A program made the translations under genes and the position numbers. A DNA stretch of 64,000 nt from Yponomeuta sedellus (taxonomy: Eukaryota > Arthropoda > Insecta > Lepidoptera > Yponomeutidae). Below, piece after piece: positions 1-64,000 of the stretch. The DNA is taken from contig OW203749.1 in NCBI GenBank assembly GCA_934045075.1, positions 4,084,304-4,148,303 on the forward strand. The letters are read 5' to 3'. The notes under the pieces were generated by a model that worked only from the letters and a program-made list of their open reading frames with translations, was not told where the DNA came from and made no database searches. Numbering within the stretch: position 1 is the stretch's first letter; the number at the start of each line of letters is the position of its first letter.

Positions 1-609
1 AGAGAGAGGGCCAGTATCTGAATTGAGTATTTCGTTAAGTAAATACTTAACTGTGCTGCTGTCTCTTCGAGTTTCTCAGCAAAGAGCGTGACAAAACGTT
101 AGTGAAGTATTTACTTAGTAAAATTATCAATTCAGAAACCAGCCCATAAACAGCTTATTCGCTACCATAATGGGAAACTTGCGTCAAATTTTGATTGGAG
201 TGGCTTTTGTAACATAGAACACATTGACTGGTAGAAAGTGCAATTAGCACTAAGTCCTCCGTTTGTAAATTATATTTTGTGCAATAAAGAATTGATAATA
301 ATAACGCATAAACACTTAAATAAAATAGAAAAATCAGAAAAATAAATTGGGCTTTTCAGGGTCCAAAAATGCTAAAAATGAAGTAACTCTAATAATAATA
401 AAAAAAGTCATATTACATTTCCTTTGTAATTGAATACTAAAGGTTTTCTTAAAGTTTAAAAACCTATTTCTTAAAGTTTTCTTAAAGTGTTATATATGCA
501 CAGGATATCTCGAATATTGCTAAACGCTTCATAAAAGCTCCATGGGATCATTCCCACTAGTTCTATTGGACAATTCCATGTTAGAACTTTAGTGAGACTT
601 TTTTCCCAT
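1..609. other. AT-rich DNA, no gene seen
   Basis: No convincing open frame, RNA gene or repeat boundary is visible here. The stretch is AT-rich and stops at the left end of the mariner relic. Confidence 0.5.
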
Positions 610-642
610 TACGAGGGCTGCTACTTATGTATGCGGAATAGA

Positions 643-1157
643 AAAAACCGGCCAAGTGCGAGTCAGACTCGCGCACCGAGGGTTCCGTACAAACCTGTAT
701 TATAGACCTGAGTATTTGGTATGAATTTCAATTTAATACCTCTACGCGTTTATGAGGAAATGGGTAGTAAGTTTAAAATTATTAAAAAAAAATATATTAT
801 GTGATGTAACTAAAAATTTATGGTTTTCGTAATTTTTCCTTTATCTATGCTATAAGACGTTGCTTCGTACCAAATTTCAAGATTCTGAGTTCACGGGAAG
901 CAGGTTTTGATTCCCTTGCAAGTGTCGAAAATTTGCGGCATAAACGGCTGTATCTTTTGATTGCGTTGGCTTAGAAGTTTGATTTTTTCACAGCTTCAAG
1001 GGACAGTAGACCTGAGTAATTGATATAAATTTCAGCTTCATACCTCCACGCGTTCCTGAGAAAAAGGGTCTTGACAGACGGACGGACGGACAGACGGACA
1101 ACAAAGTGATCCTATAAGGGTTCCGTTTTTTCCTTTTGAGGTACGGAACCCTAAAAA
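643..1157 (+). repeat. lepidopteran GGGTTCCGTAC-type interspersed repeat
   Basis: It starts with GGCCAAGTGCGAGTCAGACT and a GGGTTCCGTAC motif. It ends with a GACGGACGGACAGACGGACA tract and TTTTGAGGTACGGAACCC. I know this pattern as a very common SINE-like family of Lepidoptera; the exact family name is not assigned. It is inserted in the left part of the mariner relic. Confidence 0.7.
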
Positions 1158-1209
1158 TTAACAAATGTTAACTATGTTAACAGAAAAACGTTAGGCTATC
1201 TATCTATAT

Positions 1210-1665
1210 CTATAATCAGCTCACATCAACCCACTGCTGGGCATAGGCCTCCTTTTTATTGCGCCATTCCTCACGGTCCTGTGCTAATCTGATCCATCTC
1301 TGGCCCGCAACCCTAACGATGTCGTCTGACCATCGTGTCGGTGGTCTGCCTACCAACCTCCTTCCCTCCCTTGGCCACCACTCCGATACTGCCCTGGTCC
1401 ACTGGCCGTCTTCCCTTCTGGCCAAGTGTCCCTCTCCACTAAGTCTGTGATCCGCTCACCAACGTCATCGACCTTGGTTCTTCGACGAATTTCTACGTTG
1501 GGTACGCGGTCCACAAGCGATATGCCCAGCATGGCACGCTCCATCGCTCTTTGTGCAACTTTATTTTGTGCATATTTTGCTTGGTGAGCGTCCATGTTTC
1601 CGCACCGTAAGTAAGTATGGGCAGGACACATTGGTTGTAGACCTTGGTCTTAATATGCTTAAATA
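1210..1665 (-). pseudogene. 3' end of a LINE reverse transcriptase, frameshifted
   Basis: The minus strand reads ERAMLGISLVDRVPNVEIRR and then, in another frame, VGRPPTRWSDDIVRVAGQRW...YAQQWVD. This is the C-terminal tail typical of RTE/jockey-like insect LINE polymerases, which follows the catalytic domain and usually ends in a QQW motif. The frame changes near 1430, and neither the YADD core nor the endonuclease is present. It is a 5'-truncated dead copy. Confidence 0.75.
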
Positions 1666-1713
1666 TATGTATATAAATGTATTAAATATAAATGTATATG
1701 GCTAAATATGCCT

Positions 1714-2802
1714 TTATTGTTTTTCAAAGTATTCTCCACTATGATCGATGCACTTTTGCATTCGATGAAACCAATTTGTAAAACACTTTTTCCACTCTGA
1801 TTGAGGTATCTCCAAAACGTGCTGTTTGAACGCATCTACGGCATCTTCACGGGTCGAAAATCGTTGACCACGTAATTTATTCTTCAAATTTGGGAATAAA
1901 TAGAAATCGTTGGGAGCCAAATCAGGGCTGTACGATGGATGACCCATCAATTCTATTTTCTGACCAAAAATGTAGTTGTTTCCTGAGATGTATGACAGCT
2001 GGCATTGTCATGGTGAAGTATGATTCTGCGTCGCTGGTTGTTTTGGCGTATTTCTTCAAATACTTCCGGCAAACAAATGGTCGTGTACCACTCCGAATTA
2101 ACCGTTCTGCGATTCTCCAGTGGTATTGTAGCCACATGGCCATTAATACCAAAAAAACAGGCCACCATTTGCTTTACAGTGCTTTTTACACGAGCCACTT
2201 TCGTAGGGTTCGGCTCATTTTGAAACACCCAAACTGTTGATTGTTGTTTAGTTTCGGGATCATACGCGTAGATCCAGGATTCGTCACCTGTGTAGATATT
2301 ATAAACAGTTTTTGAGTCGCCTCCGTTGAATTTTTTTTAAGGTTTTCTCGCACCATTCGACGCGAGCATCTTTTTGATCCTGAGTTAAGTTGTGCGGGAT
2401 CCAACGCGAACAATATTTTTTTACAGACAAATGTTCATGTAATATCCTATGAATGCTCGTCATACATATGCCCAGAATAGCCTCTATCTCGCGATATGTA
2501 ACATGGCGGTCTTGCATTATTAGTTTTCGCACAGCTTCAATATTTTGAGGCACAACCACCGATTTCGGGCGACCTTCTTTAACTTCGTCCGTGAGCTTAT
2601 TGCGCTCGCGATTAAACTCACTAAACCAGTGATACACAGTCGTTTTTGATGGAGCTTCACCACCAAAAGTCGAAGTTAATTGATCTACGCACTGTTGTTG
2701 CGTTAAACCACGTCGAAAATCGTAATAAATCATAGCACGAATATTTTCACGAATGAGTTCCATTTTTTCAGCGATAAGATATTTTAAACCCAACAAAAAC
2801 AA
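1714..2802 (-). pseudogene. mariner transposase, disrupted by frameshifts
   Basis: The N-terminus reads MELIRENIRAMIYYDFRRGL with the helix-turn-helix region (TTVYHWFSEF, GRPKSV) from about 2766 down. The first catalytic Asp lies in YTGDESWIYAYDPE (near 2280), the second in ILHHDNASCH (near 2000) and the third in YSPDLAPNDFYLFP (near 1920), the DD34D arrangement of mariner. The stop follows HSGEYFEKQ at 1714. The coding frame changes at least twice (near 2300 and 1950), so no full protein of the usual ~345 residues can be made. Confidence 0.9.
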
Positions 2803-3109
2803 AACACTAACGTATATAAGAGAAAAATATTAGCGGCCAGTATTTAAAAGAACGAATTTGACCATGGAGGTCAGACATTGCGTTTAAAATTATTGGAATC
2901 CCAGATTCCGCATACATAAGTAGCAGCCTATGTATTTCATTTCAATCGAACAGCTCGAGAATAGAACTAAGGCGCTACGTTTAAGTTGTGACGTCATAGT
3001 CCGAGTTCGATTTCTATGGCGCGTTTTTGTACCACGTGACTAGAATGTTTTTTAGACTAGTCGCATTATGAAAAGAAATAGTCGTAGAAAAAAATTAAAC
3101 ACGTATATT

Positions 3110-3205
3110 TATCGTCACGGACTTGGTCCCCGTGGTGGAGTATGGCCTAACCTTCCTGCGATGCAGGAAGAGACCCGTGCCCCAGCAGTGGGGACGTAAA
3201 AGAGT
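3110..3205 (+). repeat. 3' fragment of the 5S-type SINE
   Basis: The segment GGACTTGGTCCCCGTGGTGG...CCCGTGCCCCAGCAGTGGGG matches the tail of the repeat seen in full at 14310-14700 and 21546-21945. Confidence 0.7.
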
Positions 3206-3511
3206 TGATATGGAATCGGAAAAGTTAAGTTCGACGATAAATTAAGGAGGATTGTAAAACTGTGGCGGGCCTTGCTGATTATATTTATTTTATTATTTAT
3301 GCATGTTTTCCATTACGATTATGAAATTAACTTATAGAAGCATTTTTTTTTGTACGTGCAAAGCTTAGTGTTAAAGAAATAAAAATAATATTATGTTTAA
3401 GCGTGAATTTAAAGTATTTAAAGATATGTTTAAAGACAATTTTGTATGTAATTCAATTAAATTATTTCTTTTCGACCTTGTTTGAATTTCATTTTAACTC
3501 CTATAAACCTT

Positions 3512-3725
3512 ACTTGTTGGTCTAGCGGTTAACACGCTTGACGGCCACCCACAACAGAGGTTGTTGGTTTGATTCCCACTGAAGGCTGTCATACTAAATT
3601 TGTACGAATGGCCCCAGACTGAGTGTAATTTCTCGCTATTGATGCCCTTTGTGATGGCTACCTAGCACTGAGAATCCTAGTTAGGAAGTCCTTTTAGGGT
3701 ACTCAAGGGTAAAAACGTAACCCTA
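3512..3725 (+). repeat. tRNA-headed SINE
   Basis: The head TTGGTCTAGCGGTTAACACG followed by GGTTTGATTCCCACTGA resembles tRNA A and B boxes. The tail resembles the copy at 59108-59285. A tRNA gene is unlikely because the stems are poorly paired and the same tail recurs. Confidence 0.55.
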
Positions 3726-4091
3726 TTAGATTAGACTACTGTCTTAGTGGTCCGTCCGCCTGTCTTTGTGGGATTTCACAGACAATGTATAAATCTAAGC
3801 GCAGCAGTGAGGTAACTGGTAGACGTGAAGTGGTATAAATGGTTTATGGAGCTGGCTCTTCAATAAAACACCTGTAGATACCTCACACTATATTGTTCAA
3901 AATATATGGCCGTATTACATCTTAAAATAACTAGATACAGCCATGCATAGGTACCCGGAGAGAAATTTTAGAGAGAGATTGTTGCTACATGAAACAAACT
4001 GAAAAGCTTGCCATATCAAGCTTGTATTATTGCGTTAAGTGCGCATACGTGAGACAAAATAAAGTCTCGCTTGTATAATAAAATGTTTTAG

Positions 4092-4225
4092 CCCCGGTCT
4101 GGTACACTAACAAGCGGTTAATCTTCTGTTAAAACAGCTGTCAGTTGGCCAAAATGCATACAAAAAAAAATATCTGACAGCTGTTAACAGTAGATTAACA
4201 GATTGTTAGTGTACGAGAAAGTGGG
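4092..4225. mobile_element. fold-back MITE, copy 1
   Basis: The ends are inverted: GGTACACTAACAAG... against ...TTGTTAGTGTACGAG, with the inverted pairs AACAGCTGTCAG and CTGACAGCTGTT inside. The whole 134 bp is nearly one hairpin. A second copy lies at 43961-44090. Confidence 0.7.
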
Positions 4226-5986
4226 TATAAGTGGGCCTCCCATACAACAAACGTGATTTCTAATTGCTGGGTTTTGCTCAATGATGTTTTAACCACGTTC
4301 TTGGTTTTGCTCTACAGTAATAAAATAATAACAGCAATAGGTAGACGCTGGGGATATTTACAGAATATTAAGTTATATATTCACTTTCTTTTCTGTATTT
4401 TCCTTTCCCTGTAAAATTTGGTAAGTCTATGTGGCGTTAAATAAATGTATTTCTTCTTCTTCACTTCAAATAAATTAATAAAAAAATATATTAATAATGT
4501 TACAGAACCCGACGTGCGCGAGTCCCACACGCGCTTGGCTACTTTTTTTCATTTTACTTAAAGTTATTTCATTTCCTTGCCTGGTTACCATAGCATAGTT
4601 TGGTATGGTAAGCAGGCATTTGGTTTGGTATCCTAGTTTGAGATCAGGACCAAGTGCTACAAATTACGAAAACAGGATACCTCTAAAACACTCGTTAAAA
4701 GCAGTTTCAACAGTGAGGTAAAAGTACCGTTTGCCACAGACCATTTAAACTGCATTTAGGAAGTTTTTTAACGAAATCACGCTTGTCTAAAAAAAATTAA
4801 TGGTGGTCGGCAATATATTATTGTTAAGGTTATTATTTACCACACAACACTGGTAAAAAACGTATTAGTAATTGGCAAATTAATTAATTACGTACAAAGT
4901 TACATGAAAGCACACCTGAGCTTGAAAATTTTGTCACTGGAAACATCAAACAACTAACCTACAGGTACCAATACGAGCCTAGAGCCTACGACGAGAGAGA
5001 GAGTGTTCACCAAGCTAGCCCAACCTCCCAAAAAGTTTTTGCGCGGCTGTGATTCTGAAAGCCAGCTTCCGTTTCCTTTCTTTTTTGCTTTGTAACAGTG
5101 TGTTCACAAACCATAAATGAAAAATATTGCCTCGCTCAACGCTCAAAGAATAATCAGGTGACGGAGTTTATTGGATTTAAATTCAAGTACATAAAAATAT
5201 TTCTATAAATATTGATATGTAAAATTAACGAACACAAAAAAAATATAAAATCGCAAAATGCAAACATTACTTATTGTCGAAACGTGTCAAGAAGTTGTTG
5301 TTCAGAACGTTCGTGTGCTTGTCTTTAGTGAAGTGTTACCAGAGCGTTACTTTTAGGAACATTTTTTTTACTTTTGGGGCTTATTCGAATCGACCGTTAC
5401 AGACCAAAAACTTACGTTGTTAGTTATAAAAGTATTAAAGTACCTCTAAAACATGACTCGCATACCGAGGGTTCCATACTAGCGCTTGGCCGTTTTTCAT
5501 TATTTGTTCCTACAATATATGTATAATAAGTCTGACTTTCACGCTTTGTAACAGACTGTTACGTAGCGTAATGTTGAGACTCTGGCTGGTAAGTTCAATC
5601 TTCATGTCGTTGAAGGTACTTAGAGTGAACTCTGCGGGTTTTTATTCCTGTATTCGATATCGATATCAAGCCTCGTATGACCCCATTGCTGGGGCACGGG
5701 CCTCTTCCTGCATCGCACAGAGTACAAGTCCGGGTTGGATGAGGATTGTAAGATAGTCATCTGTATTTATTACCAATCAATTTGGTTAGCTATATTTCTT
5801 ATATTGATTTTAGGAGTTAATTCACTGTCCCCATAAATTATATGGTTCTTTTCTTTCGTGACAGTAGCCGTTATTACGTCATAATCAATACCTTTCATTT
5901 GACATAATAAGGTTTAATGTGTATTTAGCAATAAGGGCGCTTTGGGAAACTGTAAGCTCATATTGCTGTTTTTAAAATAAATCATT
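4226..5986. other. Unique AT-rich DNA with repeat relics
   Basis: No gene is seen. Degenerate SINE relics occur near 4576-4680, 5440-5500 (GGGTTCC family) and 5670-5745 (5S-type SINE tail). A moderately GC-rich patch near 5000-5130 has no supported open frame. Confidence 0.4.
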
Positions 5987-6074
5987 AAGCAAGCAAGCAA
6001 GCCAGCCAGCAAGCAAGCAAGCCAGCCAGCAAGCAAACAAGCAAACAAGCGAGTAAGTAAATAAATAAATAAAA
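5987..6074 (+). repeat. AAGC/CAGC tetranucleotide microsatellite
   Basis: Runs of AAGC with interspersed CAGC units, then AAACAAGC and TAAATAAA. Confidence 0.9.
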
Positions 6075-6079
6075 GAAAA

Positions 6080-6846
6080 AGAAATATTTATCAACATCGA
6101 TTAGGTTACTTGGCCATAGGAAGTCACAAATAAACATTGATAGGTAGATAAGCGCGAAATACATAAAACTTTATTCATTTTCACAGAAGGGTAGGTAGAA
6201 AGGGTAGGTTATTTTTTGGGCACAAGGAACAAAATTTTCGTGAGGTTTATACTTTGGTTACAATTGTCAAAAAAGGTTTTAAAACCATAGAAGTATTTCT
6301 TTCTTGAAAACTTACACTGCCAAGCAGCACCAGTTTAAAAATCAAACTAAAGTCTTCATTGATGTAAAACCCAACGAAATATCTAGGTATCTTGCAAAAC
6401 AGGGGTCCGACGGTGGCCGGTGCATTGATATTTTGCCCGGTGATACTAAAACAATTGACAAGTCTTGCCCGCTATCACATATTTGAACGTGGGGTCATTA
6501 ATATTTTTATAGGGCTAGTCAGCTATTTATGTTTATTAATATTCGATAAAAAAAATTGCTGAAATAGGTACTCCCTTTTTTTACTTCGTTTCGTGCTACT
6601 TTTGACAAAACGGCTCTGGCATGGCAACACTGTTTTGCTTGCTTTTGCTGTTTCGCTCGTTTCAGGTATTTCTTCAGCGTTCGTTTCAATTTTCATTTGC
6701 AAGTTTGTATTTGCAAGTGAGCTAGCCAGCTGAAATTTCAGCTGCACAGTTAAGAACAGTGGGACTATGTTTTTGAGCAAACAGTGATGTTTTGCTTCTA
6801 AGCTGTGCGAGAAATTGATTTGTTTACCGCGTTAGCCAATCCAAAA
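6080..6846 (+). other. Upstream region and possible 5' UTR of Adar
   Basis: This is the DNA directly before the inferred Adar start codon. No TATA box or initiator can be assigned with confidence. The short open frames here (6304-6486 forward, 6523-6780 reverse) match no family I know. Confidence 0.3.
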
Positions 6847-6889
6847 ATGAGTTACAAAAGGCGAAACTCACCAGATTTCTCTACTTACG
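6847..6889 (+). CDS. Adar: Adar exon 1 (start codon)
   Basis: Reads [14 protein letters not shown] plus one base, followed by donor GTACGT. The basic N-terminus fits a nuclear ADAR. It ends in phase 1. Confidence 0.65.
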
Positions 6890-9800
6890 GTACGTAGAAG
6901 TTAATCACAAGCACTAAAACTGACATTAGAAACATTTTAATGACTGGAATTCAATTCAATTCTGTCCATAAAACAGAATTGAATTGAACTCCAGTCATTA
7001 AAATGTTTCTACTTAATTTGAAGCCTATTACATTTTTTGAATATGTATACATTTTTCATATAAATGTCCACATCTTGGTTCAAATTTGTTCGTGATTATG
7101 AATTCATATTATATTTGCCCCATAGAGTCGTATTGACATTCCTGCCTTGGAAAGTCTCTGTTTACATAATAATGAAAAACTAACCTTTGTGTTTCAGATC
7201 CATTTGCTGACCAGGTAAGTGTAGAGAAACATGCCTTGACTCGAACCCGTCTGGCTAACCGTACCAGTATTGTACGGTCTGGTATGGTTAGCCAGAGGTT
7301 GCGGGTTCGAGTGCCGGCATGGGCGGAATTTTTAGCCTCTAAATAGGATTTTAGTGTCCATTACCTACCAGCGCATGTTACATGACTCGGTGACCAATGC
7401 TTTGGGGGGATTCCATTAACCTGTAAAAAAGGAATTAGATAGATGGTAAAATTGAGGCGTATGAGAACTCAGAAGTAGTTGCGTAGCAGTTCGTAACATA
7501 ATGCCACAGAGCGATGGTAGCGGTAGCGGCTTCTCAGGTGTAGAACGCCGGCTTCTCAATCGGAAGGCTGTGGGTTCGAACCGCGGCATGTACCAATGAC
7601 TTTGTTTTCTAAGTTATGTACATTTGTGAAATTATAGTAGCAATACTACTCGCTGACGGGGTTCAAGTCCCGGCATGGGTGGAATTTTTAGTCTAAATAG
7701 GTTTTTTAAAATACTACAATATAATTATGATTTAAAATAACACAGTCTTAATTTGTAAAGGCTTCCTATAATTTATAATGTTGCATGCCCTACAGCGTAT
7801 ACAAAGATCCATATTTTTAGTTTTGGATGTTATCTGTATACACTTGTGAAATATAATGAAATAAAAAAATATTCATGGACATATTACACAGATCTCATTA
7901 GCCCTATTAATACTAGGTACAACTAGATGACCTCACCTATAACACAGGTGCTAACTCGACGATAGATTTAATACAATAAATACATACGTTGATAACATCC
8001 AAGACCCGAGACAAACTAGAAAAGTTTGTTTCCTAGTTTGACCCGGCTGGGGATCGAACAATAAGGGAATAAATTATTGCGTATTGAGTGGTTACTCTAG
8101 TTAGCCAGACCTGAGACTTAACCTCATAGTTGGGCTATTGTACCTAGCAAGTGCTGATGTATTTTAGCACTTCAAACACTTGACCTTCCTTCACCGAGCG
8201 AGTTGTTTGTTACACTTGTGGTGAGCACATGTCAACTCGGCGCGTGCACTACGAACTCCAACATTCCTGCATCGCGCAATCAAAGTGTTTCAATGACATA
8301 CCATAAATATAACGTCCGACTAACAAAAAGTCGGACCGGCCGTCTCCAGGCATACAATATGCCTGGCTGGAAATTTCCCTTTATAGTGGAAGAGCATGAT
8401 CACCCGCTCTTCCCTATAGTGGTGACCCCGACGTGATGTTGTATGCTGGTTGAAGAGCTCCACATACTGTATCATCTCGTACAAATACGTGTTTGGTTGT
8501 AGCCAAACACTTTATTGCATAAAACTCAAAATAAAACACTTAAACAACAGGATTAACTTCTGCTATGAGTAAAGGCGGACTTATTTCTAGATTTTTTTTT
8601 CCAGCCAGCCTTTAATGTTTATAATATAATACAGTGGGGTGGGTGGGTAAAATTGGGGGCGGCTAAGTAGGCGTTGGGGTGTATGCATGGGGGCACTATA
8701 GGAGCCCTATTGGACGCAAAAAAGGAAAAAAAAATCCTTTAAAAAGTTTTTTTATTTTGCAAATTTTTTTAATTTTTTTTTGTACTTGCATTGTGTAGGG
8801 GCGATCTTAGGGAGCAAAAAAGGTCCCGTGACTCGGTGCCGTAAAACGCACCGTTTCCGAGTTATGAACGAAAAATCACTCGTCGAAAATTTTACAACTG
8901 TCTGGTAGCAGTAGCCATGTAGCCTTGGGGGTTGAAATTTTTTTACTTTATTTTTGGCCGGGAATGGGTCAGGGAGGTCTTAAGGGTGCCAAAAAAGGGT
9001 ACCTACGTCCTAAGTTCATGTTTCGTGTAACAAATTATCTTTTTTCTAGAACGACGTATCGACAAGAGACTACAGGATGATGGATAGAAATATTATGCAG
9101 AAGAGGCCCTTCAAACGGAATTATTGTAAGTATTTTTTCATTTCTCATACTCGGAAAGTAGTGTTGTTTTGATCTGATTATTGGGTGGAAAATGCTGCTT
9201 CCCTCCATAGGGAGGGAAAAACTCATACAAATTACTTCCCACCCAAGGGCGGGAATGAACTTCAAAAATAGAACTACTGTCAGTTGTGAAGAGTTTTTGT
9301 AATACAGTGCGTTCACATTAACTTGACGCGTGAGAGAATTGGTAGCACTGAGATGTTTACTGTTACCATGTTAAATAAGAAATCATTCTCATTACTTGGG
9401 GAAAATAAAAGGATTGAGGGCTTGTTTTACCATCTTCCGATTAGGTCCAAAAGCTAATTCACATGTTATGTCCTTGTTACCAATTCTCTCACGCGTCAAG
9501 TTAATGTGAACGCACTATAAATAGGCTTTTAAAAAATAACTAATTAAAAAAAATGCTGCGGCCATGTGAGTTTCTAAACAGCCAGTGTGAATTTAGCGCA
9601 AACTTCTTTAAGCGGAATAAGCCGCAACAATTACGAGGCGAGTTCCATATTTAAAATTTTAAAAGTCGACTTAAATTGGCGGGTACTAATCTGTTACAGT
9701 ATCTGTGACGAAATTCAAAAAAATAGGTATTAATCGTGTAATAATCTTTTATGCTAAGATTTGAATATTAAAAATTAGTTTTTATTTTCCTCATATTCGA

Positions 9801-12800
9801 AATGAAAAGTAGAGTGTTTAACACGGGTAAAAGAATCGATTCCTACTCGGACTATAGACTATAGTCTAAATACCTCGGGAATTGATTCTTTCTACCCTCG
9901 TTAAGCAATCTACTATTTCATTTCTTATACTCGTAAAGTAGTGTTGTTTTGATCTGATTATTGGGTGGAAAATGCTGTTTCCCTACATAGGGAGGGAAAA
10001 CGTCATACAAATTACTTCCCACCTAAGGGCCGGAATGAACTTTAAAAATAGAACTACTGTCAGTTGTGAAGAGTTTTATGTAATAAACTAGGGGGCGAGC
10101 CCCCTGCGCGCTTACGCGCGCCAACCCCCAGCCGCTCCGAGCTGCGCTCTCCGCGGCGCTCGGCCTAGGGCCTCGCTAGACACTTATTGTAGTGAATTGT
10201 TGCATGGGAACATGTATGGTCTCGGCCTTCGGCCTCGGCCTGGACGGAGCTCGGCCTTCGGCCTCGCCGCAGCGGGGTTCCTCGTGCCCGCTCCGCGGAG
10301 CTCGGCCTCCGGCCTCGCGAGTTTGTCTCTTTTTGCTCTTGCGCTGGTACTTGTGCGCCGTAACCTGAACAGTCTCGGCCTTCGGCCTCGGCCTGGACGG
10401 AGCTCGGCCTTCGGCCTCGCCGCGGCGGGGTTCCTCGTGCCCGCTCCGCGGAGCTCGGCCTCCGGCCTCGCGAGTTTGTCTCGTTTTGCTCTTGCGCTGG
10501 TACTTGTGCACCGTAACCTGAACGGTCTCGGCCTTCGGCCTCGGCCTGGACGGAGCTCGGCCTTCGGCCTCGCCGCGGCGGGGTTTCTCGTGCCCGCTCC
10601 GCGGAGCTCGGCCTGTGGCCTCGCAAGTTTGTCCCTTTTTGCTCTTGCGCTGGTACTTGTGCGCCGCAATTTGAATGGTCTCGGCCTTCGGCCTCGGCCT
10701 AAACGGAGCTCGGCCTTCGGCCTCGCCGCGGCAGAACTTTTTGTGCCCGCTTCGCGGAGCTCGGCCTCCGGCCTCGCAAGTTTGTCCCATTTCTCTGTTG
10801 AAAAGTCAATTTTAGTACTAAATCTCCATACAAAAATTTGTCATTTTCAATCATCAATATCTCGGCCGCCATCTTGAAATTCCAAGATGTCGGATTTTTC
10901 TCATATACCTGGGTCCTTTGGCAACGCGATGCCGTTTACGGCATATCTCCAGCATATGCCCAGTTGGCTGCCGACTTTTTTGCGCAAAGGTCGATTTTTC
11001 GGTCGGCTATATCTGCGCCGCCATTTTGAATTTCGAACAACCAAAATTTTTTTTTTCAATCGGATCACTATATCACCATTCTATCAAAATTTCATCCAAA
11101 TCGGCCGGTAAACTACAGAGTTAGCACCTTCGCGTAGTGGAACGCGTTCGAAATTCAAAAATCGGCTTAATAGGATAGGATGGCTGTAATTCATACATTT
11201 CCTACAACTTTCTCATACATCATTTTCGTCCAAATCTTACCGTTTCGGAGAAAACGTATGGATGAATAGATCAGTGAGTATACCGGATTGCAGCTTTATA
11301 TATATATAATTAGCTTTTAAAAAAAAACTAATTAAAAACAATGCTGCGACCATGTGAGTTTCTAAACAGCCAGTGTGAACTTAGCGCAAACTTAACACGG
11401 GCAAAAGAATCAATTCCTACTCGGACTATAGCCGGACTATAGTCTAAATACCTCGGGAATTGATTCTTTCTGCCCTACTTAAGGAATCTTCTATTGTTAA
11501 AATTTGTGAACAATAGTGCTTTTAATGCATTGTAGTATAATGACAATTACACAAACATGGCAATTTAATTTCTTTGCTCATTTGAGTCTGAGCCCGCACA
11601 CATATCAAAAGTAGGCGCCATTGGTATAAAAAACGAAATGAAAATGAAAAATGTGTATTGAGCAGAATAAAAAAATACGTCACGTGAAACGTCCATTTAT
11701 CTGTCATTGTAATTGTATTGTATTTCTTTATTTGGGATAAATAACAATCCATAGGTTGTTAGTAAAATGACACTTAGCATTAAAACTAAATATGTTTGTG
11801 AGATTACAAGCCATACTTAAATTATAAAATAAAATATTTATTAAATTTAAAAATTAAAAACTTTCGAGTTGCAATCAAAATTTTAATTTTTAAGTTTAAC
11901 TCCAAACTTATACTTTGGTTTACGCAAAAGCGAGTCCCCGTGTCTAATTATTGGGCTATATATCAATCCTCTCTGCAATGTATATGCACTGACAGAATTT
12001 ACACCAAAGTGTGCGATGCCATTCACAAAAGCTATAACTGCGGCGAGTGCGATACGGGGCCTTAATTCTGTTAGTGCTATGACTATGATGTCCACCCTTT
12101 TACATCCCCACTGCTGGGGCACGGGCTTCTTACCGCATCGCAGGAAGGTTAGGCCTTACCCCGCCACGGGGGCCTAGTCCAAGTTGGTGGAGGATTGTAA
12201 GACAATGGTGGGCCCTGCTGTCAGAACTTATCAAGCCGCCCATAAGGCCTCTGACATGGCTTAACGCCTGTCATTACATGAGAGCCGGCAAATGAATATA
12301 CAAATAAATGATCTTTGTCTGTATTCTATTAACTTGATAAGACACATTAAGCTTGCCTGAAAAGCAGTTCATACAATGTGTAAAGTAAGTACACTTTTAT
12401 GCCAAAAGGGCTATGTTATGGCTACACAACATAATGGCTATGTTATCTATGTGCAAAGGACTATCTATGTTTTATAATAATTATGTAAACTCTGTTAATT
12501 AAGGACTTTTTAGAGACAAAGTTTGGAGTTTTTTTGTCCATTTTTTCTTCAAAATTATCTAGATTTCGAAATGGACACCTGGTTTTATTTGTAACGTTCC
12601 TTAAACCGCAGTTTCTGCGCTACTTAGAATGAAACCTTTCCATTTCATTGTATTTTGTGGGTGGTTTTACGTTATTGAGTATCCTGTCGTCAAATAAATA
12701 AATCGGTCTCGCTATGAAATGAGGGTAGTTGCAAATTTTCGCGACACGATTTCTAGGTTATAACCGCCCAAGGCATTTCTCATTTAGCAGTCAGCGGCAT

Positions 12801-15800
12801 TGTCGTTTTAAAGTGTTGTTTTTCTTCGCATTAAATTTGATATAACTTTGTTGAAATAGTTCAAAATATTGTCACATTCATCCCTACGTGCGTACCAACA
12901 GTGATACACATATATCTGTCGAATATTTTGAAATTGCGTTCTACATTAATACCAAATGTGCGAGGAGGGACAATGCTTCGTCACCGTCGAAGGTAAATTG
13001 TTGTTTCCTAACGAACAAGGCCATGATGTCGCTAACGGTGTCAACCCTTATGTGTCCACTGCTGGGGCACGGGTCTCCTCCTGTATCGCAGGAAGGTTAG
13101 GCTATACTCCACCACGGGGGCCAAGCCCGGGTTGGTGGAGGATTGTAAGACAGTGGCGGGCCTTACTGTCAGAAGTTATCAAGCCGTTTAATAAGACATT
13201 TGTATTTTGGCAATTGCTGTGTGGTGTCGGCACTGAACCCAGTTGCGGCCCGAGCTGCAAGCGAGGGACGTAAATATGCGATCGAGAGCTTTCTTTATTA
13301 CCTCCCGTGTTGTGTACATCTTTTTATGTCTACACTTGGCCAGAAAGCGGCTTTTTCCGTACGCGCAGCGTGCGGAAAAAGCCACTTTATTGCCAGGTGT
13401 GACATAAAACGTAATTACCTTAATTGATGAACGTTTCGGCAGCGATGCAGTTGCGATTAAATCCGGTTAAACTATTTATGAGTCACCATCATCTTCATCA
13501 ACCCATTATGTTCCCTGATGAAGGGAAGAGACCCGTGCTCCTCGTAGTATTGACCATAATCCACCACGGCGATCAAGTCCGGGTTGGTGGATGCTTGCAA
13601 GACTATTATTGGCTGGTCTTACTGGCGCCTTGAAAACTTCTGACAGTAAGGGCGAGTTAAATAGTCGTTGCTTAGCCCAAGTCCGTGCTCAAGCTTCCCT
13701 AAGCATTACTTCAGGCTAACTTAGCTAAGTATCAAAGTAGACGTTTGCTTAGCTAAGCATGTTCTTAGGCCAATGCTAAGAATTAGTCCGGGTTTCGCGA
13801 CTAAAAGAGTGCTAAAGTACTGTCTATGATAGACAAATCGATTCTTAAGCAAGTGCTTTCGCTAAGACTCGTTCTTAGAAGCGACTATTTATCTCGCCCT
13901 AAGACTATCTATGAGTACCGTGAAACGTTAAGTAATACTTAAGAGTGTATGTTATTAAAAGGTATATTCCCTCATTAGATGGCGAGCCACCGGCAAAGCG
14001 TGTGGCGCCCTCTATACAGCTAGGCGCGGGCTTCAAATGGAACCTACAGGTAAGTCGGTATATATGTTACAGTCAGAAGTCTTCTGTAATACAGTTTTAA
14101 CTAGTAAAGGCGTCAACGACTCCTGCTTTGGCTGTGTAAGCCCCTTCGGCCACTTTCGAAACCAGTTTCGAAAAGAGAATTATTTTTCTTTTTAGGAAAC
14201 CTGGTTTCGAGTAAAGAAAAATCATTCTGTTTTCGAAGCTGGTTTCCAATACAGAATATAAAATCTTCTTTTGAAACTCTTTCATGGATCAAGGGTATAC
14301 GTTATACGTTATCAACCCTTGTATGTCCCCACTGCTGGGGCACGGGTCTCTTCCTGCATCGCAGGAAGGTTAGGCCATACTCCACCACGGGGGCCAAGTC
14401 CGGGTTGGTGGAGGATTGTAAGACAGTGGCGGGCCTTACTGTCAGAAGTTATCAAGCCGCCCATAAGGCCTCTGACATGGCTTAACGACTGCCATTATAT
14501 GACAGCCGGCACCAACGGCTTAACGTGCCTTGCGAAGCACGGAAGCGCTCGGAAAAATGCCACTAGCGGTAGCCACGGGACTCTCACCCATCCCGTACCT
14601 GACCGCGCCTGTTGTTGCTTAACCAAGTGATTGATTCCAATCACTCGGTTCGCCTAGGCCACGAGCGCTTCCCTAGGCCACGAGCGCTTCAATGTATGCA
14701 CAAAATGGATCAAGGGTATGCACAAAACTATTTTTTTTATAGGACAAATGAATTGAAATCTGCAACTCACACATTCTTAGGCTCTTACTAATAAACACCG
14801 TTTAAGCCTGGTATAGTTACACAGTGTGTTGTTCATTTGAATGTAATTTTCAGTTGGAAGAAAAGAGACAGAACACTGCATAGTTATACAATACTTACAC
14901 CAAGTTTATTAGCATAGCTGGGCATTAACTCGTTAATCCGTTAATTGTTAATTAACGAAGTTAACATTTTGATTAGCGGATTAACTTTTAAGTTAACTTT
15001 AAAAAATGTTAACGGACATGTTAACTTCCGTTAATTATGCAGAAGTCCGTTAATCGTTAATCCAATGGTTTCTATTTACCGCGCGACTCCGCTCAAAAAT
15101 CTATTTGTTAAATACAATACTGCTATACCCTCAAGCGCTGCAGTAGAACGTCTGTTTTCCACGGGTAAAGACATTTTAACACCAAAACGAGCCTCGCTTT
15201 CAGACGAGAACTTCAACATGTTAATGTTTATGAAGGGGAATATGCACCTTATGTCCGACGATTAAATTACACATTTATTTTAATTATACAAGTATTTTGT
15301 TTTGTTCCTAACATGTTAACATCCAGAACCTAAACCAACCAACAGGTTTTATAAGTTCACTAACGCAACGATATAAAAATGCAATTTTACATATAGTTAA
15401 CGGATTAACGATTAACTTTAACTTGCGTTAATTCTTCCGAAATGTAACGCTTTAACGTTTAACGAAGCTAACTTTTTTTGTAGCGGATTAACGATTAACG
15501 AAGTTAACTATTTTATTAACGGTGCCCAGCTCTGTTTATTAGTAAGGCTGTTAAAGTTTTCTGCTGCCAGCGCTTACACGCGCGAACTACTAAGTTCTTT
15601 TTTAGGCTATATTATGTAGTCCACTCCTAGTCCACTAGTAACTTCAACGCTGTTAAATTGTAAATAATTATGTTTTAGTGCATTATAGACCGTCTGACAC
15701 ATCGGTGCATTCTTATTTTGACAAAACCCTCTCTTGCATTCAATCTCCCCCCCTTCGGCCTAGACCGTAGCAACCAACCCGAACATTGGCATTAGCATAT

Positions 15801-18545
15801 GAAATGATCAAACTAAGCTAAGCCCTTATGTAAACACTTCTCATGGTCGATAAACTTTAATTCGTCGTCGTCAGGCTATACTTGTCCACTGCCGGACATA
15901 GCCTCCCCTAAAGAGCGCCACGTTGTGCTATCATAGGGGTCATATCATTCCCATACTCCTCACGCTCGGCATGCACTTTAATTACTCCGATGAAATTTTG
16001 AGGCAAGATCCCAATCGGCTACAGGCGCTGTCAGCGGCGGCGGACGCGGTCCAATGCGGCGGCAAGTCGCCGGTGTCAGCGTTGAATGAGCTGGGGGTAA
16101 ACGTGACGTACAGCGTGCGGCGGCAGAGTGGGCCCGCGCACTGCCCCAGCTTCAACGTCTGCGTCACGGTGAGTCAGCGTGCCTCCTGAAAATCACTACA
16201 GCCGGTTAGCTTTCAGAATATACCACGGGCTTTAGAGTAGGCTTCGGTTTTCACATAAACGGGATATAGGCGTGAGTTTATGTTGTACTCACTTAAGAGC
16301 CCTTTGCTGATTGCCTATACATCCCATATTGGGGCGGTGGTAGCGGAGCTGTGTAGAACGCCGGCCTCTCAATCGGGAGGTCGTGGGTTCAAACCCCGGC
16401 ATGTACCGATGACTTTGTTTTCTAAGTTATGTACATTTGTGATATTACAGTAGCAATACCACTCGCCGACGGTAAAGGAAAACATCGTAAGGAAACCCTA
16501 GTGTCTGAAGTGTTAACGTACCTCAGCGCTTGCTACGTACAATGGCCCAACTATGAGGCTAAGTGTACCCTCCCTGGCACAGGTGTCTATACACTTAATA
16601 GAAAGTCCCCACCACTGTGTAAAATTAATGTTAAGTTGATAAAGAAATAAATATTTTTGTATTTTTTTTTGTATTTTTTAAGTGCGGAAATCTCAGGTCT
16701 AACTACATCCCATATTATACTATTTTATTTTTAATGCACTAACCCGTGCTAAGGACAAATTTAAAAACCTATTTAGGGGCTAAAAATTTCACCTATGCCG
16801 GGATTCGAACCCGCAACCTCTGGCTATCCGTGCCAGCGCTCTTCCAATTGAGCCAATGGGCGACTCACCGGCATCAGTGAAATTTCGAACCTCTTTACAC
16901 TTTTCTCTGTATTACGTACAGGCAGCAACATCTGGCTTAAGTAAATTGCATCACTTACAGCCCCGACTACCTACTTTGCAGTTAGGTTTTACATCGGAAT
17001 GATATCACTGTACCCACATGATTATACTATTTTTATTTTTAATGCACTAAACCGTGCTAAGGACAAATTTAAAAACCTATTTAGAGGCTAAAAACCTTCC
17101 ATCCCATATTTGATTAAGTGTGTTTTCAATCCCTCTTCACGGACTATCTACAGTCTGTTAGCTTTTGGAATATACCCCGGCTACTAGCGGAGCGATCAAT
17201 TATATTGCGATAAGGTAAGGTTTATTAAGTATTGTTATTTATAACTTCACATAACTTGCAAAGTTCGTACTCGGGGCTGCAAGTGATGCAAATTACTTCA
17301 GCCAGATGTCGCTGCCTGTACGTAATACAGAGAATGTTGTGAAGAGGCTCGAAATTTCACTGATGCCGGTGAGCCGCCCATTGGCTCGGTTGGAGGGAGC
17401 GCTGGCACGGATGGCTGGAGGTCGCGGGTTCGTGTCCCGGCATGGGTGGAATTTTTGGCCTCTAAATAGGTTTTTCACATAACTTTTCAAAATAGTGAAG
17501 AAAAGTTTTATACAGAGTGCTTAGTGCGAGTTTGAGAGATCCAGTCGAATAACTTTACTAACGCGATAATCGAGCATCGAGTAGTGAGTATGAGAAGTTA
17601 ACCGTTCGAATTGGCAAAACGTTGTCACAGTACAACTCGCACTCGCGTTTATTCGTGTTTAATTTCCATACTTGTCGCTAGGTGGCGCTTCCTCGATGCC
17701 ATAGAAATATGAGTTTACGTTAACGCGATCGAGTAGTTAAAAAACTCGCACTAAGCACTCAGAGCAGCAAGTACCTAGTATTACACTCTTGCGCTTTCGG
17801 CGAAAACCGAAGCCTACTCTAGAGCCCGAGGTATATTCTAAAAGCTAACAGACTTCCTTTTTCATCTCCTTTTCTTGAATGAATGAATGAATGAATGAAG
17901 ACATTGAAATTGTCACTGAAAGGCAGAGTGAACAAGTAAAATACGTAATACAGAGATTATTGTAAAGAGGTTCGTGATTTCACTGATGCCGGTGAGTCGC
18001 CCCTTGGCTCAGTTGGAAAGAGCGCTGGCACGGACAGCCAGAGGTCGCGGGTTCGAATCCCGCCATGGGTGGAATTTTTAGCCTCTAAATAGGTTTTTCA
18101 AGTAAAATACACGCTTCACGTGCTACAGGTGGCCGATATGGTTTTCGAGGGCGCCGGGCACAGCAAGCGCGAGGCCCGGGCCTCCGCGGCGCGGGCCTGC
18201 CTCGCCGCCCTACTGGCCAGGGCGGGCCGCGTGCTGCCGAGAGCCCGCCCGCCCGCGGACTTTGCCGAGGACGACGTCAGCGCACGGCCAGGTGAGGCTC
18301 ACAAACACACACACACAACTATGTATCTCGAGCACAAATACAAAAATACAACACTGAATACATAGGAAGAGGCCTATATGTAGAGCATTAGACTGACACA
18401 GGCTGATTATGAACACTGAATCTTTCATGTATCCCGTAAATATCCCGCTGCAGGGCTCAGGACTTCCTTCAAAAAGAGAGAGTATGGACTAAATTACTAA
18501 ATACTATACACAATAATAATACCTGGTAAGGCTTGTGCGCAAGCG

Positions 18546-18576
<31 letters not shown>

Positions 18577-21500
18577 TCCCTCACTCACACACTGTTTCAC
18601 ATGTAACTTCTCGCATTCACACTCTTGCGAACAATTTTATATTTGTTTTAGTGTATAATATTATGGTCTGATCTCATTACAGTTCACAATTTAATTTTTT
18701 TTGTCATAATCATATTACCTAACTTTCCGCATTTGCAAGGTTATTCTGCATTTCAATAGTTTTCAATTTTGTCTTTTGTTATACAGACCTCTCCTCAACA
18801 CACACTAATAAAATAGTATACTCACATACTCCCACACTCACACACACAACTTCTATGAAATGAAATGGTTTTATTCAAAGTAGCGCAGAAACTGCGGCTT
18901 AGTGAACGTTACAATTCAAACTAGGTGTCCATATCAAAATCTAGATCATTTTGGATAAAAAATGGACAAAAAACTCCATACTTAGTATTTTCAAAGTCCT
19001 TAATTAACATTCAATACATAATTATTATAAAACAAGTCATATATTGTACTGGCTTTAATTCCAGACATCATTGTCTTCTAAATAATCCTTTATGTCATAG
19101 GAGCCCATTTGGCACAAAGTGTGCATAACATATTTTTTGAACCACGTTTCAGGCAAGCTTAATATATCTTGAGGGATTATATTATAGAAGCGTATACAAT
19201 GCCCCATGAAGGATGTATTAACCTTTGCCAGCGTAAATAATGAGAGTCTGTGTCAGTCTTGTAACTCTTGCTACAGTACTACACATCATAAAAGTACCCG
19301 AATCTATTAGTACATTCAACATGATCTTTAACCGATACGGTTAAGGTGCAGAATTGATTGCCGCAGGCGCACCTATTTCGCTCACGCTAATATTGCCAAA
19401 CTAATAGTCACCTGCATCGATGACGTTGAATCAACCAATAGCAACAAAGGCGCGCGGCCTGCCATAAAATGAAACTATCTGATTGGTCAATCAACTTGCC
19501 GCACATCCAAAATTTGGTCGCCTGCGCAGGTACATCCGCGAGACTTATTTCTTGTGTAGCACTGTACTTAGTTTCAATAACTCGTAAAAAATCACCACTT
19601 TCTTTTTCATATGCGAAGCCTCAGAATTCCAGTGCCTGGAGGCGAAGAACCGTCTCCAGGACGTCGCGAAGGTGGACGCGAAGTCCAAACCGGAGACCAA
19701 CGGCAAACCCAAGGCCGTCCCCGCACGTAAGTTGTTGATTTCAACCCTTGTATGTCCCCACTGCTGGGGTACGTAACTTCACTCAACGTCATACAGACCT
19801 GGGACAGCGTATTGCAGGTAAACACTCATAGGTACTGTAACACACTAGTTATTGAAACGCTGATATAGCAATAATACTTTCCTTTTAATTATCTTTTTTA
19901 TCACAAAACCTAGCCTAGCTGAGAGTCTCAGCACGACTGACACCTACCTAAACAAAACGTACCGATATTCTTCAAATAATTCAAACTTTGCCTAGACGGC
20001 TACGCCAGCCAGCTACTATAAAGAAGTATCGTTACATTTTCCCCCCTGAGTGCTTAGTGCGAGTTTGACAGATCCAATCCAATAACTTTACTACCGCGTT
20101 AATCGAGCATTGAGTAGTGAGATAGATAGATAGATAGAATATTCTTTATTGCATGTACACCAAGGATTACATAAGAGACTTATAAAATAACAGTACAGTA
20201 CAAGTGGCGGCCTTATTACTAAAAGTAATTTCTTCCAGACAACCATTGACGGAAAAGAAGAAACTGAAACTGAAATACGGGTAGTCGGCGCAACTAAACA
20301 ATATTAGATAACATATTATTTTATAGTTGATACACATACATAAACGATACATAAATATGAAATTGATACACATACATAAACGAGTACGAGTAAGTTAACC
20401 ATTCGAACTGGCAAAACGCTGTCACAGTACAACTCGCACTCGCGTTATTCGTGTTTTGGCTGGTAAACGTGTTCACTTCTCAACGTAAACCATTACAACT
20501 CGCACACAGCAATTTTAATTTCCATACTTGTCGCTAGGTGGCGCTTTCTCGATGCCATAGAAATATGAGTTTACGTTAACGCGATCGAGTAGTTAAAAAA
20601 CTCGCACTAAGCACTCTGTTATCAATAAATTTTAATTACAATTAAAATTTAACCTAGCTAACACTTCGATAGCCTAACGTCAGTCATGTGTCCTATAGTG
20701 TCGGGGAAATCGCACAATCTAGGCGAACGCATGACGCTCCATTACTAATTCGGTCAGTGTGCCAGAACAATTCATAGACCATCTAGACAATCTTGTTAGC
20801 ATTCGCAAAATCTCTCTAATTAAAAATTAAAAGAAAATCGGTCTATGACTGAACGGACAGACCCCTTCTCAGCAAAACCCAACAAAAAGCCGAGAAGACA
20901 CCATCGAACGCCGCTTCAAATACATAGAAAACAAGAACAATTCACATGAATACTAGATAGGACAGGGCAAGCTCAGAGCGTACATTCTGTGATGTTTCAA
21001 TGGCAACATTGACACAAAGGGCATCTGAATCAGCGTTAAATCAGGAATCATAAATAGTTGTGGTCAGGGTCTGATATCAACCCTTTGTACGTCCCTACTG
21101 CTGGGGCACGGGTCTCTTCCTGCATTGCAGAAAGGATAGGCCATACTCCACCAAGGGGGCCAAGTCCGGGTTGGTGGAGGAATGTAAGACAGTGGCGGGC
21201 TTACTGTCAGAAGTTATCAAGCCGCCCATAAGGCCTCTGGCATGGCTTTACGACTGCCATTACGTGACAGCCGGCACCAACGCCTGTCAATATACAATGT
21301 GAAATTTAAGCCGCTACCTTCGGGCCGTAGTGTAATGGAGAAAAAGGCAGCGGGAAAAAAAACTCCACTCCGACCGTCTTTTCTCAAGTCGTCTTAAACC
21401 TGATACATCAGTGGCCACCTATACGTAAGAGAAGATTTCGTGATTGCGATCAATAACTTTAAATGCCAAAGCATTAGTTAATTGTCTTACAAATGTAGGG

Positions 21501-24500
21501 AAGTATAATGAATAAAACCAATTTGATTACAAAAGAATCGCTCGTAGCCCCGGCTGCCTGAGTGATCTTAAACGATCACGTAGGTTAAGCAACACAGGGC
21601 GCGTTCAGTGCATGCATGGGTGACTGTCTATGACTAACGCTAGTGGCATTTTTCCGGGCGGTTCCGTGCTTCGCAAGGCACGTTAAGCAGTCGGTGCCGG
21701 CTGCCGTTGATAAATGGCAGCCGTTAAGTCAAGTTAAAGTCAGAGGCCTTAGGGCTGCTTGAAACCTTCTGACAGTAACACCAGCCTTGCAAGCCTACAC
21801 CAATCCGGACTTGGCCCTTGTGGTGGAGTATGGCCCCTATACCTTCCTCAGGGACTCCTCCCTAAGGACGGGTCTCTACCCGTGCTCTGCGGAGACATAA
21901 TATAAACGGGTTGATGAAGATGACGGGTTGATGACGCTTAGCTACTTTGGACAAAAATATAGCTACGAAATTATTGGTCCACCAATCCCGACTTGGCCCC
22001 CGTGGTGGAGTATACCCTCAGGGAAGAGACCCGTGCCGCTCGGTGAGGACATAATGGCTTGATGAATATGATGATTATGAATGAATGTTCTTATTTTAAT
22101 TAGACTTCGCCCCCTCAGCGCCGCCCCCCGCCCCCGCCCCGGCCCCGCAGCCGGCCGGGGACTTCCCCTCGGCCTCCCTCTTCGGGGCTCCGACCGCTCC
22201 AGCTGTGGTCAAGAGCCCAATCAACCTGCTCTACGAGAACTACCCCGGACTGGTGTTCCACTGCACCTTCGGTGACGGGACCCCTCTAGACACGGCTACT
22301 CGTGAGTATATTTCACTTGAATTGTACTTTAGTGTTCAAAGAATATTGTGAAGAACTCTGCTTTAGGCGGGAACAATGTCATAAAATTTTAATATTAAAC
22401 ATTCACTCTCATAACACTTTATCACTCACACTACTTCACTCACATACACACTGAAACTCGTTCACTGACGTAATTTTATTGGAAAGTACTGTACGGAGGC
22501 CTAAATTGTTAGCCTACTAGCAGAGTGTGGATGATAATAGTAAAACGCTAGAATTGTACAGTGCTACACAAGAAATAAGTCTTACGAATGTACCTGCGCA
22601 GATGACCAAATTTTGGATGTGCGGTAAGTTGATCGACCAATCAGATAGTTTCATTTTATGGCAGGTCGCGCGTCTTTGTTGCTATTGGTTGATTCAACGT
22701 CATCGATGCAGGTGACTATTAGTTTGGCAATATTAGCGTGAGCGAAATAGGTAGTGCTACTGCGGCAATCAATTCTGCACCTTAACCGTATCGGTTAAAG
22801 ATCATGTTGAATGTACTTATAGCTTCGGGTACTTTCGTTACACTTCTTCCTAGTCTGCGCGATCGAAGATTCCCGAAGGGACTTTTATGATGTGTAGTAC
22901 TGTACGAGTAGCTCGGTTGATTTATTTTCTGCAAGTGTCACATGTCAACAAACAATTGTATGGAATCAGGCGTTACTTTGCGGATATCCATAACAGCATT
23001 AAAATGTGAAAATTACTTTGCTAAATTCCGCTAAAAATCCCACAAGCACCATCTTCATCTTCAGGCTATATAAGTCCACTGCTGCACATAGCCCTCCCCA
23101 AATGAGCGCATGGTTGTGCCATCATTAGGGGGTAATGCCCATAATCCCCACGCTGGGCATGCGGATTGGGGATCGCAGTTCGGTGGAATTGTACTGCAGG
23201 GGGCGCTGCTGCCCACCCCCCGGTTTCAGTCCCTTAGTCGCCTTTTTTGACACCCGCGGGAAGAATTTGAATTTGACAAGCACCATGCGGCTAGTTAATG
23301 CACCGCCCTCCCTCCCACTTATTCAAGCAGAAGCAAGACACGAACACACCACCACCGACACTAATACTTGTGTAAAAAAATTCGCGACGCGTCTCGCTTC
23401 TAACACGAGGCATCCTCACTTGTGTGTCACGTGTGAGTGAGTATGACAGCTTTGATTGCGGATGTGTTTTCTTCTTCTTCTTCAGGCTATATTAGTCCAC
23501 TGCTGGACACAGCCCTCCCCTAATGATCGCCATAGCGCAAGGTTGTGCCATCATTGGGGGGTAATACCCATAATCCCCACGCTGGGCATGCGGGTTAGGG
23601 ATCGCAGATTGGTGGAATTGTACTGCAGGGGGCGCTGCTGCCCACCCCCCGGCTTGTGTCGCTTAGTCGCCTTTTACGACACCCGCGGGAAGAATTTGGG
23701 TTGGTGCTATTCTCTAGGCCGACACCACACAGAACCCCAGCCCGTAACACTATTATTGATCCCATGTGATAATCAAATTACATTACAGTCAGCACAAATG
23801 TGTTTTACAGGTATTTTAATTTTGTTCCAGCCCCGATGCAACTGAGTCACAGCATGCGGTTCAAAGTGGTGTGTCAGATCAAGGAGCAAACTTTCGAGGG
23901 ATATGGTGAGTTAGTTACCAAGGGCGGTCGCAGGTTGACGACTTGGTTTTATAGTGATCATATTTAAAAACCTATTTAGAGGCTAAAAATTTCACCCATG
24001 CCGGGGTTCGAACCCGCAACCTCTGGCTATCCGTACCAGCGCTCTACCAATTGAGCCAATGGGCGACTCACGGCATCAGTGAAAGGATGATGGGCACAAA
24101 TGTATGGAACCTGGTCCTGGCACCAATCGGAATGAGTAATACGTCGTTGGAAAGGTATTTTTTTGTAGAATAAGAATAATCGAAGCGCTAGTCCCGATTT
24201 TCTGTCCAATTTGAGTAATCATACGTTAAAAGTTTTTTTTTATTAATTTTTTTTTCTGTTGTTTTAATTCTTTTTGATATTTTTTCGACATTGTATATCG
24301 ATTTTAATTACAAATGATCAGCATTGATTATTATATTATCATTGTTTGTTTATTATCGAAGTAAATAAAACAAGTTCAGAGTAAGTTTTATCGTTTAATG
24401 TGTTTCATCCATGATAATGTTATTTAAAAATAGTGCTGGTTCAGTAAAGCCTTGATGTCTAGCATATCCTAAATACCACACAATAGATATAATATGCGCA

Positions 24501-27500
24501 CAGGAACCTATCGTGCGGCGTCCTGTCAAACATGTGCAATAATGTTGTAATATGTTTCTACTATTTCTGTCTAATATTATATAGCAAAAATATTGTTTTG
24601 ATCGTACATGTCGGGACTGTATGCGTGCACGCAACAGCCACGCATCTTCGTGGATCCCATATTCATGGATATCCTCCAAAGCAGCTTCTCTATAAGTTTC
24701 TATAAGATATAAGCCGTTGTTGAGGTGCTCGCTGCAATATGATTTTGCCAGTTTTAACTGATATGTCCCCAATGACAGCAAAATCACGTCCTGTTCCCTC
24801 AATCGTGGAAAGTCTTGAATGTCATTTGCTTCCAATCTCTGGAAATTGGCTCTTCTGTTGTTTAATCTTTTTGCTTCTACATAATCATATAACACGTTTG
24901 GGGTTTGCCTTCTTTCAACAATTTTTTGTAAAAAAGCTTCTGCGTGTTGGCTATCGACAATAGGCCTGTGGAAGTGATTTGTAATTGCTGCTGCAATCAT
25001 AAAATCCCCGAACATATTAGGCATTGTGTTATTAAAATATTTTTGGCGCAACAGCTTGAAATCTCTTTTGAAACGCCCGTTAACCACTTCCACTACCCAT
25101 CGGCACATTGTCACCAGCCGGGAATCATTTGCTTGAGAAGTCGTGAGCTGCGACTCTTCCCGGTTCTTCGTCGGGGGGACGTGAAATTCGTAGCCACATG
25201 CTTCTATATGCTGCAGACTATCCCTGAACCCGCGGTCCAAAATAAATACGTCATTCGGCTGAAGCAATATATGAAGGGGATTTTCCTCGTCAGTCATTAA
25301 GTCGCTCATTATCTGCGCATCAGTTTTTGTTGCAGCGTATGGTCCTTTAACATCTATAATGTATCCGTCAGTGGTTACGATTAAAAATGGTTTCAACAAG
25401 TTTTGGAACTTGTGTAAACTGTAGGATTGCCTCTGAAACAAAAAGTTTGAACTCTTGTATATATAAATATACGTACCATCGCAAATAATAATGGCTTTAT
25501 TGTTGTCTTCATTTCCATACAGTGCTTTTGGAATCCTCAAGTTTCTCTCCAATATATCTTCTCTATTCATGTGATCCACTCCCAAGTGTCGCACAACGTA
25601 GTCAGTGCTAAGACACTCTCGTGCGATGGCCAACTTTTCTCCGAGACATGTTAAACAACGTCGCAAGTCTCGCGTTGGGTTCTCCTGTGCGTAGTTTCGT
25701 TAGTAAAATGCCCAAAGTGGTTCTGGGATCTGCACTTCTATTTCTTAATAATGGATTTTGCTCTAAGATGGCATTAAATTCATCATTAGTACGTCCAGTC
25801 CAAAAGTGCATTTCTTCTTCATTCATGCCTCGCTCGCTAAAACGTAATCTGGGTGAGTTTAAGGCATTTCGCATTAGGTCACAAACATCCCTGAAGTGGG
25901 CAGCCGTAAAGTCATGGGAAATGTTGCAATGTTGGGGCAAATCATCCCAATCATTCCCATTAAGGTGATCTTGACATACTCTGGCACTGTCGGGGATATA
26001 CAATTTATGTTGAGAAAATACGTGGATTTTAACAACATTTGGAATTCGATGGCGGGTTTCATTAGCGCAGCCATGAAAGATACAATGCGTCGCGGTATTA
26101 GGTGCTCTCATATATTCAGGAATATGAAGCATTTCTTCTAATTGCGGTTGTAGTTGTTCTTGCGGTTGTAGTTGTTCTTGCGGTTCTGCTTGTTCTTGCG
26201 GCTCCGGCTCGGGTTGAGGGTTTGCATGACCTCTAGTCGCATTTTCGGCTCTTTGCCAGCATCGGTAACATACTCTTCGGGTGTTGTCAAACACGACCTG
26301 AAAATGATATATGAAAATGTAAGGAAAAGAAAAACAACTTTGGTTTCCGAAAAATACCTAACAAAATAACGCATTGGGGGTCATTTGTGGGAGGGATTTG
26401 TTTTTCTGTCAGAAGGTGTGCGAATCGTCAAATATATGCCACAGATTCACAGATTTCTCAGAGATCTGGTTGCGGTTTTCTGTAGTTGTGTGTACGAAAA
26501 CAAGGCATACACACAACCACACAAAACCGCAACCACAGTAATTGGTTGTGGTTTTGTGTAGGCCTTGTTTTGGTGGTAAATACATCGTGGAAGACGTAAA
26601 AGTGAAAAAGGAATCACTTGAATGTTCTTTAAGCGACCAGAATCACTTATCAATCGGTTTTCACTTTTACGTCTTCGTTACCTCATTTACTACTAGAATA
26701 GATCTGGGATGCAGTTGTACATGATTTCAATTGGTTTCCTTTTATATCGAAGGTTCAGTGAGGATCGAGTGGAAAAAAAAAGTGCAATAGGTACAAACCT
26801 CCAGAGCAGCGTTTTCTCGTATAAATGTTACTAGCTCCACGTGTGTTCTTGTCAAGGCTTCCGACAGAACGCGTACTTGATATCTGCCTCGGTATAGCCC
26901 TCTTCGGCACATTACACAGTTACGGTAACGTTCCATTGCAACGAAACAATCCAATCGTTAAGCACCCAAGTCCAATATAAAGCCACGGTCAACAAATAAA
27001 ACGGGTAACAGAGTCCAAAATGATGCCAAGGTCAAAGTCGATGTGAACAATGAGGAGCGTAATAACGTAGCACTTAACACAATATCAGCAAACGACTGAC
27101 TACCTGCGCAAGCGGCCAAGCGTTCCTCACCGTAACATACCTGCCCCCGCGCCGTGTCCCGGAGCGCGAGAGGGGTCAAAATCGAATTCCAGCGTTACCC
27201 GTGACCGTGAGTGGGAGAGAGAGCGCAATGTCGCTGTCTCGCTCTAATGATTTATGACAGAGTATGCATAGATGTGATTTTCGTAAAAATCATGAGCATC
27301 GGTTGAGTTAAACCAGAGATATGAATTTTTCTAATTTCTATTTAAAGCAAAAAATGGTACTTTCCGACGAGCATATTTCAAAATGGACAATTCATACGGA
27401 TTCGTCTTCATAGAATTTATTTTTTCACTTGAAAAGAGCTATCCAACGACATATGACTCATCTTGATTGGACATAAGGACCAAAACGCCCATCATCCTTT

Positions 27501-30500
27501 CGAACCTCTTTACAATATTCTCTGTATTACGTACAGGCAGCGACATCTGACTTAAACAAATTGCATTACTTACAGCCCCGACCACCTACTTTGCAGTTAG
27601 GTTTAACATCGGAACGATATCACTGTACCCACATGATTACACTATTTTTATTTTTAATGCACTAACCCGTGCTAAGGAACAAATTTAAAAACCTATTTAG
27701 AGGCTAAAAATTTCACCCATGCCGGGGTTCGAACCCCCAACCTCTGGCTATCCGTACCAGCGCTCTACCAATTGAGCCAATGGGCGATCATATTGTTCAC
27801 GAACACGTTCGCATAAGGAAGGAGATCCGGCGGCGTCGATGTGGACCAAGCTATGGTGCATTTTTCTATGAAGCTATATTTTGACAACTACTGAAACGTG
27901 TACAAATACCTATATTAAATAATAAAAACCCAATAACCAACTGTTCCTAATATATTTACATAATATTCAACAGTTATACTGGTGTTGGGTAACTTAAACG
28001 TTCTCACAAAGAACTTATTGAATGAATGAATGCATGAAGGAATGAAATAATGAATGAAAAGTTATTAAAAGTTGTTAAAGTTATAGTGTGACGACCTCTG
28101 TGGCGTAGCGGTAGCGCGTCTGCCTACCATGCAAGAGGTCCCGGGTTCGAATCCCGGCTGGGAACAAAAAAGAAACCCCAGGTCTTGGATGTTTACATGT
28201 TTGTGTTGTCGTTGTTTCTGGTTCCCACGACACAGGGTATCCTAGTGTGGGGTCAGAAGCAATGTATGTGCCAGTATGTAAATGTTATGTTATTATTTAT
28301 CTAATCTAAATATAATCTGTTTGTCATGTTATGGCAGTCGTTAAGCCACGTCAGAGGCCCTATGGGCGGCTTGAAAACTTCTGACAGTAAGGCCCGCCAC
28401 TGTCTTACAATCCTCCACCAACTCGGACTTGGCCCCCGTGGTGGAGTATGGCCTAACCTTCCTGCGATGCAGGAAGAGACCCGTGCCCAAGCAATGGGTA
28501 CATACAAAGCGTTGATATCAATCCGTTTGTGATGTGCCGGTGGAGCTAGAAGTGATGACCAAATAACGAAGACCCCCCGCCGGCAGGCTCCTCCAAGAAG
28601 CTCGCGAAGCTGGCGGCGGCGCGCGCGGCTCTCGCGACGCTGGACGAGGGCCGCGCCGAAGCCTCGCCCATAGTTTGCAGCCCTCGCTCGCAGGACGTGC
28701 TGCCGCAGACGCTAGCCGATTACGTCTCCAAGTGAGTGGAACTGTAGCTGTAAAGAAATTCTGGCACTGCATACACTTTTTAGAAAATTTCTAGTGCCAA
28801 ATGCCGACGCTTTCTAGGCAAATTCTAGCGCCGCATACTGGCTCTTACTAGCGACTGTGGCGTCGCTTGCCGACTCTTACTGGTGATATTCTAGCGCCGC
28901 ATGCCGACTCTTACTAGCGACATTCTAGCGCCGCATGCCGACTCTTACAGGCGACATTCTAGCGCCGCATGCAGACTTTCTAGCAACGTACTAGCCCCAC
29001 ATGCTTACTCTTACTGGCGACATTCTAGCGCCGCATGCAGACTGTTTCTGGCAACGTACTAGCGCCGCATACTGACTCTTACTGGCGACATTCTAGCGCC
29101 GCATGCAGACTCTTTCTAGCAACGTACTAATGCCGCATGCTAACTCTTACTAGTGACATTCTAGCGCCGCATGCCGACTCTTATTAGCAACGTACTAGCG
29201 CCGCATGCTGACTCTTACTGGCGACATTCTAGCGCCGCATGCTGACTCTTACTAGCGACATTCTAGCGCCGCATGCCGACTCTTACTAGCAACGTACTAG
29301 CGCCGCATGCCGACTCTTACTGGCTACGTACTAGCGCCGCATGTCGACTCTTACTAGCAACGTACTAGCGCCGCAGGCTGACTCTTACTAGCGACATTCT
29401 AGCGCCGCCTACCAACTCTTACTAGCGACATTCAAGCGCTGCATGCCGGCCTCTTCTAGCGACATTCTAGCGCTGCGTGCCAACTCTTACTAGCGATATT
29501 CTAGCGCCGCCTACCAACTCTTACTAGCGACATTCTAGCGCTGCATGCCAACTCTTACTAGCAACGTACTAGCGCCGCATGCCGACTCTTACTGGCTACG
29601 TACTAGCGCCGCATGTCGACTCTTACTAGCAACGTACTAGCGCCGCAGGCTGACTCTTACTAGCGACATTCTAGCGCCGCCTACCAACTCTTACTAGCGA
29701 CATTCAAGCGCTGCATGCCGGCCTCTTCTAGCGATATTCTAGCGCCGCCTACCAACTCTTACTAGCGACATTCTAGCGCTGCATGCCAACTCTTACTAGC
29801 GATATTCTAGCGCCGCCTACAAACTCTTACTAGCGACATTCTAGCGCTGCATGCCGACTCCTTCTGGCGACATTCTAGCGCTGCATGCCGACTCCTTCTA
29901 GCAACATTCTAGCGCCGCATGCAGACTCTTACTAGCGACATTCTAGCGCTGCATGCCGACTCCTTCTAGCAACATTCTAGCGCCGCATGCAGACTCTTAC
30001 TAGCGACATTCTGGGGCTACATGCCGACTCCTTCTAGCGACATTCTAGCGCCGTGTGCCGACTCTTACTAGCGACATTCTAGCGCCTACATTCTACAATG
30101 ACTTGTCGCCTTAAGCGGAGTCTCCAGTGACATTCCAGTGCTGTCTATCCCTACCGAAGTCATAAGTGATACACCAAAAAATCTGGCTAAATTGACTATT
30201 GATTGTCGTCAAAGGCTATTTTTACTGCGACTTCGCAGGCTGGTGAATGAGAGATTCAACGAGCTGATGCGAGATGACGTGGTGCACGCCAAGCGGAAGG
30301 TCCTGGCCGGCATCGTCATCACCATAGACAACCAGATCGAGGGGGCCAAGGTGAGAGGTTTGCTGTGTGGTGTCGGCCTAGAGAATAGCACCGACCCAAT
30401 TCATTCCGCGGGTGTCGTAAAAGGCGACTAAGGGACACAAACCGGGGGGTGGGCAGCAGCGCCCCCTGCAGTACAATTCCGCCGAACTGCGATCCCCAAC

Positions 30501-33500
30501 CCGCATGCCCAGCGTGGGCATTATGGGCGTTACCCCCTATGATAGCACAACGTGGCGCTCTTTAGGGGAGGGCTGTGACGAGTATAGCCTGACGACGACG
30601 AAGACGAAGGTGAGAGGAGTCACTTAGACAACATACTTAAACACTTAATTGTACATTAAAATGTAAATTACTCAGATTTTGTTTGTCCTTAACATAACAT
30701 AACATTTCATATACAAGCACATTGCTTCTGGCCCCACACTAGGATACACTGTCTCGTGGGGACCAGAAACAACGACATCACAAACATTTAAACATCCAAG
30801 ACCTGGGGTCTTTTTTGTCTCCAGCCGGGAAGCTTGTATTCAGACACTCACACATTCACACACTCTATCTCACATATCACACACATTGTACGAATAATAT
30901 GAATAACATGTGTAATGCAACATTGTAATAAAATAATTAAATTTTGCAATGGGGAGGTAGTGCCATACAATTTTAAAACTAGTTAGGACATAAGGTAGTT
31001 AACATAACATTTACATACAGGCACATACATTGCTTCTGGCCCCACACTAGGATACCCTGTCTCGTGGGGACCAGAAACAACGACATCACAAACATGTAAA
31101 CATCCAAGACCTGGGGTCTTTTTTGTCTCCAGCCGGGATTCTTGTATTCAGACACTCACACATTCACACACTATCTCACACATCACACACATCACACACA
31201 TTGTACGAATAACACGAATAACATGTACAATGCAACATTGTAATAAAATAATTAAATTTTGCAATGGGGAGGTAGTGCCATACAATTTTAAAACTAGTTA
31301 GGACATACGGTAGTTAACATAACATTTACATACAGGCACATACATTGCTTCTGGCCCCACACTAGGATACCCTGTCTCGTGGGGACCAGAAACAACGACA
31401 TCACAAACATGTAAACATCCAAGACCTGGGGTCTTTTTTGTCTCCAGCCGGGATTCTTGTATTCAGACACTCACACATTCACACACTATCTCACACATCA
31501 CACACATCACACACATTGTACGAATAACACGAATAACATGTACAATGCAACATTGTAATAAAATAATTAAATTTTGCAATGGGGAGGTAGTGCCATACAA
31601 TTTTTAAACTAGTTAGGACATAAGGTAGTTAACATAACATTTACATACAGGCACATACATTGCTTCTGGCCCCACACTAGGATACCCTGTCTCGTGGGAA
31701 CCAGAAACAACGACATCACAAACATGTAAACATCCAAGACCTCGGGTTTTTTTTTTGTTCTCAACCGGGGATCGAACCCAGTCGAGCACAGGGCTTCTGT
31801 CAGGCAGTGAATGGATTTTAATGAAACCATACAATAATATAGCTTATACAAAAGAATAAACACAAAGGCTACAATTTATAAAGATAATCTAAAAATAATG
31901 TAAAACTTTTGAAATGCGACCTAATAATTATTTATGTGATAATTTTAATGTTTTAATGTAAGTTCTTTACTGCGCCAAGCTTATTTAAGCTACTCGAAAT
32001 ACTAATCCTGCGCAGACGAATTCGCGGGCACCAGCTAGTTTATTATATTTACTTGTATCACCACTTACCGTCCATCATTACAGGTATCTTATGCGATAGA
32101 GTTGTAGTGTTCTAAAAGCTTTATAAATAATAAAATTGGAACGACTTTAATTTTGTGCTTTCCTTGTACTGTTTTATTTTAATATTGGCCTTATTGCATC
32201 TACTTAATGAGATGATTTATATAGCGTCCAGTGGTATCTTCACTCACACTAGATGGGTGAAGGGACCACTCCGACGCTGTAGTGCCTGGGACATGGTTTT
32301 ATAGATGGTGTAGGCTTGCCCAGCACCTATACCATTCTGACAGCTTAGCCGGCCTAGCCCACAGGAAAGACTAGTCAATACGTGCGGAGCCAACCAAGCC
32401 GCGGGTTTCCTCACGATGTTTTCCTTCACCGTTAGCGTGTGGTATTGCGATTGCAAATTCGCAAATGTACGTAACTTTGAAATGACTGTTTTATTTTATA
32501 TTTATTAAAAATACAGAAAACTAGATTAAAAACGGGATAAGCAGGTAAAAATAGTCAGGTCTAGTCAAGATGTGAAGTAGTAATGATGAAAATGAAAATC
32601 TCGATTGTGTGTGACGTAATTTTAAATATTTGATAATGATAGTGAGAAAAAGAATTTATAAAAAAATGGTGTATAGAGCTTTGCACTGTTACAGAGTTAC
32701 AGATATTTCAAGTCAGTTGTGCGCGCGGCCCTATGTGTGGGTAGGGTTACCATATATAAATAGAGGGATGCCTGTCTATGGTACCTAAAATGCCTGATTT
32801 TTCAGAAAAATGCCTGTCTAAAGCAAAACGCTGTAAGTAAAAGCCAACAGATAATAATAAAGAAGGATGTTTATTACTGATATTTGTCAGATGACATTAT
32901 TTTTTTTAATAGTTCTTTCTTTTCTAATACATAAACGTAAAAATCTTCACAAGATACAGTTTTGTAATTTTCCTGAGTAATCAATATTGCTTTTACTGAT
33001 TCAATTGTCAGCCGATTTCTTTCTTTACTCCACTGGACGTTGACGAGAGAAAACATACGTTCTACGTTTGCATTGTGTGCCAAAATAGAGAACACAAACT
33101 GGCAGATTTTTACGAATTCTGTAATTTCACCAAACCATTCCCTACTTTTGAGAAAATTGCACTACTGCGTAGTTAAGCTTTCAGAAAAAAATACGTTATC
33201 TGAACTTCTACAATATTCTTTTATTCGACAGTCGCGCGCGAGCGTGAAATTTTTAAAAATGCCTGTCTCAAACCAATGCCGGCCGCACGCCTGTCTAAAC
33301 CTTAAAATGCCTGTCAAATGCGGCAAACGCCTGTCATATGGTAACCCTATGTGTGGGTAAACCTTGTACATATACAGTAACTTTGTGACTTTGTGTGCGT
33401 GACAAGAGGTACAGCCGGGTACAAAATACAAATACAGTTATTTAAACAAATTTGAAACAAAAAGGTATAACTCTGTTTTTAAGGTCTTTGCAACTTGTAT

Positions 33501-36500
33501 TTGATAATATACGGGTTCTTAAAAAAAACAATAATTTGGTAATTTAATGTTTATGTATTGAACAAGGACATTTGCAGTTAAGGACATTCAATGTCCTTTC
33601 ATTGTTAACAGGTCTGTTTAATTTAAGTACCTAGCGTGTTATGGAATCTGTAAGTCAGCTATTAAACTGTCATTAAAATTCTTTGTTTACAGAGCAACAC
33701 GTTTGCTGTAACTGCTCCATTAATTGAAAACTTATTTATTATATATCTTTTCGTATATAGAATCATAATAAAAATCTTTTATATCTAAATTCAAAATTAA
33801 CAAATATTAACCTGACTTCTTAAACATTTTCTTCGTGAAGAACTAGACATTATTGTCAACAACTGTATCCGTACGACGCTGGACGCCTTGCTCGGACGAC
33901 GACTGCCGCGTCACTGCCACACAAATGAAAGCTGTATATTTACAAGCGCACGCACACATAGCGCCGCGCGCACGACTGACTTGAAATATCTGTACTTAAA
34001 ATTAAAGTAAATTTTAATAAAAAGACAACGCCTCATATTTGGAGGTAAAACGCCGATGACAACGATTCACGCAGGCTCTGAGTGCTTAGTGCGAGTTTGA
34101 CAGATCCAATCGAATAACTTTACTACCGCGATAATCGAGCATTGAGTAGTGAGTATGAGTAAGTTAACCGTTCGAACTGGCAAAACGCTGTCACAGTACA
34201 ACTCGCACTCGCGTTTATTCGTGTTTTGGCTGGTAAACGTGTTCACTTCTCAACGTAAACCATTACAACTAGCACTCAGCAATTTTAATTCCCATACTTG
34301 TCGCTAGGTGGCGCTTCCTCGATGCCATAGAAATATGAGTTTACGTTAACGCGATCGAGTAGTTAAAAAACTCTCACTAAGCGCTCTGGTCTGCAGATCT
34401 TCACAACACGCTGTCCACAAGATTTCAAATCGCAGGTCTAAGAAAGAGGTTCGTTCTAAAAGCTGACAGACTCCTCGTAACTCGTTGAACAGCTGATCGG
34501 CGTGACGACCGGCACCAAGTGCGTGAGCGGCGAGCACATGTCGGTGCGGGGTCGCGCGCTCAACGACTGCCACGCGGAGGTGGCGGCGCGGCGCTGCCTG
34601 CTGCGGCATCTGTACGCGCAGCTGGCCATGTACGCCGTGGCCGCGGGTGAGACCAGCGAGAGAGAGAGAGAGAGAGTGAGAGGGGGGGGAGAGAGAGAAA
34701 GAGGTGGCGGCGCGGCGCTGCCTGCTGCGGCATCTGTACGCGCAGCTGGCCATGTACGCCGTGGCCGCGGGTGAGACCAGCGAGAGAGAGAGAGAGGGGG
34801 GGGGGGAGAGAGAAAGAGGTGGCGGCGCGGCGCTGCCGGCTGCGGCATCTGTACGCGCAGCTGGCCATGTACGCCGTGGCCGCGGGTGAGACCAGCGAGA
34901 GAGAGAGAGTGAGAGAGGGAGTGGGGGGAGGGAGAGAAAGAGGTGGCGGCGCGGCGCTGCCTGCTGCGGCATCTGTACGCGCAGCTGGCCATGTACGCCG
35001 TGGCCGCGGGTGAGACCAGCGACTGAGAGAGAGAGAGAGAGAGAGAGGGAGGAACCAAACCAAATTCTTCCCGCGGGTGTCGTAAAAGGCGACTAAGGGA
35101 CACAAACCGGGGGGTGGGCAGCAGCGCCCCCTGCAGTACAAATCCAACAAACTGCGATCCTAACCCGCATGCCCAGCGTGGGGATTATGGGCACTACCCC
35201 GCAATGGTGGCACAACCTTGCGCTATGGCGCTCATTAGGGGAGGGCTATGTCCAGCAGTGGACTAATATGAACAGCCTGAAGAAGAAGAATAAAATAGGT
35301 ACGCAGTTATGCATTTTAACAGTGGTCTTCACACTAAGCGCATAGCCTGCAGTCTATTCTTACTTGTCCAATTTAGTAAACAAAATTCTAACCTTAAAAT
35401 TGAGATTAGATGCCTAAACTAGAAATTTTCTCGCAAATTCATGAACTATGTTTATAAAATTGGGAGCGTGTTATCTAAAAGAGTGTTCCAGGTTACTTCA
35501 TTTATGAAAATATGGCAGTTTTAGACTAAAAAGTCACCACCAAAGGGTAGAATCTTGCTTACTAAATTGGACAAGTAACAAATAAATAGGCTGTATAGTG
35601 GCGGCCGAATTAGTTTGGGGACCATCCATAAATTACGTCACACGTTAAGGGGGAGGGAGGGAGCTGACGAAGTGTGACATTGTGTGACAGGGGGGTGGGA
35701 GGGGTCCTAAATTTCGTGACGTCACATTTCCAAAGTGTTAAAACACGAACTTTGAACTATTAAGGAAATCGCCACATCTGCAACTCTTGATATGAAAATA
35801 ATTTCGGAACAGCTTTGAATTTGAATTCAATAATTTCTAAATGTTAAATTGCAAATGTGTGACGTCACCCTAAGGCGGGGGGAGTCTCACAAATGTGACC
35901 AGCTGTGACAAGGACGGGGGAGGGGTTAAAAAATCACGAAATTCTTGTGACGTAATTTATGGATGGCCCCTTGTGGCTATATTAGTCCAGCAGTGGACTG
36001 ATATAGCCCGAAGAGGAAGTCCCTAAGTCGCGGCCGCGCCCGCAGACCCGTCGCAGCCGATCGCCGAGTCGGACGTGGAGCCGGTGGCGGGCGGCGGGTA
36101 CCGGCTGAAGCCGTCGCGCGCGGTGCACCTGTACGTGAGCACGGCGCCCTGCGGAGACGGACGCATCTTCAGTCCGCACGAGCAGCCGCAGCCGCTGCCC
36201 GACCGGCACCCCAACAGGTGACGCCCTTATTGCTAAGTGACGCTCTTATTGCTATAGGTGACGCTCTTATCTTTAGGTGCTAGGTGACTCTCTTATTGCT
36301 ATGTGACGCTCTTATTGCTAGGTGACGCTCTTATTATTGTCAACAGTCTCGACCTTCGGCCTCGCAATATGCAGACATATACTTTGAGTTCGCAATTCCG
36401 GCTCAATGTAGCTTTGCTCTACGTGGGGCTCGGCCTTCGGCCTTAATTTTGTAGTGTCAGGCTTTCGCTGCTCATTGTTAAAGCTATTTTCATATTAGAC

Positions 36501-39500
36501 AGTGTTTAGCATTCGGTCAGTTTTTGGGCTAGGTTCGCTGTACAAGTTTACGTGAGCACGGCGCCCTGCGGCGACGGACGCATCTTCAGTCCGCACGAGC
36601 AGCCGCAGCCGCTGCCCGACCGGCACCCCAACAGGACAGGCTCTTATTGCTAGCGGGATAAGGGTCATAGTTAAACGGACAAGGAACGGACGGCGCGACT
36701 GCCGCATCTTTAGCCCGCATGAGCGGTCCACTGACGCCCTTATTGCTAGCGGACGCAATGACCGGACGGCGCGACGGTAGCATCTTCAGCTCGCACGAGC
36801 AGCCGCAGCCCGACCGGCACCCCAACAGGTCAGGTTCTTATTGCTAGGTGACGCTCTTATTGCTATGTTACACTCGTATTGCTAGGTGACGCTCTTATTG
36901 CTAGGTGACGCTCTTATTGCTAGATGACGCTCTTATTGCTAGGTGACTCTCTTATTGCTAGGTGACGCAATGACCGGACGGCGCGACGGTAGTATCTTTA
37001 GCTTCTACGAGCAGCCGCAGCCGCAGCCCGACCGGCACCCCAACAGGACAGGCTCTTATTGCTAGCGGGATAAGGGTCATAGTTAAACGGACAAGGAACG
37101 GACGGCGCGACTGCCGCATCTTTAGCCCGCATGAGCGGTCGACTGACGCCCTTATTGCTAGCGGACGCAATGACCGGACGGCGCGACGGTAGCATCTTCA
37201 GCTCGCACGAGCAGCCGCAGCCCGACCGGCACCCCAACAGGTCAGGTTCTTATTGCTAGGTGACGCTCTTATTGCTAGGTGACGCTCTTATTGCTAGGTG
37301 ACGCTCTTATTGCTAGGTGACGCTCTTATTGCTAGGTAACGCTCTTATTGCTAGGTGACACTCTTATTGCTAGGTGACGCTCTTATTGCTAGGTGACGCA
37401 ATGACCGGACGGCGCGACGGTAGCATCTTTAGCTTCTACGAGCAGCCGCAGCCGCAGCCCGACCGGCACCCCAACAGGTGAGGTTCTTATTGCTAGCGGC
37501 CGTAATGACCGGACGGCGCGACGGTAGCATCTTTAGCCTCTTCGAGCAGCCGCAGCCCGACCGGCACCCCAACAGGTGACGCCCTTATTGCTAGGTGACG
37601 CTCTTATTGCTGTAGGTGACGCTCTTATCTCTACGTGCTAGGTGACTCTCTTATTGCTATGTGACGCTCTTATTGCTAGGTGACGCTCTTATTGCTAGCG
37701 CGATAAAGCTTATAGTTGAGAGAGAACGGCTCGACAGAAACACTACATATCAAGACCAATACTTTATTTCAGCATGGTTCCCAATTAAACTAGCTAGAAG
37801 ATTATGCAACAGTCTCGACCTTCGGCCTCGCAATAATGCAAACACATACTTTGTGTTCGCAATTCCGGGGTGCTACTGGCTTCGCTCTCTGCGGGACTCG
37901 GCCTTCGTCCTTATTGAGTCAGCCTCGGCCTACCGAAGTAATTTTGTAGTGTCAAGCTTTCGCTGCTCATTGTTAAAGCTATTTTCATAGTAGACAGTGT
38001 TAAGCATTCGGTCAGTTTTTGGGCTAGTGACGCTCTTATTGCTAGGTGACGCTCTCATTGCTAGGTTACGAAATGACCGGACGGCGCGACAGCCGCATCT
38101 TTAGCCTCTACGAGCAGCCGCAGCCGCAGCCCGACCGGCACCCCAACAGGTGAGGTTCTTATTGCTAGCGAGATAAGGGTCATAGTTAAACAGAAAAGGA
38201 ACGGACGGTGCGACTGCCTCATCTTTAGCCCGCATGAGCAGCCGCAGCCCGACCGGCACCCCAACAGGTGACGCCCTTATTGCTAGGTGACGCTCTTATT
38301 GCTATAGGTGACGCTCTTATCTTCAGGTGCTAGGTGACTCTCTTATTGCTATGTGACGCTCTTATTGCTATGTGACGCTCTTATTGCTATGTGACGCTCT
38401 TATTGCTATGTGACGCTCTTATTGCTATGTGACGCTCTTATTGCTAGGTGACGCTCTTATTATTGTCAACAGTCTCGACCTTCGGCCTCGCAATATGCAG
38501 ACATATACTTTGAGTTCGCAATTCCGGCTCATTGTAGCTTTGCTCTACGTGGGGCTCGGCCTTCGGCCTTAATTTTGTAGTGTCAAGCTTTCGCTGCTCA
38601 TTTTTAAAGCTATTTTCATATTAGACAGTGTTTAGCATTCGGTCAGTTTTTGGGCTAGGTTCGCTGTACAAGTATTACGTGAGCACGGCGCCCTGCGGCG
38701 ACGGACGCATCTTCAGTCCGCACGAGCAGCCGCATCCGCTGCCCGACCGGCACCCCAACAGGTCAGGCTCTTATTGCTAGCGGGATAAGGGTCATAGTTA
38801 AACGGGAAAGGAACGCATTTAGCCCGCATGAGCAGCCGACTGACGCCCTAATTGCTAGCGGAGGCAATGACCGGACGGCGCGACGGTAGCATCTTCAGCT
38901 CGCACGAGCAGCCGCAGCCGCAGCCCGACCGGCACCCCAACAGGTGACGCCCTTATTGCTAGCGGATGCAATGACCGGACGGCGCGACGGCAGCATCTTT
39001 AGCCTCTACGAGCAGCCGCAGCCAGACCGGCACTAGGTCCGCTCTCCGCGGGACTCTGCCTTCGTCCTTATTGAGTCAGCCTCGGCCTTCTGAAGTAATT
39101 TTGTAGTTTCAAGCTTTCACTGCTTATTGTCAAAGCTATTATTTTCATGTTAGACAGTGTTTAGCACTCGGTCAGTTTTTGGGCTAGTGACGCTCTTATT
39201 GCTAGGTGACGCCCTTATTGCTAGCGGACGCAATGACCGAACGCCGCGACGGCCGCATCTTTAGCCTCTACGAGCAGCCGCATCAGCAGCCCGACCGGCA
39301 CCCCAACAGGTGAGGTTCTTATTGCTAGCGGGATAAGGCGTATATTTAAACGGAAAAGGCCGGACGGCGCGACTGCCGCACCCCAACAGGTGACGCCCTT
39401 GTTGCTAGCGGGATAAGGGTCATAGTTGAGGAGAAGGCCGCATCGATAGCCTCCAAAAGCTACCGCAGCCTTTAGTACTGCAAAAGGTTCATTTTTGAGA

Positions 39501-42500
39501 CAGGACAGCACGACATATCAAGACAAAGACTTTGGACTCTATTTCAGCATGGTTTTCAAAAACCTAGTTAATAACCAGCTAGAAGACTGTTTATTGTAAC
39601 AGTTTCGGCATTCGGCCTCGCTTTAACCTTGTTTTCGTGTTTCCTACTCGCTACCGGCGTTGAGGCAAAGATTTTATTTTGATTTCCAAGAACCATATTA
39701 AAAATTAGCTAGAAGACAATTTTTTTATTTATTGTCAACGGTGTCGGCATTCGCCCTCGCAATAATGGAGCCATATACTTTGTGCTCGCGTCTCCAGCTC
39801 CGCTCTCCGCGGGACTCGGCCTTCCGCCTCGTTGAGTCGGGCTCGGCCTTCGGCCTTCCGAAGTAATTTTGTAGTTTCACTCAAGATTTCACTCCTTATT
39901 GTTAAATCTATTATTGTGTTAATCATTCTCTCGACCAGGTTTTGGGCTAGGGTTTGCTGCAGGTGTCCGTTTCAAAATCTAGATCATTTTGGAGAAAAAA
40001 TTGGCAAAAAAACACCAAACTCAGTCACTTCTAAGTCCTTAATAAACAGATCATTTGTCATTGGAGCTGAAGAAATATTTTTAATAGCCTTTTGGCGCCT
40101 GTGGCGTCACAAACCTTTGTTGAAATTGTTGTTGCATTGTCAGAAGTTTCTGTATGCTTTTACCCGTTCAAGTTTCGCTGACTACGTTTTTTGTATGCGA
40201 CAGATTGGCGCGCGGTCAGCTGCGGACGAAGATCGAGTCTGGCGAAGGCACGATCCCTATCAAGAACTCAAACAACGTCATACAGACCTGGGACGGCGTA
40301 TTGCAGGTAAACTGAATCAGGAATCATATAATATATTTATATACTTCAATAGGTCTGATCAACACTTTGTATGTCCCCACTGCTGGGGCACGGGTCTCTT
40401 CTTGCTTCGCAGGATGGTTAGGCCACACTCCACCACGGAGGCCAAGTCAGGGTTGGTGGAGGATTGTAAGACATGGCTCAACCACTGCCATTACATGACA
40501 GCCGGCACAAACGGCTTAGCGTGCCTTGCGAAGCACGAAAGCGCTCGGAAAAAATGCTACTAGCGGTAGTCACGGGACGGTAACCCATCCCGCACCTGAC
40601 CGCGCCAGTTGTTGCTTAACCCTAGTGACTCATTCCAATCATTCGGTTCCACTTGAGCACGAGCGCTTCTGCGTTTGGTTTTTATTTACAAGTAAATAAC
40701 TTTTAAATACACGATAACCGGTACCAACGGCGGTTGTCGTGTAATGGCAGTCGTGGAGCCATGTCAGATGCCTTATTGACTGACTCGATAACTTCTGACA
40801 GTAAGGCCCGTCACTGTCTTACAATCCCCCACCAACCCGGACTTGGCCCCCGTGGTGGAGTATGGTTTCTGCGATGCAGGAAGAGACCCGTGCCCAAGCA
40901 GTGGGGACTTACAAAGGGTTAAAATGAAATGTTTTTATTCAAAGTAGCGCAGAAGCTGCGGCTTAATGAACGTTACAATTCAAACTAGGTGTCCATTTCA
41001 AAATCTAGATCATTTTGGAGAAAAAATGGACAAAAAATCTCCAAACTTAGTCTTTTCAAAGTCCTTAATTAATAGAGTTTACATAATTATTATAAAACAT
41101 AGAACTCGTGCATCGTACTGGCTTTAATTCCAGACATCATTGTCATCTAAATAATCCTTTATGCTATTAGCCCTTTTGGTACAAAGTGTAGTTTACACAT
41201 TTTATGAACCGCGTTTCAGGCATTCTTAATATATCTTCAGGGATTTTATTATAGTTTGTATTGAAATAATACGAGCATTGAACTTTATTTGTGATTTATT
41301 CGGATAATACAATTGAACGTCTATCGTGACAGAGCAAAAAGTAAGAAGATGGTGTTTAGAATAGAAATTTTATTTTGGAACGCAGACTCCTTGACAGTTG
41401 TCAGATGAGTCTGTGCACTTTTGACCTTTTTTTTTTGGTTGGAAACCGTGTAAAACGTTTGTTGGCCCACATTGATGTGGCAATTAGATTGCCGGGCTTG
41501 TATCTTCGTGTGAAGTGTGAGATAAGTACAGGGAGGGTTCCCGTAGTGACAGTGTTGTTGTTGGGCGACGGATCGCCCAAATATATTGTGATAAAGCGCG
41601 GTGCCGTGAAAGTACACTGCAGGTAGGTAGCTTTCTGGGGAAAGAGCTCTTGAGGATAGACGGGGAAGTCTAGGGATCCCCAAACCTCAGTGCGCCCACC
41701 CCGTACGGCGCCGGCTGCCAAGTCGAGAGGCGTCGACGCAGACAAACTTTGTAAGTGATTGGGTTTTTATTAGTTTTTAAGTATTAGTATTTAAGTGGGT
41801 CCTTTACCCAACAGATGGTTTTCCTGGATAAAACGTCTTAGCAACAAGTGTGGGTGTGATTGGTTGTTTTACAACTCTGACAGGCGTTAGACCTTTTTGT
41901 GTCCTAAATTCCAACAGAGTGATTACACTATTTTTATTTTTAATGCACTAACCCGTGCTAAGGAACAAATTTAAAAACCTATTTAGAGGCTAAAAATTTC
42001 ACCCATGCCGGGATTCGAACCCGCAACCTCTGGCTATCCGTACCAGCGCTCTACCAATTGAGCCAATGGGTGACTCACGGCATCAGGGAAATTTCGAACC
42101 TCTTTACAATTGTAAAGAGCCAGAGGTTGCGGGTTCGAATCCCGGCATGGGTGAAATTTTTAGCCTCTAAATAGGTTTTTAAATTCCAACAGAGTGCTTG
42201 GTGCGAGATTGACAGATCCAATCGAATAACTTTACTACCGCGTTAATTAATCGAGCATTGAGTAGTGAGTATGAGTAAGTTAACCGTTCGAACTGGCAAA
42301 ACGCTGTCACAGTACAACTCGAACTCGCGTTTATTCGTGTTTTGGCTGGTAAACGTGTTCACTTTTCAACGTAAACCATTACAACTCGCACTGAGCAATT
42401 TTAATTTCCATACTTGTCGCTAGGTGGCGCTTCCTCGATGCCATAGAAATATGAGTTTACGTTAACGCGATCGAGTACTTAAAAAACTCGCATTAAGCAC

Positions 42501-42693
42501 TCTGGTTGATATCAACAGCCAGGTACAACTCTTTGTTCCAGGGCGAGCGGCTGCTAACGATGTCCTGCTCGGATAAGGTGGCTCGCTGGTGCGTGGTGGG
42601 GCTCCAGGGCTCCCTACTGTCACTATTCTTGAAGCCCGTATACCTTCATGCTCTGGTCCTGGGGTCACTGCTGCATCCGGCGCACATGTATCG
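6847..42693 (+). CDS. Adar: Adar, double-stranded RNA-specific adenosine deaminase (ADAR2 type), 14 exons, 3' end missing
   Basis: ADARs deaminate adenosine to inosine in double-stranded RNA in the nucleus; in insects the main targets are neuronal mRNAs. Fourteen exons join without a phase conflict (43, 17, 76, 134, 163, 102, 198, 75, 145, 112, 154, 172, 103 and 152 nt), giving about 548 codons plus 2 nt. dsRBD1 spans residues ~57-121 (exons 4-5) and dsRBD2 ~219-289 (exons 7-9). The deaminase domain starts near 310. Its zinc and proton-transfer residues are visible: NDCHAE (exon 11), [13 protein letters not shown] (exon 12) and [10 protein letters not shown] (exon 14). The IESGEGTIP loop is in exon 13. 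Order and motifs match animal ADAR2. The last ~170 residues, starting after HPAHMYR, are not found by 64000. The start at 6847 has a good context (CCAAAAATGA), but the N-terminal exons 1-3 rest on splice signals and phase alone. Confidence 0.93.
6928..7010. repeat. 38-bp hairpin in Adar intron 1
   Basis: Arms 6928-6965 and 6973-7010 are reverse complements with one mismatch, separated by 7 nt. In the pre-mRNA this is an almost perfect 38-bp double helix 38 nt downstream of the exon 1 donor. Confidence 0.95.
7198..7214 (+). CDS. Adar: Adar exon 2, 17-nt microexon
   Basis: Acceptor TTTGTGTTTCAG and donor GTAAGT enclose 17 nt. It turns the phase-1 end of exon 1 into D-P-F-A-D-Q and returns phase 0. 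Both splice sites match consensus well. Confidence 0.65.
7236..7350 (+). repeat. Fold-back relic of tRNA-headed SINE family A
   Basis: A minus-oriented head fragment (CTCGAACCCGTCTGGCTAAC) faces a plus-oriented one (GGTTAGCCAGAGGTTGCGGG) around a short loop, followed by the family tail AATTTTTAGCCTCTAAATAG. Confidence 0.7.
7515..7700 (+). repeat. tRNA-headed SINE relic, with a family A tail
   Basis: The head GTGGGTTCGAACCGCGGCAT and the tail GACTTTGTTTTCTAAGTTAT match the longer copy at 16325-16650. A family A tail piece (CCCGGCATGGGTGGAATTTT) follows at 7665-7700. Confidence 0.6.
8149..8510. repeat. Cluster of short perfect hairpins in Adar intron 2
   Basis: Five perfect stems of 7-8 bp with short loops: 8149-8172 (AAGTGCT), 8314-8336 (GTCCGACT), 8346-8366 (CCAGGCAT), 8388-8413 (GGAAGAGC) and 8489-8510 (GTGTTTGG). 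I do not recognise the element. A 77-codon open frame (8203-8436) overlaps it but resembles no known family. Confidence 0.65.
8640..9040. other. Intron 2 tail, G-rich and low complexity
   Basis: Holds G-rich patches (GGGGTGGGTGGG) and A/T runs. No gene or repeat boundary is supported. Confidence 0.35.
9050..9125 (+). CDS. Adar: Adar exon 3
   Basis: Acceptor ATCTTTTTTCTAG and donor GTAAGTA enclose [20 protein letters not shown] followed by FKRNY plus one base. The basic, Met/Arg-rich content is comparable in place to the linker before dsRBD1 in fly Adar. It ends in phase 1. Confidence 0.7.
9134..10087 (+). repeat. Pair of ~170-bp direct repeats after Adar exon 3
   Basis: 9134-9303 and 9914-10087 share CATTTCT(C/T)ATACTCG, GTAGTGTTGTTTTGATCTGA and CAGTTGTGAAGAGTTTT at the same spacing, about 780 bp apart. 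Between them lie a MITE (9306-9516) and a palindromic segment (9835-9905) that recurs at 11395-11480. The second copy is followed directly by the Helitron-like element. Confidence 0.85.
9306..9516. mobile_element. MITE with 39-bp perfect inverted ends
   Basis: 9306-9344 (AGTGCGTTCACATTAACTTG...) and 9478-9516 are exact reverse complements. TA flanks both sides, which suggests a Tc1/mariner-type non-autonomous element. Confidence 0.85.
10088..11310 (-). mobile_element. Helitron-like non-autonomous element
   Basis: On the minus strand the element ends with a GC hairpin (GCGCGC-GTAA-GCGCGC), then about 14 nt, then CTAG followed by host T. The other end is an AT stretch (ATTATATATATATA). Comparison with the paralogous site at 9517-9545 indicates insertion between A and T without target duplication, as Helitrons do. 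It lacks the canonical 5' TC, so the family call is moderate. It carries a 153-bp tandem array and no replication protein. Confidence 0.6.
10221..10795 (+). repeat. 153-bp GC-rich tandem repeat, about 3.8 copies
   Basis: Units start at 10221, 10374, 10527 and 10680. Each has CTCGGCCTTCGGCCTCGGCC near its start and a TTGCTCTTGCGCTGGTACTT block near its end. The period is divisible by 3, so open frames of 150-226 codons appear on both strands; these are artefacts of the repeat. Confidence 0.95.
11311..11480 (+). repeat. Copy of the 9530-9590 and 9835-9905 segments
   Basis: TGCGACCATGTGAGTTTCTA and the palindrome GAATCAATTCC...GGAATTGATTC repeat the two upstream segments, now joined, on the far side of the Helitron-like insert. 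Confidence 0.8.
11700..11965 (+). repeat. Interspersed repeat family H
   Basis: GTATTGTATTTCTTTATTTG through AAACTTATACTTTGGTTTAC recurs at 51430-51695 with about the same length. No coding content. Confidence 0.75.
12095..12290 (-). repeat. 5S-type SINE, partial
   Basis: Tail half of the family (CCCCACTGCTGGGGCACGGG through GCCTCTGACATGGCTTAACG), reverse orientation. Confidence 0.8.
12335..12740 (-). repeat. Interspersed repeat family G
   Basis: Shares AAGCTTGCCTGAAA, TTTTTTGTCCATTTTTTCT and AACGTTC...GCGCTACTT blocks with copies at 18857, 40924, 53230 and 58600. Short A/T-rich tails suggest a LINE 3' end. Confidence 0.7.
13030..13190 (-). repeat. 5S-type SINE, partial
   Basis: GTCCACTGCTGGGGCACGGG through TTATCAAGCCG, tail half, reverse orientation. 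Confidence 0.8.
13318..13412. repeat. Imperfect long palindrome
   Basis: GGCTTTTTCCG...CGGAAAAAGCC forms the inner stem. The outer arms TTTATGTC-ACACTTGGCCAG and CTGGCA...GTGTGACATAAA extend it to about 40 bp per arm. Confidence 0.75.
13650..13899. mobile_element. Harbinger-like MITE with TAA duplication
   Basis: The ends GGGCGAGTTAAATAGTCG and CGACTATTTATCTCGCCC are inverted with one mismatch. TAA lies immediately outside both ends (13647-13649 and 13900-13902), the 3-bp duplication usual for PIF/Harbinger MITEs. CTTAGC motifs recur inside. Confidence 0.75.
14310..14700 (-). repeat. 5S-type SINE, nearly full length
   Basis: Reading the minus strand: a head with GGTTAAGCAACAACAGGCGC, GGTCAGGTACGGGATGGGTG, a GC-rich body and a tail ending CCCCAGCAGTGGGGACATAC. 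The head resembles the internal promoter half of insect 5S rRNA (GTTAAGCAAC...GGATGGGTGACC). Confidence 0.8.
14913..15534 (+). mobile_element. hAT transposon relic 1 (622 bp)
   Basis: The 8-bp target duplication TTTATTAG is exact at 14905-14912 and 15535-15542. The ends AGCTGGGC...GCCCAGCT are inverted. Subterminal TTAACG/GATTAAC motifs crowd both flanks, as transposase-binding sites do in hAT elements. Internal sequence is mostly deleted. Confidence 0.93.
15065..15265 (+). pseudogene. hAT transposase C-terminal dimerisation domain
   Basis: Reads [20 protein letters not shown] then [20 protein letters not shown], the conserved hAT C-terminal domain (the [10 protein letters not shown]...RR/KRASLS core), ending at a stop. 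The DDE core and zinc finger are absent, so it is a remnant. Confidence 0.92.
15862..15975 (+). repeat. Family D repeat, partial
   Basis: CAGGCTATACTTGTCCACTG and GAGCGCCACGTTGTGCTATC match the first third of the copies at 23045 and 53705. Confidence 0.75.
16035..16168 (+). CDS. Adar: Adar exon 4 (first half of dsRBD1)
   Basis: Reads [20 protein letters not shown] and [20 protein letters not shown] then VT, the alpha1-beta1-beta2 part of a dsRBD. The donor is GTGAGT. The acceptor at 16033-16034 was chosen because it is phase-compatible with exon 3; an alternative AG at 16023-16024 looks as good but breaks the phase. Confidence 0.88.
16325..16650 (+). repeat. tRNA-headed SINE
   Basis: A degenerate tRNA-like head (GGTCGTGGGTTCAAACCCCG) is followed by CATGTACCGATGACTTTGTT and a tail shared with 7515-7700. 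Confidence 0.65.
16735..17095 (-). repeat. SINE family A, long copy
   Basis: The minus-strand tRNA-like head (GAGTCGCCCATTGGCTCAAT, GCACGGATAGCCAGAGGTTG) is followed by the tail AATTTTTAGCCCCTAAATAG. The anticodon-loop base before the triplet is not U, so this is a SINE head and not a tRNA gene. The extra segment GTACAGGCAGCAACATCTGG is shared with 27530 and 57970. Confidence 0.75.
17152..17854. mobile_element. MITE family F, copy 1, with nested inserts
   Basis: Left end AGTCTGTTAGCTTTTGGAAT and right end TCTAAAAGCTAACAGACT are inverted. A SINE A (about 17220-17480) and a MITE E (17515-17760) sit inside. The uninterrupted copy at 57131-57385 is only 255 bp. Confidence 0.8.
17515..17760. mobile_element. 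MITE family E, copy 1 (internal deletion)
   Basis: Ends GAGTGCTTAGTGCGAG and CTCGCACTAAGCACTC are inverted. It lacks about 60 bp present in copies 3 and 4. Confidence 0.85.
17877..17902 (+). repeat. TGAA tetranucleotide microsatellite
   Basis: About six TGAA units. Confidence 0.85.
17940..18105 (+). repeat. SINE family A
   Basis: Head TTGGCTCAGTTGGAAAGAGC, B-box GGGTTCGAATCCCG, tail GAATTTTTAGCCTCTAAATA, ending 24 bp before the acceptor of Adar exon 5. Confidence 0.8.
18129..18291 (+). CDS. Adar: Adar exon 5 (second half of dsRBD1)
   Basis: Reads [20 protein letters not shown] followed by ARACLAALL and a linker, the beta3-alpha2 part of the domain with an RNA-contacting SKREAR helix start. 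Acceptor GTGCTACAG, donor GTGAGG. Very GC-rich compared with the flanking introns. Confidence 0.92.
18544..18592 (+). repeat. CT then CA microsatellite
   Basis: CTCTCT run passing into CACACA, followed by looser CACTC repeats. Confidence 0.9.
18857..19205 (+). repeat. Interspersed repeat family G
   Basis: AAGTAGCGCAGAAACTGCGG through AAGCTTAATATATCTTGAGG, same blocks as the copy at 40924. Confidence 0.75.
19272..19566 (+). mobile_element. Inverted-repeat MITE, arm 1 (upstream of Adar exon 6)
   Basis: Ends TACAGTACTACACA and TGTGTAGCACTGTA are inverted with TA at both tips. The 295-bp body is the near-identical reverse complement of 22557-22904 apart from a ~50-bp extra segment there. Confidence 0.9.
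19625..19726 (+). CDS. Adar: Adar exon 6 (linker)
   Basis: Reads [20 protein letters not shown] then [14 protein letters not shown]. It is in phase with exons 5 and 7, with acceptor GAAGCCTCAG and donor GTAAGT. It lies just 58 bp downstream of one arm of a long inverted repeat. Confidence 0.85.
19784..19823 (+). repeat. 40-bp copy of the Adar exon 13 end with its donor
   Basis: Matches 40273-40312 with one difference (GGGACAGCG against GGGACGGCG), including the CAG/GTAAAC exon-intron junction. It lies 57 bp after the exon 6 donor, next to a 5S-type SINE fragment (19738-19770). Confidence 0.92.
20048..20616. mobile_element. MITE family E, copy 2, with a nested repeat
   Basis: The MITE ends are intact. 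About 270 bp at 20121-20395 (GATA repeats, then ATATTCTTTATTGCATGTAC, then AT-rich tail) interrupts it. That insert resembles a LINE 3' tail also found near 54000-54095. Confidence 0.8.
20640..21055. other. Adar intron 6, no feature recognised
   Basis: No repeat boundary or open frame is supported. Confidence 0.4.
21060..21290 (-). repeat. 5S-type SINE, partial
   Basis: CTGCTGGGGCACGGGTCTCT through GCCATTACGTGACAGCCGGC, reverse orientation. Its flank AATCAGGAATCATA resembles that after Adar exon 13. Confidence 0.8.
21546..22065 (+). repeat. 5S-type SINE with head, plus a second tail fragment
   Basis: The head ACGATCACGTAGGTTAAGCA then GGGCGCGTTCAGTGCATGCA and TGGGTGAC lies at 21546-21640. 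The tail runs to about 21945, and a second tail fragment lies at 21980-22065, just before Adar exon 7. Confidence 0.8.
22104..22301 (+). CDS. Adar: Adar exon 7 (linker and start of dsRBD2)
   Basis: A Pro/Ala-rich linker ([19 protein letters not shown]) is followed by [20 protein letters not shown], the first helix and strand of dsRBD2. Acceptor TTTTAATTAG, donor GTGAGT. Confidence 0.92.
22557..22904 (-). mobile_element. Inverted-repeat MITE, arm 2 (downstream of Adar exon 7)
   Basis: Reverse-complement partner of 19272-19566, starting TACAGTGCTACACAAGAAAT and ending TGTGTAGTACTGTA. A ~50-bp segment near 22840-22890 has no counterpart in arm 1. Confidence 0.9.
23045..23275 (+). repeat. Family D repeat
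   Basis: CCCACGCTGGGCATGCGGAT and GCAGGGGGCGCTGCTGCCCA blocks; the 5' part of a possible LINE-derived repeat. Confidence 0.8.
23480..23755 (+). repeat. Family D repeat, long copy
   Basis: Runs from CAGGCTATATTAGTCCACTG to CTCTAGGCCGACACCACACA, 75 bp before the acceptor of Adar exon 8. Two D copies lie in tandem here. Confidence 0.8.
23831..23905 (+). CDS. Adar: Adar exon 8 (middle of dsRBD2)
   Basis: Reads [20 protein letters not shown] followed by FEGY, strands 2-3 of the second dsRBD. Acceptor TTTTGTTCCAG, donor GTGAGT, phase 1 at both ends. Confidence 0.92.
23965..24084 (-). repeat. SINE family A, split by the Spy element (left part)
   Basis: Tail and tRNA-like head in reverse orientation, ending CATCAGTGAAA at 24084. 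The sequence resumes with TTTCGAACCTC at 27498. Confidence 0.9.
24395..26954 (-). pseudogene. Spy transposase: two exons, one frameshift
   Basis: Exon 1 (26954-26799) begins [20 protein letters not shown] and ends RENAALE before GTTTGT. Exon 2 starts at 26297 after TTTTCAG with [17 protein letters not shown], so a CxxC pair in each exon forms an N-terminal zinc-binding module. A Gln/Pro/Glu-rich linker follows. The DDE core shows D in [10 protein letters not shown] in [10 protein letters not shown] and E in [21 protein letters not shown]-like CxC...CxH motif ([17 protein letters not shown]) closes the protein at 24395. Exon 2 changes frame at the A4 run (25635-25638 on the plus strand); otherwise about 680 residues are intact. 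It could be an assembly error or a recently dead copy. Confidence 0.85.
26450..26676. repeat. Inverted repeats in the Spy transposase intron
   Basis: GAAGACGTAAAAGTGAAAA (26590-26608) is exactly reversed at 26658-26676. Upstream, GGTTGCGGTTTTCTG and ACACAACCACACAAAACCGC make a second hairpin. Confidence 0.85.
27498..27790 (-). repeat. SINE family A, right part, plus a second head
   Basis: Continues the SINE split by Spy (TTTCGAACCTCTTTACAATA, GTACAGGCAGCGACATCTGA). A second reverse tRNA-like head lies at 27700-27786. Confidence 0.8.
27800..28085. other. Adar intron 8, no feature recognised
   Basis: AT-rich, with a short GAATGAATGAATG run near 28020. Confidence 0.4.
28086..28300 (+). repeat. 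SINE family B
   Basis: tRNA-like head CGTAGCGGTAGCGCGTCTGC, B-box GGTTCGAATCCCGG, then CAGGTCTTGGATGTTTACAT and TATCCTAGTGTGGGGTCAGA. The anticodon stem has mismatches and the same tail recurs six or more times, so it is a SINE. Confidence 0.85.
28325..28520 (+). repeat. 5S-type SINE, tail half
   Basis: GGCAGTCGTTAAGCCACGTC through GATGCAGGAAGAGACCCGTG, ending 67 bp before Adar exon 9. Confidence 0.8.
28587..28731 (+). CDS. Adar: Adar exon 9 (end of dsRBD2, start of deaminase linker)
   Basis: Reads [20 protein letters not shown], the SKK-x-AK-x-AA helix of dsRBD2, then [15 protein letters not shown] leading into the deaminase domain. Donor GTGAGT. The following intron is almost entirely a 34-bp minisatellite. 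Confidence 0.94.
28790..30090 (+). repeat. 34-bp minisatellite filling Adar intron 9
   Basis: About 38 units of a 34-bp consensus with CTCTTACTAGCGACATTCTA and GCGCCGCATG. Two unit types alternate (GCGACATTCTAG and GCAACGTACTAG). A block repeats with a 272-bp shift (eight units), for example GCATGTCGAC at 29339 and 29611. There are no unique spacers. Confidence 0.97.
30239..30350 (+). CDS. Adar: Adar exon 10 (deaminase N-terminus)
   Basis: Reads [20 protein letters not shown] then [17 protein letters not shown], matching the RKVLAG region of ADAR2. It ends in phase 0 with donor GTGAGAGG. That donor is repeated 259 bp downstream as the target-site duplication of an inserted repeat. Confidence 0.94.
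30359..30606 (-). repeat. Family D repeat inserted at the exon 10 donor
   Basis: A reverse D copy starts 9 bp after the exon 10 end and finishes with a GACGACGACGAAGACG tail. The 11-bp sequence AAGGTGAGAGG flanks it at 30348-30358 and 30607-30617, so the insertion duplicated the splice donor. Confidence 0.92.
30690..31800 (-). repeat. Tandem array of a 308-315-bp unit containing SINE B
   Basis: GCTTCTGGCCCCACACTAGG recurs at 30724, 31032, 31347 and 31662. Each unit pairs a reverse SINE B tail with CACACATC repeats and TTTTGCAATGGGGAGGTAGT. The last unit instead continues into the reverse tRNA-like B-box. Confidence 0.95.
31810..32190. other. Adar intron 10, AT-rich, no feature
   Basis: No supported open frame or repeat. 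Confidence 0.4.
32195..32475 (-). repeat. tRNA-headed SINE tail (family of 46575-46975)
   Basis: ATAGCGTCCAGTGGTATCTT through CTCACGATGTTTTCCTTCAC; the tRNA-like head is absent here. Confidence 0.75.
32742..33349 (-). mobile_element. hAT transposon relic 2 (608 bp)
   Basis: Inverted ends TAGGGTTACC / GGTAACCCTA with exact 8-bp duplications TGTGTGGG at 32734-32741 and 33350-33357. Repeated ATGCCTGTC motifs mark both subterminal regions. Confidence 0.93.
32874..33095 (-). pseudogene. hAT transposase C-terminal domain
   Basis: Reads [20 protein letters not shown] then [20 protein letters not shown], the hAT dimerisation domain (N-x-x-VER-x-FS core), ending at a stop. Only the last ~70 residues remain. 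It belongs to a different hAT lineage from relic 1, judged by the termini. Confidence 0.85.
34080..34386. mobile_element. MITE family E, copy 3
   Basis: Full 307-bp copy with inverted ends GAGTGCTTAGTGCGAG / CTCTCACTAAGCGCTC. It ends about 106 bp before Adar exon 11. Confidence 0.88.
34493..34646 (+). CDS. Adar: Adar exon 11 (catalytic HAE exon)
   Basis: Reads [20 protein letters not shown] followed by [20 protein letters not shown]. The H and E of CHAE are the zinc ligand and the proton shuttle. Donor GTGAGA. The last 69 nt of the exon and the donor are copied three more times directly downstream. Confidence 0.95.
34578..35030 (+). repeat. Four tandem copies of the Adar exon 11 end plus donor
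   Basis: Copies start at 34578 (the true exon), 34702, 34817 and 34941. Each has AGGTGGCGGCGCGGCGCTGC, the codons for [16 protein letters not shown] and the donor GTGAGACCAGCGA, then a GA/GGGG spacer. Spacings of 124, 115 and 124 bp shift the frame and reading through meets a stop at 34774, so copies 2-4 are intronic. Confidence 0.97.
35050..35295 (-). repeat. Family D repeat
   Basis: Reverse copy: AATTCTTCCCGCGGGTGTCG through CAGCAGTGGACTAATATGAA with a GAAGAAGAAG tail. Confidence 0.85.
35617..35970. mobile_element. MITE with CCATCCATAAATTACGTCA ends
   Basis: Ends GGGGACCATCCATAAATTAC and GTAATTTATGGATGGCCCC are inverted with small differences. The interior is rich in GTGACGTCA and G runs. 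This type of MITE is common in insects. Confidence 0.85.
36046..36217 (+). CDS. Adar: Adar exon 12 (PCGD zinc-ligand exon)
   Basis: Contains [20 protein letters not shown], with the second zinc ligand Cys, and ends DRHPN plus AG of an Arg codon. Acceptor CCGCGCCCGCAG, donor GTGACG. Its 3' part seeds a ~3-kb composite satellite in the next intron. Confidence 0.95.
36218..39320 (+). repeat. Composite satellite from the Adar exon 12 end
   Basis: Twelve or so copies of the exon 12 3' part recur near 36560, 36770, 36985, 37180, 37410, 37510, 38080, 38210, 38690, 38880, 38980 and 39240, each with the CAGCCCGACCGGCACCCCAA core. The copies at 36550-36634 and 38674-38761 carry the whole ACGGCGCCCTGCGGCGACGG segment (PCGD codons). 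Between them run many 19-bp units (GTGACGCTCTTATTGCTAG) and three copies of a 190-bp block with CTCGACCTTCGGCCTCGCAA. Several copies keep the CAGGTGACG donor. Confidence 0.95.
39325..39960 (+). repeat. Degenerate end of the exon 12 satellite
   Basis: Partial exon pieces (CGCACCCCAACAGGTGACGC at 39377) are followed by diverged copies of the TTCGGCCTCG block at 39605, 39745 and 39850. Confidence 0.75.
40204..40306 (+). CDS. Adar: Adar exon 13
   Basis: Reads [20 protein letters not shown] then [14 protein letters not shown], the most conserved ADAR segment, including the 5'-base-binding loop with the E of SGEGTIP. Donor GTAAAC. A 40-bp piece of its end also occurs at 19784-19823. Confidence 0.96.
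40320..40680 (-). repeat. 5S-type SINE, near full length
   Basis: Reverse copy from CCCCACTGCTGGGGCACGGG through TGTTGCTTAACCCTAGTGAC, beginning about 65 bp after the Adar exon 13 donor. Confidence 0.8.
40730..40922 (+). repeat. 5S-type SINE, tail half
   Basis: GGCAGTCGTGGAGCCATGTC through GCAGTGGGGACTTACAAAGG. Confidence 0.8.
40924..41250 (+). repeat. Interspersed repeat family G
   Basis: Same blocks as the 18857 copy; a fragment also lies at 39965-40060. Confidence 0.75.
41255..41930. other. Adar intron 13, unassigned moderately GC-rich segment
   Basis: An 83-codon forward frame (41375-41626) and reverse frames overlap here. No domain is recognisable, and nothing else in the window repeats it. 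It may be an old LTR or DNA-element fragment. Confidence 0.3.
41935..42180. repeat. SINE family A, reverse head then forward head
   Basis: A reverse copy (to about 42105) meets a forward fragment (42115-42180) at TTTACAATTGTAAAG, giving a fold-back pair. The reverse copy contains an empty Spy site (GGAAATTTCGAAC). Confidence 0.85.
42192..42502. mobile_element. MITE family E, copy 4
   Basis: Full-length copy ending 39 bp before Adar exon 14; same orientation as the other three. Confidence 0.88.
42542..42693 (+). CDS. Adar: Adar exon 14 (SCSDK zinc-ligand exon)
   Basis: Reads [20 protein letters not shown] followed by [20 protein letters not shown] and [10 protein letters not shown]. The Cys of SCSD is the third zinc ligand. 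Acceptor TTTGTTCCAG, donor GTAAGT, ending in phase 2, so at least one more coding exon is required. Confidence 0.96.
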
Positions 42694-42699
42694 GTAAGT

Positions 42700-43070
42700 T
42701 TGCTTAGTTATGCGTTTTTGTCCAAATGTCAATACCTATAATAATGTTACGGGCTAGGTTTCTAGATCTGGAGGTAAAACGCCAATGACAACTTCTTAGG
42801 ATTTATTCACGCAGGGTCTAGTGTCGCGGTCCTATCGCGAACCATCTAGAATAGATAGAGCCTTCTGGAAGCCTATCGAATAGTCGCCGCATGCTGCGTT
42901 TTAGCAAACAATAAACGCTGCAAGCAATACTGACTCCAATAATAAGCAATAGTGCCCAAAAATGTGTGGGCGCTGGGTTTTGTCCTTTTATTATTTTTAT
43001 TTAAAATCCAACACAAATTAACATTAATTAAAGTAAAAAGGCTCCATCAGATTCAATATTCTAAATATAT
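42700..43070. other. Adar intron 14 start, unassigned
   Basis: Contains GGAGGTAAAACGCCAATGAC, also seen at 34040, and a segment ending near 43000 that might be an LTR. No open frame supported. Confidence 0.35.
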
Positions 43071-43073
43071 GTA

Positions 43074-43255
43074 TTAAATTGGATTGACCAAAGATGCCAA
43101 AGGAATATCTTCATCCGATGATGATTCTATTTCCATCGGCTGTGTTGCTGCTGTAGCTGCAGTTGAACTTATTTTTTGACCTAATCCTAATAGCCAACTA
43201 AGATCTTGCTGCTTGGTTTTGTTTGCTTTGCATAAACGAAATTTTTGTTATAATC
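43074..43255 (-). pseudogene. Unidentified C-terminal coding fragment
   Basis: The minus strand reads FRLCKANKTKQQDLSWLLGL then GQKISSTAATAATQPMEIES and SSDEDIPLASLVNPI before a stop. The Ser/Asp/Glu cluster and the -EDIPLASL- end look like the tail of a real protein, perhaps of a transposable element. An in-frame stop precedes it and no upstream exon is seen. I cannot name the family. Confidence 0.4.
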
Positions 43256-43439
43256 AATTATCACGGATAATTATCCTTTCGAACCCTGTAGATCATTGAT
43301 TTTTTCCCGATTTTTCCAATTTTCCAGCATCAGAATATCAGCGTAGATACACCTGAGGTGGGATCAAGGTCTCACGGCTTCGCTATGACCATAAGCTGTC
43401 AGATGAAATGTGTGTGAACACACGAATTATCCTGAAAAA

Positions 43440-43755
43440 AGTCCGGATTGGATGAGGATTGTAAGACAATGGCGTGGCTTAACGACTGCCGTCTATCGAG
43501 GAAAGCCGGCACCAACTGCTTAACGTGCCTTGCGAAGCACATTTTTTTAATATTGTCTACCAATCGCCTATGCACATTTTCTTTCCCAGAGGCCATAGGG
43601 CGGCTTGAAAACCTCCGACACTGAGACCAGCCACTAGTCTTGCAAACCTCGACCAATCCGGACTTGGACCCGTAGTGGAGTATGGCCAATACCTTCCTCA
43701 GGGAAGAGACCCGTGCCCCTCGGTGGGCACGTAATGGGTTGATGATGATGAAAAC
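43440..43755 (+). repeat. 5S-type SINE fragments with GAT tail
   Basis: GGCTTGAAAACCTCCGACAC through GGGTTGATGATGATGAAAAC. The simple (GAT)n tail is shared with the copy at 55801-56160 and defines a subfamily. Confidence 0.75.
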
Positions 43756-43960
43756 AAAATCTGTTTAATTTAATCTATTTATTATGACGAGCTTACATGT
43801 TAAACGGTAACTATGGGGTAACTAACAAAATCAACACATCTTACAGAAAGTTCAAATCTGAATTTATCCTTACATATTTCACACTTGCCCTAAACTTCTT
43901 TCAATACCAAACGAAAAACTGATGACTGACGAAAAACTTTCCTTAAAAGGAGACTTACGA

Positions 43961-44090
43961 CCGGTTTCTCGAACACTAACAAGGTGTTAATCTACTGTTA
44001 ACAGGTGTCTAATGTTTTTTTGTATGCACTTTGGCCAACTGACAGCTGTTAACATTAGATTAACACCTTGTTAGTGTACCAGAAACTGGG
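43961..44090. mobile_element. fold-back MITE, copy 2
   Basis: Same family as 4092-4225: CGAACACTAACAAGGTGTTA against TTAACACCTTGTTAGTGTAC. Confidence 0.8.
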
Positions 44091-44414
44091 GGTTATTTAG
44101 TCCACTTATATCCATCTTTACAGGCTACGCCTAATATGGCAGAGTATTATCTACCCACATACATTTACAAACTCAGGCCTGTACCCCGGAGGGAAGATGG
44201 TACCAGTCACTAGTCTTGTAGTCATAGATAGTTTTTTGTTTGGAATTGGAGAAATCTTCGAAATCGGTTATTAATTTCTATACTATATTTTAGTAGCTTC
44301 AGTTCTATTCTATGGAGTAGGGCGATTTTCTGTGTGTCATCAAGTAAAAGGTCCCTCGCGCGCTGAAAATTAAAAGGGCGTTATAAGTTACCAGTACTTA
44401 TTGATCTTCTAGTA

Positions 44415-44645
44415 CTTATTCTTTCTTCTTCGAAAGAAGAACGAAGATGATCTCCATCCAGATCTCCAGTTGCCTGGAAGATCATGATCTGGATCTCCAT
44501 CCAGATCTCCAGTTGCCTGAAAGATCTTGATCTGGATCTCCATCCAGACCTCCAGTTGTCTGGAAGATCTTGATCTGGATCTCCATCCAGATCTCCAGTT
44601 GTCTGGAAGATCTTGATCTGGATCTCTATCCAGATCTCTACGTGT
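44415..44645 (+). repeat. 43-bp minisatellite, about 4.5 units
   Basis: Units start at 44489, 44532, 44575 and 44618 (CTGGATCTCCATCCAGATCT...). Each unit contains short palindromes such as CTGGATCTCCATCCAG. Confidence 0.95.
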
Positions 44646-44726
44646 CTCGCTTTTAGCGATAAAACCGCCAATAGTAAAACATTACTTAGATTTAAGAAAT
44701 CATACTCGTAGTAGTCTTTTTGTGTG

Positions 44727-44936
44727 TGCAATAAAATAACATAACATTTTCATACAAGCACATACATTGCTTCTGGCCCCATACTAGGATACCCTGTGTC
44801 GTGGGAACCAGAAATAACGACATCACAAACATGTAAACATCCAAGACCTGGGTTTTTTTTTGTTCCCAGCCGGGATTCGAACCCGGGACCTCTTGCATGG
44901 TAGGCAGACGCGCTACCGCTACGCCACAGAGGTCGT
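44727..44936 (-). repeat. SINE family B
   Basis: Reverse full copy with CCGGGATTCGAACCCGGGAC and GTAGGCAGACGCGCTACCGC. Confidence 0.88.
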
Positions 44937-45159
44937 ATAAAATATTCTCTATCTACCTTCTTCTTCGAAAGAAGAACGAAGAAGAAGATCTTCTTTGGGT
45001 CAGCGATTCAATGGGGAACTTGCGTCTAACTTAGAGTGAGATTGAATTTATACCATAGAGGAGGTAGAGAATAATTTTGATATGAAACAATAATAATATT
45101 TTTTCGGCCTTTTCGGGATCACGAAAGGGGCGAAAAAAATTTGGCTTTAAACGTCCCAC

Positions 45160-45350
45160 TGCAGGGCACAGGCTTTCCCATAGGTTTAATTACCACGTGT
45201 GCCCACCGCGGATTGGTAATTTCAAGCGCTGAGGTATTTGAACATCTCAGACACAGCTTTCCTCACGATGTTTTCTTTCACAGCTAGTGAATGGTATGCC
45301 TTATATTATAACTTCACAAATGCACATAACTTATTTTATGTCCTTTTTTT
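45160..45350 (-). repeat. Interspersed repeat tail
   Basis: CGTCCCACTGCAGGGCACAG through CTCACGATGTTTTCTTTCAC; a fragment recurs near 61410-61470. Likely a LINE or SINE 3' end. Confidence 0.6.
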
Positions 45351-45472
45351 ATTGAATCTCAAACAGTTTCCCATAAGGGGGTTTTGGGTGTGTATGCATT
45401 TTACGCGATAGCTCGGACGTAACCCCAAAAAAACCTTTTCAACTAACCTCATAAACCATACCTTACCACTCC

Positions 45473-46344
45473 CTATCCTAACAAACCAGCACCGCCAACG
45501 CTCAATTTGTCCGTGCCACCCAACCCAAGAATCCTCCTCAGCAGATTTTTGACCCCCGACTCTTGACCAAGCTCCAGACTAACAGCCACAGGCGCCACCA
45601 AAGGAGGGGGAGTCCCTATGTAATTGTTCCTTTCTTTCGAACTATGCATCAGCTCTCCACTCCCGCTTTTCACCAGCGTGTTGATCTCGCGCATGACTGT
45701 TACGACGGGGACGATGTTCCGCCGATTCTTCACGAGGAACTCCATCATTTTGAAGAGGAAATTGTCAGAGTCTGGTTCTGGTGTCCGCTTGAAGAAGGAG
45801 ATGAAGCGTTTCTGTCGGCGCTTGGTGTAGGCGGGCTCTGGCTCTTGGTAACTGGCTTCCAGGTCTTCGGTTGGGGACAATTGGCTGAGGTCTTTCTTTG
45901 TGTGCGTTGTGTATTTTTCGACTTTTGTGTGGGTCTCTTGAGACCTTTGAGACCCAAAACTTGGAAACCATTGGGCTTTAGTTTGATCGGATAGTTTGGA
46001 GTCAAAGCCTTGGGTTGTGGAAAGATTTTCTCCTGTTTTTTGGCAGTGCAATTCTTTTTCCTTTGTAGCAGATATTTCTTCAATGAATTCGGGTGCTGGA
46101 TCAGGTATTTCTGGATGCAAGTCTATCTCCGGTGTTTGTTCTTTGGCTTGAGTTTCTTGGTTAGTGTCTTCAAGTTTTAACGTGACGTATTTTGCAGTTT
46201 TCTCAGGTCGTTTCGAGTTTCGTTCCCTCTTGCTGTATCCGAAGTATTTCTCCATCTTTTTGTGGAGTCTTCCCTTGTGTTTGTCCGCTTCTAGTTCGAA
46301 GAAGTAGTATCCTTTGAGTGCCTTCGCTACGGTGCGATCGGGAC
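45473..46344 (-). CDS. Lipase last exon: charged C-terminal extension
   Basis: Starts after TCTTTCGCAG with [20 protein letters not shown], which continues the lipase domain end (GYYFxELxA), then runs ~250 residues rich in Lys, Glu, Thr and Ser, and ends with [20 protein letters not shown] and LLG before the stop. No transmembrane segment or known domain is visible. Ordinary pancreatic lipases have a PLAT domain here; this is not one. Confidence 0.8.
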
Positions 46345-49300
46345 CTGCGAAAGATGTGCAATAAGTGCTGTACAGTTTGTTGTGCTTTAGTGAGTTTGTG
46401 CTTCCTCCTAAATTATTTGGGACAGTGTAATGTGTCTTACCTGTTAACTGGTCGTAGAGCTATAAAAAAATAGATGATGCCAGTCCCCCCAAAACAAGTG
46501 GAGTTCTATACAAAGATAGTTATAAAAAAAATCTATTGGAAAGAATGGGAGTGAAATGCAATGGTTATAATAATAATAATATTGGCCTTTTTGCATCTAC
46601 TTAATGAGATGATTTATACAGCGTCCAGTGGTATCTTCACTCACACTAGATGGGTGAAGGGACCACTCCGACGCTGTAGTGCCTGGGTTATGGTTGTATA
46701 GATGGTGTAGGCTTGCCCAGCACCTATACCATCCTGACAGCTTAGTCGGCCTAGCCCACAGGAAAGACTAGTCAATACGTGCGGAGCCAACCAAGCCGCG
46801 TGTTTCCTCACGATGTTTTTCCTTCACCGTTAGCGTGTGGTATTGCGACTGCAAATTCGCAAATGTACGTAACTTAGAAATTAAACAAAGTCATTGGTAC
46901 ATGCCCGCACTCGGGATCGAACCTGGGGCTCTCGCTTGCCAGTCTATGGTTCTACCCACTGAGCTACCACCGCTGTCAATGGTTATGTTGTGCAGAAAAA
47001 TATGATGTTAATAACCTAGAGACAACACAAGCACTTGACCTAGTTCCATACAAGGATAACCTGTGTTATGGTAACCACATCCAGTTCTTGATATCCTGCA
47101 GCAGATTGTTTGTTAACATGATTTTATTTTTCCTGCGGTAGTAGGTACATAAGTCTGTTTAAATTTTAGGTCTCCATAACTTGGTCTAAATCCCTAAAAA
47201 GAGCATTACGTCATCATATTACATAACTACGTTTGCATAGAAACCACTTATATTGTACGTCCCATTCTCACCACGTGTCGCCATTGGCGTACCCTTTCCA
47301 TCCCAAGACTTTACCACAAACTGTATGACTGTGGATATGGATTTGCTCTCGATTTCATGTGCTTTACATACCACATCATTACTTCAAACTTCTTGAGCAT
47401 TAGCTCTCAGTTTCTTATGTCTATCCACATTACTACGAGCAGTCGTACGGGCACAAAGATACAAACTAAAATGAACCTTATCTATTTTTAAGTTTAGAGA
47501 TTTAAATACTATCCCAAAAAAGCTGGTGTCGACGGGATTTTTTGCACGTAGATTGTACTTTCTAACTACGTAAGTGTTTAAGGGTTATTTTAGATTGAAA
47601 TCGTGCTCCCCACATTTAGCCGGTCCTTGGTAATTCTGGATAGACCTTCACGTGAAGTGACTCCGAATTCCACATGCCTTGTTCCCCAAAACTTCATACC
47701 AAATTGCTCGACTGTGACGTCATATCTTACTGTGGACTGACTCCAAAGCCCATATGCGTGACCTGTTGACCCACGCACTCGCCGCTTCTATACCCTCGCC
47801 AGCTCTCGCACGATGAGGCCACGAAGGAGTCCGGACGCATCACGGACTCCGTGAAGAACTGGTACGAGCGCCAGTGACTGCAGAAGACTAGGGGGAAAGG
47901 GGATTGTTAGTGGGTGGATTAGAAAAGCAAATTTGGAAGTACATAATACATTCTTCGGTCATTAAACTCACGAGGGAGCGACAGATTTACACTTCTGACG
48001 GAAGTTCAAGGGAGCTTGCAATACAGAGACCAGCTACCGCCCGATCATCGACTTGAGGTCTTGGGCTATGAGTCTTTTCCAATTGAATCTGGTCAGACAT
48101 CCTTTGTAGATTGCACTGAACAGAATGATGCAGTGCTGAACGCTAAACTCCAATGACTGAAACGACTAGGACATAATATGTTAGATGAGATCTTAATGAA
48201 GAGCTGTTAGTCCATTAGACCTTGGGTCATACGTCTTTCTAGTATGTTAATAGGTTTACTTGGTTGGTAAGTAATGGATGGGATGGTTAGTATAGGTAGT
48301 TAAAACTGAGATTTACACACTTAGTCCCAGTTGAGTATAACCATGGGAATATCAACATCACGTTGGCTGAAACGCAGGAATCATATGAATAATTGAAGGT
48401 TGAACAGACGATCAGCCTTGTTCTTTTTCCTGCCTTACGTTAGTTTACCACTCCTGTGCCCTCAAAGTGAGATCTCACCTTCAACGCTGTTCCTAGTCCT
48501 CAAGGAAGGTTTAATCTGTAATGTTTTGTTACTTACAATTTTTTAACACCTGCTCTTTAGATTAGATAATTCCAGTTCCCTCCAACCATAAGTGTGCCAA
48601 ATGGTCAAACATCTGGATTCCCCTGAAAACCCAGTGCCCTTGAGCACTTTTCCAGACTTCCAGATGCCTGAAATTCGTCTGGTTCTTTAGCCAGCCTAGG
48701 TTTACGCTTGTAGGAACGTCGTTTCTGAATAGGAAAGGGAAGAAACCTAGTTCATGGCTGGGGACTAGGTTTTTTCCCTGGTAAACTCCGGTTCAGGTCC
48801 AGTGTTTATGGCCGGGAATTCTCTGAAAATCTTGCAGGAATATCGTTTCTAGAAAGTGTCACTTACATTTCTCAAGCAGCTGTTGTCTGGGCCAGAGAAC
48901 CTCGAGCTCGCATCCTGGCTGCGGGCTGATGCCGCCGTTCGGGTAGAAGTCCACGTGTCCCATCGGGTGATGCACGCCTGTTAGAATTTAAATGCGATTA
49001 ACATTTTCCACATAACTCACATATTTGTCATGATTCCAAATTAGGATACCCTGTGCTTTGGTAACCAGGCTATGGCATTACAAATAGGGGAGTACCTGTC
49101 TAATGGACTCTCATGAGAGTTTGGGCCTGTCAGTGTGAATTCTGGTAACTTTTTTTATAGCGAACTTAAATTAAATTCTTAAAACAATTTAAGGATTTAA
49201 TTTCAGTCTTACCGACAATATTAATACTTTTGCGACTCACAAATAAAAGTTATGCAAGTTTTTGGAACCATGGATCTCGCTGTCTTCGTAGATCCCGAAC

Positions 49301-52300
49301 ATCAGACTTAACTGTGTTTGTTTTTCAAATGAAAAGTATAATTTCTGTCAATGTTCTTTGACTTCATAAGAACTGTTGCTGCCAATATCCCAAGATCATG
49401 AGCTCCAAGGACTTCTGTTACGCGTTTTCAATTCTCATCACCAATTCCAGCTACAAACCTGGAATTTGTGACTCGATACTTATTTCCATACATACGTACA
49501 TAACCTCACCTTTTATCCCAGAGGGGTAGGCAGAGACCAGGGACTGCCACTTGCCACGATCCTGACAGATCACTTTCGCTTCATCAACGAAGATACTTAT
49601 TTTCCCTTGCTTATTTTCGTCCTTACCAAAAATGCCGGCGTCTGTGTGTATGACGTCCACGAACTGCGCGTCGCTGGGGTCCAGCTTCTGCTCCAGGGGA
49701 AGCTTCTCGAACAACGGACTGGCCGGGTCCAGACCGGTTATCCTGGCCACGCGGCCTGGAACAAGACCAGAGAGTCTAGCGTGAGGGTAGAATTGATATT
49801 AGTGACGGTTAAGGTTTCCAGGGCCTATTTGGCGTAAAGATGAGCACTAGAAGTTGTGATCTATGTCTGGACAAAAGCCTTTAGAGCAAAGAGGTTGTGT
49901 ATTGGAAAGGGCAAAAATGACAGAGGCCTTATGGGCGGCTTGATAACTTCTGACAGTAAGGCCCGCCACTGTTTTACAATCCTCCACCGATCCGGACTTG
50001 GCCTCCGTGGTGGAGTACGGCTTAACCTTCCTGCGATGCAGTGTCCCGTGCCCCAGCGCTGGGGACATAGAAGGGTTGTTATCGACGTAAATAATACCCG
50101 AAACCTGCGTGCCAGCTTACCTGAGTGTATGGCCGCACCAGCCACACCCGCCGCCTGCGCACCCAAGCTGTGTCCCACCAGGTGCAGCTTTGACAAGTCT
50201 AGACCCCTGATGAAAAAAGGATTCATTAAGTTGTGTTGACACTATGCCGTTGACTTCACGGCGGAGCCACTTGCATGAATACCCCCCCCCCCCGCTCTTT
50301 TCCTCTTTTTTCCTCATCGCTCTTCTTCGCCTTCCTCTTCCCTGCTTCGCCCTCTTCCTCTCTTCGCCATCACACTCTCGTTTTTGATGATCTGTCATCC
50401 CTCCTCTCTCCTACCCATTCCTTCTTCTCTCCCATTCCTCTAGTCTCACTATCTTCTACTCCTTCCTCGTCTCTCCATATCTCACTTATCCCACTTGCAT
50501 TCATCCTCTCTTTCCCCCTATCTTCTCCCCGTCGCACTTGTCCTCTCTTCTCCCCTCGCTCACTTCCTTTCTTCAAGCTCTCGCTCTCTCCATCTTCTTC
50601 TCTATCTCCATTCTCTTACTAATAAGCCTCCTCCTAAGCCTACCCTATCCCGATTTTTCTCTTCTCGCCCACGGTCTTTCCCTATCTTCCTCCTCTCTTT
50701 CCGCATTTGAATATCTTCCTTTTTTCTCTCCCTGTCTGCCCGTTTTTTTCCTGTCCTCTCTCCGCCTTTTCATACTCACCCTTCTGTCACTTACTCTCTT
50801 CCCATTTAACATAACATAACATTTACATACAAGCACATACATCGCTTCTGGCCCCACACTAGGATACCCTGTGTCGTGGGAACCAGAAACAATGACATCA
50901 CAAACATGTAAACATCCAAGATCTGGGCTTTTTTTTGTTCCCAGCCGGGATTCGCACCCGGGACCTCTTGCATAGTAGGCAGACGCGCTACCGCTACGCC
51001 ACAGAGGTCGTCTTTGATGTACCCCCTACCTCTTCCCTATCTCTTCTTCCTCTCTCCTTTCTCCCCATGTATATTTTCTTTCCCTATCGTCTCCACACGC
51101 TTCCCCCCCATCCCTCTATCGTCCGTCACACTCACCGTGAGACCAAGTAATCCACGAATCGCGCGGCGAACTGGCCTATGTACCAGGTGTTCTCGGCCGC
51201 TGTGAAGTACCAGGGGCCGGCCTCCAGACGTTGGGCGTCCACCATTATCACGTTCGTGTCTCCGCGGAGGATGTAAGCTGTCATAAGTTGAAAGGAGGTT
51301 AGAGTTAGGCCAAGTAAATAAAAAAAACTAATAAATAAAAAAGTCATATATAATACAATCATGTGGGTACATCGACATCGTTCCGATGTAAAAAATCACA
51401 CTCTTTAGTTTATTTTTAGTAAATATTTTTGTAATGTATTGTATTTCTTTATTTCGGATAAATAACAATCTATAGGTTGTTAGTAAAATGACACTCAGTA
51501 TTAATACTGAATATGTTAGTGAGATCACAACCCATACATAAATTATAAAATAAAATATTTAATTACATTTAAAAGTTAATAATTAAATATTTTGGAGTCG
51601 AAATTTAAATTTAAATTTTTAAGTTCAACTCCAAACTTATACTTTGGTTTACACAAAAGCGAGTCCCAGTGTCTAATTATTGGGCTATCCATCCTGTGAT
51701 TTGTGATATCGACTGCTGTTTTTTTGTATTATTTTTGTGTCAAGATAGACTCTTTTACTTGACTTTTCTTTCTCATATCGTAAAGAAAGATGTCTGAGGT
51801 GTTTACATACATTAGCGGTTACAATCGCCAATCCGCGGCGGGCACGCGTGGCGATTAAGCCCGTACTCTCCCACTGAGGGATGGCCTATGCCCTGCACTG
51901 AGACGTATGCAGGTTTCTTGTGCGGACTCTTCCAAAACCAAACTTTCTCAGTGTTACAATACGTGTGGTATTTTACACACACTCACCCACACACACAGAC
52001 ACACACACCCTTACACACACACCCACACACCCACACATACACATACGCACACACCCTTACACACACATAAACACACACACACAACGCGCGCCGATTGTAC
52101 CGCAATCTAATATAAACTGAAGATTTTGATATTTGATGCTGAAGCTCACGTGGCCTAGTATAATGGGGCCTCTAGGCGGGCCATATTTTCACGAAAATGT
52201 GTAGCTGCAAATGTGTGGCCAGTAGCATCAGCCATCATTTACGGCTAGACTATGAAATATTTGGCAATATTTTTAGTATGGCCGGGATATATTGTGACAT

Positions 52301-54365
52301 ATTTTTTGTGTATCCGATGATTTTTTAGCATCCCAGCCATATGGCCGGAACGATCGCTTTGCAATCGAAAATACTGCAATATTTTCTCAGCCTGTCTCGC
52401 TTTACGGCCTAAGTGCGTCCCTTTTTCATGCTACGTGAAGTGAAGTTTGCTGCGATTTGTTCGACTAGAGCTGTGTTCGTGTTTGTTTTGTTTCTCTTTA
52501 TTTTGGTTCTTTCGTGTTTATGTATGTAGCCCGTGAAAAGACAAAATATTGAGCCATATACTGTTGTAGAAATGTTGCCTGGAATGGCCGGGATATACAT
52601 TTTCCAGCCATGTGCTGCATTCAAATGTTTTTTGTATTTTCGGGATATAGTGTAGCCAAATATTTCACAAAAAGTGTAGCCCGTCCAGAGGCCCCTTAAT
52701 CGAGTGATTGGAATCAATCACTTAAGTTCAGCAACAACAGGGGTGTCAGGTGAGGGGTGAGTGAGCGTCCCGTGACTACTGCTAGTGGCATTTTTCCAAG
52801 CACTGCCAGGTGGTGCCGGCAGTCATGTAAAGGCAGTCGTTAAGCCTTGACAGAGGCCTTATGGGCGGCTTGATAACTTCTGACGGTAAGGCATGTGATT
52901 GCCTTACAATCCTCCACCAATCCGGACTTGGCCCCCGTGGTGGAGTATGGAAGAGACCCCAGCAGTGGGGACATGCGAGGGTTGATATCGATTGATACTG
53001 TGGGCTACACTCACCCTCTCGCATCATGAGCGCACTTCCAGCGTCTGGATTCTCCAAGAAGGCGTGGAAGAATATCATCGTGGGATCCTTGAAGTCTATG
53101 TGGGACGCTGCCAGCCTTTTGTCGTCGTTCACGAAGAGCTCTTCGTAAACTGTCGGGTTGTGCCTGCGGAGATAAAAAAATATATACTTAAATCTAAGAT
53201 AATAATAGGCGTGACGACATTACGCCTGTATTAATACATCCTTCATAGGGCATTGTATACGCTTCTATAATAAAATCCCTGAAGATATATTAAGCTTGCC
53301 TGAAACGCGGTTCAAAAAATGTGTAAAGTACACTTTGTGCCAAAAGGGGTACTATTACATAAAGGATTATTTAGATGACAATGATGTCTGGAATTAAATC
53401 CAGTACAATGCATGAGTTTTAATTTTAAAATAATTATGTAAACTCTCTAATTAAGGATTCTGAAAAGACGTTGGGAGTTTTTTTGTCCATTTTTTCTCCA
53501 AAATGATCTAGATTGTGAAACGGACGCCTAGTTTGAATTGTAACGTTCACTAAGCCGCAGCTTCTGCGCTACTTTGAATAAAACCTTTTTATTTCATTTC
53601 ATTATCGCAGAGGGGTAGGCAGAGACGCACGATCCTGACAGATCACCTTCGCTTCATCAACGTTCTTAAGTCGTTGCACGCACGCACGCCGGTTCCGGGT
53701 CATCGTCGTCGTCAGGCTTTGCTAGTTAACTGCTGGACATAGCCCTCCCCTAAAGAGCGCCACGTTGTGCTATCATAGGGGGTAATGCCCATAATCCCCA
53801 CGCTGGGCATGCGGGTTGGGGATCGCAGTTTGGTGTTATTGTACTGCAGGGGGCGCTGCTGCCCACCCCCCGGTTTGTGTCCCTCAGTCGCCTTTTACGA
53901 CACCCGCGGGAAGAATTGGGTTCGTGCTATTCTCTAGGCCGACACCACACACACACACATACAGAAGGTTCCGGGTACTTTTTATCAAATAATCATCACA
54001 AACTGCTATTAGCAATAAGGCCGCCAATTGTACCTCTTCTTTTGTAACTGTTGTCTCTGTAATTATTTTCTGGTGTGTACAATAAAGAATTAGATTAAAT
54101 AATTAAGAAAGAATTCTTATTTTATCTCGTCTCGTCTCGTCTCGTCTCGTCTCGTCTCGTCTCGTCTCGTCTCGTCTCGTCTCGTCTCGTCTCGTCTCGT
54201 CTCGTCTCGTCTCGTCTCGTCTCGTCCCATCTCATCTTATCTTAAATACTAACCTGGTATAGAGCCTGAAACCGACATCATTCGAGTTCCTCACGATGGG
54301 ACACTTTGCCTTGTCTATTGGCAGTATCTGAAGGTAGGAGTTTTCGAACTCTATGCCCGGAGGGC
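45473..54365 (-). CDS. Pancreatic-type lipase (secreted), at least nine exons, N-terminus missing
   Basis: Hydrolyses ester bonds of lipids; insect members are usually secreted gut or fat-body enzymes. Exons read downward from 54365. The triad is complete: Ser in [13 protein letters not shown] (50121-50206), Asp in [15 protein letters not shown] (49627-49755), His in CSHWRS (47731-47887). VDVIHTDAG and [10 protein letters not shown] are further family signatures. Exons 1-7 give about 295 residues, the usual core length. A 19-nt microexon and an 872-nt final exon then add a Lys/Glu-rich extension with no recognised domain. The core-to-microexon junction is off by one base. The exon with signal peptide and start codon was not recognised upstream to 64000. 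The gene lies antisense to Adar. Confidence 0.88.
46441..46459 (-). CDS. Lipase 19-nt microexon (candidate)
   Basis: A strong acceptor (CTATTTTTTTATAG) and donor (CAG/GTAAGAC) enclose 19 nt reading LYDQLT plus one base, which joins in phase to the last exon. Its start phase fits only if exon 7 ended in CAG rather than CA. Confidence 0.55.
46575..46975 (-). repeat. tRNA-headed SINE, full length, in a lipase intron
   Basis: Reverse copy. The head on the minus strand is GCGGTGGTAGCTCAGTGGGT with B-box AGGTTCGATCCCGAG, followed by TTCTAAGTTACGTACATTTG and a 260-bp body ending at AAGTAGATGCAAAAAGG. Related tails lie at 32195, 56905 and 61715. Confidence 0.8.
47000..47725. other. Lipase intron DNA, no feature recognised
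   Basis: No repeat boundary supported apart from a short SINE tail relic near 47040-47090. Confidence 0.4.
47731..47887 (-). CDS. Lipase exon 7 (catalytic histidine)
   Basis: Reads [20 protein letters not shown] then [23 protein letters not shown] carries the triad His. The acceptor CCTTTCCCCCTAG is strong. The donor as read is CA/GTAAGA, ending in phase 2, one base short of matching the next microexon. Confidence 0.9.
47890..48860. other. Lipase intron DNA, no feature recognised
   Basis: Apparently unique sequence. No open frame, tandem repeat or inverted terminus supported. Confidence 0.45.
48867..48977 (-). CDS. Lipase exon 6
   Basis: Reads [20 protein letters not shown] then [16 protein letters not shown]; [16 protein letters not shown] is a family signature. 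Donor GTAAGT. Confidence 0.93.
48985..49620. other. Lipase intron with a repeat fragment
   Basis: 49500-49590 (CAGAGGGGTAGGCAGAGACC through GATCACTTTCGCTTCATCAA) recurs at 53603, 59395 and 60050. The rest is unassigned. Confidence 0.55.
49627..49755 (-). CDS. Lipase exon 5 (catalytic aspartate)
   Basis: Reads [20 protein letters not shown] then [27 protein letters not shown] carries the triad Asp. Donor GTAAGG. Confidence 0.95.
49917..50090 (+). repeat. 5S-type SINE, tail half
   Basis: GGCGGCTTGATAACTTCTGA through GCTGGGGACATAGAAGGGTT. Confidence 0.8.
50121..50206 (-). CDS. Lipase exon 4 (nucleophile serine)
   Basis: Reads [20 protein letters not shown] then [13 protein letters not shown] is the nucleophile elbow. 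Acceptor TTTTTTCATCAG, donor GTAAGC. Confidence 0.95.
50280..51130 (+). repeat. Long polypyrimidine tract in a lipase intron
   Basis: 50280-50800 and 51013-51130 are almost all C and T on the plus strand (so purine-rich on the lipase sense strand). A SINE B (50810-51012) splits the tract. Confidence 0.9.
50810..51012 (-). repeat. SINE family B
   Basis: Reverse copy with CCGGGATTCGCACCCGGGAC and GCAGACGCGCTACCGCTACG. Confidence 0.88.
51136..51277 (-). CDS. Lipase exon 3
   Basis: Reads [20 protein letters not shown] then [20 protein letters not shown] and VDYLVSR; NVIxVDW-like and YxxAxxNT motifs are typical of the family. Donor GTGAGT. Confidence 0.9.
51430..51695 (+). repeat. Interspersed repeat family H
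   Basis: Second copy of the 11700-11965 repeat. Confidence 0.75.
51975..52085 (+). repeat. CA-rich microsatellite
   Basis: ACACAC with interspersed CCC and TTA units. The open frames here are low-complexity artefacts. Confidence 0.92.
52165..52695. mobile_element. Element with GGGGCCTCTAGGCGGGC inverted ends
   Basis: Left GGGGCCTCTAGGCGGGC and right GCCCGTCCAGAGGCCCC are inverted with one mismatch; AAATATTT-like and GGCCGGGATATA motifs recur inside in both orientations. Flanking TAAT/TTAAT may be the target. No transposase. Confidence 0.7.
52700..52985 (+). repeat. 5S-type SINE
   Basis: GAGTGATTGGAATCAATCAC, CAGCAACAACAGGGGTGTCA, then the usual body and a tail ending CAGCAGTGGGGACATGCGAG. 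Degenerate head. Confidence 0.8.
53015..53163 (-). CDS. Lipase exon 2
   Basis: Reads [20 protein letters not shown] then [20 protein letters not shown], equivalent to the beta-strand region before the oxyanion loop. Acceptor ATCTCCGCAG, donor GTGAGT. Confidence 0.85.
53230..53605 (-). repeat. Interspersed repeat family G
   Basis: Reverse copy, same blocks as 12335-12740. Confidence 0.75.
53603..53960 (+). repeat. CAGAGGGGTAGGCAGAGAC fragment and family D repeat
   Basis: The first ~100 bp match 59395-59525. A forward D copy follows at 53705-53950, ending in a CACACACACA run. Confidence 0.8.
54124..54238 (+). repeat. CTCGT pentanucleotide array, about 22 units
   Basis: Near-perfect (CTCGT)n, degenerating to CCCATCTCATCTTATC just before the first lipase exon seen (54254). 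Confidence 0.97.
54254..54365 (-). CDS. Lipase exon (first seen): N-terminal region
   Basis: Reads [20 protein letters not shown] then [16 protein letters not shown]. Acceptor CTTGACAG, donor GTTAGT. It starts with two bases of a split codon, so an upstream exon exists. Confidence 0.82.
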
Positions 54366-54594
54366 CTGTCAAGAAAAAAAAAACTATTAAAATCTGAAGT
54401 AGTTCCCAAGAAGTCTGTAGATGGCGCCGAACTGGCTAGGTTACTAGGCGTAGGTACGTTACGATTTCGATATCAACTTCAGGTTTATCTGTGCCGAATT
54501 TCATCTCAATTCGTTCAGCCGTTCTTAAGTGATTGAGCAACAAATATCCATCCATAGATAAAAAACTTTCACATTTGTAATACTATAGTGAGAA

Positions 54595-54775
54595 GTAAAT
54601 TATCAAGCCGCCTTATGGGCGGCTTGATATCTTCTGACAGTAAGGCCCGCCACTGCCATACAAAACCTCCACCAACCCGGACTTGGTCCCCGTGGTGGAG
54701 TATCGCCTAACCTTCTTGCGATGCAGGAAGAGACCCTTGCCCCAGCAGTGGGGACACAAGGGTTGATATCGAGAA
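54595..54775 (+). repeat. 5S-type SINE, tail half
   Basis: GGCGGCTTGATATCTTCTGA through CCCCAGCAGTGGGGACACAA. Confidence 0.8.
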
Positions 54776-55369
54776 GATTATAAAAGATTTTCCAGTACAG
54801 TTGTAAATCATTTTCTATGCTCTATTTGGAGATAAAACCCTGAGTTTATTCTTTATAAAAGTTACGTAACTATCCTTAGAAATGTCTTCCAAATAGGTTC
54901 TCCGAAGGGTCTCAAACGGATCGGTCTGTAATCTATATCTGTGACGAATTTCATCTCAATCCGTTCAGCCGTTCTTACGTGATTGAGTAACAAACGACCA
55001 TACATACATAAAATTTTTCACATTTCTAATATTATAGTGAGAAGTAAGATAAAAAAATATTTCTCAGTACATTTGTAAATTTCCGTGCTCTATTTGCAGA
55101 TAGTCCGTAGTTTAATCCGCATAAAAGTTACATAACTATCTTTAGAAGCGTCTCCCAAACGGTTCAGAATATGATCTATCTCTGTGCAGAATTTCATCCC
55201 AATCCGTCCAGCCGTCCGGGCTTGATTGAGTAAAAAACAACCATAAATTCATACAAACTTTCACATTTCTAATATTATAGTGAGAAGTAAGATTAAAAAA
55301 CATTTCCAGAACAGTAAATTTAATCCATACTCTTGTAACAGTGCAAACCTCTTTACAGCATTTGTTTTA

Positions 55370-55580
55370 TATTTCTCTGTGGCGTAGCGGTAGTGCATCT
55401 ACCTACCATGCAAGAGGTCCCGGGTTCGACTCCCGGCTGAAAACAAAAAAAAAAAACTCCAGGTCTTGGATGTTTACATGTTTGTGATGTCGTTGTTTCT
55501 GCTTCCCACGCCACAGGGTATCCTAGTGTGGGGCCAGAGGCAATGTATGTGCCAGTATGTAAATGTTATATTATATTATT
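55370..55580 (+). repeat. SINE family B
   Basis: GGCGTAGCGGTAGTGCATCT, CCCGGGTTCGACTCCCGG and the standard tail. Confidence 0.85.
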
Positions 55581-55800
55581 TATAAAACGTTCTACAACTT
55601 CGCACTCTATTTGGAGATAAAGCCCTTAGTTTATTCCCCACAAAAGTTACATAGCTGTGCTTAGAAACGTCTCCCGAATGGGTTCCTCACGATTGCGCCG
55701 TGAAATCAACGTCGAATGTATGAATTCCATTATCGCTGCGGTCGAGTGCCCTACAACCACTCGGCGACCACACATGTCGTTATTTTAAATTGGCAATCTC

Positions 55801-56160
55801 AGAATCGCTCGTATCCCCGGCTGCCTGAGTGATCTTAAACGATCACAAAGGTTAAGCAACACACAGCGCGTTCAGTGCATGGGTGACCGTCTATGACTAA
55901 CGCTAGTGGCATTTTTCCGAGCGGATCCGTGCTTCGCAAGGCACGTTAAGCAGTGGTTGCCGGCTCCCGTCGATAGATGGCAGTCGTTAAGCCAAGTCAG
56001 AGGCCTTGGGGCGGCTTGAAAACTTCTGACAGTAAGACCAGCCACTAGTCTTGCAAGCCGCCACCAATCCGGACTTGGCCCTTGTGGGGTATGGCCTTTA
56101 TCTTCCTCAGGGACGAGACCCGTGCCCCTCGGTGGGGACATAATGGGTTGATGATGATGA
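55801..56160 (+). repeat. 5S-type SINE, full length with GAT tail
   Basis: Head CCCCGGCTGCCTGAGTGATC, CGATCACAAAGGTTAAGCAA, GCGCGTTCAGTGCATGGGTG, then the body and GGGTTGATGATGATGATTCG. The best copy for judging the 5S resemblance, together with 21546. Confidence 0.85.
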
Positions 56161-56169
56161 TTCGCGATA

Positions 56170-56375
56170 CTCATACATAGTTATATGTTAAACGGGTCAA
56201 ATCGCGATTATTTATAAGGTAAAACGTAATAACCTTACAGTGGGTCTCGTGTAGACTCGGGTAGAGTCTACACGAGACCCACGGCAACTGTAACGCTGCC
56301 GAAACGTCGGGAAATAAGGTAATTACGTTTTAGCTAATAAATAATCGCGATTTGACCCGTTTAATATATAACTAT
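56170..56375. repeat. Palindrome within a palindrome
   Basis: Inner perfect stem of 19 bp: 56240-56258 and 56264-56282 (GTGGGTCTCGTGTAGACTC). Outer arms carry ACGGGTCAAATCGCGATTAT and ATAATCGCGATTTGACCCGT. Confidence 0.93.
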
Positions 56376-56464
56376 GATGATAATTAATCTCAAAAATACG
56401 AATTTACAGCATGTAAATATGAAAATTCTTATTGACCAAAGAAACAAGCGCTCGCGACCTAGAC

Positions 56465-56500
56465 GAACCGAGTGATTGTAATCAATCACTCGAGAGAGAG

Positions 56501-56553
<53 letters not shown>

Positions 56554-56690
56554 AATAATTTAAAAAAAGAGAAGAAAGAGAAATAACTTGAGAACAACAG
56601 GCGCTTTCAGGTGCACGATGATGAGTGACCGACCGTCCCGTGACTACCGCTAGTGGCATTATTTCCGAGCGCTTCGAGGCCTATGTTAGC
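56465..56690 (+). repeat. 5S-type SINE head split by a GAAA microsatellite
   Basis: CGAGTGATTGTAATCAATCA is followed by (GAAA)n at 56502-56550, and the SINE resumes near 56588 with GAGAACAACAGGCGCTTTCA. Confidence 0.8.
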
Positions 56691-56695
56691 TATGG

Positions 56696-56893
56696 GCGAC
56701 CTCTGTGGCATAGCGGTAGCGCGTCTGCCTACCATGCAAGAGGTCCCGGGTTCGAATCCCGGCTGGGAACAAAAAAAAAGCCCAGGTCTTGGATGTTTTC
56801 ATGTTTGTGATGTCGTTATTTCTGGTTCCCACGACACAGGGTATCCTAGTGTTGGGCCAGAAGCAATGTATGTGTTTGTATGTAAATGTTATG
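56696..56893 (+). repeat. SINE family B
   Basis: Full forward copy with GCATAGCGGTAGCGCGTCTG and GGTTCGAATCCCGG. Confidence 0.88.
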
Positions 56894-56904
56894 TCGTATC
56901 TATC

Positions 56905-57125
56905 TACGTAATGAGATGATTTATACAGCGTCCAGTGGCACCTTCACTTACACTAGACGGGTGAAGGGACCACTCGAACGATGCAGTGCCTGGGACACCG
57001 TTTTAGGCTGGCCCAGCACCTATACCATTCTGACAGCTAAGTCCGCCTACCCCACAAAAAAAAATCACTAGACAATACGTGCGTCGTCACCCAAGCCGCG
57101 AATTTAGCGACTACAAATTCGCAGA
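56905..57125 (-). repeat. SINE tail (family of 46575)
   Basis: ACAGCGTCCAGTGGCACCTT through AAATTCGCAGATGTAT, diverged. Confidence 0.7.
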
Positions 57126-57130
57126 TGTAT

Positions 57131-57385
57131 AGTCTGTTAGCGTTTAGAATATACCTCGGCTAGTATCGGATAGAATCGGATATATTCGTGTAATAGAAAT
57201 ATCGGAACTAATAGGACACTATATTTCGAAATCGGAACTAATATGACACTTAATTTCGAAATAGGAACTAATATGACACTTAATTTCGATATCGGAACTA
57301 GATCATCAGTACGAAAACCGGCGAAAATTGGCGAAAACCGAAGCCTACTCTAGAGGCCGAGGTATATTCTAAAAACTAACAGACT
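57131..57385. mobile_element. MITE family F, intact copy 2
   Basis: Inverted ends AGTCTGTTAGCGTTTAGAAT / TCTAAAAACTAACAGACT. The interior has three ATCGGAACTAATATGACACT-like repeats. Confidence 0.85.
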
Positions 57386-57389
57386 ATAC

Positions 57390-57765
57390 GTAACTTAGGT
57401 ATCCCACTAATGCTTTACGTAAAACTGTCGCCTAGTCAGGTGGTTATGCCATATCCCGGCCGAAGTCTCTTACATGGAAAAAGCTTAGTAAATTACATCT
57501 GGTATCTACTTGACTAGGAGGTGGCCCGACCACTAGGCGGTAGGTCAACTGTGTAATTATGCGTTATGTAAACCAGTTGGCTTACGCCCGGTTCCTACAA
57601 ATAAAATATGAAGTAAAATATAATCACACACACACAAACACACCCTCATACACACGTCACAGGCTCGGCCTAGTGCGAGAGCCCACGAGTCCATAGTAGC
57701 ACTGTTTTTGTTTACACCTATTGTCTCGATACTCGACATTGTTTCGTGCTTATATTCTTTTTTAA
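57390..57765. other. No feature recognised
   Basis: A reverse open frame at 57557-57739 includes a small GC-rich patch (MDSWALALGRAC) amid CACACA repeats. It might be an exon but has no supporting family match. Confidence 0.3.
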
Positions 57766-57769
57766 TGCA

Positions 57770-58155
57770 CTTAGCACGGGTCTAAGGACAATTTTAAAAC
57801 CTATTTAGAGGCTAAAAATTCCACCCATGCCGGGACTAGAACCCGCGATCTCGGGTTAACCGTGCCAGCGCTATTCCAACTGAACTAATGGGGGACTCAC
57901 CGGCATCAGTGAAATTTCGAACCTCTTTACTCTCTACTCTCACTAATACTGTCTGTATTACGTACGAGTACAGGCAGCAACAACTGGCTGAAGTAACTTG
58001 CATCACTTGCAGCCCCGGGTACCTACTTTGCAGTTAGATTTTACATCGGAATGATATCGGGTATATAGAATGTGCCGTGGCACGGTTAGGCAGAGGTCGC
58101 GGGTTCGCGTCCCGGCATGGGTGGAATTTTTAGCCTCTAAATAGGGTTTTAAAAG
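57770..58155. repeat. SINE family A, reverse copy then forward fragment
   Basis: Reverse head at 57808-57905 with an empty Spy site (GTGAAATTTCGAAC near 57915), then GTACAGGCAGCAACAACTGG, and a forward head fragment at 58078-58155. Confidence 0.8.
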
Positions 58156-58214
58156 ATAAGCAACTCTAGTTAATTAAATAGTACATAATATTTTCAAAAA
58201 TTTATTTACTTGCG

Positions 58215-58395
58215 TCCGTAAAAGCCGCTCCAGAATTCCATCAAAACCGCTCCAGAATTCGGAAAATACCGCTCCAACATTTTGTAATAACCGCTCCAGA
58301 ATTTAGTAAATTCCGCTCCGGTATTACGTAAATACCGCTCCAGAATTCCGTAAATACCGCTCCAGAATCCTGTAAATACCGCTCCAGAATAGCAA
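58215..58395 (+). repeat. About 21-bp CCGCTCCAGAAT repeat, eight units
   Basis: CCGCTCCAGAATTC-like units spaced by ATAAATA-like linkers. The reverse strand is open for 92 codons, reading ILERYLQDSGAVFTEFWSGI with SGAVF/TEFW repeats. Confidence 0.92.
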
Positions 58396-58599
58396 CGCTC
58401 AACTGAGTGACGCTAGCTATTAAGTTCAGCTCCACAAAGTACATGTTTATTATGATGAAACAAATACAATTTCTTCGCGGCATGCCAGATGGTATTTGAA
58501 GCGCGACGCGCTTGCTCAAACTATTAGTAAGCGAATCGTTAAATAATTAAGTCCTTGCCGTCTCAATTCATCGCACTTAGCGGTCATTTTTCGAGAAAC

Positions 58600-58945
58600 A
58601 ACGGTTCTATAATAAAATCCTTGAAGATATATTAAGCTTGCATAAAACGAGGTTCAAAAAATGTGTTTATCTTAATACACTTTGTGCCAAAAGGACTACT
58701 ATAACGTAAAGGATTATTTAGATGACCATGATGTCTGGAATTAAAGCCAGTACAATGCATGAGTTCTATGTTTTATCATAATTATGTAAACTCTGTTAAT
58801 TAAGGACTTTTAAAAGACTAAGTTTGGAGTTTTTTGTCCATTTTTTCTCCAAAATGATCTAGATTTTTAAATGCCCACCTAGTTTGACTTGTAACGTTCA
58901 TTAAGCCGCTGTTTCTTTGAATAAAAACTTTTCATTTAGTTTTAT
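58600..58945 (-). repeat. Interspersed repeat family G
   Basis: Reverse copy ending at GCCGCTGTTTCTTTGAATAA. Confidence 0.75.
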
Positions 58946-58979
58946 TTAATTTGACAAATGTATACATTAACTGGATATA

Positions 58980-59285
58980 TTATACTACATTGGCTTAAAA
59001 ACCTATTTAGAGGCTAAAAATTTCACCCATGCCGGGATTCGAACCCGCAACCTCTGGCTATCCGTGCCAGCGCTCTACCAATTGAGCCAATGGGCGACTC
59101 ACATTGGTTTGATTGCCCTGTTGGTCTAGCCGTAAAGGGCTTAGCTACCAAGACAGAGGTCTTGGGTTCGATTACCACCTCAGTCTGGGTGTATTTTCAA
59201 GTTTGTAAGGTCTTTGGCTGGTTACCATAGTACTGGGTATCCTAGTTTGGGACCAGGTCAAGTGATTGTGTTGTGTGAAAGATAT
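58980..59285. repeat. SINE family A (reverse) then another tRNA-headed SINE
   Basis: Reverse A head at 58990-59095. A forward head CCTGTTGGTCTAGCCGTAAA with B-box GGTTCGATTACC follows at 59108-59285. Confidence 0.75.
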
Positions 59286-59394
59286 TTATATTTAAAACCA
59301 CGGGGTAAGAGATAGTGAGAGCTCACGTGACGTCATGTCCGCCTGCGTAGAGATACCGACTCGTGTCATTTCAGTTTTCGATATCATACATTAC

Positions 59395-59880
59395 ATAACC
59401 TCACGCCTGTATCCCAGACGGATTGGCAGAGACCAGGGACTGTCACCTGCCACGATCCTGACAGATCACCCTCGCTTCATCAACGTTCATAAGTCGTTGC
59501 AAGCACGCACGCCGGTTCCGGGTACTTTATTCGATATCAACCCTTACATTTCCCCACTGTTGGGGCACGGGTCTCTTCCTGCATCGCACGAAGGCTAGGC
59601 CATACTCCACCACGGGGCCAAGTTCGGGTTGGTGGAATTGTAAGACACCGGCGGCGGACCTTACTGTTAGAAGTTATCAAGACGTCCATAAGGCCTCTGA
59701 CATGGCTTAAAGACTGTCGTTGTATGACAACCGGCACCAACGGCTTAGCGCGCATTGCGGAGCACGGATGCGCTCGGAAAAATGCCAATAGCGGTAGTCA
59801 CGGGTCGGTCATCCATCCTGCGCCTGTTGTTACTCATATGATTGATTCGAATCACTCGGTGCGATGAGGCCACGAGCGCT
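59395..59880 (-). repeat. GTAGGCAGAGACC-family fragment and 5S-type SINE
   Basis: 59395-59525 matches 53603-53700. A reverse 5S-type SINE runs 59535-59880. Confidence 0.75.
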
Positions 59881-59884
59881 ATAA

Positions 59885-61700
59885 TATTGTTATTATTAAA
59901 ATTCTTTATGGCACAAATATTGTATATGTAAATATTTATTTCTTTGTGTACAATCCCATTTATAATATTAAATGTGAGACTTTGTTCCTCAATGACGCAA
60001 TAACGGCTGAACGGATTTACTTGTAAATAATAATAAAAATACATACATACATAACCTCACGCCTGTATCACAGAGGGGTAGGCAGAGACCAGGGACTGCC
60101 ACTTGCCAATAGTAAAAATAAAATATAGTTTATTTGCCAGTTACAAGTAAAAGAATAATACAAAAAAGAAATATTCACAGATACATCTTTACTGCACTGT
60201 TAAACAATTTCTACTTCGTGAGGTAGCTTGAGATCTCCACACTAGGCATGCGAATTTATATAATATGAAATTGTGCGTATTTTATGTAGGTACATTGTCC
60301 AACTGTGAAATAATATAAATAGTAACTTGGCGTCAATATAGACAGACTGAAGTCTGAATTGAGACATCGGATACTATATCCCGGTAATGCTTTCCCGTGG
60401 AATAATTTCTAAAGCTAATAAAGCTAGTAATAGTATTTATTGTATTGAATCTATCGTCGAGTTAGCACCTATAACACAAGTCATGTAGTTGTACTTAGTA
60501 TAGGGCTAACGAGATCTGTATAATATGTCCATGAATATTTACTTTAACAAAATAAATGTAGCTGGTTAATTTTGCGATGGCATTTCAAAACACCTAAAAT
60601 TCATGGTAAGTATATAATCAAATTATGGAACCCCATATTTTTAATGAAAAAATTGTAGGAATAATTCACAATACTCACGTATCATTGACAGAAAACATGC
60701 GAAGGGTATCGATGCAATTGGATGCATTTTGTTATCCTAATTTAACACTAACTCTATAATTTAAACTCAACACAAACTTTAGAAAAATCACACATAAAAA
60801 ATTATTCGACAATCTATTTCAATTTAAAAAAATATGTTTCGGATGCCCAAAAAAATAAGCACTAAAAAAGTCTGCTCTAACAAAACAAAAGAACATTCCA
60901 ATTTAGAAAAGAAAAATTAAACTTTTTTTCATAAAGGTTTTCGCGCCAAAAGCGAGCCTGCCAGTTGCCACGTAAAAAGCAAGTTGAGACGACAGGGTAA
61001 CTTTTCCGTCGCGCGCTGGAAAACTCTGGTGGGGAGCGTACTAGATTTTCAGGTTATGTTTTACTGGTTTTGCTTATGGTAGTAGAAGACAAGGTGTCTT
61101 ACTAGGTGTCTTAGGTGTCTTAGACATTCACTTAACGCTTCGGAGATCGGAGAGGCCATAAATAAACGTGGTATTTTTTTTCTCTACCACTATTCATAGT
61201 GTGACCTGTCAAAGAGTCATTCTAGTCAGGTGGTACAAAAAGGCGCCGTATAAATCTTGCTTTAACTATGACTACAACTTGAACGTTACGCCGTTTAAAT
61301 TATGTAGCTTTTATCAATACTCGATTTATCATAAATTAATGTTTTTATGGATCTATACCATTTTTAGAAAACGTTTGGAATTCAATGAAAAACTAGCTTA
61401 ATCACCACGCTTCTCCACCGCGGATTGCCATTTGCGTTTGATTGCGCTGAGTTATTTGAACACATCAGACACATTAATAACAATATTTACGAATTACTAC
61501 GTATAAACTAGTGGGGTGGAGGCGGTCTTGGCGTGTACTACGGGTGATTACCGAGTGGAGGAAGGTAAAAAAATAAAAAAATGGAATTGTCAAAGAGTTA
61601 AAATAAAAGAATTGTAAAAGAGTTTTTGCAACGGTTTTTTTGCGATGTAACATAGATGAGGGGGCCATCCATAACGCAAGTCACGTGCCCCCTAAACCTA
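59885..61700. other. AT-rich DNA, no gene recognised
   Basis: Only a small repeat fragment at 60045-60105 is recognised. A GC-richer patch near 60945-61030 has no supported open frame. Confidence 0.45.
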
Positions 61701-61714
61701 AAGTGACAATATGA

Positions 61715-61895
61715 CCTCTTCACCTTTAGGCTTGCCCAGCAACTCCACCTGGCAGCTTAGTCGCCTAGCCCACAGAAAAGTCACGTCGCGTCCCGTCTAA
61801 AACAGACACTGCAGCGTAAGAGTGGTCTCTTCACCTATCCAGTGTGAGCGAAGATGTCACTGGACGCTGTATAAATCATTTCATTACGTAGATGC
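61715..61895 (+). repeat. SINE tail (family of 46575)
   Basis: GGCTTGCCCAGCAACTCCAC then forward GTGTGAGCGAAGATGTCACT and CTGTATAAATCATTTCATTA. Confidence 0.65.
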
Positions 61896-62049
61896 AGAGC
61901 TATGACCTCGCACGTTCTGTTAGGTTCATGGCCTCATTTTCTCAATTTTGCGGACATAAGTAAAGTCGCCGCGCAGTGTCTAATATAAAAATTGTAGTAG
62001 GTGCATGCCGCGGGCAGTCGAGCCCTAACTCACAAACCTATCGGATTAC

Positions 62050-62165
62050 CTTTAATTACCTCCACCAACCCGGACTTGGCCCCCGCGGTGGAGTATGGCC
62101 TAAACTTCCTGCGATGCAGGAAGAGATCCGTGCCCCAGCAGTGGAGACATACAAGGGTTGATATC
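62050..62165 (+). repeat. 5S-type SINE, tail
   Basis: CCACCAACCCGGACTTGGCC through GCAGTGGAGACATACAAGGG. Confidence 0.8.
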
Positions 62166-62492
62166 GATCGATCGACGTGAAGTGACCTTTTTACCAAATT
62201 TCCGGACTATTCCGGACTAATAAACATCAGTTGCGTTGCGCCACCAGTGGTTTAATTCCAAAGCACCTTGTGGAGCGCCATCCTCGCCCACTAACAGTTT
62301 GCTGAAAACTGACACTAACGCAATAGAACGCCCCCTTACGCGGTACCAGTTTCGTCATAGAAATTTAATCATACGTATCTCGGTAGCATAGTTAAAAGTT
62401 GTTGGATCTAAATGAATACTTCCTGCGGCCTGTATTGAGAAATTGACAGATACTTTATTTTGGTTCGAGGAAGTCAACTTGATGCTGGTTGT

Positions 62493-62645
62493 ATAACATA
62501 ACATTTACATACAGGCACATACATTGCTTCTGGCCCCACACTAGGATACCCTGTGTCGTGGGAACCAGAAACAACGACATCACAAACATGTAAACATCCA
62601 AGACCTGGTTTTTTTTTTGTTGCCAGCCGGGATTCGAACCCGGCT
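62493..62645 (-). repeat. SINE family B, truncated
   Basis: Reverse copy, cut within the B-box (GGGATTCGAACCCGG). Confidence 0.85.
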
Positions 62646-63064
62646 GTATACTAATGTGATTGATAATCTTTTTTGAATTTGATAATCCATATTTCATAGG
62701 ATGGTCCGTTTTATAACACTACTACGTCAATCTTTATAGCCTGCGTTGCATACAAGACTCATAACCTGGCGCTGCATTTCTCTGTGTGTTAAATTATGCG
62801 GCGACTGTACACTCACCCACGAGTGAAAGTAGTAATGTGTGTTATTATCAAAGGCCTAATTACACACTCCTGACTGATTCCTGACGTTGTAGCAATATAT
62901 TTTGTTTATTAGGCATATAAAACAGATAATAATCTGTGGTGTAATATAATTTATATGTCGCTGAGCCAAGTCGGATGCCTTAGGGGGCGGCTTGACAACT
63001 TCCTTGAAAATCCAAAATGAAGTCAAAATACATTATTGGCACCTATAATGCTCGCTGCGTCGAA

Positions 63065-63185
63065 TCGTTTGTAGCCCCGGCTGCCTGAGTGGTCGAAAAC
63101 GATCATGACGGTTAAGAAACATAGGGCGTGTTCAGTGCATGGATAGGTGACCGTCTATGAATAACGCTAGTGGCATTTCCGCCGG
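63065..63185 (+). repeat. 5S-type SINE, head only
   Basis: CCCCGGCTGCCTGAGTGGTC, ACGGTTAAGAAACATAGGGC, ATGGATAGGTGACCGTC. Confidence 0.75.
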
Positions 63186-63189
63186 CTTA

Positions 63190-63640
63190 TTACGTATCTT
63201 GAAATGACAAGCAACAGGCAAAAATTGCGCAATATCTGCTGTCAAAGTCAAATTTTGTATTACCGACTGGCAACGCGACAGCAACAAGATCAAAAAAATC
63301 GATCGCAACGCCATCTGCAAAGCGACAGCGACCGGGGAACTAAAAATGCATTTTTTGTCGTTTGGCTGTGGCGGTTTGGTATTACGTAGCACTATTTGAC
63401 AGCGATCGACAGCAGATTGAAATGTCAAACGGCGATTTTTGAACAACAACTAAAGTGGTGTCTGCAAGGCAGTTGCTATGTGGTTGCTATTCGTTTGCTT
63501 ACTTTATTAACTGTTTACCGGCTGACATCGTCATGGGAAAGCGATACTGAAATAAGAGTGCGTATCGAAATTGCCCGAGCTTCATTTAAATTGTGTTCTC
63601 TGTTCATTTATGACGTTGAGTAAAGTACTGTGCTTTCGGC
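63190..63640. other. No feature recognised
   Basis: Repeated GACAGC motifs but no clear unit or terminus. Short open frames only. Confidence 0.35.
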
Positions 63641-63642
63641 AA

Positions 63643-64000
63643 CTCTCGATCAAACTCCGCAATAAGATCCTGCATTGTTATATATGGCCTGTCGTTCTTT
63701 ACGGATGCGAGTCATGGACCGTAAAGAAAGAACTCAAAAAAAGACTCGCGCCTTTCGAGATGTGGTGCTACCGACGAATGTTCCGGATCAGCTGGACCGA
63801 AAAAGTCACCAACGTTGAGGTCCTTAGACGGATGGACACGAAGGAGAATCTTGTCCGCACGATCAAGCAGCGGAAAGTAGCTTACTTAGGCCATGTGCTG
63901 CGATGCAGTAAATACCAATTACTGCGGACTATTTTGATGGGCAAGGTGGAAGGAAAGAGAAGGCCGGGCAGGATGTCATGGTTGTGCAACATCAAGGAGT
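63643..64000 (+). pseudogene. LINE reverse transcriptase C-terminal fragment, cut by window end
   Basis: Forward frame without a start reads VVLYGCESWTVKKELKKRLA then PFEMWCYRRMFRISWTEKVT, NVEVLRRM and YLGHVLRC...GKVEGKRRPGRMSWL. These are the LYGCESW, FEMWCYRR-ISW and GHVLR motifs at the end of jockey/RTE-like insect LINE polymerases. No frameshift in the visible 119 codons; the upstream catalytic part is missing. Confidence 0.85.

What the first reader, a model, noticed from the sequence alone, without database searches (positions are those of the whole stretch)
19272..22904. Near-identical ~295-bp inverted repeats flank Adar exons 6 and 7
Two copies of one MITE lie in opposite orientation 58 bp before exon 6 and 256 bp after exon 7. 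In the Adar pre-mRNA they can pair into a long double helix with both coding exons in the loop. Long inverted repeats around exons are a known cause of circular RNA and exon skipping, and long double helices are the substrate of ADAR itself. Removing exons 6+7 (300 nt) keeps the frame and would delete the linker and the first part of dsRBD2. That Adar regulates itself this way is inference.
Basis: partly seen in the sequence, partly recalled or inferred. Interest (0 to 1): 0.86.

Follow-up and report, generated by a model that had tools for sequence, protein, structure and literature searches.

The report
Inverted transposon pair inside moth Adar
Two copies of a small transposon lie in opposite directions around two exons of a moth or butterfly's own RNA-editing gene, so its RNA could fold into a long double helix there; the layout is real and testable, but it looks like one of many chance repeat pairs in a repeat-rich gene.

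Summary
Elements of 295 bp (19272-19566) and 348 bp (22557-22904), with terminal inverted repeats and TA at both ends, lie in opposite orientation in introns 5 and 7 of a lepidopteran Adar gene, 58 nt before exon 6 and 255 nt after exon 7. Their core is 94.3% identical over 280 columns. They can form 290 base pairs, and the minimum-energy fold of 7.45 kb of pre-mRNA keeps that helix. Exons 6+7 are 300 nt; skipping them keeps the frame.

The context is ordinary. Of 16 inverted repeat pairs in this gene (at least 70 bp, 75% identity, within 10 kb), 13 enclose exons. A tRNA-Ser-like SINE pair encloses exons 5-8 concentrically, and a hairpin with a 262-nt spacer in intron 4 is, by distance, a better editing substrate. 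Nothing here shows editing, back-splicing, skipping or conservation: no RNA data and no related insect genome were reached. Best reading: chance transposon insertions that make a pairing-competent pre-mRNA, probably with minor editing or circular-RNA by-products. Adar self-regulation is possible but unsupported.

The parts
19272..19566 (+). MITE copy 1 (arm 1), intron 5; 295 bp including TA at both ends; inner end 58 nt before exon 6
22557..22904 (-). MITE copy 2 (arm 2), intron 7; 348 bp including TA at both ends, about 50 bp longer than copy 1; starts 255 nt after exon 7
19625..19726 (+). Adar exon 6 (102 nt), linker between the two dsRBDs
   Evidence: exon 6 itself gave no tblastn match in the six printed lists; it follows from the ORF, the AG/GT borders and the open frame
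22104..22301 (+). Adar exon 7 (198 nt), linker plus first part of dsRBD2
18129..18291 (+). Adar exon 5 (end of dsRBD1)
23831..23905 (+). Adar exon 8 (middle of dsRBD2)
17978..18101 (+). tRNA-Ser-like SINE, outer arm, 27 nt before exon 5
23963..24084 (-). tRNA-Ser-like SINE, outer arm, 57 nt after exon 8; 90% complementary to 17978-18101
16763..17475 (.). inverted-repeat hairpin inside intron 4 (arms 16763-16987 and 17249-17475, 87%, 262-nt spacer); a tRNA-Ser-like match is found in the first arm only

Best explanation
Two TA-flanked MITE copies of the Tc1/mariner type inserted separately in introns 5 and 7 of a lepidopteran Adar gene and happen to lie in opposite orientation (from the anatomy). 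In whatever fraction of pre-mRNA still holds both introns they can pair into a helix of about 290 bp with exons 6 and 7 in a 3-kb loop (computed). Most likely consequence (inference): some A-to-I editing of the helix by Adar protein and low-level back-splicing of exons 6-7 into a 300-nt circle, as by-products of a repeat-rich gene and not as a dedicated switch.
For: Opposite copies with terminal repeats and TA ends. Arms together -533.3 kcal/mol against -75.3 and -108.1 alone and -176.5 with arm 2 flipped; 290 inter-arm pairs, longest run 118 with G-U pairs, 79 Watson-Crick in a row. 290 of 297 arm-1 positions pair with arm 2 in the folds of 3.76 kb and 7.45 kb. 13 of 16 inverted pairs within 10 kb in the gene enclose exons, so the layout needs no special cause. 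Passages seen: complementary introns in hairpin orientation raise circle output in fly constructs (PMC12060249); ADAR1 knock-down raises circular RNA (PMC4761006); in mammals the majority of circular RNAs are judged unlikely to have specific functions (PMC8516420).
Against: No RNA evidence. The 2,990-nt spacer exceeds the 2 kb below which inverted Alus are favoured for editing (PMC4761006 passage). Insect data are mixed: honeybee intron pairing does not separate circular from linear exons (PMC6347836 passages), and introns bordering many fly circles lack complementary repeats (PMC6769675 passage). Intron 5 may be spliced before arm 2 is transcribed (inference). No third MITE copy was found in the window and no genome count was obtained, so the family is inferred from two copies.
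Confidence: 0.68

Rival explanations
1. Autoregulatory loop: when Adar is scarce the helix stays intact and exons 6-7 are circled out or skipped, giving an enzyme without the linker and the start of dsRBD2; when Adar is plentiful it edits and loosens the helix and full-length mRNA rises. The sign would be positive feedback, opposite to mammalian ADAR2. (Confidences here are not exclusive of one another.)
For: In-frame 300 nt; first by length x identity among the 19 inverted pairs within 6 kb in the window; ADAR1 antagonises repeat-driven circles in worm and human (PMC4761006; PMC6769675).
Against: No RNA data; spacer about 3 kb; competing pairs in the same gene. Of 32 proteins checked by motif (31 lepidopteran, 1 of unnamed source), 16 show the dsRBD1 end, SPIN-LYEN and SHSMRFK together, 4 lack only the SPIN-LYEN motif but have normal spacing, and 12 could not be scored, so no skipped form was seen; this is weak, being other species.
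Confidence: 0.07
2. Inert pair: introns 5 and 7 are removed too quickly for the arms to meet, and the insertions have no effect.
For: Exons 6-7 have ordinary AG/GT borders; arm 2 is transcribed about 3 kb after arm 1; most intronic repeats are tolerated (general knowledge).
Against: Very strong predicted helix; copy 1 ends only 58 nt from the exon 6 acceptor.
Confidence: 0.2
3. The outer SINE pair or the intron-4 hairpin, not the MITE pair, is the main structural influence: the intron-4 hairpin is the chief self-editing substrate, and the SINE arms beside exons 5 and 8 mask their splice sites.
For: Intron-4 hairpin: spacer 262 nt, 87%, cofold -378.0 kcal/mol against -65.4 and -87.7 alone. Outer arms 27 nt from the exon 5 acceptor and 57 nt from the exon 8 donor, cofold -210.6. 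The 7.45-kb fold forms both: 210 of 228 and 115 of 160 positions.
Against: Shorter and less alike than the MITE pair; the upstream outer arm also has inverted partners at 16760-16918 and 27684-27787.
Confidence: 0.12
4. Inverted segmental duplication or assembly error instead of two transposon insertions.
For: Only two copies in 64 kb, both in one gene.
Against: The similarity stops at the terminal repeats with TA at all four ends, and the arms differ by 5.7% in the core and a ~50-bp indel.
Confidence: 0.05

Closest known systems
Drosophila laccase2 and scarecrow circular-RNA loci (intronic complementary sequences)
   Same: Complementary sequences in the introns flanking the exons; circle output in constructs depends on hairpin orientation, with sequences of either gene (PMC12060249 passages)
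   Different: Back-splicing is shown there and not here; here the loop is about 3 kb and the host gene is Adar
Inverted Alu pairs flanking human circular-RNA exons; human and mouse circADARB1
   Same: Young TE pairs in opposite orientation; an ADAR-family gene as host of a circle (PMC8516420, PMC8567645, PMC9526749 passages)
   Different: Alu/SINE, not MITE; I saw no statement that Alus drive circADARB1 (0 matches for 'Alu' in the main text of PMC8567645)
Mammalian ADAR2 auto-editing
   Same: An ADAR pre-mRNA that carries its own possible substrate (PMC4761006 passage)
   Different: ADAR2 editing makes a new splice site and a nonfunctional mRNA; nothing of the kind is shown here
Tc1/mariner-type MITEs (family traits recalled)
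   Same: Short, terminal inverted repeats, TA at both ends
   Different: No matching autonomous element or third copy seen in the window; genome not searched

Membership tests
Tc1/mariner-type MITE | terminal inverted repeats | tested here: met
   TACAGTRCTACACA at all four ends with at most 1 mismatch to either terminus
Tc1/mariner-type MITE | TA target duplication | tested here: met
   TA at both ends of both copies; two bases only, so weak by itself
Tc1/mariner-type MITE | multi-copy in the genome | tested here: inconclusive
   two copies in the window; own-genome search unanswered
Tc1/mariner-type MITE | autonomous relative with the same terminal repeats | tested here: inconclusive
   window only: no other such terminus at up to 2 mismatches except one 2-mismatch match at 12897
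circular-RNA locus driven by intronic complementary sequences | complementary sequence in both flanking introns, able to pair | tested here: met
circular-RNA locus driven by intronic complementary sequences | back-splice junction reads, lost on arm deletion | not testable with these tools
   no RNA-seq available
ADAR auto-editing locus | ADAR-dependent A-to-G clusters in its own pre-mRNA changing its splicing | not testable with these tools
   no RNA-seq available
Adar (ADAR2-like editase) | two dsRBDs and the deaminase domain | tested here: inconclusive
   tblastn with lepidopteran Adar proteins covers both dsRBDs and most of the deaminase, about 13978-42694; the last ~160 residues of the longer forms are not in the window. 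Pfam was run on exons 5-9 only: dsrm above its cutoff in the joined protein (43.3 bits, profile 27-66), below it for exon 5 alone (16.5 against 23); the deaminase was not scanned with Pfam

The most novel reading that the evidence does not exclude
Adar of this lepidopteran has acquired, from transposons, a self-referential splicing switch: concentric MITE and SINE helices around exons 6-7 and 5-8 are melted by Adar's own editing, so that enzyme level sets the ratio of full-length to dsRBD2-broken protein and circular RNA, with positive feedback.
Probability: 0.06. Interest if true: 0.78.

Novelty: new member of a known kind. Interest (0 to 1): 0.4.

Why it matters
If the helix acts, an enzyme that modifies double-stranded RNA would govern its own splicing through such RNA. 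That would give an easily tested natural case of whether editing controls repeat-driven circular RNA in insects, where the role of intron pairing is disputed (PMC6347836 and PMC6769675 passages). If it does not act, it is a useful example of exon-enclosing inverted repeats arising by chance in a repeat-rich insect gene.

Tried and rejected
Related DNA: exact core patterns of the MITE gave 0 matches in viral contigs and 0 in genome contigs; these hold viruses and prokaryotes, so this says little. The genome count of the MITE, the number of opposite pairs near exons and the state in relatives could not be obtained.

Skipped isoforms in relatives: one search found 384 proteins and listed 120; I scanned 32 of these by motif (P0001-P0030, P0032, P0033: 31 lepidopteran and one, P0030, of unnamed source; P0031, a beetle, left out). 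16 show all three motifs. 4 lack only SPIN-LYEN (P0012, P0013, P0019, P0023), with 114-128 residues from the dsRBD1-end motif to SHSMRFK against 104-138 in the 16, so the segment is present there. 12 could not be scored, because one of the two outer motifs was missing. No skipped isoform was seen, in species whose genomes may lack this MITE pair anyway.

Pfam on joined exon proteins does not show damage to dsRBD2 on skipping: the dsrm match (profile 27-66) stays, 45.3 bits against 43.3. The claim that the domain is broken is therefore inference from the alignment.

Direct against inverted pairs: within 6 kb there are 109 direct and 19 inverted pairs, so inverted pairs are not in excess; I did not separate tandem arrays out of the direct count.

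A pairing of the exon 6 acceptor side with the exon 7 donor appears in the 7.45-kb minimum-energy fold. I give it no weight, since single pairs in folds of this size are unreliable.

Age: 5.7% difference in the core (JC69 0.059). I did not convert it to years, because no rate was tested here.

Print: eight searches gave listings with titles and starts of abstracts; some lists were cut (10 of 32 papers, 12 of 98) and one search found none. I saw no title on inverted repeats or circular RNA in a lepidopteran Adar gene, but no search named exactly that combination, and the library lacks most subscription journals. Papers were seen as listings and passages; one section of PMC7469206 was read whole. 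Kramer 2015 (PMC4617980) is not held and is known here only through citing papers; Ivanov 2015 and the ADAR2 auto-editing papers likewise.
Full report
What is there. The window is lepidopteran: a query joined from its own exon translations finds Adar proteins of moths and butterflies first (Amyelois 61% over 88% of the query, E = 4.4e-138; 384 proteins at E up to 0.001, 120 listed). tblastn with 13 of these, matches printed for 6, places the exons on the + strand between about 13978 and 42694. Exon borders near the finding have AG/GT signals: exon 5 18129-18291, exon 6 19625-19726, exon 7 22104-22301, exon 8 23831-23905. Exon 6 has no tblastn match in the six printed lists; it is supported by its ORF, its borders and the frame. 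Exons 5-8 join in one open frame; exons 6+7 are 300 nt, and exon 5 to exon 8 stays in frame. The skipped product would lack the linker and [23 protein letters not shown], which aligns with the first part of dsRBD2 in other lepidopteran proteins. Pfam's dsrm model starts at its position 27 in both the full and the skipped product (43.3 and 45.3 bits), so it does not itself show a loss.

The two elements. Inverted arms were found by the repeat finder and blastn (280 columns, 94.3%, plus a 24-bp outer match; 272 of 296 in an end-to-end alignment). Termini TACAGTRCTACACA lie at 19272(+), 19553(-), 22557(+) and 22891(-), which gives elements of 295 and 348 bp with TA at all four ends. Copy 2 has about 50 bases near its outer end that copy 1 lacks; short AAAGT repeats there make a deletion in copy 1 plausible (inference). 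These traits fit a Tc1/mariner-type MITE. That class name rests on recalled family traits; with two copies only, the family is inferred. No third copy was found in the window.

Pairing. Together the arms give -533.3 kcal/mol, alone -75.3 and -108.1, and with arm 2 flipped -176.5. There are 290 inter-arm pairs, 163 A-U, 121 G-C and 6 G-U, in runs up to 118 (79 Watson-Crick in a row). These calls used stretches 1-2 bases longer than the elements. The helix forms in minimum-energy folds of 19200-22959 and 16700-24150, 290 of 297 arm-1 positions in both. Such folds show that pairing is possible, not that it happens during transcription.

How special is it? In the window there are 133 inverted pairs of at least 70 bp and 75% identity, 19 of them within 6 kb; 3 of these reach 200 bp and 85%, and the MITE pair ranks first by length times identity. 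Direct pairs are more numerous (223 in all, 109 within 6 kb). Within the gene, 16 inverted pairs lie within 10 kb and 13 enclose exons: 4-6, 5-8 (three pairs), 6-7, 7-8, 8-10 (two), 9-10 (four) and 14 (my picks for the borders of exons 3, 4 and 9-14 are approximate). Several of the 13 share an arm, so they are not independent. A two-copy family dropped at random would give this geometry around an exon with P = 0.011, but there are many families, and this one was chosen after looking.

Concentric SINE pair. Sequences 17978-18101 and 23963-24084 (124 columns, 90%) contain tRNA-Ser-like structures on opposite strands. They stand 27 nt before exon 5 and 57 nt after exon 8, around the MITE pair. 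In the 7.45-kb fold both pairs form (290 of 297 and 115 of 160 positions). Exons 5-8 sum to 538 nt, so skipping all four would break the frame. A third structure, the intron-4 hairpin (16763-16987/17249-17475, spacer 262 nt), also forms (210 of 228).

Likely working. Shown: sequence, orientation, frame, capacity to pair. Inferred: that pairing brings the exon 7 donor and exon 6 acceptor near each other (58 + 255 nt instead of 2,677 nt), favouring a 300-nt circle, and brings exon 5 and exon 8 nearer, favouring an in-frame skip; that Adar protein edits the helix. In flies, complementary introns in hairpin orientation raise circle output in constructs, with sequences of either of two genes (PMC12060249 passages). 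In worms and humans ADAR1 opposes such circles (PMC6769675 and PMC4761006 passages). Against a strong effect: Alu editing is favoured below 2 kb and distance is called the most important feature (PMC4761006), while here it is 2,990 nt; honeybee circles are not explained by intron pairing (PMC6347836); and the majority of mammalian circular RNAs are judged unlikely to have specific functions (PMC8516420). If feedback exists its sign should be positive (more Adar, looser helix, more full-length mRNA), unlike ADAR2 auto-editing, which makes a nonfunctional mRNA (PMC4761006). That difference is a clean test.

Prior art. Human and mouse ADARB1 yield circular RNA (PMC8567645, PMC9526749 passages), and silkworm Adar has several splice forms, including one whose coding region starts within intron 4, with altered dsRBM1 (PMC7469206, passages and section 3.1). 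The arrangement is thus a new instance of a known kind. What could not be done: own-genome counts, related lepidopteran genomes, and any RNA data.

Noticed in passing
17978-18101 and 23963-24084: tRNA-Ser-like SINE pair in opposite orientation, tight around exons 5-8 and concentric with the MITE pair.
   Followed up: partly
16763-16987 and 17249-17475: Inverted-repeat hairpin in intron 4 with a 262-nt spacer, by distance the better candidate for self-editing.
   Followed up: partly
34577-35049: Tandem array, period about 124, 3.9 copies: the 3' part of a deaminase exon with its donor site (GGTGAG) and GA repeats, copied in the intron.
   Followed up: partly
36028-39310: The deaminase exon with [16 protein letters not shown] is followed by 11 partial copies (36540 to 39310, counted with query P0001) in a satellite-like region.
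   Followed up: partly
42694-64000: The last ~160 residues of the longer lepidopteran Adar forms (after HMYR) have no credible match in the window (best E 0.26), and a lipase fragment lies on the minus strand at 49454-49798; far exons beyond the window, a short form or loss are all possible.
   Followed up: partly
24395-25696 and 1956-2829, minus strand: Transposase remains: DDE_Tnp_4 in the intron after exon 8, and a Mos1-like mariner in two overlapping frames upstream of the gene's first exon found.
   Followed up: no
28143-28292 with 30694-31779: One repeat before exon 9 faces four opposite copies after exon 10 (87-94%), another exon-enclosing inverted set.
   Followed up: no
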